Assembly (NCBI GenBank): GCA_014871385.1
Contig: CM026425.1
Coordinates: 15,063,990-15,127,989 of the forward strand
From: Ceratodon purpureus
Taxonomy: Eukaryota > Streptophyta > Bryopsida > Pseudoditrichales > Ditrichaceae
Direction: 5' to 3'
DNA: 64,000 bases
The position numbers were made by a program, and so were the translations under genes. The notes under the pieces were generated by a model. The model made no database searches, had not been told where the DNA came from, and saw only the letters and a list, made by a program, of their open reading frames with translations. Shown in pieces: positions 1 through 64,000 of this stretch. Position 1 is the first letter of the stretch. Each line of letters begins with the position of its first letter.

Positions 1-990
1 AGTGCAATGCTCAAATTGTGGATCGTTCGAATGAAGGTGGAATGGATCGGTCGAACGACAGAACGCTCGAATGAAACGGGCGAGTAAAACAATCCATGCT
101 ATATTGTATAATCTATATATATATATATATAACGTCCATATGTGGGCTAAGCTTTAAAATGACCAATTTTAATTGTCTTTATTAAATATTTTATTCACAG
201 ACTATTAACAATTAACTCATTCAAAAAGGTTAACTAATAAGTATTGGTTACTTATGATTTGAAACCTAAATAAAATTTTGTAACGTAGTAATAGGCTTTA
301 TAATTCATTGATTGTAAGAAGAGATGTTCTATAAAACCTTGGGGAAAAATTACCAAAGATGCCCTAAAAAGCCTAAGCAATTGTTAGATTAAAGTTTCAT
401 CGGAAAAAAATTGATTGTCAAGGAAAATGCATGCCTCAACACTATGATGAGGTGGTACATGCGAACTGCCTTCACCTTTTCCCTATATACCGGCCATCGC
501 TATGAATTGAGCGCGAATGTTAAAGTCTACAATCTACAAGAACAAAGAAAAAAAATGAGGATATTGTGCACAAATGGGCTAGAGTTTAAGCTACCGTGAG
601 CTCACATGCGTGCGGGAAACAAATTAGGGTTGGGTGAGTGTGATGTTGAGGAATGAGAACGATAATGCGTTTATGTGCCTTGGGTTGAAGGACAAAAAGT
701 TAATGTCTCTTTTTTTGCACTCATGTTTTGTTTTTTATTTCAACAATATTTTTCTTTTTTAGATGAATTGCACATCTATTTCCAAGAGAAATATCTTATA
801 AATTAGTCTAAAAGACTTGTTCCAAAGGTGAGATTATGGTCATTGAGGTGTAGGCAAATGAGATGATCATCCAAAACAATCGTGGATGAATTTCACCTTT
901 ATTCTTAAGACAAACAATTTATTCTTAAGCTTGAATACATATTTCACAGCTGAAAAGTTGTGATTTAAGTTTTAAGAGAAAATGGTACGG
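1..990 (+). repeat. GAACGG/(TA)n dispersed repeat, unit 1 (left end off window)
   Basis: The unit starts with short GAACG- and TCGAATG-rich words (about 1-90), then a short (TA)n tract (111-131), then an AT-rich body that includes conserved words around CATGCC...CACTATGATGAGGTGG (about 430-455) and GTTGTGCACAAATG-like sequence (about 565-580). It ends near TTGTGATTTAAGTTTTAAGAG (about 957-978). The same order of parts recurs at 991-1870 and 13,820-15,535, so this is a repeat family. Unit 2 follows immediately, which makes the pair tandem. No protein is recognisable, and the short open frame at 411-599 is not credible as a gene. Confidence 0.7.
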
Positions 991-1870
<880 letters not shown>

Positions 1871-1879
1871 GCTACTCAA

Positions 1880-2150
1880 AGTTTAGATCTGTCCTTCAAA
1901 GTGATTAGAATCAGCATCCAGAACGTTTCAATACCATTCGTCAACATCACACTCACCCATCCCTAATTTTCTTCCCACACGCATGTAAGCTCAGAGAAGC
2001 TTACACTCTAGCGCATTTGTGCACAACATTAGCATTTTTTTTCTTTGTTCTTGTAGGTTGTAGACTATACCTTTTGCATGCCATTGCACATAGTCTCAAT
2101 TCATAGCCATGGCCGGTATATAGGGAAGAGGTGAAGGCAGTTTGCGCCTA
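1880..2150 (-). repeat. Inverted fragment of the GAACGG repeat body
   Basis: Read on the minus strand, this stretch repeats the body of unit 2. It has the GTTGTGCACAAATGCG word, the CACATGCGTGTGGGAA-like word and the CCGGCCATGGCTATGAATTG word in the same order. Together with 1545-1800 it forms a long imperfect inverted repeat with a short spacer. Confidence 0.65.
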
Positions 2151-2661
2151 TCAAGTGAATCTATTACATTGAAACTCCACAAAAGCATAGCACAAATGAA
2201 CCAAACAAGCCTCATTGCATAAGCCTCCAAGCAAGTTCCATGTGTAAAATGTCATGTCCGGACAGAGAGACAAATAGAAAGACAGATACACAAAAAACAC
2301 CCTTCTTCCTTATAATACATATAGGCCTTTGTATAAGAACTTCTCATCCGCTATCTCTAAAAATCAAACTTTTCTCTAAGATTTAGATGTCCTAGCCTCC
2401 TAGGTATGCCACTAATAATTTCATATTTATGCAGATAACTTGCCTAGAATAAGAAACTAAAGAGCCTCAAGTTATATCCTCTTTTATTGATGGTTTTTTT
2501 TTGCTCCTAAACCATTTCTTTTCCTTTGACAACAAGGAAATATTTTTTCTGACTTCAAACGTTATGATCTTACAAATAATGAAAAATTCAAGTCTAAAAC
2601 TTGGTGTACATTTACATGCACAAGTGGGGTATTAGATCTCATTAAGTCATTGTTGCGAACC
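2151..2661. other. AT-rich gene-free stretch
   Basis: No coding frame, RNA gene or clear repeat boundary was found here. The part around 2560-2660 resembles 7920-8080 weakly (a 'GGTGTACAT..ACATG' neighbourhood followed by CAACCC/TTAACCC), which suggests shared ancient element sequence. Confidence 0.4.
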
Positions 2662-2665
2662 TCAA

Positions 2666-2890
2666 CCCTTAAAGGTTTGAACAACCAGATTTTGGTTGCT
2701 AGAATACGACGTATTTTGATTGTATTGGAATGAGTGTACACCTTTAATAGATTTGAGTTCAACGGAGAAGTTGACATTTAAGTCCATGCAGTTCTACTAA
2801 GCTTTTAAGATCAGAATATAGTGTTTCTTGTTTGTAGAAAATCTCAATTGTACGACAACGTATGTACTATCCCCAAGGGACCTTTAAGGG
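2666..2890. mobile_element. 225-bp TTAA-type MITE, copy 1
   Basis: The left end reads CCCTTAAAGGT after TCAA (2662-2665). The right end, read inwards on the other strand, is CCCTTAAAGGTCCC, next to TTAA (2891-2894). A second copy of identical length (225 bp) lies at 12,070-12,294, with related sequence throughout, best seen around 'GATTTGAGTTCAAC' and 'ATCCCCAAGGGAC'. Ends in CCC beside TTAA are typical of piggyBac-type elements. There is no transposase, so the element is non-autonomous. The superfamily call is inference. Confidence 0.55.
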
Positions 2891-2894
2891 TTAA

Positions 2895-4800
2895 CACAAT
2901 ATGTCATATATAATAAAAGACTTCACTCCATTCTAAATGAAGGCAGATTTAAGGGGAAAACACATAATTATGGAGGCCTCACAACTTTAAGAGTTAAAAT
3001 TTTACTTCATTGGACAAGCTTCTTGCTCTTTGAAAATTGATAGATATACATTATGTTGTTTAACAAACTTCATACTTTCTAACCGATGATGATGGACCGG
3101 GCGGTATCAAGAAGTGTCAATTAGATCTATTTATTTTATAGTCCAATCAATTTCCGTTCAAATACATTATACAACAATTCAAAAATGAAAAACTAATATC
3201 CATCATTGATTTGTCCATAAAGTGTTCCAACTCTAAATTAATTGATATATATATATATATATATATAAATAATTGTATCACACTAGTAACTCTTTAAAAC
3301 AATGATGTCCCTAGGCCTAGAAGACATTGAGACTCAAATTAGTGGTTAAACATTAGAAACTGGTGTAGTTTCAAATACCTATTACATTGGTAATCTTCCA
3401 ATCCGTAAATTAGAAGAGTAAGAACAACATATAGATTTTTGCAATTACTAATGTTCTCAATCGTGACATAATGTGAATAGAGCCATAGTGAAAGGATACT
3501 TTTGTGGATCCTCTCATTTTCAATGCCTCCTCATGTCAATGGAGATTGAAGAAATCTATATTCCTATCGTGAACCACGACATATGTAGCTTAGAGAACAC
3601 GCTTGTATAAAACTTGTGTAACTCTAAACTTGAATTCAAGAAGTGTCACAAAGACAGTAAAGGAAGAAATACCTAAGTATAAGCGAATGGCACTCTATGG
3701 CCATTCTCTACAATGGCACCCAAACTCACTGAGACTATAGATGAGAGCTTGTGAGATTGAAGAATTTACAACATGTACATATTTTATTATTAAAAGTTTT
3801 GCCATTACACATTTTGACACTTAACGTGAGCCGCTACAATGTCATCAATGTAACTCTTAAGACTTTAATGGAGTGAAAACAATTCTTCTTTTTAAAATCA
3901 ACAACATGAATAATGTCAAAAGACACTTGAATTGAATGATAATGTTTAGAGACAAAGTCTGACCAATTGTTTGAGTCCGGCCAATAGTCATCAATCCAAC
4001 AACAACAACAGTGTGTCAATGTGTTGCGCTTAGTGATCACTTGAGTTTATCAAATTGATTATTGCTATCAATATACATAGCAAAATAATGTGTAACTCCA
4101 AAATCTTGCTCAAAGATCAGCAAAAGCCTTGAATGTAGTGGTGAATAATGTAGTGGATCGAGGCTGCCAAACACGCAACCATGACGATGTCGTTCACGAG
4201 AACGTTCACCCAGTGCCAAAGAAGGCGAACTTTTTCATAATTTATCCCCCGCACACCTGCACACACATAATTGATTGCTAGTTCACTGTATCTTTGAATC
4301 CAAGGCTGCTTCTTTAAATCCCGGCCGGTTATGCGTAATCAACCACTCAACATCCCTTGCATTGATTATTTTGGAACGTTCCAAATGTATCACAGAGTTG
4401 ACAGCATTCAAACCAAGATTCAAAGTCCGCACTTTAAATTGGGTCATCTGAATATTCGATTCAAAATTTGCAACTCCTAGTTAGTTTTGTGCCCAATTGC
4501 TATTAGTCTACGAGTAATGATTACCTTTTATTGATAATTGTGTGTAATATTTTGTGTTAGAGGATTACAGTTTAAATCTTTAACCCCCTTATTTTCACAC
4601 CGTGGGTGGCGTACCCTATCTAATATCGTGCGCCTTTGGAATGTGACATGTAGACATTGGCCAATCAAAGGTGCACATCTTAGTTTTAATTTTTGGAATA
4701 TATTTCAAATGTGACATAAAAGGGGTCTTATGTACAAGTCACCTAGCTAGTTAGGAATTACATTTATACCCCTAAATTCAAGTAATGAAGGCTCAATTAT
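2895..4800. other. AT-rich gene-free stretch
   Basis: No gene could be supported. Minus-strand frames at 3834-4219 (68 and 60 aa) overlap slightly and have no recognisable domain. A short (TA)n tract sits at about 3244-3268. TTAACCCCC at about 4579 looks like one end of a TTAA-type element, but no partner end was found. Confidence 0.4.
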
Positions 4801-5020
4801 TTATCTAATTATAGAAGTTTACTTTTGTAATATTTAGTTACATTGTGGTAATAAGTATGGAGGTTGTGTATATATATAATACAATATAGCATGCTTTGTC
4901 TCACTTGACCGTTCCATTCGAGCGTTCTACCGTTCGATTCGACTTTGAGTGTTCTGTTTGACCGTTCTATTTGAGTTTTCCACCGTTCCACCATTCCACC
5001 GTTCCATACAAAGTTATCGC
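4800..5020 (-). repeat. Inverted fragment of the GAACGG repeat head
   Basis: On the minus strand this reads GGAACGGTGGAATGGTGGAACGG-type words, then CGAATGGAACGGTC and a short TATA tract, as in the heads at 1001-1245 and 14,405-14,590. Only the head and tract are present. Confidence 0.65.
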
Positions 5021-5176
5021 TTCTTTTTTCCCTTATTTGTGCTTGTGCAGCAAATTCCTAGAAGTCAAAGTTGTGAAAGACATTCATATGAGAATATTAT
5101 CTAGAAAATTTAGCTTTAACATTTTCCAATCTTCTTTAACAAAGTCAAATTATGTAGTAAAGCTACAACCTTTTAA

Positions 5177-5949
5177 CCCTTTGAGGACGGGCATGCATTT
5201 TGGATAGAGTTCTTTTTTTCTTGTGCCTAGAGTGCTTGAACGTGATTTGTTCTAAATTGAAGAAGAATTCTAAGAATCCAACCGGATAGATGCAAGCCTA
5301 TCCAGTTGGAATCCAAATTGAGAAATTTTGTGAAGATCCATCGTGTGATTTTTCTTTTATAATGCTCCAAATGAGCAAGTTTTGTGAATTATAAGCTCTG
5401 ATGATTCTGATATAATCGCATGATTCTATGTGAAGACGAATTGAATGTTGTTCCTTTCACAAGCTTTTTAGCATGAAGGACATGTTAACAACCATGTTGT
5501 ACAGGTGGTGTCATCCAGCTCATTTGGTTGTGCGGAAATTGCCTATGAAGTATCCAACAATATACATCTGAATGACTTTTATACATACAATATTGGGCGG
5601 ATACAGTTGAGTTTGGAAAATTCGTCCGGCTCATCGGACTTAGAATGTGTTTTCACTCGTTAAATGTGATAAACGTACACCCAAGCAAGCACCGATCATA
5701 GAGATCCATATTTATACGGTTTTGGCATATGGGTTATCTTTCTAGAGGTTACTACTATCCAACACTCACTTGAATTACATTTTTGGTCGGCTCATTTTTG
5801 TGATTCCATTGATTGTTTTTGCTATGCCTTCATGGAACATGCCCCCTCAATCGACTATAAGGATCCCACATCATATATTGCACACATTTTCTGCTATTTA
5901 GTATTTACCTCTAGAATCAACCAAATTTGGTTGGTCCGTCCTCAAAGGG
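5177..5949. mobile_element. TTAA-type MITE, 773 bp
   Basis: The left terminus is CCCTTTGAGGACGGGC and the right terminus, on the other strand, is CCCTTTGAGGACGGAC, matching at 15 of 16 positions. Both abut TTAA (5173-5176 and 5950-5953), as expected for a TTAA target-site duplication. No protein is encoded. It is the clearest single inverted-repeat pair among the TTAA elements in the window. Confidence 0.75.
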
Positions 5950-5953
5950 TTAA

Positions 5954-7113
5954 GAAGAAGGGACACTACTTCATGGTGACAAAATATGAATTTTGAATAA
6001 AGTCTACTTATTTTGGTGAAAGTCTTATATCATTTCAAGATGGTATGAAGGTATAGCGTGCATTTTGGTGTTGGTTTCAAATCTTTACCCTACTTAATAC
6101 ATAAGGCATGTTTCACTATTCCAAGCCTTCTTTTAATACTAGCATCTTAAGAGTGAAGTTCTACTTATTTTTAGTTGGAGATCTTTCTATTGGAATCATT
6201 TGGTATTAAATTTCTAGGGCAGTTTTTTTAATGAAAAACTAAAAAATTGCATAGTCCTTGTGGAGTTGTATGACTTGTATCTCCTTCATCCAAAGTTGGA
6301 TTCCACCTTTATTTGTTGGAATGGATTCCATTCCAAGTTTAGCTTTATTGGTAGAAAGCTTTATATTATACGCTATGTTCAAAGACATGGCATGCATTTT
6401 AATGCAAGTGGTATAGATTTGGATTGTTTTTCCTTTGGAGGATTTGAGAATGTTTTCAAAGTGCAATGCTTTTCTTTGAGCAAGAAAAGATAGTAGTGAG
6501 AATGACTAAGAAAATTAGATTCTTTCTTTCTCTAATGTTTGCCATTTCTTTTTTTGTCAAACGTTCATAGATGTCATTTCTTTGTCAAACTTTCCTAGAA
6601 CTTTTTACTTTGTCGAATGTTTGCAAAGAAATTTCTTTGTTCAATATGTGTTCACTTTCTTCTTTGTCGTTTTCTGATATGTTGATTTTTTAAAATTACT
6701 ATATGGAAATTTTTGGCAACCTTAGCGGTAGGGTCATACAACATAGATTATTCCAAACTATACTTACAATATAATATAACATACATTGTTGTCTCCATAG
6801 TTTTTTTGCTTGCCCTAATTAAATACTCCGTTAGCAACTTGATTTTTGAGTGATACAACTTGATCAATGATGTTTTAGAAGTCTGTAATATTTCAATTTG
6901 CTCAGTTTAGGGAATAGAATATTTTCTTATAATTCTAATCAACATTTCTCGTGTGATCATTCTCAAGATGCAACAGGCTATTTGGCCATTTCCACCACCT
7001 TATTATGAACTAACTCTCGTTTTCATTGTATGTACCATATGTAAATTTATACTCAATTCACCTAGGTAGAAGAATTCAAAGAGCCTCAAGGCAAGTTTCC
7101 TTCTTGAAATGGT
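5954..7113. other. AT-rich gene-free stretch
   Basis: Overlapping frames of 75-77 aa on both strands near 6239-6493 have no recognisable domain and mirror each other, so they are treated as chance. T-rich runs with repeated TTTGTC words occur around 6540-6670. Nothing else was recognised. Confidence 0.4.
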
Positions 7114-7117
7114 TTAA

Positions 7118-7871
7118 CCCCCAAATGCCTGAGCCTATGACCACAGAAATAGACTTTGACTTTGGATTCTCTGTTTTTCCACTATAAGTAATGTAAAATA
7201 TTAATTTTTAATTTTTCTTAGATAGATACACATGTAATCTACAAGCAATAATTTTTTCAAATTTAATGATTTAATTATGTAATTATTATAAATTTTCAAA
7301 TCAAAACAAACAAAGAAAATTCATATCAAATATGGATTATATCAAAAAATTACGAAATATTTACCATAGATGTATATGACAACCAAAAACCTTATACTGG
7401 TTACCGTGCTCAAAAATTATGTTTTAATCCAAAAATACGATGAAAAAACCTAAAACCGTGGAAAATCAAGAAATAGCGACGGTTATACCCCTTCATCTTA
7501 TACCAGCTATAAATCACTCAATTTTAGGTATTTTTCAAAATTTCAAATTGGACTGGAAAGTAGATTTGTAAAGCTACATTTCATTAGTTTACCTCAAATG
7601 CAAAAAAGATCATCCCAATAGTCATAATTGCGTTTTAGCTGTCTGTTTTAAGGAATTTTTGAATACACACACGGTATTGATGTTTTGGACTTTAGAGAGG
7701 CACCAAAATTCATGAATTCATCATTTTGAGGATTCATTAATGAAGTTAGATAGATCTCCACAACTTTTCAACATGAAAAAAAAAATGAATGAAAAATTGT
7801 CTTTTGAGTGAGAGTTGTGGAACTTGGAAAAATGAGATCGACCAGTTTTTGGTCATTTAGGCGTTTAGGGG
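7118..7871 (-). mobile_element. TTAA-type MITE family F1, copy 1 (754 bp)
   Basis: The termini are CCCCCAAATGCCTGA and, on the other strand, CCCCTAAACGCCTAA, each next to TTAA (7114-7117 and 7872-7875). The interior is the reverse complement of the elements at 38,794-39,536 and 61,927-62,675, for example the shared words around ATAGACTTTGACTTTGGAT and ACACATGTAATCTA. Homology stops at the termini, so this copy is an independent insertion. Confidence 0.75.
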
Positions 7872-8054
7872 TTAAGTGGCCCTCAAAATGCTCCTCTCCA
7901 TTTCTACAACACTTCGATTTCAACTTTGAATATTATTATCTCTCAAATGGTAAGGAATATAAAATTTGATGTACATGTACAAGTTAGGTACCAGATCATA
8001 CAATTAAAATCCCGAAAAGTTTGTCATGAAACAAAAGAATTCAAATTCTATTAA

Positions 8055-8586
8055 CCCATTAAGGTCCCTATTCAACACTATTTTCAAAGATTTGTTATAA
8101 AATGGTTGATGAATCACGAAAATTTACTTGATGTTTAAAGCAAAGTTGTAAATGTCAATGTGAAGAGAAGATCTTTACGGTTGGATTCATCATATTCATT
8201 ATTAATATTTTAAAAATAATTTTGCAAGGTTTTCTCTTAAAATTCAATTAAAAATCCAAAATTAACTTTTTTTTTTTTGAAATATCGTTATGAAATGAAA
8301 ATAACATGCACTACAAGATGGTATAGTTTCCATTATTTGATCTCACTTATTATGGAAAATCATACTTAAGATCTCACTTTTTGAACTAAGAATGAAACTT
8401 GATAATAACCACTTTTAAGGATTTTCAGAAAATCACAAGATCTTATTTTGAAAATCCATACCGTAAAAATGATAGACATCGAGCACGAAAATTGAAAAAA
8501 AATAAAAACGGATGAAAAACATCCATTTTCCACATAAATCGGGCTGCTGGATTTCATTAGGCGTCCAGAATCTGGACGTTAGCGCG
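8055..8586. mobile_element. Possible TTAA-type MITE, 532 bp
   Basis: The left end is TTAACCCATTAAGGTCC and the right end, on the other strand, is TTAACGCGCTAACGTCC, matching at about 13 of 17 positions. A short palindrome (CGTCCAGAATCTGGACG) lies inside the right end. It sits about 180 bp from the F1 copy. The ends are more diverged than in the other elements, so the call is tentative. Confidence 0.4.
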
Positions 8587-8590
8587 TTAA

Positions 8591-9893
8591 AAGGTTTAAA
8601 ATGTTGGTTTTGAAAATAAAACATAAAATCTAGGCCTTCAAACTATAGGGATTAAAACAAATTGTCATTATTTTGTTGGAGGTAAATAATGGTACTTCAC
8701 TAGAGGTAAACTGGTAGTATTTTATTGAAGCACGTAGTCTATCAATACTTTATTAAAGGTAAAATTGTTAGTATTCTACTAAAGGTGACATTCTCTTTGT
8801 TCAAATGTTCAATAGGCTGTGCCAGAGGGAGAACTACAGATTGTGGTAAAAAAAATTGCTGATAAGGTGAACGACTGTGAGAGCCATGAATGCAAGCTCC
8901 TTACTTTTCAATGAGAATTGATGCTCATCTTCTGTGATTGTGAAATTCTTAGAGATTTGGAGTTACTAGAATTATGTCTTCATTAGGTTTTTGTTGATAT
9001 GCTTGTCTATACTTTTGTCATTCAGTTCGTGTTATGATTAATGTTAGTGTGCTTCTTTTATAGTGGTAGTAGTTGTTGTAGTGATACTTCAGAAGCAAAA
9101 AATTATGGTAAGGTGCTCAATAATGGTTCAATTTTTCAGTATGGGAAATCTATAGTAAAGTTAACCGTGCAAGAAATTTTCATGCATGGGGAAAGTAAGT
9201 AAAAAGATAGACCAAGTGGAACCATCATTTTTGAATCCTTTTACAAATAGTTATGAATTATTGAAGTTGAATTTATAGGTGCCCTACAATGGCACCCTCT
9301 AATGTTTGCTCTCAATATATGGTACTATTGGATTGGGAAGCTATTATGTACCTCTAAGTGAGAATTACTAGAGCCCCATTATTGGACGTGTTCCATTTTA
9401 TAGCACTCAACCATATGTTTTGCAATGATAATGCAGTGCAACCAATTTTTTGGTAGTAATTTGAGGTAGTGTTTGGGTAGAAATTTGAACAATTGATTGC
9501 CCCAATTTCCATCTCTGACCGATATTTCACACACCTATTCTACACTATTGCCGTTGATATTACGTATCCTCTCAAGTTTTGTAAAATTTCTAATTCGCAA
9601 TATAAATTAACCCCTAGAAATTCGCAATACAAATTAACCCCTAGATAAAACAAACAAATTTACCTTAAATTGAAATATGGTATTTATAAAATAGAAAATG
9701 TAGGTCTCGGAACTACAGGGAGTTAAAAAAATTGCAAGCACATTTTTGAAGGTAAATACTTTAATTCATTGGAGGTAAAAAAGTAACATTAAAGGAAGGA
9801 GGTAAACTGTCAATAGATTATTGAAGACATCACTATTAGTATCTTGTTGAAGCTAAAATTCTCTTTCTCTAATGTGTTGTGAGACTGAAGAAC
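8591..9893. other. AT-rich gene-free stretch
   Basis: No gene was recognised. A short direct repeat, AAATTAACCCCTAGA-like, occurs twice at about 9604-9645. Runs of GGTAAA/GTATT words around 8680-8800 and 9740-9850 are similar to each other ('TTGGAGGTAAA...TTATTGAAG'), which suggests two diverged copies of one repeat. Confidence 0.4.
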
Positions 9894-9897
9894 TTAA

Positions 9898-10258
9898 CCT
9901 TTAAACGACAATTCATGGATTGGCGGGCAACCCAAAATTGGATTACCGCATCTTTTGTTCTTGGGCATCATGAATAGTGCACTTTTTGAACTTGGGCATA
10001 ATGAATGAACCACTCAGTGATGAGCTTGCAACTTCCCACAAGGATATATATAACCCCAAACTATCTACCACAATCCTTTGAAAGCACAAATCACTCATAT
10101 AAAATGTGATTTGAAGTATAATATTTCACGTTGTGAATGCACAATAAGAAGGTGATTAGAATGATATCAAAAATTATGTATAAAGTTGAGTACAAGAAGA
10201 GCTACAGAGAAGATTTTACTGAAATCAAGCCCCTCAGCCTTGCTCTGTTGTTTAGGGG
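9898..10258. mobile_element. Possible TTAA-type MITE, 361 bp
   Basis: The left end is TTAACCTTTAAACGACA and the right end, on the other strand, is TTAACCCCTAAACAACA, matching at about 14 of 17 positions including the TTAA. No coding capacity was found. Confidence 0.5.
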
Positions 10259-10262
10259 TTAA

Positions 10263-11263
10263 AGTTGTGTTGAGACTTTCTTGTTGATCTAGTAACAAGT
10301 GTAAGTGCGGTAAAAGCAAGCTCCTTGCATTTCAATGATAGTGCATACCGTACCTGCATGACTAATTTGGCACAACTTAAGTCTTTTTTTGAGGTGCCAA
10401 AAAATCCGGATTTAAAAAAAAAAATAGAAAAGTCATAACCGGAAATGCAAAGAAATTAGATTTGCCAAACTCAAGAACTTTAAGTTAAATAATTATTTGG
10501 CATCACAATGCCGAATTGGCCAAGCACGTATCGTATTCATTTTTGATAGGTAGAGGCTTGGAATAATTAGAATTTTCCGTCATAGAAACCTTGACCATTT
10601 TGACATTACACATACCCCTCATAGAAACCTTGACAAATAATCCCCCTCATAGAAACCTTGACCAGTTTGACATTACTTTGGCTCATTTCATTCGTCAAGA
10701 TAGTTTTATTTATTTTCTAACAAACCAACTTTTAGTCAACATTTGGAATCTCAAAACCGGTTTTTGAGAAAATTAACCGGGCAGTTTCCATTATAGTGTA
10801 GCCCGTTCTCACCTTACATTGCTCATTGCTACTTTTTGTTATATATATTTGAAGTAGTCCAAAACCTAGGAATTTGGTGTACAAACATAGAGAAGGGAAA
10901 AAAACAAGCGATAACTTTGTAAGGACGGGGTGAAACTAATGGTTTTATGAATAAAAGATGGTAAAGCAGGATCTCCACAGAAAGTTGTGAAGTTAGAAGA
11001 GCAGTACCACCAATTCACTTGATTGAAACCTCCACTCTTGAAGCTATTGTTCCCCTAAGAATGCAATCCTCCCTCCACCTCCTTGTTGCCCTCAATCATG
11101 TCGTTTAAGGAAACAAGCTTATTTGTATTGATATTTAAGCTCTTTGTTTGTCATATTTGTGCTTATTATAGCCATACATAGTCATCAAATTTATTGAAGG
11201 AACATTAGTAACGTGAGAATCTGGATGCTTTGAAACATCAAGTAAAATGCATGAGAGTTTTGT
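10263..11263. other. AT-rich gene-free stretch with a short direct repeat
   Basis: The word CATAGAAACCTTGAC occurs three times between about 10,579 and 10,665, partly followed by a TTTGACATTA word. No coding frame or RNA gene was recognised. Confidence 0.45.
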
Positions 11264-11267
11264 TTAA

Positions 11268-11852
11268 CCCTTAATTGACATCCTTGTTTTGCACAAATAG
11301 GAGAAAAATGTAACCTCATTGACTTTTAGCCATAATTTTGCATTGAAGATAGAATAATTTTGAAAATCGGAAACGGTGAATGTCGAGGTAACATGGTTAT
11401 GTAACCAATGCAAAAAAGATTGATGAGATCGAGTAAGATCTCAAAAAATGGCACCGTTGAGAATTTTTTTGTTTTGGTTGCCGGTCATGAGTGAAAAATA
11501 CCATTTTGTTTTTTTAGCTTTTTTTCTCTTGGGTCATTTTTCTAAAAATTGACATTATAGTGCATGGTGTAGGAATAAGGAACAAGAAATTTTTAATTTT
11601 TTTAGAAAAATCATAGTTTTTTTTAGAAAGAATGGCCAAGTCAAAGGGCGTTGACCATGGGACTGTCTTGCCCCTATAACATTGCACACGTCGCTTAGAC
11701 CTCGAGAAGCGATCGGGAATAAACATTGGATTCGGAAGAAAAAAAGAATAGGGGTCTACTTGGACAAGATTTGCACCGTATGACTGTGCGAGACCCCAAA
11801 AGCAAAAACACTGACCTTGAGGACCACAATGGTCCACTCTGTCAATTAAGGC
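11268..11852. mobile_element. TTAA-type MITE, 585 bp
   Basis: The termini are TTAACCCTTAATTGACA and, on the other strand, TTAAGCCTTAATTGACA, matching at 16 of 17 positions including the TTAA sites at 11,264-11,267 and 11,853-11,856. A minus-strand frame of 107 aa inside (11,514-11,837) has no recognisable domain and is not called as a gene. Confidence 0.65.
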
Positions 11853-12069
11853 TTAACAATATGAGAACAAAAGTATTGATATAACAAGGGAAAACATGAT
11901 AATTTTGAGACTTTTGGTGGTTTTATCATTTTCTCTCTAACATTCTAGTACAAAGAATGTCTCCTTTTAGGCACAATATCTCAATTTTTTTTTAAATCCT
12001 ATCATTATACGGATGCCAAAAGCTAGCAATAGCTCCAATACTCTCTTTTATTTTAAGTAATCATTTCGA

Positions 12070-12294
12070 CCCCTAAGCGTCTGAAAATGCCTTTGCACCT
12101 AGTATAACACGGTGTTTTTTTCTAGTATTTGGAATGGATTTAGACCTTTTATAGGTTTGAGTTCAACACAAAAGCTGAAATTTACATGAATGCAGTTCTA
12201 GTGAGCTATTGAGATCTCAATTTAGAGTTTCTTGTTGGTAGCAAATGCGAATTATACATCCACGTATTTATTATCCCCATGGGACATTTAGGGG
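12070..12294. mobile_element. 225-bp TTAA-type MITE, copy 2
   Basis: This element has the same length as the one at 2666-2890 and aligns along its whole length, best in the right half ('GGTTTGAGTTCAAC', 'TATCCCCATGGGAC'). The right end abuts TTAA (12,295-12,298); the left flank is TCGA, probably a mutated TTAA. Confidence 0.55.
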
Positions 12295-12298
12295 TTAA

Positions 12299-13819
12299 TC
12301 ACTAATGGGTTAAGTGACCATATTATGGTGGCTGCCAAACTTTGAGTGAATTCCATAGGCATAGAAAGAGACACGATTAATTAGTTTTTAGGTTACAAAT
12401 ATCATGTGTCTAGTATGATTTCTAATAGTCAAATTTAACATGAAGTGAGAAATACTAAGTTCAACTACAAGATCCACGTTTCAGAGGGTGCAATTTGGGC
12501 ACATAAGCCAAAAACTAAGCCAATTAAAGATAATCATCAATTGATCAAGAAGTAACTTACTAAAATAAAGGAATTTTCAAAAAGAATCATATAACCTTGC
12601 TAATTGGCTTTTATTCAAAGGGAGACTTTTACTAGATCTTCTTTATCTTTTCACTTTACAACTCTAATTATCTTCAACCTTTGTCATTGTCTATCCTATC
12701 ATGCCATTTACACAAGCACTGCGAGATTCACAAAACTCTCCAAATCTTTTTTCTAGAATATACCAATTCCTAGAATAAATATATAAAATTAAAACACTTT
12801 ATCTTGCAAGAAAAAACCTCCAACTATTCATGAAAATTGATCAAAGTTGATATGAAGAATTTCTACAAGGCTTGAAATCAAGAAGTTTCACTTTTAATCT
12901 TAAATTTGCAAAATTTGTGCAGTCTTCCTTAACTCAATCTCAATATGGAAAGCCTTCTGAGATTGATCAATTTGGTTCTACAAGATCTTACAATTAAATT
13001 CTATTTGTACAAAAGATATACAAATTGAAGGTTTCAATTCCATAGGCTTTTAAGAAAGACACAGAGTCATCCCTTTAGGTATTATAAAATAGTTTGTATA
13101 AAAAATGCGTGAGATTTTTAAGCTTGTAATATAGAAAGAGATCTCAATAAGTGCTATAGTAATCAAACACAAGTATAGAAGCTGAAATTGTTTATATATT
13201 ATGATAATTTTTTCCTTAGTTTAATTTTTGGAGATAAGATTAAGGATCAAATAGGAAGACGACGATTAAAAATGGAACAAGTTTAATATAAGATTTCAAA
13301 TCAAGCAAAAGTATGCATTTGCATGTAGAAAGAGGTTCTGGATATCCCGGTCATTGAATATGAAGTGAAATGTGAATGTACGTAGAAGCATCACAAGAAA
13401 TCAATTTAAAGAAAAAATACATCAATGGATGCTTTTGTAGGCGGTAAATTGAATTGAAATCGTTAATTGATGTACTTATCAACAAGAAATGTTTTTAGAC
13501 TTTAACTACTTCCTATGTAATTCTTAAAAAATAACTCAAAATAATGATAAGGTTTGTATATGAAAATTATGATAATTATTGTAACGTAAACTAGAACGTT
13601 TGAAATGATCCACTCTTTTCCTATATCACATATTGCAAGAAGAATTACAATATGCATGCTTGAATTATAGAAAATGATAATGACATTAAGAACACCTATA
13701 ACCATGTCCTAGTAGTGTGCCGCCATCACCATGCACCCTAGATTCTTTTAATTAATATATAAATAAATAAAAATAAATAAATAAATAAATAGATATTTAT
13801 ATTTATTTATTTATATATT
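12299..13819. other. AT-rich gene-free stretch
   Basis: No gene was recognised. An (AAAT)n/(ATTT)n low-complexity patch with hairpin potential lies at about 13,750-13,825. The short minus-strand frame at 13,502-13,705 is hydrophobic only because of AT composition. Confidence 0.45.
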
Positions 13820-14400
13820 TATTGCCATGCAAGGAAATCGATTGTCAAGGAAAATGCATGCGTCAACACTATGATGAGGTGGTACACACAACTGCCTTCA
13901 CTTCTTTCATGTATTCCGGCCATGGCTATGAATTGAGCCTATATGCGATGGCACGCGGAAACTAGCCTCTACAACCTACAAGAACAAAGAAAAGATTTTG
14001 AATGCTGTGCACGAATTTGTTGAAGTGTAACCTTACGAGACCTCACATGCATGTGAGAAGCAAACTAGTGTTACGTGAGTGTGATCTTGACGAATGAGAA
14101 CGCTAATGCGTGTACCTACCTTTGGTTTCATGTCTCCTTTTTTGCTCTTATAAATTACTTATTCCAAAGGTGAGATTATGGTGATTGAGGTGTTGACAAA
14201 TGAGATGGTTAACTTGCAGCTTGGTTTGGTTTGTAGAGGACAAAAAGGTTCATGCCTATTTATTGCACTCATCTTATAGTTTTATATTCAATGACAAAAG
14301 ATTTTGTGCATGAATTTCACCTTTATACATAATAGTTACATCTTATAAACTTGAAATATTCTTTCACAGTTGAAAAAATGTGATTTAAGTTTCAAGAAAA
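13820..14400 (+). repeat. GAACGG/(TA)n dispersed repeat, unit 3 (body and tail only)
   Basis: This starts in the body, at GGAAATCGATTGTCAAGG / CACTATGATGAGGTGG, and runs through the GTGCACGAATTTG and TTTCACAGTTGAAAAAATGTG words to the tail. The head and TA tract are missing. The next unit follows directly, as in the 1-1870 pair. Confidence 0.65.
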
Positions 14401-14537
14401 AATTGAATGGTTGAACAACGGTGGAACGGTCGAAGAAACCGGAACGTTGGAATGATGGAACGGTGTAATGGAACCGTCGAATGGTGGAACGCTCGAATGG
14501 AACGGTCGAGTGAAACAATCCATGCTATATTGTATAA

Positions 14538-14590
<53 letters not shown>

Positions 14591-15535
14591 CGTCTGTATA
14601 TAGGCTAAGCTTTAAAATGACCAATTTTAATTGTCTCTATTAAAGTCTATTTATAGTCTATTGTTAATTATCTCATTCTAAACTTAATATATGGCCTAAG
14701 TTGATATATAAGCATCTTATAGGGTTTCAAACCAATACACAACAAGTTCAAAAATGTTAACTAATAAGTATGGATTACTAATGATTTGAAACCTAAATAA
14801 AATCTCGTAACATAGTGATGAGCTTTATGATTCATTGATTGCAAGGCTACATGGAAAAAGAGATGTTCTATATAACCTTAGAAGAAAATTACCAAAGAAT
14901 TCCTAAAAAGCCTAAGCAATTGTTAGATTAAAGTCTCATTGGAAGGAAATTGATTGTCAACAACAATGCATGCGTCAACACAATGACAATGATGAGGTGG
15001 TACACACGAACTACCTTCAACTCTTTCATGTATACCGGCCATGGCTATGAATTGACCCTATACGGGATGGCACGCAAAACGTAAAGTGTATAACCTACAA
15101 GAACAAATTAAAGAATGCAAATGTTGTGCACAAATGCAGTAGAGTGTAACCTTACGTGACCTCACATGCCCGTGAGAAGAAAATTAGGGTTGGGTGGGTG
15201 TGATGTTGACAAATGAGAATGGTAATGCGTACACGTGCGTTGGGTTTGATGGTTGGAGGATAAAAAGTTAATGTCTCCTTTCTTTGCACTCATGTTTTCA
15301 TTTTTTGTTTCAACAATATTTCTCTTTTTTTAAGATGAATTTCACCTCTAATTTCTAGAAAAATATCTTCTAAAATAGACTTAAAGACTTATTCTGAAAG
15401 TGGGATTATGGTGATTGAGGTGTCGGCAAATCGGATGGTTAAGTTGCAGCTTGGTTTCATTTAGGGAGGATAAAAATATTTCTGCCTATTTATTCCACTC
15501 ATCTTATAGTTTTATATTGAATAGTGTTGTGAATA
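14401..15535 (+). repeat. GAACGG/(TA)n dispersed repeat, unit 4 (complete order)
   Basis: The head of GGAACGGTCGAA-type words spans about 14,405-14,515, the (TA)n tract about 14,537-14,589, and the AT-rich body and tail continue to about 15,535. It matches unit 1 over most of its length, including the linker GAGTGAAACAATCCATGCTA before the TA tract. Confidence 0.7.
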
Positions 15536-16822
15536 ATGTGGAGGATGGTGGTATTGATATTTATTGATTGTTCCTTGGATGTTGACTTTAGGAATTTTTG
15601 AAGTTAAGAATGCATGTAACTATGTGCCTCCAATGTTTTGAGGTAGAGAAAACTTGTGCAATTTTTCCGAATTTGTTAATCTAAACTTAAGAATTAGCAA
15701 CAATTAACCACTATATATCCAAGCGTTTTTCTGATCTCCAAAACCAAAAACTGCAATTTTATAGCACCTTGTTGAAATTGAGGTATAGGCAAATATTCTT
15801 TTGTTTGTATTATTGCAAGATCTTGAACCTAACTACTACCACAATTACTATGTAAATTTTTCAATTGTTGGATCTACACCATTTGTGAGATCATAATGTT
15901 CAAAGTTTATGCAAAACTTTTTGTACATTATTTAAGAGACATAGTCTTCTTTGCAAAAAAGGGGACTTGATGATTGTTACTCCAATCATTTTGCTCATAT
16001 TATTTTACAAGGTTCAAACTAAGTTGAGTTCTACTTCGCGCAAATAGGACTTGATGAAATGTTACTCCAAAAAACTTGCTCATTTTTTTTTCTCAGAAGA
16101 AAACTAAATTGGGTATATATGCCCATGCAAAATTATAAACACTATTTATGCTCTTTCAATTTTCATGCAAATCATTTTCAATAAGAAGGTATAAAAACAC
16201 CAATATGGTTAAACATGCATCGCATTGTATATATTTGGTTCACGAAAATTTGAATGGCGATTAGGGACTGCTATGAGTAACTTTTAGAAAAAATAATGTA
16301 AAATTACTAAAAGAATTTGAAGCTTGCTCTTGTTAGGTTTGTAAAAGTTTCACCTTGAGTCACTTGGAAATTTGAGTGGTATTTGGGTTATAATCAAACT
16401 CAAAAGAAAAAAAATTTAAAAAAATAAATTAATAAAAAAATAAATTCTACCCTATTGAGGTTTCAAAACTAGAATCTGCATCAAAAAAACTTTTTAATTT
16501 CAATTTTTAATTTTTCAAATTTTACCACATACACATTAGATGTATTACCACATCTACACCAACTTATAGCTTAAAAAAAGGTACTAATACCTCACTCTTC
16601 TTTAAGCTACCCTAAAGAGCGGAAAGCCATTTTAGCTTTCTTGGATTTTTGTGGGTCAATTTTTAAAAAATATAATAATATAGCATAAATAAAATGCACT
16701 CTTATATAATATTTCATGAGCCATTGTGACAAATCTTCTACATTAATAAAAGAATAGCGTTCGTTTGTGCGTGTGTCCTGCGCTTCTTAAGTAAAAGCTC
16801 CACATAATAGTGTTATCAGGGG
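15536..16822. other. AT-rich gene-free stretch
   Basis: No gene or clear element boundary was found. Very A/T-biased runs occur around 16,395-16,450. Confidence 0.4.
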
Positions 16823-16990
16823 AGTTAAGTGAGTGTTATGACGAGAATTAAGTGAGTGTTATCATGGGAGTTAACTGAGTGTTATTACGGAAGTTAACTG
16901 AGTGTTATTACGGAAGTTAACTGAGTGTTATTACGGAAGTTAACTGAGTGTTATCACGGGAGTTAATTGAGTGTTATCACAGGAGTTAAA
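16823..16990. repeat. 23-bp tandem repeat, about 7 units
   Basis: The unit AGTTAACTGAGTGTTATTAC plus a 3-base tail (GGA/GGG) repeats seven times in exact 23-bp register from 16,823 to 16,983, followed by a partial unit. The central three units are identical and the outer ones carry scattered changes. GTTAAC is palindromic. Flanks are AT-rich and no gene is adjacent. Confidence 0.9.
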
Positions 16991-19290
16991 AAATATTCAC
17001 AAAGAATGTCACAAAATTTATTTGTATATGGGTGGTAGAAGAATGGATTAAATTTAAACATTTTTTTTGCACCAAACATTGCCACCTCATGTTCACAATT
17101 AGAAAGATTATATATGTCTAAATAGTTTTCAAAGCCAATTTCAACTAATTATAGATAAAGTATTCAAATCTTGACTTTAATGCTTTATTTGGTGAGTTGA
17201 AGACTATATTTAGAAGTTAAAAATAATATTAATTCAACTTTTGGACAATAAATTCAACAATTGGACATCTTTACAATCAAAAAATCACAATTATACTATA
17301 TAATTCACATTATTTTGTGGTTTGTCTTAGTTTTCATTGATATTTTTTATTTTTTCAATGATTTAATGTCAATTAGTTTTTTGACAAATGTGTTTAATCA
17401 AATTTAAATGTCTAAATTTTTTAAATTGATTTCAATAAAAAAAATCGTTTTCCTTCTCCAAAAAAATTTAAAATCACATTTCATATACACATCTCTAAAT
17501 AAAATTCAAAGATGAAGAATCTGATTTGGAACAATCAATTTTTAGAGACTATTAGAAGATTTTCTTAAATTTCTTTGATAAAAATGATTCTTTTCAAAGC
17601 CTATATTAGATATAAAAGAAATTGTACATGTTAGATTTTAGCTATAGAAGTAAATTGGTAATACTTTGAAAAATGAATTTAATATTTAGATTTTATTCGA
17701 ATTATCCATATAACTTACTTTAATATGAAAAAAAATTGAATTTTTATATGATTTTAAGAGTAGATTGTTTTAAATTCTTTGATTTCACATTGAATTAAAA
17801 AATTTGTAGTTACAATGCATTCATCATATATTTGTGTCTACAATTATTTTGAAATAAAATAGACAAATAATATAATATTTAGTGGTTTACAACATGTATT
17901 TATTTAAATTCATCTTCTTTATAGTTACAAGGATAAGATTGGTTTAAGAATATGTTATAGCATGCATGATCTATAACTAGCTCAAAAGTGCAACAAAAAC
18001 CAAGGTTGCTAATTTCAATAAGTTTATTATACTGGTATAATGCACATTTTATTTATATTCTTAATCTTAAACATACAAAAGATCAACAATAAATGTTAAA
18101 GGGATAATTTATTTAGAATTAATTTGTTTTTTTAATATTTTATTTTATTTTTCTTCTAAGTATATTTATGGAAACACTTTGAAGTAGACCAACAATGTTA
18201 TTTAATATAAATATGAGCACAACACTTTAGTAATTCAAACCATAGAAATGTCGCCTAATCTAAGTAATAATTTAGAAAATTTGAGATGGATAAAACACAT
18301 AATCATGTAATGTGATTTTAGAAAGATAATTGTAACTTTCCATTCATGATTTATATTGTTACGGTCAATGCTTTGATTGTAAAGGATCTAAAAACAACTT
18401 TTTGCATTTTAAAATCTATAGAAGATGCAATATAAAATAGAGTGGTCATACCCTTTACTGTGAAGGTTGAGAATGGGTTTTTACTACTCTACTTCGCAAA
18501 TTCTAGAAATGAATAAGTAAAGGATTCTTCCATTAACTTACAAAGCTTGCAACTTGTAGGTTTTATGTTTTGTGGACTTTATATCTTCATTCTTAGAGCC
18601 TCAATTGTTAACGTATTCAAACATGAGGTAAATGCTTTTTACAATTAACAATGACCTCGTAACTTAGCAATTATCAAACTCAAAAGCCACACTAGTACAC
18701 TATGAAACTTTGAAACTAAAGGAAGATAATTAAGGATTTTTTGGTGAAAATAAAAAAGAAGAAGTCATAATTCATTCAACTAAAAACATACTATATATAT
18801 AAAAACATTTTTATTTGAAATAAGTAGCAATGAATGTGAGTTGATTTATTGTTTAGGAAATTTATTTTTTATTAATTTTAGATTGTTTTCTTTATTTTTT
18901 TTCCACTAACAACACCAAATCATGCATCTAACATAGAACAACTCAAACAAGCTTAAAGAGTTTCAAATCCAAACCCATTCTATGAGAAAACTCATTCTAA
19001 CCATCAAATTTGAGCTCAAAGACTTGGAAAATTAAATATACCAAAGAAATCATTCATAACTATGTAAATTAAAAAATGTATAGCATAATTTACGTATTTA
19101 TAATGTTTGCCTCCTAATGGATGTCGGTAATCTTGTACTTTGTTATAGTGTTTATTTCTTAATTTATGGTGGTAATTTTGTATTTTTGATCTAATGTCTT
19201 TCAGACATTGAATTGTTGATTCCACTAGAGATAAAATCATTTTTTTAGTGATGGCAATGGGGCATGAAACCCATGCTATGAACTTGTACC
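16991..19290. other. Very AT-rich gene-free stretch
   Basis: No credible coding frame, RNA gene or repeat boundary was recognised over about 2.3 kb. The 74-aa minus frame at 19,016-19,240 has no domain. Composition is the most AT-biased of the window. Confidence 0.4.
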
Positions 19291-19566
19291 TACCGTAGGT
19301 TATTAGCGGCTTCGGTACCGTTTTGCCTAATAATTAATTAAAGTGCAAAAAGTGGTTAGGCAATTAAAAAATGATATCTCAAAGCTGGACATTTTTAAAT
19401 TTGTCAAAGTATTATGGATCAGTAGTATCTCAAATTCGGGCAAAAAATATCTCGAAGTTGGATAATAATATTTCAAAGTTGAGCAATCAAAGTTGAGAAT
19501 TTCCAGAAAATTTAGGCAGACTTAAAAATAATAATTTTTTGCCTAAGCTGCTAGTAATCGACGGTA
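19291..19566. mobile_element. Possible TA-flanked MITE, about 276 bp
   Basis: The left end TACCGTAGGTTATTAGCGGCTT-like sequence and the right end, on the other strand, TACCGTCGATTACTAGCAGC, match at about 18 of 22 positions. The outer TA on each side could be a TA target-site duplication (Tc1/mariner-like). Inside are repeated ATCTCAAA / GTTGG words. There is no coding capacity. Confidence 0.45.
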
Positions 19567-21787
19567 TATCAACTCTAAAGTCAATCTCCTTATTCTTGAG
19601 ACCCATCTTATTCCAGGGCCCTACTAATTCAATCAAACCAAACATAATTCCATCCTAAGTAGAGCTCATGATTACTTGCCCCTTATACACTTGTTGCGTA
19701 CCTTTCTCTCATTGGATGATTCTTGTTCGCGAATGAGTGGGCATGTGATGGAGAATAAGAATGAAAATGGACAGTTTCATGGCCCACATATGCCCATTAT
19801 AGGCATCTACTTGTTAAAATTCATAATAAATGGAAGATACTTAAAAAAATATGGTTCAAGTTGGAATAATTTCTCACTGCATTTGCTAATGTCAAGAAAA
19901 AAGTTCATGTTGCAGAATTGAGAAGAACTATAAGAACCCCTTAAATGCAGGAGAATACCCTTACAACATGAACTTGTGTGAATCAACTCTTTGCATCAGC
20001 CCCCGAGGATCCCAAGCAACGAAACACCAACTTAGAGAAGAAGGAGCAGAATCTGTTAGAAAAACAGCAGCCCACCACGCCATGCGCAGACCCAACGGAA
20101 TATCCAACACTGTAGCACCCAAAAGCACCATCCCCGTCACGGTCACCTCATCAGTCCACCTTCCAACCACGATAGCCGCAGTCGCCAGCCAGGCACAGGC
20201 ACCCCCGCCAGGATGTCTTCCCCCTCAATAATAGCCCCCCCCCAAGTCTCCCCCAAGTCTCCCCCAAGCCCAAGACCCCCCCCCCCCCCCCCTAAAAAAT
20301 ATACACGCATGACCAGTCCTCCTAAGACTCCAACTGGAGCTCCCAAGACTCAGACGTCCGCTATTCTCACTCTCCGCACTGCTTCGATCTGTCTCATACC
20401 CGCACGATACCCATCACATACTCCTTCAACACTACCTTGATACCATTCCAATACTGATCTTATACCCTTCGGATATTGGTATGATACTGGGTCAAGGGTA
20501 TCGCAGATTGGGCAGGAATAGTACCATGTTTCGGGGCAGCGCGGCTTAGAGTTGCGTCGAGGCTCTCGCGCATGACGCAGAGTGGCATTCGCGGGGGGGA
20601 GCTTCGGCAACAGCATGGCGCTCCATCGCGAAGCGTAGTTCTAGTGTCCGGCTACTCGCTAGGTGGTGTTCCAGGTGCGTGCGTTTCTGCGACGGGTTTG
20701 AATCCTTTTTTGGTTTGGATTGGATGTTGTTATGTTGCGGCATTTTCTCATGAGAGTTGGTCGGATGGGGAGGGGGTTGTGTTGTGATCAGTGGGTTTGG
20801 TTAGTCGAGAGGAGGGATGGTTGGTGGTGTCGTCGAGGTTGGGTTTTGTGATGAGTGTGGTTTTTTTAAGTGATCGAGGTTTTTGGTTGAGTGGGGTTTT
20901 AGGGTTTGTGGGTAATGTGTGGAACGGGGGAGATGAGTTGTGTTGTGTGGAAGGAGTTTGTGTGAAGATGGTTTTTTCTAGAGTGGGATAAGTGCGTAGA
21001 TCGAGTACTGGTTGTTTGTCAGAGAATGACGAGTCGGGGTGTTGGTTTAGATCGGTTGCAGAGGTGATTGGAATGTGAATGTTGGACGGGTTTCTGTGAT
21101 TAATGTGGAGTGCAGGACGTTGTTTTCGGACTAGCTCTCTAGATGAGCTTGCAATCTGGTACTGTTTCGTGTTTAGTTGCTGCAGCAGGATGGAATATTT
21201 CATCGACTTCTAGGGGATTTGAAGACTACAGGGTACTACTTAGACATGAAGTCTAGTTTGACCACCTGCTAGAAAATACCTTCGATTGTATTTCAGGCTC
21301 TTACCAGCAGGACACATGTTGATGTGAATATTATAAGAAAATAGATTGGTAGCTATAGGTCTCCCTATTTTCTCTGCGCTCTGTTTTTTTTGTTATGGCT
21401 ATGTATCACTTGTGGACTGTTATGATTCATTTTGACTCAACTGGGACTTAGACTTGTTCTAGTTTCTTTGGCAAGGGGCTCTGCTTTGCAATATCACTTG
21501 GTGTTAATGGTGTAGAGCGGTTTACTTTCTGCATATAAAGTACCTTTTCTTAGTTACGTCCATCTTCCTGCACTTCCCTTTTACACGTCTTCGATACTTT
21601 TTAGTCAAAGCGCTCCAAGAGTGTTGAGCGTATTATGAAACAAGTTTTGGGCCTGATTAGTTCTCAAAGCTTTGGGTGTAAGTACTTTATGTGCTGCGTC
21701 TCGTCTCGTCAAGGACATATATTTTTGTGAGTAGAATATTTACTTGTTTTGTTCTGTGTTTTTCAGGTTGAGTATATAGGCGTAATC
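19567..21787. other. Transition to GC-richer DNA; probable promoter and 5' leader of the WEB gene
   Basis: AT content drops from about 19,950. A C-rich tract with three CAAGTCTCCCCC-type repeats and a run of C (about 20,277-20,292) marks 20,220-20,300. On the minus strand, 19,961-20,230 reads as a short hydrophobic frame (GMVLLGATVLDIPLGLRMAWW) that is not identifiable and may be a gene remnant. A pyrimidine-rich tract ending in CAG at about 21,765-21,768, just before the WEB start codon, looks like a splice acceptor, so the 5' leader probably contains an intron; the donor was not fixed. Confidence 0.45.
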
Positions 21788-24700
21788 ATGGCGGAGCCGA
21801 AAGCAGAGATTGATCTGTCGGCTCCGTTCTCATCGGTGAAAGCGGCAGTTAGCATGTTTGGCGAGAAGATTCCAGCAAAGACGCAAGGGCCACCACACCC
21901 ACATGCTCTGCACCTTTCACATGCACCAAGTGTCCAGTATGTTGGCACGTATCACGGCCCCAACCATCAAGCAGAGGTACATAGGAGTTTGATCACGTGG
22001 TGGCTTTCGTCATAGGTTATGCATTCAATTGATGTGATCCAGTATTCTAATTTGATGTTTTGTTTTCCTGCTGCTTACTGTAGCCCTCTTGCTTGTGCAG
22101 AAAATCTTTGCTCTTGAAACTGAATTGCATCGCTGTCATGCCGAGATAAACAACTACAAGCAGCAACTGGCAGCCAAGACCGAGAATCTGAAACAGAGCA
22201 CGTCGCTACCGCCCAAATTGTCGGATGGCGCTTATTGGGAGGATCACCTCGATGCAATTTTAGGCCAGCAACCTAAGGGCGTTGTGTCAAGCACTGCGGT
22301 TTCTGCCGATACGACGGGTCATGTTATGGAAATTGACAGACTGCAGAAGGAGCTTGAAGGTTCCAGGAGTCAGTATCTGAGTTCGTGCGCAGGTGGGGTG
22401 CAGCAGATTCTGGTTGATCACAAGTCAGTGGCTTCTTCTTAGGCAGCCCAACGGGCAAGCAATATTTCCTGGTTCAAATCATATCGTTTTTCTGGCACAT
22501 GTGTGAGCTCTCATGTCATTCATCTGGTCACGAAACTGGGCAATTTATGTCGTGCATGAAGTTGTGCACCTTCCCCAAGGTAGCCTTGAAATATAGAACG
22601 GTTATGTGTCGCGGGTTGTTGGACACTTGTTTTTTGTCAGAGAACATTTCCTTCCTCGCATTGCTTAACAGAACTATGCACCGATTTCCGCAGAACTAGA
22701 GAATGCCAAGGCAGAGATTGCCAGACTGCAGGCCGAAGGTGCAAATGGCTCGTCAGGTGCAGAGCTCGAAAACGCAAAGAATGAGGTCAACAGGTTACAG
22801 GCAGCGGTTAATACAGCCTGGAATCAGCAAGGAGCGTTCACCGCAGAGCTGGCAAGAGCGAAGGAGGAGATTGCTGGGCTTGAGTCCCAATTGAGGGTTG
22901 CTCAGGCTTCGAGCACAGAGCTTGCACAGGTCAAGGAGGCAAACAACGTTCTGCGCTCAGACCTAGAGGCTTCTTCTGCAGATCTTTTGAAGACAAGAGA
23001 GGAGCTTCTCAATCTAAGAGGGCAGCATGGAGCTTCCATGTCAGAGCTGTCAAATGCGCAACAGGAGATTGAGAAGCTGCAGGCTCAGCACATGAGCGCC
23101 ATTGGTGAGCTGAGTGGCGCGAAAGTGGAGATCGAGAAGCTGCAGGTGGATTTGAACCTGGCCCGCGGTAATTCATCGACGGAGTTGACGGTGGCCCGAG
23201 AACAGATCGAGAAGTTACGTGCAGAGGTGGAGGCTGTGCGGGGGCAGCATGGGAATTCCTCCACGGAGCTTGTGAGTGCTAAGGAGGAAATTGCGAATCT
23301 CCAGGAACAGTTGAAGGCGTGGTCAGCCCATCACGAGGACTACGCCTCTCAGCTGACAAATTCGAGTGAAGAAATAGGGAGACTGCAGATCGAGCTATCA
23401 TCTCTTCAGCAGCTGCATGGAAATTCGAGCGCAGAGCTTATTGTGGCCAGGGAACAACTGAGCAAATTGCAGGTGTCCCAGGAGCCTCGAGATATGTCAG
23501 GCCCAGAATCCTCGAATGCAGGAGTGGAGTTGCAACCAGCCAGAGAACAGCTGGCAAAGCTGCATTCGGAGCAGGTCACCACGTTGACGGAGCTGTCAAA
23601 GCAAACAGAAGAGGTCACTAGGCTACAGAACGAGTTGCTTGGCTCCTCCAGACAAATTCTGGATCTGAGGGAGGAGATTGGGAGATTGCAGGCTGACCTG
23701 GTAGTGGCCCAATTTGGTGGTCCTCCGTCCGAGCTATTGGGTTCGAAAGAAGAGATTGAGAGGCTGCGGGCGGAGGTCCAGCGCCTGACCGATGCGGACG
23801 CAGTTTCGTCCAGGGAGGTAAGTTGTTCATGAACATGTGCTTAATAATAACGTGCTCCTGAAATCGTTAGAGACTATAAATGTGATCGCTTTCAGTAATA
23901 GCAGCGCAGTAGCAGCACTGAAGCCCTGTAGTCCATTGATGCAGGTAGACAATGTAGATTTTGGTGCTTCTGCGGCAGTAATGGACGAGCTGACCATGGA
24001 GTTGATGGCGACGAACGAGCACCTAGAGAAAGCCACGGCAGCCCGGATGAAGGCCGAGATGGAACTGGCATTTTTCAGAGAAGAGGCCGAGGAGGCAAGT
24101 GCGTTGAGAGCAGATATACAGAGCATCCGGGCCGAGCTAAAACTGGCAAAAGAAGCAGAACGCAGATTGGGAGAGACGACGACGGAGGCAGAGGAGCTGA
24201 GAGCGCAGTTAGCCGTGGTGAAGGAAAACGAAGAGAAGGTCACGAAGGTGGCCGCTGAGTTGAATGAGGAGCTACTGTCTCTGAACACTGCGCTTGGATT
24301 AGTGAGAGAGTCCGAACAGGAATTGAGCAAGCTCGTGGAAACTCTGCGGTCGGAGGTTCAGGCTCTGAAGGCGGAGGTAGCGGCCTCGAAGGAATCCGAG
24401 GGTCAGATGAGAGAGTCTTACGAGTTAACCAGAGCTGAGCTCGAGAAAGTGAGTTCGGAGCTGTCAAGAGTGAGAGAGGCGGAAGAGATGGCTAGTGGAA
24501 TCGTTGCGACGTCATCTGTTGAGTTGGAGGCTCTGACAGCCGAGTTACGCACTACCAAAGAAGGTGAAATACGAGCTAAGGCTGCATTTGCAGATTACAG
24601 TCTAAAACTGCAAAAGATGAGAATAGAACTCGAAGCTGCGACAAAGGTCGCCGAAAAGGTACTACCACTCGCGACTTACTATGGTTTCTCAAATTGGAGA

Positions 24701-26713
24701 GAGAACAGGTGTTGCTTTGTTGGCTGTGGTAGTGAATCTCAGTGTGGTTTGTTGGGTGATGAGAGGAGCCTATCATCGCGAGGAAGCAATGTACTTTGGT
24801 TGTCAGTTTTTTCTGTGTTCTGTACGCTTTAGCATATCATATTTTCATGTTTGGAGCTCTGAGGTGCTCCGGAAATCCTCCGTCATCATTGACGTCCTTT
24901 GAGTCATTTTTCTGCAGGCAAGGGCATTTAAGCTGGACCTAGACGAAGCCAATGCGAAGCTGACGAAGGTAATGGAGTCGGAGAGGAACATGTCGGCTTC
25001 CATGGCATCTTTGCGAGCGGAAGTGACAAATGCACGTGCAGAGATAGAGCATGTGAGAGAGGAGGGGGAAGCTGCGCTGGTGGAGAAAGAGGAGCAAATC
25101 GAAATGGAGATGACTCAGATGAGGGCGGAATGGGAGGCAGCTGTATCAGAAGAGGGGAAGCTTAAGGAGAAGGTTACGCAGTTAACTGACGCTTTGGCCA
25201 AGGTTTGTTGGGTTCACTTTTCACTAGCACAACCTATGTTTCTAGGATGCAATTGGATTCATGTATCTTTATATAAGATGTAGGGATGCAAAGCGCCGTT
25301 GTAAAGCGTCAGCAAGTTTCACCAATGATATAGGTGGTGCATTTCTCGATTGGAATCTGTTTATCTTGAACCTCATCTTTGTTGATTCGTGTGATTCGTG
25401 GGATGCCGAGCATCAACTGATTGAATTGCTTGTTGGACATGAAAACAGCTGACGGATGAAACCGAGGGACTGAAGACTTCTTCAGCCTTAGCAAAAGAGG
25501 AAGCAGCAACTGCAAAACAACAGCTGGAGCAATCGAGGTCTCACATTGAGACAATAGAATCCAAGCTGCAGGCAGCCCTTCTGGAAGTGGAGGTTGTGAA
25601 AGCAAGCGAAGAAAGTGCTCTCTCACAGGTCAGTCGTGAGCTCATTTCCTGCTACTTTCTGAGATGGCATGCTCTTGATCGAGCATGGTATACATGCGTG
25701 ACGTTCGATGATAGACCTGCACATTGTGATGACGTGTCTCTAGATGATGGCATGGTCGTATTGAACCCGCAATGCAGGCTCGTTATTGAAGGCTTCCGTT
25801 TATACTTCAGACAGCTGGGTGTTGAGGTGATTTTCCAGGTGTTGAGTAAGGAAGTAGAGGGTACCATAGGATCTGGTAAGCAGCAGGCATGTGTTCAGAG
25901 TTCGCTCTGGCGATTTGGTACAGTGTATGACTAGAAACTTACGTGATGATTGGCCATGTCTCGCAGGCGAAGTTCACTCCACATAATCCTGATGGAGAGG
26001 CAGAGGTGAAGGAGCCTGGAGCTGAGGTTACAATCCCTCACGAGGAGTACCAATCTTTGACAAGAAAGGCACGTGAGGTGGAAGAATTGGCTAACAAGCG
26101 GGTTGCCATGGCGATGGCACAGGTGATGTCTCGTCACATGGTGAAGGAGTCAGTTAAACTGCAGTCTTTTTAGTTTTCAACTTGTGCAAGATCGTGATTG
26201 TGAATCTGATGTGACAAATGTGGGAATTGACATGGGCAGGTAGAGGCAGCTAAAGCGGGCGAGAAAGAGATGCAGAGCAAGTTGGAGTTGGCGAGGAAAG
26301 ACATTGAAGCTAGTCGCGCTGATCTGAGGGAAGCTACGAAGAAACGCGAAGACGCTGAGGCAGCGAAGTCTGCGGTGGAGGGGATGCTTCGTAACCAAAG
26401 GGGAGAGCGCAGGCACCAGGCATACAACGGTTACAACGGGGTCCCTCCCATGGGAAGCCCCAACAATGGAGGGGATCGGCAGGTCTACATGGTAAGCCCA
26501 GCGTCGGGCAACTCACAGAATAGCAGCCCATTGCACCCGACATTCTCATTCCCTACGTTTTCGAGCCCGAGCTCGCAGGACAAGTCCACCAGTGAGTCGC
26601 TTGCGGAGGTTCTGGCAACGAAATTGCCATCGGAGGAGAAGCAGAGGAAGGCCAGATTCTCGTCCAAGATTGGGTCATATTTTGGGAAGAAAAAAGATTC
26701 GGGGTCAAAGTAA
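21788..26713 (+). CDS. WEB family (DUF827) coiled-coil protein, 8 exons, about 1,137 aa
   Basis: Exons: 21788-21976, 22101-22392, 22694-23817, 23945-24658, 24918-25202, 25449-25628, 25967-26122, 26240-26713. All introns are GT-AG and phases agree at every joint (phase 1 after exon 2, phase 0 elsewhere). Residues 7-25 read EIDLSAPFSSVKAAVSMFG, the N-terminal signature of the WEB/PMI2 family, and residues in exon 7 read LTRKAREVEELANKR, its C-terminal signature. Nearly everything between (about 64-1030) is heptad-rich coiled coil, with repeated SSTEL..A.EEI..LQ units in exon 3. The tail is Ser/Pro-rich and ends in a basic KIGSYFGKKK segment. Family members in Arabidopsis (WEB1, PMI2) act in the cytosol in light-driven chloroplast movement by stabilising cortical actin on chloroplasts; the role here is inferred. 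It is longer than typical members because of the extended coil. Confidence 0.88.
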
Positions 26714-28069
26714 TTGGGTTTTGCCATCCCTTATGCTTGTGAGCTACACCGTTTCCAGGATTGTAGTGGAACCGATGAGAGGCGTCCAGCCAGCCTTCCT
26801 ACTTGCAAGGCCATCCTAGGCCCGCTGGGTACTTCCAGCTGACAGGTGCCGTCTTGATACAGCATCGAGGAGGTTGTCGAATTCAGGGCTTGTATGTTAA
26901 TCTGAACTCAGGCTGTCGATGTGCCGGCGCACTAGTCAAGTGGCTGTAAGATAATTGGGCTCATCTCCAGGGTTGAGGAGAGTTAGAGAAATTCGAAGAT
27001 CCTTGGTGTTTGGGTTAGGTAGAGTTGCGTAGCAACTTGTTTTATTAGTGAGATGTGGTACATGACAGGGCCGACTTTGAAGGCGCCTAGAGATGCCAGC
27101 TTTGCTTTCAGCTACTTGTTCCGACGGTGCTGGAATGTATCATCGATTTTTTTGATGTCTTGACATAGGATGACATCTTTGTATTAATGAAGTGGTTTTG
27201 AAAGTTTATTGAAGTTAGAATTGTGATTAGGGTTGACAAAGTGAATAACAGCAGTAGCACCTCGCAACTAAATTAGTGCCATAAACTTATCGTGTAACAA
27301 GTTTTCAGACATTTTTGCTGTCGTTATAATTTAGTGCTATATTAGATCCTCTTCCAGCAGGCATGTATAACAGCGATGGGAGGGCAGTACCTGACTCACA
27401 CTGCACTGGCTGTAGAGGACTGTAGCTTATGTACTCACGGAGATTGACTGTTACTTATTGGTTATGTCGACTCATCCCAAAAGGATTTTCAGTAATCTGT
27501 AGAAGTGAGAATCTTCATGCAGGATTGCATCACAAAATTCTGTCGGCATCAGTCATTAAGATGGGTTTCTCAGATTTGCTTTCTCATGGCAAGATTGCAG
27601 CAAGCGCTTGGTGGTGGTTTCTGAGAACCTCAGGCTGCAGCGATGTCCCACATCTTTTTCAGAGTTTTCTGTTCTTGCTCAATTTCCCAGGCTATCGATG
27701 ATCCGTCGCTATCATATGGGCCATTCACACTGCTCATCTGGACGTGCGTTCGTCAGGCATCTGCGGAGCTTTAGATACTAAAGGCAAACTTCGAGAGTTT
27801 TTACATTCGATCTGAGATATACAGGAACGCATGAACAGTGGTGATATTGACGCAGACAGTAGAAGCACTTGGAATTACGACACTAGAGCGTGAGTTGAGC
27901 AATTCGCTGTTTCAGCATGAAGAACAGGCTTTGAATAATTTTTTGTTTCTGAGCATAACCATCTTCATTCCGTCAAGACGGTGTAGTGCGAATGGGTCAA
28001 CACACAACCGTAAAAAGATATGATAGTTGTCACGAAAATTTCAAAGCATAGAGTTATCCGTAAACTGGA
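26714..28069. other. WEB gene 3' region and intergenic DNA
   Basis: The first 500 bp are probably 3' UTR; an AATGAA-type signal occurs near 27,188. Beyond that no gene was recognised. Frames at 27,429-27,701 and 27,838-28,023 have no domain. Confidence 0.4.
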
Positions 28070-28590
28070 TCGATTTAGATGATCGATTTTGAGCAAAGGT
28101 GGCAGATTCTGGCATGACTTAATTGTCGGATGGTAAAAGGACGAATAAATATGTACTGATAACAAATATGTGTGGGACTCAAGGATACTTAGCACCAGAA
28201 TGGCTCCGTCAGCCAATCATCACTGTGAAATAAGAAGTAGATAGCTATGGGATGGTGCCATTCGAAATTGTCAGCGGACACAAGAACATGGATGCAAATG
28301 AAATCCTTGAGAAGTATTACTTTCCTGCTTGGGCAGTCAAAAGTATGAACTATCAAACTTAGAATGAAATTGTAGACATGCGATTGCAATGGGACTCTTC
28401 ACTTTTGAAAGATAGAGAGCAGGTTAAGAAAAAGCTAAAGATTGCAATGTGGTGCATCCAAGATTCACTACAATCAAGGCAAAATTGATCATTGTAGTGC
28501 AAATGCTTGTGGGATCAGTGGAAGCAGACGATCCTTCTCTACAGTTCGAATTTCTTGTTACGGGTCTGAGTGGCATGGAGTGAACACTCA
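28070..28590 (+). pseudogene. G-type lectin receptor-kinase relic (kinase C-lobe)
   Basis: Conceptual translation gives AKVADSGMT (a decayed DFG region), then CGTQGYLAPEWLRQPIITVK, VDSYGMVPFEIVSGHKNM, and ILEKYYFPAWAV with QVKKKLKIAMWCIQDS. These are subdomains VII-XI of an SD2-5-like receptor kinase. Several in-frame stops (for example after ITVK and after NYQT) show it is dead. The lectin and N-lobe are absent on this side. Unit B carries a complementary relic at 42,500-44,080 that keeps the lectin and N-lobe but lacks most of the C-lobe. Confidence 0.75.
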
Positions 28591-30381
28591 CTAAGTGCCA
28601 CCAATTCTATTGTATCCACCATCAGATTATAACTTTAGTGAATAAGAGTGCACGGTCCAAATGAGATGGATCAATGCTGCTAGTAAGACTCAAATTCAGG
28701 TTAGTTTCCACGGTAGCAACCAGTCAGGTACTGTTCTCATGGCTAGTGCCAAGCCTTGGGTAACACATTTCTTCAAATCTCATCAGGAGGCTACTCTGCA
28801 TTTCCTGAAACCCTCTAAATTTATTTCATGTGTACAGTACAGTATTGAACCATGCTACAGTGTTTTTATATTGGGACTACACAAGAGTGGCAACTTCAGC
28901 ATCTGCATTTGGTTAGACAATCGTAATTTTATTCAATATGGAATCGTCCACAACTACTTGTTCCGCTCCAAAAACATTTCAGCTCAGGTGTAAACTTGCA
29001 TGCACATGTGCAGATCCTGAAATACATTGCAACGCCTTTAAAAACCTGTAATTTGGATGATCATGAGTTATCTCCTTATGGATGTCACGTCCTCAAGAGG
29101 AATTAAACCCAAATTATTTCATTATATTGATTGTTGATCCCGACCACTTATGTCGTGAGATGTGAGGATTTAGCCATATCTGTGATCATTGATTTGGTTC
29201 ATGTTCAACTTCAATGCCGTGGTAATGCTCACAGCCACATCTGTGCTTGTGTACTGTACAGTACAACCCTCGCCGTTGGCAAAGCCATTCGTGCGCCGAT
29301 CTACCATTGTTTAGTTATCGTAGCTCTCATGAACTTACATAAGAAAACATATTAGTATCAACTCTGAACTCTTGTTGGCTCTTACGCTTCATTTCGAGGA
29401 ATTTCAGCGCAAAAGTGAGGAATCACAGTGGGATTCACTTCAATCACCTGCATAAGCATATTCGGTCTTCGATATGGAAGACCTGTGCAGTTTGACAAGC
29501 GTGGAGCATATTGTCAAAGATGGGATTCCGGTTTGTGGTTTCTCATGCTTACATGGTCGCCCACCAACAGTGTACCAGGAAATGCGCAAAGAATTTCAAG
29601 CACCGCACATCGCCACTGGGGTCCCACCTCCCTCATTAAAATTTCATATATGTGTACAGACATTGTTGGGTGTGGACCCTGGCGTACCGTCCAGGGGATT
29701 TGGCAGAGTGTGCTTCCTTTCCTCTAACAAGTTACCTCTGGCTCCTCAAAAGATGCTGCTGGGGTTTCAATAGTTTTGGTTTCCTTTCTTACGAGGTTCG
29801 TTGCGAAGCATTACTCTCTTCAGTGTTCTGGTCGTTGTATATATGCCTTCATCGCCGAGTCTGTAAGGATGACACAGCCCCGTTGATGAGGCGGGACTAG
29901 GTGGCTTGAGTGTGTTCGCCACTCTTGATCTGTTCGTCTGTGGAGGGTCAGACCCTCAGTGTCTTATATGGGATCCGGGTCTATACGTAAGGTTTGGGAG
30001 AGGTAGCTACCTCATTCACATGAACTCCTTCTCCACTTCACTTGAAGATGGTAGCTTACACGGACGTGGTGCTCATACGACATAGAGTTTGGTGTGTTGG
30101 TGAGAATCCTTCTAGTGCTTACGAGGTGGCTTGCTTATCCTTATTCAACTACCTTACAGGTAAATGGCCTGTCTACAATTCTACCTTCTATCCTATCTCT
30201 GTTGCATCCATCACGTCTAACAGAGCTGAACGCAGTTTCGCTTTGGTCTTTTACGAAATAGGGTAGCCCTTCTACTAAATTGGGTTGACACAAGCTCTTT
30301 TGTGTGCATCACGAGCTTTAGTCACTTGGAATCGCTTCTGAGCAGTGCGGTATCGGTGCATCCTACAAGCTAAATGCTGGA
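28591..30381. other. Upstream region of the unit A kinase gene
   Basis: This matches unit B 44,080-45,516 with indels; both end at the start codons of the kinase genes, so promoter and leader sequences should lie here. Part of it (about 29,145-29,325) is also present in the collapsed unit X at 41,670-41,845. A 110-aa frame (28,661-28,993) and overlapping frames near 29,428-29,773 are not preserved in unit B in a gene-like way and are not called. Confidence 0.5.
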
Positions 30382-33300
30382 ATGATGTCCTCCCAGCAGC
30401 GCAATAAATCGACCTCCTCCTCACACATGGAGGTCGACTTCTTGAATCTTTGCAAGACTATCGTAGAGGATCTTGCGAGGGGTGACAACTTGCTCAACCA
30501 GCGACAATGCCAGGATCTGGCATCCAAGCTTTCCAGTACTGCTCAGAACGTCGAAGAGCTTGTGTCAAGCCTTGAAGGATCTTGCCAATTCTTCCGACCC
30601 GCTCTGGAGAACTTGTATCGCTACTTTGAGAAGGCCAAGGTGCTTGTGAGCAAGTGTGGGGACCAAGACTGGTGTGCGGCAGCTGTCTTTCAGAGTCAGA
30701 ATGAGAACGCATTCCGAGACATTCTATTGGACGTGGGCTTATGCTACAATGCGATTTATGAGCAGGCGAAAAGGAAGAGCGCTGAAGGGATTGTCCTGCC
30801 GCATGATCTTCGGCAACCTTCTGTGTTTGAGCCAGCATCGGACAGTGATGTTGACGCCGACAAAGAAGACCTTCTGAAAAGGTTGGATGATCTAGCCAAT
30901 GGACACTCTGACATCAAAGGATGGGATAAATGGATATCAGGGAGGGGAGCCCAAATGCAGAGTTTAGCAAAGTACTTGCTGGTGAAGATGGACTGCACGT
31001 CTAAAGAACCTCAAGCAGATATCTTAAATTCGTTTAGTGCAATGTTGTGGACAAAGGCTTCTGAGCCATCAGGAACATGGGGATGGCCACACTTTCTTGG
31101 TGCTGGAGCAGGTGCTAATGGTGTATGTCGCACAACATGGCTTGGGATTCCCTGCGCAAAGAAGGAGTTTCATGGGCAAGAATCCGAGACTTTCTTTCTG
31201 AAAGAAGCAGGCATATTGGCACACTTGAAGCACCCGTGTATTGTCAATCTGATTTGCTGCGGCAATGGCCTGAAGAAAGGTGATCGCTTCATTGCTATGG
31301 AGCTCATGGAGAAGAGCTTGTTTCACTTGATTGTGGAGCAGAAGGGTGTGCGTTTCTCACTCCCTGTGGCAGTTGACATGATGGTGCAAATAGCACGTGG
31401 TGTGTGCTATTTGCATGATCGAGGTGTTGCACATCGTGATCTGAAACCACAGAATGTGGTTGTCAGCAGACTGATATGTCCCCATCTTTCTGAGCACTAT
31501 TATTCTGTGAAACTGGTGGATTTTGGGATGTCGAAGACCAAAGTGGAGGTGTCCAAGTCCAACACTATGACTGCGGCGGGTATAGGCACTACACGGTATA
31601 GAGCACCTGAGGTCTTTCCAGAGGCTTATCGGAGTGGTACAGGAAAGGCAACTTGGTTCAAAGCGGATGTATATAGCTTCGCTATGACCTGCGTACATCT
31701 CTTGTCTTTAAAGAGTCCATTTGAAGAGATGCAGAGTACGGGTGCGTTGTATGAGAAGCTGGGGAAAGGAGAGAGGCCGGAACTTCCTGATGACTGTCCG
31801 AAAGAGTTGGTGGGGCTTTTGAAGAAGTGTTGGAGTATCAGACCGGGCTCGAGACCGTCTTTTATGCAAATATGCGTAGAGTTGGAGAAGCTCAGGCATG
31901 GATTTTTGAGTGGATATGGAGGTGCAAGGGAAGGCGTACAAGACAATATAGTGGATATGAGCGCGGGTTTTGATTTCATTGAAGGAAAGGTGGACAAGCA
32001 GTCTGCACTCCATGCATCGCTATTGGATAGCATTGTTGAAGAGGAAGTGGTACATGACCTGATACATAATGGCGATTTGAGAACTCCATTATTTGATTTG
32101 TTTTTTAGCATTATTGGCACACAATTATTCATTGAATGGATAGATTGCTTTCGGGTGCACACTGTTTGATAACATGTTTCTGGAATTGTTATTCAGAGTC
32201 ATTGTCCTAGTGCGGAAACGTTGTTGTTAAAGAATTTGTGTTTTTATTTTTGTTTTTTTGATTTCCTTTAAGGGACTGCTTGACGATGGAGAGCTACCGA
32301 TTCTTGCGTGTACTGCTGGCCATGCACTTGAGTTTCTACCTCAAGTTCCATCATCCACTGGGCGACCTTATTGCAACCTTTGTTCGGAGGATCTTGTTGA
32401 CGAACATTATTGCTGTGTTGCTTGCGATTTCGATGCACATGCGCATTGTTCAAGACTAGAGATTGAGGTGAACGTGTTTTTCCACAAACATCCTCTTCAG
32501 CTTCTCATTCGAAGTTATTACAATGGTGATCCGGATGCCGTATGCTGCTTTTGCGAGGAATCGCTGCAACACAGTGAATGGGTGTACAGGTGTGAGCAGT
32601 GTGATTTCGATGTGCATGCTCACTGCACTAAGCACCCTGAAGAGATCATGCGGAAGAGCCATCATCGACACCGTCTGACTCTCATACAATGTCCCCCTGG
32701 CAAGTGCTTGACATGTGCATGCTGCAATGGTGAAGTAAGAGGGAACTCATGGCGCTACACTTGCACTGAAAGGCTGTGTACTGTGGATGTGCATCCAACT
32801 TGTGTAGTAAATTCTTCTTTTCCCCTTTGTGTGTTTGACTATGCACATCAGCTTTGTCGCCGTCCGAAAAGGGGTTTCTACTGCGGCAGTTGTGGTGGAC
32901 TCGGATATTCACGGTATTACCATTGTGACGGTTGTGATGTGAACCTACATCTGCATTGCGCATTTGACATGGAAGAAAAAGACAACTGGATTGAGGTGTA
33001 TGAGCAGTTCAAGGCGCAGTACATGACGAAGGGGGACCATACTCAGATATCGGTAGACACGATATCACGCCTTCTGGACGAACTGCGTGTAAGCGACAAA
33101 TTGGGGGGAAGTTCATTATCGGCCTCAGGGCCAGAACCAGGTGCTGTGATAGATCCATACTGGTGCTGATTGAAATTAGCTGGCAGATAGTTCAGTTCGT
33201 CTTGAATTGCGATTCTAAACTTGTTAGGAATTTGTTAGATGCAAGTCGTGCTTCACGGGGTTAGGTTCAAACGTGAGTGGATGCATGCTTTTGTGCGTTG

Positions 33301-34615
33301 ATGTTGTTAATCGGGTAAAATTGACCCGTAGTATCTGCAATCATAGATTTGATAGAAGTGAGTGTAAGTTTTATAACTAACGGTCTGCAGAGTTTCACAA
33401 CTGGATACACTATTACTTGGTGCAAATGCAAGTGATGTCCAAATGGAGAATTAAGCAGGCCTAAGGGCTTGAAGTTTTGTTTCATGTAAAATTCCAGCAG
33501 TGTTTGTGTAAAAGTATATTTGTGTTGAATGCGAGCATTTTGGGCTTGGTTAGTGTTAGCTAGTGTTAGCCTGAGTGGAAACATGTGCTATTCTAATTTG
33601 AGGGATGAGGCGGTCAAACCAACGCATTTATGTTCTGTTGCTTGCAGTAGTGGAAGGGTCTACTACGAGGGTGCAGCCAACTATCCGAAGGCTTGCATCA
33701 CGCGACACACCTGATTTGGATGCAATCGACTTTGATGATGCGGATCTTCGCAAGAAGGTTGTCGCAGAGACTGCAGAACGGAAGGCCAAGAGAATGAGAG
33801 CCAAGGGTGGGAGGCTGGAGTTGAAGGGGAAGTATCTGGAGATGCTTGGGGACTTGGAGAGTACTGTATTGGATTTACAAAGTTCTGAGAGAGTGTTACT
33901 AGGTGATGGGGAGGCTGTGGAGAAAGTGCGGAAATGGAAGGATGTTGTGGAGGATGAAATGGCCACGCTAGTGCAATCGAGGGTGCGCCAATTCTGTCGC
34001 ACTGGTGTGTTCTATTTGAAGAGATCTAAGGAGAGAGGAGTATTTGAATTGTTGACGAGTCTTCGAGCGGACGTGGTGGACGTGGGGTTGATGTTTCTTT
34101 GCGAGGAGCCTGGTCATGAGCACTGGGTGGAGGGTTCTTCTGGTCTAACCCTGAATGGAGCACTTGGTGAGGAGCGAGAGCGGATATTGAAGCCGTTGCT
34201 TGGTCGTGGGCTAGAGGTTGTTGCCAAGGCCATGAGTGCATCTTTAGGAGAGCTTAGTCCATTAGACTCAGTGACATTGCCTATTTTAGGGATACGTCGG
34301 CGATGGGATTTGGGGGCCATTGATGTGGAGAAGCATGGCAAGGTGTCAAAAGACAAAGAGAATGTGGAAGAGATAAAGCGGGCAAGCGATTTGGCAGCAG
34401 AGCACCTTCTAAGACGCCTTGAGAAACGGGGAGTTAACATATTTAAATCTTATGGTTTGCTTCGCATTCGGTACAAAGTAAGCGAGGAGGGTGACATTCC
34501 ACGGTACACACGAGGATCAGTGGCTTGGTTGTGCAAGGACCACGTGAACCGTGGTCTTAAAGATGGCATCCTTGAGTCTTATCCTCTGAAATATTACAAT
34601 CCTGAGCTGAATTAG
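30382..34615 (+). CDS. HeLo-like (DUF1221) kinase with four DC1 modules and unknown C-terminal domain, 3 exons, about 1,167 aa
   Basis: Exons 30382-32049, 32273-33140 and 33648-34615; GT-AG introns with matching phases (0 then 1). Residues about 18-130 resemble DUF1221, the HeLo-like helical bundle of plant MLKL-like proteins (NQRQC at 39-43, then QDWCAAAVFQSQN). The kinase domain spans about 236-505 and looks catalytically complete: Gly-rich loop GAGAGANGV (240-248), Lys260, Glu275, HRDLKPQN (351-358), DFG (380-382), APE (408-410). Exon 2 holds four Cys/His DC1 modules (about 568-617, 625-677, 685-735, 745-788). Exon 3 (846-1167) is a helical, charged domain I do not recognise. A cytosolic immune or cell-death kinase is plausible by family, but is inferred. 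If intron 1 is retained, translation stops at 32,169 and leaves only HeLo-kinase. The exon joints need transcript support. Confidence 0.8.
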
Positions 34616-36714
34616 AAACAGATATTCCTCGTTGTTGGCATTGCAATTTAGCAACTCTGAAGGTGCTATGGACTTTGAATTGGATTTGGGTGGGTGCCAT
34701 TTAAGGGTACTATGCCATGCCTTCAATTATATGTATTTTGTTTTACAGCAATGGCGTCATCCTGAAATGAGTTTGTAGAAGAATGTTCTTCTTCTCCAAA
34801 CGTAGACCATACGTTAGGGTTGCTTCGCCATGGAAGTGCAGGAGGAACAATGGCTCTTACATTTCATCGTACTGCGTTTTAGTTGAGATCATTTAGTTAT
34901 CAGTTACAGAACTGAGGAATGTTTTCAGCAAACTTCAAGTATTCAATGGATTTCAAAATGGATGTGATGGTCGTACCTTTGCTTATGTGCTACCTTTGAC
35001 GTGCAGCACTTGATCAATTGCACAGAGAACCCGATTGCTGCTCTGCTAGGTTGTAGATTGGAAACCTGCTTGGAATCGGGATAGACAAGTGCAGATCATG
35101 ATTCTCTGATTTTGTATGACAGCCTTATTACTTGATCGGATAGGGGTCTCAAGCTGCCGTGATCTTCTTGTTTCCAGACATGGGCACATAGAGTACCGTT
35201 ACCTTTTAAGAGGCAGCCTTGGTGTGCTTCGAAATGCTGCGATCGACTGGAGCGATTGAAGCTATGGCGGGTTTAGTTGGTGTTCTTGAATTCTAGGGTT
35301 TGAGGGTTTTTTTTGTTCTGACCGATGTTGTAACTTCTTGTGTTGCTACAAGCGGTTGAGATGGTAGGGAGCCGTTTAAGGTTATATTCTGCACATTGGT
35401 ATTGTTTTTCCCTCTCTTTAAGTCCATTTGAGACAGGATTAGAGGTTGGTCTCTTTCAACGGTTGCGCAGATGCTAGATTTTTGGCTTGGCGGAAGAGGC
35501 GTCAGTGAAACGTTTGGATTGACGGAAGGTGGAGTGAATCTTCATCTGATTTTTGGGCGGCTTCGTGTTTGCCGCGAAGTAATCTTAAAGGTTTTGGTGT
35601 CGTGGTTTTGCAATCTGCATATAAGTCGCGCGGGCTTGAAGCTTTGTCCTCAGACGTCCGTTTTGTGTAGTTGTCTGTTGAGTCAGGCAGATCCAGGCCT
35701 GCTATCTGCAGTCCAGATATGCTCACCCCCTCCTGCAATGGCATATCACCTTTCTTTCTCGTCACACATCCAGTACTGAGCTTTATAAATGGGCATGTTA
35801 CATTTGTTTGGTATAGAGTTTGACAGACAGCACGACTGCTGATGGTTGACATGCCTGTTCAGCTTCATGAGTGGAAAGGCAGTCAATTTTGAGGTTATTC
35901 CTACGAGATTATCGATGTTCAATGCGACTTTCCAATGTTCGTGGAGAGTAATGTAAATATTATAAAGTTTGCATAGAAGTTTTGTTTTCAAGAAAGAACT
36001 GTAGAACTTGGACTTTGAGATGCTTATATCATCAATCAGAGTCGAGAAAGCTGATGTCAATGCTGGTGCGAAACTTGACTAGCACCGAGGCTTTAGTGGT
36101 CGAGGCCAGGGTGATATTCTGCGCTGCTACATCGATTTTAGAAGAAGCGATGATTTCGGCTGGCGAAGTGTTGGATTTCCTCAAAGCTGGGTTGAGGTGA
36201 TCTTATATTGGAGCCTTGACTCTGGAACATGTGGTGAGGGCAGAGGACGAGCAGGGGTACGAGGTGGGATCTCAGTTCTCCCTGCTCTCTGTCTTTGAGC
36301 TTTGAAAGAAGAAGGGACGTTCTCGGCTTCGTGATGGGTGCCCTTGCCCTTCATCAATTGCGGTCGATTTGTGCTAGATTCCTGCATTGCAGTTGATGCG
36401 TTGTCATGATAGGACATGATCAGCTACTGGAAGAAGTGATGAATGCTTAGGGTTTAAGCCCAAATGGAATTGATAATCGTGTTCGAATACTTTTCCACAC
36501 AATGGGAAATATGCACTGAGTTCCCGTGGCGACCGCAATGCCCAAGTCCGTTGAGTGGGTTTTGCTGACGAAATCAAAATGCTTCCAGTGGCATTGCCTG
36601 ATTAGCGGAAGGCGCAGCATGGCTCAGCTTGTAGTTAAATTTGTGAATCCGATTCGCTCGAAGAAAGGGCGGAGTCGATTCTAGCAATATTCATTCGTTA
36701 GTCGATTCGAGATC
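34616..36714. other. Downstream region of the unit A kinase gene
   Basis: The region is collinear with unit B 51,661-53,767 at high identity, and part of it (35,115-35,880) with unit X 41,845-42,478. A frame at 35,471-35,779 stays open in A and B but accumulates many amino-acid changes, so coding is doubtful. No other gene was recognised. The first few hundred bases are probably 3' UTR. Confidence 0.45.
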
Positions 36715-36895
36715 GGTGGCCTGCTCCGCGTTTGGTACAAAGTACGTGAAGGAGGCGACCCTCAAAGCACTCACAAGATCCGGCGGTGTGGTTGTGCAAG
36801 GCGCATGACCTTAATCATAGCCTTGGCATCCCCAAGTCTCATAGTCGTGAGCTGAATTCGGACCAATGACTCCTCATTGTCGTTGCTACCAGCTT
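36715..36895 (+). pseudogene. Relic of the kinase gene's last exon, unit A
   Basis: The stretch GGTGGCCTGCTCCGCGTTTGG... followed by GTACAAAGTA and GTGGTTGTGCAAGG, then GAGCTGAATTCGGA, aligns in order with 34,450-34,640 of the intact gene (GLLRIRYKV..., AWLCKDH..., PELN-stop). The reading frame is not maintained. The alignment may begin upstream, near 36,580, but is weak there. It shows that a second gene copy once lay here. Confidence 0.65.
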
Positions 36896-37720
36896 TCGGC
36901 ATCTTTGAAGATTATTGGAGTTTCGAGGTTACCACTCATGAAAGCACGCTCATAAGTTCTGGAATTGCTCCTTCTGTCTCTCTACTTTGTTGTCTTCCCG
37001 GTATGAATGTCTGTCGGAACTTGTATTATTGTCGACATTACTGCTGCGTGTCCTGTGTGCTCCGTCATGGAAGGACATGCTGAAAGAATATGATATTTTT
37101 GACTTCAGTGCATTGCATGGTGATGAGAATTAGGAAAGTGTCATGACTACATCAATCCCCTAAAATCACAAGTATTATATTGTATCCCCAGGTGCAGTAC
37201 GGTTCGTGTGCTTTGCAATTCAATCGTGCAGATCATCGAGGCTTGCAATCAGAGAAGAGACAGAGTTCATTCCTTTCGCTGCAACTGGAGATCATAGTGA
37301 TGAGCTTCTTGAGCATATCATTTGGCCCAGAAGTGCCGCTGGCGCTGATTTGTGGAGCCTGAATGATATGAGCTGATCATGTGTACAAGCTGGGTGCATG
37401 ATATCGTTCGCTTCTTCTCCATTTGGGTGTACTTAAGCTCTCTCTTTGTGTCTATTTCAGGTCGGATATGTAATTTTTAGATTATATATTAGACTTGACT
37501 TTAAAACTTTAGCAAAATGGACTACCCTCTGGTTTTGGCATTTTTTGCATTTTGGGCATGTTTGGCATCTTCGAAATTATTGGCAATTATTGCAAGAATT
37601 TAGATCAAGTCATGAAAGATTATGAGTCTACTTTTCAGTTTATTTGGAAATTAGAAATATTCAAATATATATTTTCAAGGGTATTAAGTTCAAAGAGAGT
37701 GATTTCTAATAATCTTAAAA
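36896..37720. other. Intergenic DNA with the empty Copia and TTAA sites
   Basis: Position 37,237-37,241 (CGAGG) is the pre-insertion site of the Copia element found in unit B. Position 37,684-37,687 (TTAA) is the empty counterpart of the element at 59,985-60,812. AT content rises sharply after about 37,480. No gene was found. Confidence 0.7.
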
Positions 37721-38090
37721 GGTAGAAGCACCTATAACCAATAACTTATGGATTTTGAGCCCTTTTTTGGTGGGTTATTTTTGGGGTTTGAGCCCTTTTT
37801 TGGTGGGTTATTTTTGGGGTGTAGTTTTCACGCGTAGAAAAATAGGTTTCTCATAGAATGCAAATTTTTTTAAATTTTTCTTCCCAATATTGAAATAGAT
37901 ACAAATTTTTAAACACAAAAGTACTTCGTGAGCCAAAACCAATTTGTAGACTTTTCCATTGTCCCATCTTGTTGCTAATAATTTCCACTCACCTTTTTGA
38001 GTGTTTTGATTGGTTTGAGAGCCAATTTGCGATTCTGAGAACATCTACATGTTGGTGCTCGGGTGCTATTGGTTAAAGGTGCTTCTATCC
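37721..38090. mobile_element. Inverted-repeat MITE, unit A copy (370 bp)
   Basis: The left end is GGTAGAAGCACCTATAACC and the right end, on the other strand, is GGATAGAAGCACCTTTAACC. An internal 33-bp direct duplication (GAGCCCTTTTTTGGTGGG...) at about 37,758-37,822 is absent from the unit B copy. Its target duplication is not clear. Confidence 0.6.
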
Positions 38091-38789
38091 TAGAGCATGA
38101 AAATATTCCTTCATTGTGATCTACGTCTATTTGAAAATATACATATATTTGGAATATATTTTATGATCATTTTTTGTTATTTTTCTCAACTTATACAGAT
38201 AATTTCAACTTGACACTAAATTCTACAAAATTTGTGAGGAACTCAATCGATTCATATCTTTATCTATTTACATTATAAAATTAGAAATAGATAATATTGG
38301 AAGTGGAAAAGTTGGATGTGAACGTAAAACTTGAAAACATCGTTGCTTATCCATTATTTTACGTACACTCTTCATGCAATGCAAATGTTGATGGTCGATA
38401 CATCATTTTATGGATTATAGAAAAGTAAAAAAAAATGTTTTTTTGTAATTCTTTATATAGGTGTGACCACTATTATACACATTCTTTTAAGCTCTTAATT
38501 GATTCCGTCTTTTTTACCCTCATTAGAATTATTTGATTTATTATTATTATTATTATTATTATTAATATTATGTTGTTGTTGTTACAAAATAGGTGATTAG
38601 ACGAAGAAGCTTGCATTTAAATGTTATTATTAAGAGATGAATTTTTTATGATATGATTGAATACATTTTTGAAAAAAATATTCAATTATTAATTGAAATT
38701 TTAGTTTCAATGATCTTTGTAAGATGATTGATTTTCTTTTTCATCGTTCAATCTCATATTGGCTAAAGCCTCTACATTGGTGATTCACA
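38091..38789. other. AT-rich duplicated intergenic DNA
   Basis: It is collinear with unit B 61,217-61,922. It contains an (ATT)n/(TTA)n microsatellite at about 38,538-38,563 that is shorter in unit B. No gene was found. Confidence 0.5.
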
Positions 38790-38793
38790 TTAA

Positions 38794-39536
38794 CTCCTAA
38801 ACAACCAAAAATTGGTTGATCTCATTCTTTCAAGTTCCATAACTATCATCCAAATGACAATTTTTCATCTAGTTTTTTGATGTTCTGAAGTTGTGAGAAA
38901 TCTCCATAGTTTCATTACTAAATTCTCAAAATAATAATTCCACAAATTTTGGTGCTTCTTTAAAGTCCAAAACATTAATACCGTGTGTGTATTCAAAAAT
39001 GTTTTACTACATAAACTGAAACCACATTTTGACTATGAGGATGATCTTTTTTGCATTTGAGGTAAACTTACAAGATTTAGCTCGACATATCTAGTTTCCT
39101 GTTTAATTTAATTTTTTAAAAAATCCCTAAAATTGAGTGATTTTATAGTTAGTATAAGATGACGAAGTATAACCATAGGTATTACTTGGTTTTCCACAGT
39201 TTTAGGTTTTTTCATCATGTTTTTGAATTTAAACAACGTTTTGAAGTATGGTAACTAGTATTAGGTTTTTGGTTGACATATACATCTATGGTAAATATTT
39301 TTTCAATTTTTAGTATATACCCTATATTCTTTATGAATTTTCTTTGTTTGTATTGATTTGAAAATTTAAATTAATTACATATTGAAACCGTTAATTTTGA
39401 TTAAATTAATATTATAGATAACATGTGTATCTAGCTAAGAAAAATAAAAATAAAAATTACATTATTTATAGTAGCCAAGTAGAGCATCCAAAGTCAAAGT
39501 CTATTTCCGTGGTCATAGGCGCAAGCATTTGGAGGT
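38794..39536 (+). mobile_element. TTAA-type MITE family F1, copy 2 (743 bp)
   Basis: The left end TTAACTCCTAAAC (TTAA at 38,790-38,793) and the right end, on the other strand, CTAAACCTCCAAATGC show one mutated TTAA. The interior is homologous to 7118-7871 in inverted orientation and collinear with 61,927-62,675. It was present before the A/B duplication. Confidence 0.7.
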
Positions 39537-39540
39537 TTAG

Positions 39541-41669
39541 AAAGGATAGTGTGGAGTCACAAAAAGAAGGCACATTTGTGTGAAGGTGTTATTTCGCGCA
39601 AACTTGCTTTATTTCTTTGTCTTAATAGAGCCATAGACTATTTCTTGTAATATTGAATTAGATCCTAATACTTTAACTAATTCTATAACAACCATAAATC
39701 TTGATATTTTTAGATTATGTGAGCTTAAAAATAATCCTTGATAACAAATGATGAAGAATCATTCATATTCAGAACACATTATGCATTAAAATCCAATCCA
39801 CCAAAATAATGGAGCTATTCCATCACCAAGAAACTTCAATCAATTGAGTAAACTTTGACTTTGTTTATTCTACATTCTTTGTTATATTTGAAATAATTTT
39901 TTATACCTCAAAATAACAGTCAATACTAGATATTGAATACCTTAAATTATTAGACACCTCAATATGTATAGAGGCCTATATATTGGATATATTTGCTAGG
40001 GTTTTAAACACTTATTATCAGGCACCTCAATTAATAAAATACTAGAAGGTATTAAACAATTTTGGTCTTCAAACACCTCGAATTGTTAGCATCCTCAAGT
40101 TATCAACAACTTCACTTATTAGACACATCAAGATTATGAAGTGTGTAAGTTATGTCACATATTTTTACTTATCAAATTCTTCAATCATTGGTCACCCCAA
40201 GTTATTGCATATGATTATACTTTTTAAATTATTTCTTCATTTGTGTTTTTTTGGATTGATGGGCAAAGTTCCAATACATGAAAATAAACATGATTATATC
40301 ATATATTGGGCCAAAAGAACATTTTTGGGATAAGAATGAAGTTTCTTTAAGGATCTAATGTTAAATACATGGTCCAATATTTTCTTCACAATCTTAGAAT
40401 TTAAAATTCTAATTATATATTTACTGTAGAAAATTTATCATAATTTACAACTATCATTATTATTATTGATTTGTATTTTACATAGAAAAGTTGTTTAAGT
40501 GGTTGAGGTATTCATTATTAAGTATATCTAATTCAATGAATCAATAATTATAACTTTAAAGCCCTATGTAACCGTAAATCAAGACTTCAATTTTAGCCTA
40601 CAAATTAATTCAAAATTGAAGATGCTATTCTTAGGTGTGTAATATAGTCAATTTCAGTGATGACTTAGTGTATTTCATGTGTCAAATGGAACCAAATTTG
40701 AAGATTTATTTGAAGGTAACTTCATTACCAAAATTATAGCATTTACTAAAATGTTATTCTTGTAACATTTGTCGTATTAGTATTGGTGAAATTAGTGCAT
40801 GCTTTTAGATATATTTATTGACACTTGGAAATTGAAGAGTTTATAGCAATCATATGCTTATACTACTAAACACTTCAACACTTATAAAAGGTGAAAAGGA
40901 ATTCAAGTACCACAAACATGAATAATCTTTCCATGATTGTGAAATAGGAGATAATAACTTTTATGTAATTAAATAACTAAAATACATAAACCAATGGATG
41001 ATAATAAAGGATGAAAACAAAAACATTCAGAGATGAAAATATATGAAAGAAATACTTCAATTCCATCTAAATAGGATAATACCATAACCTCATTTCCATC
41101 CAAATCAATACTTATTGAATATATTGAACAATAAATTATGTTTTTGAAGAATCTCTTAACACTTAATAATTGACACTTGCAAACTTGTATCTTCCAAATT
41201 TTTCCAAGGGACTCTTGAATCTTCTAAAACATAATTTGCAAATTTGAAATTTACTGATGTACTAGACATTTAAATCAAACTAAAATTTAATCTAAAATTC
41301 CACAATTCATCATTCTACAACACTATGCAGACCTTAACATAGCACTAGGATTCTCAATTTCTGTTTTTTGCTATCCACGTCTATGTAACTAAATCATCAC
41401 TCATATCAATTTCAAATTGAAGAGTTTTACATAATCTTCTTATTAGTTTCATCCGCCTCATTCATACCCGAAACCAATGCTTAGCCAGGAAATTACATGC
41501 ACTTGGGCAGCTCATAAAAATACAAAGTTGGAATCTGCAAAAAACATGTGGAACCAAATATGATTCAGAATCAATATGAGTTCCTCGCCTTCACTAATGC
41601 TATGTCACATACACAAGAGAAATTACGTCCAAATTATCTAAGTCATTGTTTCTCAACTTCGTCCTCTAA
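39541..41669. other. AT-rich duplicated intergenic DNA
   Basis: The part to about 40,890 is collinear with 62,680-64,000 in unit B; the rest has no counterpart because the window ends. A loose CACCTCAA-type motif recurs every few tens of bases around 39,945-40,130. No gene was recognised. Confidence 0.45.
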
Positions 41670-42480
41670 TTGGGTCGTGAGTTGTGAGGAGTTAGCCAGA
41701 TCTGCGATCATTGATTTGGTTCGTGTTCAACTGAAATGCCGTGGTAATGCTCACAGCTACTTCGGTGCAATCCTCGCTGTTAGCAAATTAGCCTTTCATG
41801 CGAGCGATGATCTTACATTGCTCAGTTATCGTATTTTCTCATTATGTATGACAGCCGTATTACTTGATCGGACAGAGGTCTTAACCTGCAGTGATCGTGT
41901 TGTTTCCGACACGGGTACAGAGAGTATCGTACTCTTGTAAGAGGAAGCCTTGGCGTGCTTCGAAATGTTTGGATTGGCGGAAGATGGAGTGAATCTTCAT
42001 CTGATTTTTGGGCGGCTTCGTGTTTGCCGCGAAGTCATTCTAGAGGTTTTGGTGTCGTGGTTGTGCAATCTGCATATAAGTCGCGGCTTGAAGCTTGATT
42101 TCTATCCTTTGAATAATTATGTAGGAGATGAATTAGGAGCGGTGGTTCCTTCTTTCTTGTGACACTGGAATATCGGTTTCGGGTTTCCCCCTTGTCGTTG
42201 TTGACGGTATCCCAGGCATAAGTTTATCCTCAGGCGTCCGTTTTGTGTAGTTTTCTGTTAAGTCAGGCAGATCCAGGCCTGCTATCTGCAGTTTAGATCA
42301 GCTCACCCCTGCTGCATTGGCATTTCAGCTTCTTTTTCGTCAGACATCTAGTACTGAGCTTTTTAAATGGGCTTATTACATTTGTTTGGTATAGAGTTTG
42401 ACAGACAGCAGTACTGCTGATGGTTGACATGCCTGTTAAGCTTCGTGAGTGGAGAAGGTAGTCACTTTTGAGGTTATTGG
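41670..42480 (+). other. Collapsed duplication unit X, kinase gene deleted
   Basis: Bases 41,670-41,845 match the upstream region of the unit A gene (29,145-29,325), and from 41,845 the match jumps to downstream sequence (35,115 onward), so about 5.8 kb containing the whole kinase gene is missing. A second smaller gap (about 280 bp) falls at about 41,966, and about 130 bp near 42,095-42,230 have no counterpart in A or B. Frames inside are remnants. Confidence 0.75.
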
Positions 42481-42499
42481 CATTAATCAACGAGTCCTT

Positions 42500-44080
42500 T
42501 TGTTTCGTGAACATAGTCTGTTCGGAAGGAAGCTTTCACGTTGGCTTTACCCGAACCTTTGAAGGGATTTCGACGCTTGCAATTGCTCTCATCAAATTTG
42601 GGTCACCTGGATCAGATGGCCAGTTCATTGTGGAAATAGTATGGAGTGAGAATAGTTAGAGACATTGCAACATTGAGTCTGAGTGGTGGACTTCTCGTGT
42701 TGTGCGACAGCGACACAATTGTGGTATAGTCCACCAATTTGCCTCCAGTTTCGAGCATCGCCTGCATTGAAATGCAGGACGGTTCTAATAACCTAACTCT
42801 GAGGAGGGATGTTAACTACCAAACTCTGATGCCGTCCATTTGAAATCTGGTCATGGGGGATGCTGACAACCAAAACTTGTGGGAGAGTTTCATTTATCCT
42901 ACTGACACTCAAATGCCTGGGCAGATATTGACATACAAAATGACCCGATAATCGTCTACAAGTGCTTCCGAAGAAAGCTTCAAGATGGTCATAAGGTCTG
43001 AAGCTCGTGTGCTGTACTACACCATTCCTAGCGGTCCTTCAGTTCCTCCATGCTGGATTTTCTCACTAGGGTACTCTTTGGGCGAAGTCATGGGTTTCGA
43101 AATCAATGGTACAACAGCATTTATTGATTCATGCATCAAAGTATACATGTCATTCAGCCTTGTGATATGCCAGAAAGACAACTGCGAGCTGAGGTTTTCT
43201 TTGGAGGTAGTAGTCCACAGACCCCGGTCTGTAAATTTCTCAGGCTTGACCATGATGGAGTGCTTCGCTGGAAGTATTTTGAAGAAAATACTCTGCTTTC
43301 GTCAAATACATTCAGAAAATAGAACCCACAAATGGAACAATCAGGGGATGGAGATTTGAGGCCGGCATATCAAGTGAAAGCCTGTTCTTACTCTGAGTGT
43401 GCATTTGTACAGTACCGTCATTGTAGAAACCTGTGCAAGGTCTGTGAGGAGAGACGAGGAAGATGAGTTTCTGGAATCATTCCCAGATGTTTCGCTCAAG
43501 ACGTTCTCTTTCAAAGTGCAACCAGACACTTCAGCTAGATCTTAGGTGAGGGTGGTTCTGGCACCCGTCCATGAGGTGTTCCTCTAAATGGCAACAAAGT
43601 GGCAATAAAAAGACTTAGAAAGTCAAGGCAGGGGGAGAAGGAGTTTCTCGCTGAGGTGGAAACCATAGCCCTGCACCACCGCCACCTTGAATGTACTTGG
43701 GAATTCTGCTCAGAAGGTGCTCACCGAATGCGAATGTCTGCGAATGCATGAACAAAGGCTCTTTGGATTGGTGGCTAGCCCAATTGGATGATCCGACATC
43801 AAATTACGTCCGAAATTGCAGAGTGTCTGTCTTACCTCCACCAAGATTGCAGAATTAGAAGCATACATCTTGACGTGCAGCTACAATGTATCATTGCTAG
43901 CTGATCGATTTTGAGCGAAGGTGGCAGATTCTGGCATGACTAAATTATTGGATGGAAAAAGGACGAATTTATGCCAAATTGATCATTGTAGTCCAAATGC
44001 TTGTAGGAGCAGTGGAAGTAGACAAACCTTCGTCACAGGTGGAATTTCTTGTTTCGGGTCTGAGTGGCATGAAGTGAACA
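42500..44080 (+). pseudogene. G-type lectin receptor-kinase relic (lectin and kinase N-lobe)
   Basis: Recognisable pieces in order: a lectin start (SEGSFHVGFTRTFEG, about 42,520), LSLSGGLLVLCDSD (about 42,675), LWESFIYPTDTQMPGQ (about 42,872-42,920), a KFLRLDHDGVLRW piece (about 43,225), the kinase N-lobe GNKVAIKRLRKSRQG / EKEFLAEVETIALHH (about 43,590-43,675) and AKVADSGMTKLLDGKR (about 43,915-43,963). Multiple frame changes and stops make it non-functional. Most of the C-lobe is missing, whereas that part survives in the unit A relic at 28,070. Confidence 0.75.
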
Positions 44081-45516
44081 CTCACTAAGTATCCACAACT
44101 ACTTGTTCCGCTCCAAAAACACTTGTGCTCAGATGGGTTATCTCCTTATAGAGGAATTTATACACAAATTATTTTATTACATTAATTGTCGATCACGACC
44201 TGATCTTGGGTCGAAAGTTGTGAGGTTTTAACCAGACCTGTGATCATTAATTTGATATATGTTCAACTTAAATGCAGTGGTAATGCTCACAGCTACTTCT
44301 GTGCTTGTGTACTGTACAACCCTCGAGCTCGCAGTTGGCATAGCCATTTGTGCGCCAATATTACAATGTTCGGTTATCGTAGTTCTCAAGAAACTTACAT
44401 AATAAGGATAGTATCAACTCTCAACATCTTGTTGGCTCTTACGCTCCATTTCGAGGAATTTTGGCACAGACGTGAGGAATCAGAGTGGGATTTCGTCCCA
44501 TCACTTGCAGAAGCATATTCGGGCTTGGAGACCTGTACAGTGTTGAGAACGCAGCGATCCCCAAGCTCTTCCAGTATCTTTTCCATATGGAGTCACACTG
44601 CATCTTATGACACTGCGTACTTGGCATCCGATTGAGCAGCATGGAGCAAATTGTCAAAGGTGGAGATCCGGTCTGCAGTTTCTGATGCGTACCAGCTGGT
44701 CGCTCCCCAACAGCGTACCAGGAAATGCGCAAAGAATTTCAAGCACCGCACATCGCCAATGGGGTCCCACTTCCCTCATTAAACTATCATATATGTGTAC
44801 AGACATTTTCTTGTGTGGACCTAAGCATACCGCCGATGGATTTCGTAGAGAGTGCTTCCTTTCCTCTAACAAGTTACCGCTGCCTCCTCAAAAGATGCTG
44901 CTGGGGTTTCAAAAGTTTTGGTTTCCTTGCTTACGGGCTGCGACGCATAGCATTACTCACTTCAATGTTGTGGTCGTTGTTTATCTGTCTTTAACTAAGA
45001 GTCTGAGAGGATGACATAGCCCCGTTGATGAGGTGGGACTAGGGGTTATTGAGTGTGTGCGCCACTCTTGATCTGTTCGTCTGTGGAGGGTTCTGTGGAG
45101 GATTTTTAGGCGATCCGGATTTGCACGTAAGGTTTGGGAGAGGTAGCTACCTCATTCACATGAACACCTTCTCGACGTTGCTTGATCGGAGTAGCTTACA
45201 TGGACGTGGCTCATCAACGAACAGATTCTGGTGCGTTGGTGAGAATCCTTCGAAGTAGATTGCTAATCTACTCAAGTACCATACAGGTGAAAGGCCTCTC
45301 CATCATTCTACGTCCTTGTTCTGTCTTATATCTCTGGGGCATCCATCACGACCAACGGAAGTGAACAAAGTTTTGCCTATGTCTTTTACGAAGTAGTGAT
45401 GCCCTTACACTATCTTCAGTGCTGACAGGCTTCGCTGAGTACATCCTAAACGTAAGTCACCTGCGATCGCTTCTGAGGAGTGCGGTGTCGGTGCATCCTA
45501 CAAGTTTAATACTGGA
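44081..45516. other. Upstream region of the fused kinase gene
   Basis: It is collinear with 28,950-30,381 upstream of the unit A gene, so promoter and leader should lie here. Frames at 44,240-45,364 differ from the unit A counterparts by frame shifts and are not called as genes. Confidence 0.5.
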
Positions 45517-48500
45517 ATGATGTGGTCCCAGCCGCGAAAGCAATCGACATCCTCCTCACACAATGAGGTAGAGTTCTTGAATCTTTGTAAGACTATCGTA
45601 AAGGGACTTGCGAGGGGTGGAAACCTGCTCAACCAGCGACAATGCCAAGATCTGGCATCCAAGCTTTCCCGTACTGCTCAGAACGTTGGAGAGCTTGTGT
45701 TGAGCTGCGGCGGATCTCCTCCGCTCTTCCGACCCGCTCTGGAGGACTTGTATCGCTACTTTGAGAAGGCCAAGGTGCTTGTGCGGAAGTGTGGGGACCA
45801 AGACTGGTGTGCGGCAGCTGTCTTTCAGAGTCAGAATGAGAACGCATTCCGAGACATTCTATTGGACGTGGGCTTATGCTACAATGCGATTTATGAGCAG
45901 GCGAAGAGAAAGAGTGGTGACCGGATTGACCTGCCGCATGATCTTCGGCAATCTTCTGTGTTTGAGCCTGCACCGGACAGTGATGTTGATAGAGACAAAC
46001 AGGACCTTCTGAAAAGGTTAGATGAACAAGCCAATGGACACACGCTCCTCGAACGATGGAAATTACTGATATTAGGGTGGGGAGCTCAGAAGCAGCGACT
46101 AGCAGAATACTTGCTACTGAAGATGGAATGCACATCTAAAGAATCTAAAGCTAGTATTTTAAACACGTACAGCGCCATCTTGTTAAAAGAGGCATTTATG
46201 CCATCAGGAACATGGGGAAACTCAACCTTTCTTGGAGGTGGATCAGGTGCTGATGGAGTCTGTCGCACGTCATGGCTTGGGATTTCTTGTGCAAAGAAGG
46301 TGTTTCATGGGGAATATTCCGAGAGTTTCTTTCTGAAAGAAGCAGGCATATTGGCACACCTGAAGCATCCGTGTATTGTCAATATGATTTGCTGTGGCAA
46401 TGGCCTGAAGAAAGGGGAGCGCTTCATTGCTTTGGAGCTCATGGAGAAGAGCCTTTTTGACCTGATTGAGGAGCAGAAGGAGCAGAAGGGTGTTCCTTTC
46501 TCACTCCCTGTGGCAGTTGACATGATGGTGCAAATAGCACGGGGTGTGTGCTATTTGCATGATCGAGGTGTTGCACATCGTGATCTGAAACCACAGAATG
46601 TGGTTGTGAGCAGACTGACCTCTCCCAATCTTTCTGAGGATCATTTTTCTGTGAAGCTGGTTGATTTTGGGATATCGAAGACCAAAGTGGAGGTGTCCAA
46701 GTCGAACACTATGACTGCAGGTGGTATAGGCACAACACGGTATAGGGCACCTGAGGTCTTTCCACAAGCTCATCGGAGTGGTACACGGAAGGCAAATTGG
46801 TTCAAAGCGGATGTATATAGCTTCGCTATGACCTGCGCACATCTCTTGTCTTTGAAGAGACCATTTGAAGAGTTGCAGAATGATTTACGTCCGTTGCACG
46901 AGAAGCTGGTGAAAGGAGAGAGGCCGAAACTTCCTGTTGGCTCTCCGAAAGAGTTGGTGGAGCTTTTGGAGAAGTGTTGGAATTTCATACCGGGCTCAAG
47001 GCCGTTGTTTGAGCAAATATGCGTAGAGTTGGAGAAGTTCAGACATGCACTACTGAGGGGATATGGAGGTGCAAGGGAAGGGGTACAAGACATTATAGCG
47101 GATTTGAGTGCTGGTTTTGATTTCATCGGAAGAGAGGTGGACAAGCAGTCTGCAATCCATGCACCGCTTGTAAATATTATTGATGAAGAAGATGAGGTAC
47201 TTGACTCTGGAGCTTGATGGCAATTTCAGAGTACCACCATCATGTTTTATAGCATGGCTTGCATAAAATTGATCTAACTTTTTTGTATACTGAGTTTAGA
47301 TGCACACTGTGTTCTTACATTTTTGTATGGTTTGCGTTTCGATGTCCAATGCATGTTCTATTGCAGAAAAGTTGTTGTAATAGAGTGTGTATGATTCATT
47401 CAGGAATTGCTTTATGATGGAGAGCTACCGTCACAAACTCAATTGAACATCTTAAAGCTATGCAAGACAAACGTCGAGGATCTTGCGAGGGGAGGAAACC
47501 TGCTCAACCAGCGACAATGCCAGGATCTGGCATCCAAGCTTTCCCGTACTGTTCAGAACGTTGGAGAGGTTGTGTCAAGCCTTGGAGGATCTTCTCCTCT
47601 CTTCCAACCCGCTCTGGAGAACTTGTACCGCTACTTTGAGAAGGCCAAGGTGCTTGTGAGCAAGTGTGGGGACGAAGACTGGTGTGCGGCAGCTGTCTTT
47701 CAGAGTCAGAATGAGAACGCATTCCGAGACATTCTATTGGACGTGGGTTTATGCTACAATGCGATTTATGAGCAGGCGAAGAGGAAGAGTGATGACCGGA
47801 TTGACCTGCCGCATGATCTTCGGCAATCTTCTGTGTTTGAGCCTGCATCGGACAGTGATGTTGACGCAGACAAACAGGACCTTCTTAAAAGGTTGGATGA
47901 TCTAGCGAATGGACACTCTGACATCAAAGGTTGCGATAAATGGATATCAGGGAGGGGAGCCCAAATGCAGAGTATAGCAAAGTACTTGCTGTTGAAGATG
48001 TACTGGACTTCTAAAGAACATCAAGCAGATATCTTAGATTCGTTTAGTGCAATGTTGTGGACGGAGGCTTCTGAGCCATCAGGGTCATGGGGACGGCCAC
48101 GCTTTCTTGGTGCGGGATCCGGTGCTAGTGGCGTCTGTTGCACAACATGGCATGGGATTCCCTGTGCAAAGAAGGTGTTCCATGGGCAAGATTCCGAGAC
48201 TTCCTTTATGAAAGAAGCAGGCATATTGGCACATTTGAAGCACCCGTGTATTGTCAATCTGATTTGCTGCGGCACTGGCCTGAAGAAAGGGGATTGCTTC
48301 ATTGCCATGGAGCTCATGGAGATGAGCCTCTTTGACCTGATTGAGGAGCAGAAGGGCGTGCGTTTCTCACTCCCTGTGGCAGTTGACATGATGATGCAAA
48401 TAGCACGGGGTGTGTGCTATTTGCATGATCGAGGTGTTGCACACCGTGATCTGAAACCACAGAATGTGGTTGTCAGCAGACTAATATGTCCCCATCTTTC

Positions 48501-51500
48501 TGAGGATCATTTTACTGTGAAGCTGGTGGATTTTGGGATGTCGAAGACGAAAGTGGAGGTGTCCAAGTCGAACACTATGACTGCGGCGGGTATAGGCACA
48601 ACAAGGTATAGGGCACCTGAGGTCTTTCCACAGGCTTATGGGAGTGGTACAGGGAAGGCAAATTGGTTCAAAGCGGATGTATATAGCTTCGCTATGACCT
48701 GCGCACATCTCTTGTCTTTGAAGAGTCCATTTGAAGAGTTGCAGAATGATTTACGTCCGTTGCACGAGAAGCTGGTGAAAGGAGAGAGGCCGGAACTTCC
48801 TGTTGACTGTCCGAAAGAGTTGGTGGGGCTTTTGGAGAAGTGTTGGAGTACGAGACCGGTCTCAAGACCGTCTTTTATGCAAACATGCGTAGAGTTGGAG
48901 AAGCTCAGGCATGCATTTTTTAGTGGACATGGAGGTGCAAGGGAAGGGGTACAAGACAATATAGTGGATATGAGTGCGGGTTTTGATTTCATCAAAGGAA
49001 AGGTGGACATGCAGTCTGCACCGCTAGTTGAAGAGGACGAGGTACACGACCTGATACATAGTGGCGATTTGAGAAAACCATACTAGTTTGATTTGGTTTT
49101 CAGCATCGTTGGCAATAGATTATTCACCGAATGGTCAGACTGCTTTTGGGTGTACACTGTTTGATAACATGTTTCTGGAATTGTTATTTAGAGTCATAGT
49201 CTTTTTGCGGAAACGTTGTTGTAGAAGAGTTTGTATTTTCATGTTTTAATTTTTAATTACCTTTTAGGGACTGCTTGACGCTGTTGAGCTTCCGATTCTG
49301 GCGTGTGCTGCTGGCCATGCACTTGAGTTTCTACCTCAAGTTCCATCATCGGCCAAATTTGGGCGCTATTGCAACTTTTGCTGGGAGGATATTGTAGACG
49401 AGCATTATCACTGTCGGTCTTGCGATTTCGATGCACATTCGCATTGTTCAAGACTAGAGATTAAGGTGAACGTGTTTTTTCACTATCATCCTCTTCAGCT
49501 TCTTGTTCGAAGTTATTACAATGGTGATCCGGATGCCGTATGCTGCTTTTGCTTGGAATCGCTGCAACACAGTGAATGGGTGTACAGGTGTGAGCAGTGT
49601 GATTTCGATGTGCATGCTCACTGCACCAAGCACCCTAAAGAAATCATGCATAGGAGCGAGCATCCACACCGTCTGACTCTCATACCATGTCCGCCTGGCA
49701 AGTACTTGATATGTGCATGGTGCAATGGTGAAGTAAGAGGGAACACTTGGCGCTACACTTGCACTGAAAGGCCGTGTACTTTGGATGCGCATCCATCTTG
49801 TGTAGTCAATTTTCTCAGTGGTCCCCTTTGTGTATTTGACAAAGGACATCGGTTTTCTCTAATCCGCGAGAGACGGGGTTTCTTCTGCGGCAGTTGTGGT
49901 GGATTCGGATATTCTTGGTATTACCATTGTGACGGCTGCAATGTAAACATACATCTGGATTGCGCATATGACATGGAAGAAGAAGACAACTGGATTGAGG
50001 TGTATGAGCAGTTCAAGGCGCAGTACATGACAGAGGGGGACCTTACTCAGATATCGGTAGACACGATATCACGCCTTCTGGACGAACTGCGTGTAAGCGA
50101 CAGGTTGGGGGGAAGTTCATTATCGGCCTCAAGGCCAAAACCAGGTGCTGTGATTGGTCCACACGGGTGCTGATTGAAATTGGCTGGCAGATAGTTCAGT
50201 TCGTCTTGAATTGCGAATCTTAACTTGTTATGATTTTTTTAGATGCAAAGTCGTGCTTCACGAGGTTAGGTTCAAACGTGAGTGGATGCACGCTTTTGTG
50301 TGTTGATGTTGATATACGGGTAAAATTGACCCGTATTATCTGCAATCATAGATGTGATGGAAGTGAATGTAAGTTAATAACTAACAGTCTGCAAAATTTC
50401 ACAGCTGCACACACCAGTACTTGGTCTAAATTCGAGTGATGTCCAAATGGAGAATTAACCAGGCTAAGGACTTGAAGTTTTGTTTCATGTAAAATTCCAG
50501 CAGTGTTTGTGGAAAAGTATATTTGTGTTTTATGCGAGCATTTTCGGCTTGGTTAGTATTAGCTAGTGTTAGCCTGAGTGAAAACGTGTGCCATTCTAAT
50601 TTGAGGGATGAGGCAGTCAAACTAACACCTGTTTGTTCTTTTGCTTGCAGTGGTGGAAGGGTCTGCTGCGAGGGTGCAGCCAACCATCCGAAGGGTTGCA
50701 TCATGCGACACACCTGATGTGGATGCAATCGACTTTGATGATGCGGATCTTCGCAAAAAGATTGTCGCAGAGACTGCAGGACGGAAGGCCAAGAGAATGA
50801 GAGCCAAGGCTGGGAGGTTGGAGTTGAAGGGGAAGTATCTGGAAATGCTTGGGGACTTGGAGAGTACTGTTGGAAAGTACTTGGAGAGTATCTGGAAATG
50901 GTTGGGGATATTAGATCTACAAAGTTCTAAGAGAGTGTTACTAGGTGATGGAGAGGCTCTGCAGAAAGTGCGGAAATGCAAGGATGTTGTGGAGGATGAA
51001 ATGGCCACGCTTGTGCAATCGAGGGTGCGCCAATTCGGTCGCACTGGTGTGTTCTTTTTGGACAGAACTAAGGAGAGAGGAGTATTGGAATTGTTGACTA
51101 GTCTTCAAGCGGACATGGTGGACGTGAGGTTGATGTTTCTTTGCGAGGAGCCTGGTCATGAGCACAATGTGAAGGGTTCTTTTTCTGGAGCCTTCGATGG
51201 AGCACTTGGTGAGGAGCGAGAGGGGATATTGAAGCCGTTGCTTGCTCGTGGGCTAGAGGTTGTTGCCAAGACCATGAGTGCATCTTTAGGAGAGCTAAGT
51301 CCATTAGACTCATTGACATTGCCTATTTTAGGGTCACGTTGGCGATGGGATTTGGGGGCCATTGATGTGGAGAAGCATGGCAAGGTGTCAAAAGACAAAG
51401 AAAATGTGGAAGAGTTAAAGCGGGCAAAGGATTTGGGGGCAGAGTGGCTTTTAAGAGACTTAGAGATATGGGAAGGTATGGACATATATAGGAGTTATGG

Positions 51501-51660
51501 TTTGCTTCGCATTCGGTACAAAGTAACTGAAGAGGGTGACATTCCACGGTACACACGAGGTTCCGTGGCTTGGTTGTGCAAGGATCACGTGTACCGTGGT
51601 CTTAAAGATGGCATCCTTGAGTCTTATCCTCTGAAATATTACAATCCTCAACTGAATTAG
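45517..51660 (+). CDS. Fused tandem-kinase gene: HeLo-kinase, HeLo-kinase, DC1 x4, unknown C-terminal domain; 4 exons, about 1,734 aa
   Basis: Exons 45517-47196, 47404-49041, 49268-50144 and 50651-51660; all introns are GT-AG and phases match (0, 0, 1). Cassette 1 (1-560) and cassette 2 (561-1106) each carry a HeLo-like domain with NQRQC and a full kinase domain with HRDLKPQN (about 354 and 907) and DFG (about 383 and 936). DC1 modules follow (about 1118-1340), then the C-terminal domain (1399-1734). Cassette 2 has no start codon: after the acceptor it reads ELLYDGELP, the first codons of a DC1 exon (GLLDDGELP in unit A), and then enters the HeLo domain. This fits unequal crossing-over between two gene copies. 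If intron 1 is retained, a stop at 47,217 gives a single HeLo-kinase. Cassette 2 is closer to the unit A kinase than cassette 1 is. Transcript proof is lacking. Confidence 0.72.
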
Positions 51661-53767
51661 AAACAAATATTCCTCATTGTTGTTGGCTCTGCAAGTTAGC
51701 AACTCTGAAGGTGCTATGGACTTTGATTTGGATTTGGGTGGGAGCCATTTAAGGGTACAATGCCATGCTTTCAATCATATGTATTTAGTTTTACAGCTAT
51801 GGCGTCATCCTGATGTGAGTATGTAGAAGGATGTTCTTCTTTTCCAAACTTACACCATAACTTATGTTGTGGTTGCTTTGACATGGAAGTGCAGGAGGAA
51901 CAATGGCATTTACATTTCATCGTACTGCGTTTTACTTGAGATCAATAAGTAGTCAGTTACAGAACTGAGGAATGTTTTCAGCAAACTTCGAGTATTCAAT
52001 GGATTTCAAAATGGATGTAATGGTCGTACTTTTGCTCATGTGTGCTAGAGATTGACGTGCGGCACTTGATCAATTGCACACAGAACTTGATCGCTGCTCT
52101 GCTAGGTTGTAGATTTGAAACCTGCTTGGAATCGGGATACACAAGTGCAGATTATGATTCTCTGATTTTGTATGAAAGCCGTATTACTTGATCGGACAGG
52201 GGTCTCAAGCTGCCATGATCTTCATGTTTCCAAATATGGGTACATAGAGTACCGTTACCTTTTAAGAGGAAGCCTTGGTGTGCTTCGAAATGCTGCGATC
52301 GACTGGAGCGATTGGAAGCTGTGGCGGGTTTGGTTGGTGTTCTTGAATTCTAGGGTTTTAGGGTTTTTTGTTCCTGACTGATGTTGCAACTTCTTGTGTT
52401 GCTACAAGCAGTTGAGATGGTAGGGAGGCTATTTAGGTTATATTCTGCACATTGGTATTCTTTTTCCCTCTCTTTAAGTCCATTTGAGACAGGATTGGAG
52501 GTTGGTCTCTTTCAACGTTTGCGCAGATGCTAGATTGTTGGCTTGGCGGAAGAGACGTCAGCGAAACGTTTGGGTTGGCGGAGGATGGAGTGAATCTTCA
52601 TCTGACTTTTTGGCGGCTTCGTGTTTGCCGCGAAGTAATCATAAAGGTTTTGGTGTCGTGGTTGTTTGATTTGTATATAAGTCGCGCGGGCTTGAAGCTT
52701 TATCTTCAGACGTCCGTTTTGTGTAGTTTTCTGTTGAGTCAGGCAGATCCAGGCCTGCTATCTGCAGTTCAGATATGCTCACCCCCTCCTGCAATGGCAT
52801 ATCACCTTTCTTTCTCGTTACACATCCAGTACTGAGCTTTATAAATGGGGATGTTACATTTGTTTGGTATAGAGTTTGACAGACAGCACGACTGCTGATG
52901 GTTGACATGCCTGTTCAGCTTCATGAGTGGAAAAGGCAGTCAATTTTGAGGTTACTCCTACGAGATTATCGATGTTCATTGCGACTTTTCAATGTTCGTG
53001 GAGAGTAGTGTAATTATTTGTAAAGTTATCATAGAAGTTTTATCTTTAAGAAAGAACTGTAGAACCTGGAATTTGAGATGCTAATATCATCAATCAGAGT
53101 CGAGAAAGCTTATGTCAATGCTGGTGCGAAACCGGACTAGCACCGAGTCTTTACGGTCGAGGCCAGGGTGATATTCTGCGCTGCTACGTCGTTTTTAGAA
53201 TGATTTCGGCTGGTGAAGTGTTGGATTTCCGAAAAGCCGAGTTGAGGTGATCTTATATTGGAGCCTTGACTCTGGAACATGTGGTAAGGGCAGACGACGT
53301 GCAGGCGTACGAGGTGGGATCTCAGTTCTTCCTGCTCTTCGTCTTTGAGCTTTGAAAGAAGAAGGGACGTTCTCGGCTTCGTGATGGGTGTCCTGGCCCT
53401 TCATCAATTGCGGCCGATTTCTGCTAGGTTCCTGCATTACATGTGATGCGTTGTCATGATAGGACATGGTCAGCTAATCGAAGAGGTGATGAATGCTTAC
53501 TAGGGTTTAAGCCCATATAGAATTGATAATCGTGTTCGAATACTATCCCAGACAATGGGAAATGTGTACTGAGTTTCCGTGGCGACGGCAATGCCCAAGT
53601 CCGTTGAGTGGGTATTGCTCACGAAATCGGATTGCTTCCAGTGGCATTGCCTGATTAGCCGAAGGCGCAGCATGGCTCAGCTTGTAGTTAAATTTGTGAA
53701 TCCGATTCGGTGGAAGAAAGGGCGGAGTGGATTCTAGCAATATTCATTAGTTGATCGTATTCAAGAT
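51661..53767. other. Downstream region of the fused kinase gene
   Basis: It is collinear with 34,616-36,714 and includes probable 3' UTR. The 102-aa frame at 52,527-52,835 is the counterpart of the one at 35,471 but differs at many residues. No gene is called. Confidence 0.45.
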
Positions 53768-53950
53768 GGGTGGCCTCCTCCGCGTTTGCTACAAAGTACC
53801 TAAAGGAGGCGACCCTAAAAGCACTCACAAGATCCGGCGGTGTGGTTGTGCAAGGCGCATGACCTTAATCGTAGCCTTGGCATCCCCAGGTTTCTCAGTC
53901 GTGAGCTGAATTCGGACCAATGACTCCTCATTGTCTTTGCTACCAGCTTT
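53768..53950 (+). pseudogene. Relic of the kinase gene's last exon, unit B
   Basis: It is the counterpart of 36,715-36,895, with the same ordered matches to the end of the intact last exon (GTACAAAGTA, GTGGTTGTGCAAGG, GAGCTGAATTCGGA). It was already decayed before the A/B duplication, because both relics share the same disruptions. Confidence 0.65.
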
Positions 53951-54283
53951 CGGCATCCTTGAAGATTATTAGAGTTTCGTGGTTACCACTCGTGAAAGTA
54001 CGCTCATAAGTTCTGGATTTGCTCCTTCTGTCTATCCTCTTTGTTGTCTTTCCGGTATGAATGTTTGTCGGAACTTGTATTATTGTCGAGATTACTTCTG
54101 CGTGTCCTGTCTGCTCCATCATGGAAGGACATGCTGAAGAATATGATATTTTTGACTTCAGTGAATTGCATGGTGATGAGAATGAGGAAGGTGTGACCAC
54201 ATCAATCACCTAAAATCACAAGTATTATGTATCCCCAGGTGCAGTACGGTTCGTGTGCTTTGCAATTCAGTCGTGCAGATCAT

Positions 54284-54288
54284 CGAGG
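54284..54288. repeat. Target-site duplication, left (CGAGG)
   Basis: Five bases directly before the LTR, repeated at 59,533-59,537. The single copy persists in unit A at 37,237-37,241. Confidence 0.9.
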
Positions 54289-54416
54289 TGTTGATACAAG
54301 AGGAAAACGGCTCAAGAGAGAGCGAGTGCAGTAGAGAGAACGGTATTTGTACAGAGTGCCGGCGGCAGGGATTAGGGTTAACCTAAATTTAGAAAACCTA
54401 GTTACTTTGTTCAACA
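54289..54416 (-). repeat. 3' LTR of the Copia fossil (128 bp)
   Basis: It begins TGTTGATACAAGAGG and ends GTTCAACA as written on the plus strand. It is nearly identical to 59,407-59,532. Confidence 0.95.
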
Positions 54417-54425
54417 CCCCCTCTC
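54417..54425 (-). other. Polypurine tract of the Copia fossil
   Basis: The minus strand reads GAGAGGGGG directly before the 3' LTR, the expected position of the plus-strand primer. Confidence 0.8.
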
Positions 54426-54478
54426 AAACCGGGACGGGAGTTTCGGGGTGGATTTTCCTGTGGTATTCTATCTGTACA

Positions 54479-55043
54479 ATGTCTCTCGTGTCGGAGAAGA
54501 TGCGCCGTGGGGACGTGGAGTACACCTGGCGCGATTACTTGTCGTTTTTGTTTCTGTCAGTGCTTGGTCTGATCGGGTGCGCTTGCGGAAGTGTTTACAG
54601 GATGGTCGACGCAGCAGTGACACATCGATTGAGGCGTGTCGTGGATGCTCGTGAGATCGGAGCAGAGGAGATGGAGCAAGAGGAACCGAGAGTACTTCGT
54701 AGGAGCGAGTCAAGTACGTTGGGTCCTTCAATTGTTGCTTTGGGTTGAGTTGCTTTCTTGTTATTGTGGAGCTTGATTCTAATGCGTGGAGAATTGGCTT
54801 GCAGGCTGGACGCGAGGAGCAGTAGGCGATGAAGAGTTCCAGGTCCTGCATGGGAGAGTTCGGACCCTCGGTACTCGGAAGGAGTTTAGGGTTTCGCGTA
54901 AGTTGTACGCAGTTAGGAGAGGTAGGAAGATAGGTATATTTTCTACTTGGGAGGATTGTAGAGAGCAGGTTGACAGGTTCCGGGGCGCTGAATTCAGATC
55001 CTTCGGGACAGTGGATGAAGCTAGAGTATACCTGCAGGGTTAG
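54479..55043 (+). other. Antisense gene-like frame inside the Copia fossil: membrane segment plus RNase H1 hybrid-binding domain
   Basis: The frame runs on the plus strand, opposite to the element, between the RNase H region and the 3' LTR. The first part (from ATG at 54,479 to about 54,713) holds a hydrophobic stretch, LSFLFLSVLGLIGCACGSVY, then an acidic, Arg-rich segment. The second part (about 54,805-55,043) carries YAVRRGRKIGIFSTWEDC followed by QVDRF.GAEF.SF and EA.VYL, the pattern of the RNase H1 N-terminal hybrid-binding (Cauli_VI/viroplasmin-like) domain, which binds RNA-DNA hybrids. The interval between the parts has plausible GT-AG intron borders (about 90 bp). It could be a captured host fragment or an accessory gene kept by this lineage. 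Expression is unknown. Confidence 0.6.
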
Positions 55044-56822
55044 GGTTTCGCCATTGAGCAGGGACAGACTAGAAAGGTTTAGAGATTTTCTATGTTGTTC
55101 GAACTTGATTCTTCCTAGTGGTTTTGTCAGTATATCAGCCGGTTGGAGAGACGTATCAATAAACTTGATTTCAATTTCCTCCTCTACGACTCTTTCCCGG
55201 ATGAAATGGTGGTGAATCTCTATATGTTTACTCCTGGCATGAAACACTGGATTTTTGGCCAATTTAAAGGCTGATTGATTGTCGCAATGGATTTGTAGAA
55301 CAGGTGCTAAATCGGTACTAATCTGGCTTGTTTTGTGGTGTACAGGAACTGGGCGCTGGGGAAGAACCTTGATTTCCTTGAGGAGTCTTGATATCCACAC
55401 GGATTCTTGGACACCATTGGAGAGCGCGCGGTACTCAGACTCCATAGAGGAGCGAGAAATGGTGAGTTGTTTCTTACTCTGCCAGCTAACGGGGGTTCCA
55501 GAGATATTGAAAACATATGCTCCGATGCTCTTCCGTGTGTTTGGACAGGATCCCCAGTCCGCATCAATGTGTTCTGAGAGAAGCAAGGGTTTGTCGTAAT
55601 GGTAAAGTAGGCCTAGGTCAAATGTTTGCATTAGATATCTTAGAATGTGCGAAGCAGAATCTAGATGCTTTTGCTGAGGCTTGGACATAAAAGAGGCAAC
55701 CCGGTTGACTGCGTAGGTGATATCAGGCCTTGTAATTGTAAGGAAAATTAATTTCCCGACTAACTGTGAATAATGCGTGGGATCTACAGGGAGAGTACCA
55801 GTTTCGGAGGCGAGGATTTCACCAGCAGGCAAGGGGACTTTAACAGGGGATAAACCGGTTGGGAGGAACTCACGAAGAATTGATAGGGCATACTGAGACT
55901 GGTGAAGCAGAATTCCATTGGGTAAGTACTCGAAAATCACGCCCAAATATTTCTTCACTTTTCCTAAATCCGTTATGTCAAATGTTTCATGTAGAAAAGT
56001 CTTTATCCAAAGAATGAGAGTGGGAGAGCTTCCAGTTATGAACAGATTATCTACGTATAGCATGACCAGTAGGAGTTCCTGGTTTTTGTGTAGGAAATAG
56101 AGATTAGGGTCGTAGGAGCTGCGTACCAGTCCTACTGTTCGGAGAGAATTGTCTATCCTATCGTACCAGGCTCGAGGTGACTGCTTCAAACCGTATAGGG
56201 ATTTCAGAAGATAACATACTTTGTTTGTCTGACCAGGTTCTTCGAATCCAGGAGGTTGTGTCATATAGACATCCTCCTTTAGGTTGCCATGAAGGAAGGC
56301 AGTGCGGACGTCCATATGATGGACGTCCCACTTCTTTGCTGCAGCAAGAGCCACAGTGGTCCTGATAGTGACCCACTTGATTACTGGAGCAAACGTCTAC
56401 TGGTAATCAAATCCAGGTCGTTGTTCAAAACCGCGCGCGACTAGGCGCGCTTTAAGGATTGGAGGAGTATTCGGTTGACCAGGCTTCGAGGTGTAGACCC
56501 AGCAGCAGCTAATCGGTTTTACACCCAGAGGTAAGCGTTCTAATCTCCATGTTTGGTTTTTGTATATACTGTTCATCTCAGCCTGCATAGCTTTAAGCCA
56601 TCCTGAGTGTAGCATTGCCTGGGAAAAAGTGGGAATTTCTAGTTCTAATTCGTGGGATAAAATTGTAGGTAAAGGACTCGATGGAGCAGGAAGAGCGCAG
56701 CAGTCGGGAAAGTCCTGAGAAAGGTAGATGTAGTAATCTCCCAGCTTAATGCTGGGAGCCCGTGTCCTGGAGGATCTGCGGGGCTGTGGAACTGATGGTT
56801 CCAGACTCGGATTTTCTGACAT
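54950..56822 (-). other. Copia fossil: reverse transcriptase and RNase H region
   Basis: Family-typical pieces on the minus strand include GWLKAMQAEMNSI, KARLVARGFEQ, MDVRTAFLHGNL, KSLYGLKQSPRAWY and, in RNase H, SMESEYRALSNGVQE and DILTKPLG. This is the last third of the Copia polyprotein. It is fossil sequence and no intact product is claimed. Confidence 0.9.
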
Positions 56823-56873
56823 TGTGGTATGGTGGCTTACAGAGGAGATCTGCCGAAGAGAAGGAGATGGTGA

Positions 56874-57974
56874 CTACGGGGACGGAGAAGCAATCTGAGG
56901 TAAGTCTATCGGATTTAATTGCCCCATTGGTTTTGGTTGGCTCGGTTCTTCAAGAGTAGGAGTTGGTGTTATCAGGGGATCTAGGAACTCAGGGACATAG
57001 GATTCTGGAGTAGGATTTAGTGTAAACAAGGTCTCCTCGAACGTCACATCTCTGCTGATAAGAATTCTGCGTGTAGCAGGATTGTAGCACCTGTATGCTT
57101 TCAAGGACTCATCATAGCCAACTAGTAGGGTAGGTATAGCCTTGGGGTCAAGTTTGGTTCGCTTTGCTGCAGGGATATGGCAGAAAGCTAAACAACCAAG
57201 AACTCGTAAATGAGAAATGTTAGGTTTCTGACCTCTGTATTTTTCTTCTGGTGTTTGTAGGTTGAGAGCTCGACAAGGAAGGCGATTTTGAATGTAATTG
57301 ACTGCTCTCGCAATCTCGTCCCAGAGAAATCGTGGTATGCGTGTACCATACGCCACGCTCCGAATGCCCTCCAGCAGGTATCTATTCCTCCTCTCAGCAA
57401 TTCCATTTTGTTGTGGAGAGTACCCGGAAGTGAGTTGATGGTGTATGCCATGGGTTTCGCAGAATTGGATGAAGTCAGTGGAGAGATATTCCCCCCCTCG
57501 GTCGGAACGAAGCCCCTGAATTTTTAAGGTAGGAGTTTCAACCAGTCTTTTGAACTGAATGAAGTAGCTTAAAGTTTGTGATTTATTTTGCAGAAAATAA
57601 ATCCATGTTTTGCGGGAAAAGTCATCAATAAATGTCAAAATATACTTACAGATGGTTGCGGTTGGAGTATTCAGGGGACCGCAAAGGTCACTATGAATAA
57701 GCTGGAGTGGATGCGTGGTAAAAGTAGAGCGCATTTTGGGAAAGGGTTGCCGATGACTCTTTCTTAATACGCAGCTGGTACAGTGTTGCTTGAGGTAAGG
57801 GAGTTTAGGAACTCGATTTACCAATCCTCGACTTGTCAAATGGTAAAGATTCTGCTGGTTGGTATGAGCCAACCTTTGATGCCATAACTGGATAGTTTCG
57901 GTAGAAACTTTTGTTTGCTGAGTAGCAGATAGAATTGGCGTGGTAGTTAGAGGTTTAGCTGATAAGCGGTACAA
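56874..57974 (-). other. Copia fossil: integrase region
   Basis: An HHCC zinc-binding motif (LWHQRLAHTNQQNL ... CTSCVLRKSH) is followed by the catalytic core (HSDLCGPL, FIDDFSRKTWIYFL, LRSDRGGEYLS, SPQQNGIAERRNR), in the usual Copia position between protease and reverse transcriptase. Confidence 0.92.
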
Positions 57975-58070
57975 CTTGGTCCGTGGGTCTCGGTTAGCTG
58001 TAAGGAAAATTCTGCTTGGAGAATGGGAGTCATAGATGATACATTTGTTCGAAGTGAATAGTACGCTATG

Positions 58071-59336
58071 TCATAAATCTGCAAATCTTCCCACTGAGAG
58101 TAGATTGGTTTTTACACCCGGGACATAAAGAATATCGGATACAATCTTTACTTCATTGTCCAAGAAGCTAACATTGCCCTTGTGGTGTACAGGGAGGACC
58201 TGACCAGCGGCCGTGCGGATACTAGAGATCGAAGACTGAGAAGTATCTGTAAGAAGAGTAGAATTCCCGGTGACATGGGAGCTTGCTCCGGAGTCAAGGA
58301 ACCAGGGCTCCTCTTCCGAAGTGAAGGCTGTCATGCATGCATTCAACGCGGCCTGCTCATCCTCCTCGGATTCTTCACCAGGTAAGCTTTCGATGGTAGC
58401 ATAGGAGGTTGACTGGTTTGTCTTCATGCATGAGAGTTGTATCTGGAGGTCGCGAATCTGACGTTGAATCTTTGTGGCCTCGCAGTCTAACTCGGTGTGA
58501 GTTGTGCTGCCACATCCCTTGCAGGTGCGCGGATTGGAGAAAATTCTGCCGCGGCCTCTGCCGCCTCTTCCACCAGAACGCCCTGCTCGGCCATCTCGAT
58601 TCGAAGGATAGCGGTACTGACTGAAGTTCTTCTGAGCGTAAAGAACTTCCTCTGAGTCACGGCTTGTGTTTCGTGAGCTCTCCTCATGAAGCATGGAGCC
58701 CTGGAGTTCGGAGAATGAAGGGCTGCGGTCTCGGCTCTGCTGGATCGCCCTAAAGGTACTCCAACTCTTGGGTAAGCTGGCTAAAACTTGGTCAACCAAG
58801 TCTTCGTCCTGTATCGTCACACCTAGGCTTGCAAGTTGTATAACTATAGAGTTGACGTCCTGGAGGTGAGAGTCCAAGGTTTTACCCTCTGACATCCGTA
58901 GTGAGTGCAATCTTTCCTTCAGTGCTAGACGACGTGATGGAGATTGTATATCATACATTTGCTTAAGCTTGTTCCAAATAACTAATGGATCTGTCAAATG
59001 CAAGATGTGAAGGATAATATGGTCCTTAACTGTGGCCATGATGATTCTGCAGGCGCGAATCTTGCTGGCCGCGTCATCTGTGGGTGGAGGTGATGCCGTA
59101 TTGACGGTGGCAGGTGCTCCTGCTCCTGCTGGTGTAGCGCCCGTGACAGAGGTTGAAGTTGCCCCCGAAGTGGCGCTGGAGCTGCTCGTGGCAGGCGTGG
59201 AAACAAGAGGTATTTCGATAAACCTCCATAAGTTCTCCTGCATTAGGACCATCTTTGTCCTATAGCTCCACAAAAGATAATTAGCCTGTCCATCTAGTTT
59301 AGCAGAGTCGGATACATCTCTGAGAGTTGAATCCAT
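58071..59336 (-). other. Copia fossil: gag and protease region
   Basis: It starts with a gag/UBN2-type N-terminus (KLDGQANYLLWSYRTKM), carries an Arg/Gly-rich stretch and a CCHC knuckle (CKGCGSTTHTELDC), and ends with the aspartic protease motif WFLDSGASSHVTG. The order and motifs are those of plant Copia elements. Confidence 0.92.
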
Positions 59337-59394
59337 CCTGAGAAAACTAGGTCAGGCAATATAGAGAGTCGTGTAAATCTCTTTTAGCAGATAC

Positions 59395-59406
59395 GCTCTG
59401 ATACCA
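59395..59406 (-). other. Primer-binding site (initiator tRNA-Met) of the Copia fossil
   Basis: The minus strand reads TGGTATCAGAGC immediately after the 5' LTR. This is complementary to the 3' end of plant initiator tRNA-Met and is the usual Copia primer site. Confidence 0.9.
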
Positions 59407-59532
59407 TGTTGATACAAGAGGAAAACGGCTCAAGAGAGCGAGTGCATTAGAGAGAACGGTATTTGTTCAGAGTGCCGGCGGCAGGGATTAGGGTTAACCT
59501 AAATTTAGAAAACCTAATTACTTTGTTCAACA
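59407..59532 (-). repeat. 5' LTR of the Copia fossil (126 bp)
   Basis: It has the same TG...CA ends as 54,289-54,416 and is nearly identical to it. Confidence 0.95.
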
Positions 59533-59537
59533 CGAGG
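59533..59537. repeat. Target-site duplication, right (CGAGG)
   Basis: Matches 54,284-54,288. Removing the element and one copy restores the unit A sequence around 37,237. Confidence 0.9.
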
Positions 59538-59984
59538 CCTGCAATCAGAGAAGAGACAGAGTTCATTCCTTTCGCTGCAACTGGAGGTCATACGTGATGA
59601 GCTGCTTGAGCATATCATTTGGCCCAGAAGTGCCGTTGGCGCTGATTTGTGGATCCTGAATGATATGAGCTGATCATTTGTACAAGCTGGGTGCACGATA
59701 TCATTCGTTTCTTCTCAATTTGGGTGTATTTAAGCTCTCTCTTTGTGTCTATTTGAGGTTGAATATGTAATTTTTAGATTTTATATTAGACTTCACTTTA
59801 AAACTTTAGCAAAATGGACTACCCTCTGGTTTTGGCATTTTTAGCATTTTGGGCCCATGTTGCATCTTTGAAATTATTGGCAATTATTGCAAGAATTTAG
59901 ATCAAGTCATGAAAGATTATAAGTCTACTTTCCACTTTGTTTGGAAATTTGAAATATTCAAATTTTTTTTTTCAAGGGTATTAA

Positions 59985-60812
59985 CTTCTAAAGGAGGAAG
60001 GGGTATTTCCACAATTTTTCAGTAACTACAGTGCCATTTGTGCATCTTCCAAAGTTAGACAAATTTGAGAATCACCATAAGCAATTTAAGTGTAAGATCT
60101 TTGAAAGTAGTGGACTACCAAAACCTGTAGTAAATTTTGGGTTTGGAGAAGCTACGGATTGGGAGATAATAACATGTGAAGTTTAGAAGATTAGTGAATT
60201 TCTGAAATATTAACAGTGATTTTCCGAGTTTGACTAAAAATTGCTACTTTAGAAATTTATGAAAATTTGGCAACTAAAGCTAATTCTCTTCTCTAGTATG
60301 TTAGGAACATGCACAATTTTTTAAAGATTTCTCCGAGTTACCAATTTGGAGAAAATGAGTTTGGCATAAGTGTCACTATGAATTTTGTTATTTTCAACGT
60401 GGCACTTTTTGGCAAATTCAAAAAGGTTTCTGATAAATCCAAAATGTTGAAGCCATAAAATAGTGGTCATACAAGCATTCCCAAAAAAAAAAAAAAAAAA
60501 ATGCTAAAAAAAATCCACAAGCAGAGATCTTCATTTCAATGCACAAGGTGCTCAAAGTACAGTTGAAACTTTTTCACTATAGAAACAGTAACTTCACTAA
60601 CTTCACTGTAGAAACATATGACCGACTCATGTTCTTTTTTTTTCTAAAATCACGGTTTAACTTTTTCACTAAAATTTTAGCGTGTTCTTATTGCCAACTT
60701 AATTCTAAAGAGATTAGGAACAAAAAACACTCAAATCCGACCCTTGTAGGGCATTTTACTGGGTTTCCATTTTCCGACGCAACCCAAAAGTGGTTGCTTC
60801 GTCCTTTAGGGG
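59985..60812. mobile_element. TTAA-type element F6, 828 bp, with empty site in unit A
   Basis: TTAA flanks at 59,981-59,984 and 60,813-60,816. The ends CTTCTAAAGGAGGAAG and, on the other strand, CCCCTAAAGGACGAAG match at about 13 of 16 positions. Unit A has a single TTAA at the same place (37,684-37,687), so either this copy inserted after the duplication or unit A lost it by precise excision; both are typical of piggyBac-type elements. The plus frame at 60,539-60,841 has no recognisable domain. Confidence 0.75.
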
Positions 60813-60859
60813 TTAAGTTCATATGTATTAGAAGAGAGTGATTTCTACTAATCTTATAA

Positions 60860-61216
60860 GGTAGAAGCACCTATAACCAACAACTTAAGGATTTTGAACC
60901 CCCTTTTTTGGGGTTATTTTTGAGCTGTAATTTTCACGTATAGAAAAATAGGTTTCTCATTAAATGCAAAATTTTCAAAATTTTCTTCCCAATATTGAAA
61001 TAGATACAAATTTTTAAACACAAAAGTATTTCGTGACCTAAAATCGATCTGTAGACTTTTCCATTGTCACACCTAGTTGGTACTAATTTCCACTCAGTTT
61101 TTCAAATTTTTTGATTGGTCAATTTGAATTGAGGGTCTGACAGCCAATTTGCGATGCTGGGGACATCATGTTGGAGGTTGGTGCTGGGGGTGCTATTGGT
61201 TATAGCTGCTTCTACC
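60860..61216. mobile_element. Inverted-repeat MITE, unit B copy (357 bp)
   Basis: Left GGTAGAAGCACCTATAACC and right, on the other strand, GGTAGAAGCAGCTATAACC match at all but one position. It is the counterpart of 37,721-38,090 and so predates the duplication. Confidence 0.65.
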
Positions 61217-61922
61217 CTAGAGCATGAAAATACTCCTTCATTGTGATCTCCGTTTATTTGAAAATATACTAAAATTTGTAATATATTTTATAAATGATAT
61301 GAACATTTTTTGCTATTTTTCTCAACTTATAAAGATAATTTCAACTTGTCACCAAAATCTACAAAATTTGTGAGGAACTCAATCAACTCATATCTTTATC
61401 TATTTACATTATAAAATTAGAAATTGATCACATTGAAAGTGGAAAAGTTGGATGTGAATGTAAAACTTGAGAACATGGTTGCATATCCATTATTTCACGT
61501 AGAATCTACATGCAATGCAAATGTTGATGGTTGATACATCATTTTCTGGATTATCAAAAAGTGAACAAATTTGTTCTTTTATAATACTTTATGTAGGTGT
61601 AAAAATTATTACAAAAATTCTTTTAAGCTCTTAATAGATTTTGTCTTTTTGACCCTCAAAATAAACTAGTCATTAGAATTATTTGATTAATTAGTTATTA
61701 ATATTATTATTTTGTTACAAAATAGGTGATTAGACAAAGAAGCTTGCATTTTAATGGTATTATTAGTAGATGAATATTTTATGATATAATTGAATACATT
61801 TTAAAAAGAAATATTCAATCATCAATTGCAATTTTAATTTCAATGATCTTTGTAAGATGATTGACTTTCATTTTCATTGTTGAATTTAATATTGGCTAAA
61901 GCCTCTACATTGGTGATTCACA
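61217..61922. other. AT-rich duplicated intergenic DNA, unit B
   Basis: It is collinear with 38,091-38,789. No gene was recognised. Confidence 0.5.
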
Positions 61923-61926
61923 TTTA

Positions 61927-62675
61927 CCCCTAAACGATCAACGATTAGTTGATCTTTTTCTTTCAAGTTCCATAACTGGCATCCAAATGACAATTTTTCA
62001 TCTAGTTTTTTTGATGTTATGGAGTTGTTAGAAATTTATCTAGCTTCATTACTAAATTCTCAAAATAATAATTTCATGAATATTGGTGCCTCTTTAAAGT
62101 CCAAAACATGAATACCGTATAAGTATTCCAAGATGTTTTACTACAGAAGCTGAAACAACATTTTGATTATGGGGATGATCTTTTTTTGCAATTGAGGTAA
62201 ATTATCAAGATGTAGCTTGACAAATCTATTTTCCGGTCCAATTTATGTGTTTGAAAATCCCTAAAATTGAGTGTTTTATAGTTAGCAAAAGATGACAGGA
62301 TAAAATTGTAGGTATTACTTGATTTTCCACGGTTTTAGGTTTTTTCATCATGTTTTCGAATATAAACAGAGTTTTGAAGTATGATAACTAGTATTAGGTT
62401 TTTGGTTGACATATACATCTATGGTAAATATTTTGTCAATTTTTAGTATACACCCTATATTCTATATGAATTTTCTTTGTTTATTTGATTTGAAAATTTA
62501 TATATTTATTACATATTGAAACCATTAATTTAAACAAAGTTATTGTTTGTGGATAACATGTGTATTAAACTAAGAAAAACTAGAAATACAATGATTTTAC
62601 ATTATTTATAGTAGCCAAATAGAGCATCCAAAGTTAAAGTCTATTTCCGTGGTCACACGCTCAAGCATTTGGAGG
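61927..62675 (+). mobile_element. TTAA-type MITE family F1, copy 3 (749 bp)
   Basis: The right end abuts TTAA (62,676-62,679) and the left TTAA has changed to TTTA. It is collinear with 38,794-39,536 and inverted relative to 7118-7871. It is the duplicate of copy 2, not a separate insertion. Confidence 0.7.
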
Positions 62676-62679
62676 TTAA

Positions 62680-64000
62680 GTAAGGATAGTATGGAGTCAC
62701 AAAATCAAGGCACATTTGTGTGAAGGTGTTATTTTGCGCAAACTTGCTTAATTTCTTTGTCTTGATAGAGCCATAGACTATTTCTTGTAATATTGAATTA
62801 GATCTTAATACTATAAGTAACTCTACAACAACCACAAGTCTTGATATTTTTAGATGATGTGAGCTTAAAAGTAATCCTTGATAACAAATGATGAAGAACT
62901 GTTTGTATTCAAAATACAAACAGAGGATTAGAATCTAATCCTTTAAATTAATGGAGCTACTCCATTAATAAGAAATTTCAATCAAATGAGTAGACTTTGG
63001 CTTTGCTTATTTAACATTCTTTCATATATTTGAATTAGTTTTCTATTCCTCAAAATAACAATCAATACTAGATACTGAATACCTTAAATTACTGAACACC
63101 TCAATATTTGTAGAGGCCTATGTATTGGATATATTTGCTAGAGTTTTAAATACTTATTATCAGGCACCTCAAGTAATAAAATACAAGAAGGTATTAAACA
63201 ATTTTGGTCTTCAAACACCTCAAATTGTTAGCATCCTCAAGTTATCAACAATTTAAGTTATTAGACACTTCAAGATTATGAAGTGTATAAGTTATGTCAG
63301 ATATTTTTAGTTATCAAATACTTTAATCATTGGTCACCTCAAGTACTTGCATATGATTATACTTTTAAAATTGTTACTTCATTTTTGTTTTGTTGGATTG
63401 ATGGGCATAGTTCCAATACATGAAAATAAACATGATTATATCATATATTGGGCCAAAAGAACATTTTTGGAATAAGATTGAAGACTCTTTCAGAATCTAA
63501 AGTCAAATTTATAGTCCAATAGTTTATTCACAATCTTAGAATTTAAAATTCTACTTTGATATTTAATGTATAAGTTTTAACACAATTTACAACTATTATT
63601 ATTATTATTTAGTATAATACATTGGTAAGTAGTTTAAGTGGTTGAATTAATCATTATTAGATATATCAAATTCAATAAATCAATAAATAGAACTTTAAAG
63701 CCCTATGTTACCATAAAGCAAGACTTTAATTTTAGCCTATAGATTACTCGAAACCGATATTCCAGATATTCCTTGGGTGTGTATAATATAGTCAATTTTA
63801 GTGATGACTAAGTGTATTTCATGTGTCAAATGGAACCAAATTTGAAGATTTATTTTAAGGTAACTTCATTACCATAATTATAGCCTTTACTAAAATTTTA
63901 TTCTTGTAATGTTGTATTAGTATTGGTGAAATTAGTGCATGCTTTTATATATATTTATTGACACTTGGAAGTTGAAGAGCTTATAACACTCATATGCTTA
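62680..64000. other. AT-rich duplicated intergenic DNA, unit B (continues off window)
   Basis: It is collinear with 39,541-40,890 to the last base, so the duplication extends beyond the window. The minus frame at 62,653-62,919 has no domain. Confidence 0.5.

Follow-up and report, generated by a model that had tools for sequence, protein, structure and literature searches.

A predicted tandem HeLo-kinase gene with a hybrid middle exon in the moss Ceratodon purpureus

In cereals, disease-resistance genes include those for tandem kinase proteins, and a kinase fold is connected with cell death in the MLKL-type proteins of plants. A stretch of 64,000 nucleotides from the Ceratodon genome (designated here as the window; G000:C5:15063990-15127989) raises the question of whether a moss gene combines these two features, and if so, how such a gene could have been formed. 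The locus examined here, designated as gene B, is probably one four-exon gene for a tandem kinase protein with the order HeLo-kinase-HeLo-kinase-DC1x4-C-terminal, which arose in a tandem array of genes with one cassette each, through a join between the start of a DC1 exon and that of a HeLo-kinase exon.

Anatomy of gene B and its hybrid second exon

Gene B is located on the forward strand and consists of two HeLo-kinase exons (B1 and B2), an exon with four DC1 stretches and a C-terminal exon, with an open model of 1,734 amino acids, a length that depends on our choice of intron 3 from 17 in-frame options listed. Exon 1 (45517..47196, 560 amino acids) contains the start codon, a HeLo-like domain, a brace and a kinase that has the catalytic motifs looked for. 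Intron 1 (47197..47403) is akin to the intron that separates the kinase and DC1 exons in the array genes, and its pyrimidine-rich tract is shorter than those in the introns of the neighbours. Exon 2 opens with a DC1-exon-like start (ELLYDGELP, 47404..47430), and its remainder (47431..49041) carries cassette B2, a HeLo-like domain without a start codon followed by a kinase. Intron 2 (49042..49267) precedes exon 3 (49268..50144), which holds the four DC1 (C1_2) stretches and whose end was set by a consensus splice site and the reading frame. Intron 3 (50145..50650; CAG/GTGCTG ... TTGCTTGCAG) is in phase 1, and exon 4 (50651..51660) encodes the C-terminal domain.

The predicted splice sites of the first two introns were read as GT at 47197, AG ending at 47403, GT at 49042 and AG ending at 49267. 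The exon borders proposed in an earlier note on this DNA (47196/47404 and 49041/49268) were exact, and both introns are GT-AG in phase 0. B1 and B2 comprise 560 and 546 codons, respectively, and since both exons are whole numbers of codons, both junctions flanking B2 are in phase 0. The donor sequence (GAG/GTAC or GTG/GTAC) is conserved in all five cassettes of the array. In agreement with the same note, the fused open frame runs continuously through B1, B2, the DC1 exon and the C-terminal exon; the frame is thus continuous across two phase 0 introns and places two kinase domains in one predicted polypeptide. Its description of two complete cassettes holds for B1, while B2 lacks approximately 13 codons at the start of the HeLo exon. 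As a whole, the observation was accurately described and is confirmed, with a predicted transcript that is apparently coding. An assembly artefact, which the note had named as a result that would undo its claim, was rejected: the two cassettes are 86% identical at the DNA level, and a difference at 14% of nucleotides is not that of a doubled assembly copy.

The start of exon 2, GAATTGCTTTATGATGGAGAGCTACCG, aligns with the DC1-exon start of the single-cassette paralogue A, GGACTGCTTGACGATGGAGAGCTACCG, and then passes into the HeLo exon. Its opening residues, ELLYDGELP, correspond to GLLDDGELP in three single-cassette array genes and to GLLDAVELP in the DC1 exon of gene B itself. Alignment of positions 47218-47433 (the intron and the hybrid start) with the intron and DC1 start of genes A, D and E gave scores of 41, 39 and 42, compared with the best of 500 shuffles at 32, 29 and 32, respectively. 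The same stretch did not match the regions 5' upstream of the HeLo starts in A, D and E (scores of 17, 17 and 15). The first in-frame ATG of B2 is codon 188 (47965), and the frame upstream of the acceptor stays open for three codons and is then closed. Therefore, translation of the HeLo part of B2 would require either an exon further upstream or initiation at a codon other than ATG. These results bear out two further proposals of the earlier note, that the exon is a hybrid of a DC1-exon start and a HeLo-kinase body and that the second HeLo domain is entered without a start codon.

Domain identity and relation to known systems

A search of the PDB with a cassette profile gave the best matches to 6lba (2e-43) and 6ka4 (6.7e-40), ahead of an EGFR entry and chains of RIPK1, and the kinase-fold domain is thus nearest to MLKL and RIPK. 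The depositors named 6lba and 6ka4 "Protein kinase family protein" and "F22L4.1 protein", and we take them to be AtMLKL3 and AtMLKL2 of Arabidopsis, respectively. With a profile of the N-terminal region from 28 of the 30 loci L025-L054 of this genome (L036, a near copy of L034, and L048, which has stops, were left out), 6lba again ranked first (E 4.7e-4, residues 23-141, with NQRQC common to both). The second match was 4hb1 (E 0.0083), presumably a designed helical bundle, and the N-terminal signal may thus partly reflect a general helix pattern. A three-member N-terminal profile had no PDB match. In Pfam scans of the 28 members (E up to 0.1), MLKL_N matched 19 (best 2.6e-5), RPW8 matched 14 (best 1.9e-4), DUF7792, a family without HeLo in its name, also matched 14 (best 6.4e-5), DUF7032 matched 7 (0.021) and DUF1221 matched 1 (0.001). 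The HeLo-type Pfam scores were below the curated cut-offs in the first member, the sole one with scores shown, and the weak single-sequence matches to MLKL_N, RPW8 and DUF1221 were not counted as proof on their own. Judged at the sequence level, the N-terminal region of gene B is HeLo-like and homologous to the HeLo domain of MLKL, and the matches to 6lba and 6ka4 support the HeLo-like and kinase identity that had been assigned to the cassettes.

Both kinases of gene B keep the glycine loop, CAKK, KEAG, HRDLKPQN, VDFG and APE. The DC1 assignment is based on C1_2 (PF03107), with 92 bits against a cut-off of 26 and four stretches. The C-terminal domain had no match in Pfam or NCBIfam and no significant match in the PDB (best E 0.078). 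NB-ARC was absent from the Pfam scans of gene B and from the 121 matches listed for the array (121 of 311 candidates scored). A scan of viral contigs returned 61 pattern matches but no relative.

The HeLo-type region, linker and kinase-fold domain of plant MLKL (6lba and 6ka4) follow one another in the same order as in gene B, which differs in having two cassettes, DC1 modules and a C-terminal domain. The kinase motifs also differ, with HRDLKPQN and DFG in gene B and HGDLNPMN and GFG in the 6lba alignment. As both gene B kinases retain the catalytic motifs, they do not fall among pseudokinases of the AtMLKL kind. Plant MLKLs are described as conserved across seed plants in a review (PMC9950082). 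Pm13 of Aegilops and wheat is a disease-resistance gene with a single MLKL_NTD-kinase that has active-kinase residues (PMC10951266); it thus resembles gene B in joining a HeLo/MLKL_NTD region to a kinase that keeps its catalytic residues, and differs in its one cassette, the absence of DC1 and its grass lineage. Tandem kinase proteins such as WTK1/Yr15 and RPG1, which go back to duplication or fusion, resemble the predicted product of gene B in having two kinase domains in one polypeptide (PMC6170490). The 92 proteins described in that 2018 survey are kinase-pseudokinase proteins without additional conserved domains, with 1 selected from Physcomitrella patens, whereas both gene B kinases have intact motifs and are accompanied by HeLo-like and DC1 domains. 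A 2024 study of NLR N-terminal domains covers Ceratodon and kinase-type NLRs and describes large NLR-related repertoires in mosses, above all in Ceratodon (PMC11218826); a term search of its main text gave no occurrence of HeLo or DC1. Moss protein-kinase-type NLRs resemble the putative product of gene B as immune-type moss proteins with a kinase part (PMC11218826, PMC10952240), and the lack of an NB-ARC match by Pfam sets gene B apart. Among the titles and opening lines of abstracts listed from the open-licence literature, no description of a HeLo-kinase-DC1 protein or a tandem HeLo-kinase protein was found.

The homology of its domains suggests an immune or cell-death role for gene B. In the mechanism that we propose, each HeLo bundle would be a membrane-acting or oligomerising part that is held by the brace and an active RIPK/MLKL-like kinase. 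The kinase would phosphorylate a partner or its own brace, so that the HeLo bundle could move to membranes in the manner suggested for proteins of the MLKL type, while the DC1 modules and the C-terminal domain might serve in sensing, recognition or docking. Activation would free the N-terminal HeLo domain of B1, with B1 as the putative executor. The N-terminus of the B2 HeLo domain is predicted to be internal, and if a free N-terminal helix is needed, B2 could instead act as a partner, scaffold or decoy.

Array context, coding status and origin

Four full genes (A, B, D and E) in one orientation were detected by tblastn in the window and 80 kb on either side, and gene B is the only one of them with two cassettes. 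Paralogue A (30382..34615, forward strand) has exons at 30382-32049, 32273-33140 and 33648-34615; genes D (68553-72797) and E (80765-84985), given in window coordinates continued, are likewise single-cassette genes. The forward strand between A and B holds a relic of an array unit (41602..42478), in which the gene body is absent and upstream homology (41602-41768) runs into 3'-flank homology (41833-42478).

Neither stop codons nor frameshifts were found in B1, and B2 has no stop. The lengths of all 9 internal indels in the aligned exons are divisible by three (one gap specific to A was probably counted twice), and those of 36 of the 46 noncoding indels are not. Of the lineage-specific changes upstream of codon 188 in the HeLo part of B2, 7 are silent and 4 are replacements (omega 0.20, p 0.0097; p 0.019 with kappa 4), and a three-sequence version gave 11:11 (p 0.016). 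The counts are 8 silent and 18 replacement after codon 188 (omega 0.77, not significant) and 15 and 22 for the whole of B2 (p 0.034; 0.082 with kappa 4). The start-less HeLo part of B2 thus looks constrained, and this constraint may be partly older than the fusion. B1 as a whole has 25 silent and 70 replacement changes (omega about 0.97, indistinguishable from neutral), and relaxed constraint on it is possible. Gene A is constrained (15 silent, 12 replacement), and D (19:40) and E (13:35) as wholes show no significant constraint, with 7:28 in the HeLo part of D. Therefore, array genes that are single and intact have high replacement rates too, and we interpret these rates as a sign that an immune-type family is evolving fast.

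These data bear on whether gene B is one gene and whether it still functions. An arrangement in two transcription units is unlikely; in it, B1 would be a short HeLo-kinase gene that stops at 47217, and B2, the DC1 exon and the C-terminal exon would form a separate unit, beginning at an unseen upstream exon or at 47965. Retention of intron 1 closes the frame seven codons past the donor (47217) and would yield an alternative HeLo-kinase-only product, in line with two units; however, the lack of an in-frame ATG in B2 before codon 188 and the closed frame just upstream of its acceptor argue for one unit, as do the resemblance of the preceding stretch to intron and DC1 starts rather than to the 5' upstream regions of A, D and E, and the constraint on the start-less HeLo part. 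We regard as quite improbable that gene B is a decaying, functionless by-product of recombination in the array. The near-neutral omega of B1, the reduction of the neighbouring unit to a relic and the second double-cassette locus described below, which has no DC1 match but just the end of a DC1 exon, would fit such decay. Both cassettes of gene B are nonetheless stop-free, the frame is open through exons 3 and 4, the coding indels are all in frame, the catalytic motifs are intact in both kinases, and the intact genes D and E have high replacement rates as well.

The way in which the preferred four-exon gene acquired its second cassette was examined through its kinship with the array. The intron of B1 has an identity of 0.57-0.63 to the other four, which are 0.72-0.83 identical to one another, and the brace region of B1 has an identity of 0.775-0.82, compared with 0.83-0.94 among the other cassettes. 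Owing to this divergence, fusion of two diverged array neighbours is mildly favoured. In the HeLo part and the remaining kinase, B1 is not clearly distinct from the other cassettes. An internal tandem duplication of one exon in one gene, with gene conversion by array members later obscuring the kinship, is a real though lesser possibility, and it gains weight from the 5' flank of gene B (identity of 0.77-0.80 to A, D and E), which is only a weak outlier, the identity between D and E likewise being just 0.79. The AU test did not reject B1 and B2 as sisters (p 0.326), and over codon columns 452-464 the two agree at 10 polymorphic sites in succession (0 of 2000 permutations), a pattern that changes in A alone may explain. 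Such a duplication is also in line with the sister relation of the cassettes at the second double-cassette locus (98/97) and with the 3'-flank identity between A and B, which falls from 0.92-0.93 to 0.87-0.88 beyond 37.8 kb and thus makes the high kinship with A regional. Against it stand the site patterns (A=B2 at 135, B1=B2 at 65 and A=B1 at 64 sites, with the A=B2 excess located in the brace and towards the end of the kinase), 13 A=B2 sites in succession (p 0.01), the outlying intron and brace of B1, and the near 3' flank of gene B, which is closest to A (0.917, compared with 0.85 to D and E). B2 grouped with A, D and E weakly in the DNA tree (63/70) and with values of 91/75 in the protein tree, and the cassettes are mosaic in their kinship. 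The weak 5'-flank outlier, the mosaic cassettes and the AU result leave neighbour fusion and internal duplication unseparated. The unequal crossing-over put forward in the earlier note is accordingly backed in part: the B1 intron and brace and the near 3' flank agree with it, but the 5' flank and the AU result do not set B1 apart.

Double-cassette loci elsewhere in the genome

The genome searched comprises 362.5 Mb in 151 contigs; its kinase matches lie almost wholly on contigs C1-C13, and contig C6 extends past 96 Mb. Matches numbered 66 for the HeLo query and 25 for the C-terminal query, both at E up to 0.01, and 35 for the DC1 query at E up to 1e-8; all of these were grouped by position and strand. 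The single-cassette order HeLo-DC1-C-terminal was the commonest of the multi-domain orders (16 loci), and two HeLo matches were found at three loci: two groups with the order HeLo-HeLo-DC1-C-terminal (gene B and C12:11157966/11160154) and one with HeLo-HeLo-C-terminal (C5:15626727/15628718). The remaining groups were HeLo-DC1 (2), DC1-C-terminal (2), HeLo alone (35), DC1 alone (9) and C-terminal alone (3). Fragments and distant relatives are among the lone groups, and diverged partners were missed by the searches. The two further double-cassette loci, whose second exons open in the manner of a DC1 exon, go beyond what the earlier note had claimed.

The first cassette of the locus at 15.627 Mb on C5 has the donor GAG/GTAAGT, and its second open frame begins with DQSNRIDNVAIISC, which resembles the DC1 starts DETIIDHVAILQC (L031) and DEAIDDHVAIIRC (L035). 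The 315 bases before the second HeLo start matched the intron and DC1 start of L031 (score 145, shuffled maximum 37, 0/500) and L038 (42 versus 37, 0/500), barely that of L035 (33 versus 36, 1/500) and not that of L030 (23, 117/500); none of four 5' upstream regions matched (17-22). Since the second cassette retains an ATG, it may have a start separate from that of the first. It runs into the apparent last piece of a DC1 exon, and no DC1 match is listed for this locus (E up to 1e-8). At the C12 locus, the first cassette is followed by AG and then DLLDEREGLP with a short tandem repeat, the second exon having been read at its start only. The open frames that hold the second HeLo match and the DC1 match are both 913 amino acids long, and we take them to be one frame. 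The catalytic-loop Asn of the first kinase is changed (HRDLKPQH).

A protein tree of 28 rows was built from the five cassettes of the array and 23 of the 25 further loci; L039 and L048 were excluded because they are short or broken. B1 and B2 fall in one clade (100/100) and L033 and L037 in another, and one old ancestral double gene is disfavoured on this ground. By our reading of the junctions, the breakpoint in gene B passes from DC1 codon 9 to about HeLo codon 14, and that at the second locus from about DC1 codon 14 to just before the HeLo ATG. On the separate clades and the differing breakpoints, two independent origins of the double cassette are well supported at the level of sequence comparison, and a third is probable, the independence of the C12 locus resting on its first cassette.

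The 3' donor of the HeLo-kinase exon and the acceptor of the DC1 exon are both in phase 0. In the proposed route, this match means that joining the start of a DC1 exon onto a HeLo-kinase exon would yield an in-frame middle exon, provided that the join maintains the frame. The matching phases may be why the join occurred repeatedly. We suggest tentatively that this shared boundary is a standing route to tandem kinases in this moss, with three or more such joins in separate lineages (gene B, C5 15.627 Mb and C12 11.158 Mb). The outcome would be a class of double HeLo-kinase cell-death proteins that is specific to the lineage and evolved independently of the tandem kinases of cereals; this broader reading may well not hold.

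Gene B is a variant that joins plant MLKL-like kinases and tandem kinase proteins, both of which are known kinds. A moss gene that joins these two ideas would show an exon join behind tandem kinases outside the flowering plants. Genes A (single) and B (double) form a natural test pair for the effect of a second cassette, and Ceratodon may build double-kinase proteins repeatedly.

Further double HeLo-kinase loci in the genome

Two further loci carrying two HeLo-kinase cassettes lie elsewhere in the genome. At the second double locus (L033/L037, G000:C5:15626646-15630840), the second cassette continues into a stretch that resembles the end of a DC1 exon. Among the matches listed in the genome search with the DC1 query, none lies at this locus. 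The third (L043 and G000:C12:11157966-11163788) encodes HRDLKPQH in kinase 1, and the stretch ahead of its second cassette is opened by DC1-like codons, which are followed by a short tandem repeat.

Two single-cassette genes on different contigs, at G000:C5:2472178 and G000:C3:12024676, are nearly identical. Their DC1 and C-terminal domain matches lie in open frames of equal length (503 aa).

Surroundings of gene B in the window

The 3' flank of gene B, the tandem-cassette gene at 45517-51660 (+), is interrupted by a copia-type LTR retroelement at 54289-59533, whose coding matches (RVT_2, integrase, and copia gag) are on the minus strand; the corresponding point in the array unit of the single-cassette paralogue A (30382-34615, +) is uninterrupted. 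The LTRs of 127 and 129 bases are 96% identical, CGAGG is present on either side of the element, and its frame is broken by in-frame stops. A relic of a further array unit at 41602-42478 is devoid of the gene body, with the upstream flank continuing into the 3' flank. Separately, positions 22056-26713 contain open frames with coiled coil, one of which gave a weak, sub-cut-off match to the WEMBL (weak chloroplast movement under blue light) family.

The brace of the first cassette

In the three-cassette comparison, the region between the HeLo-like domain and the kinase of the first cassette of gene B (B1 brace, 46042-46251) showed 50 of the changes on the B1 lineage in 70 codon columns, consisting of 13 silent and 37 replacement changes. 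This brace may be evolving fast, or it may be a tract that came from a paralogue of more distant kinship.
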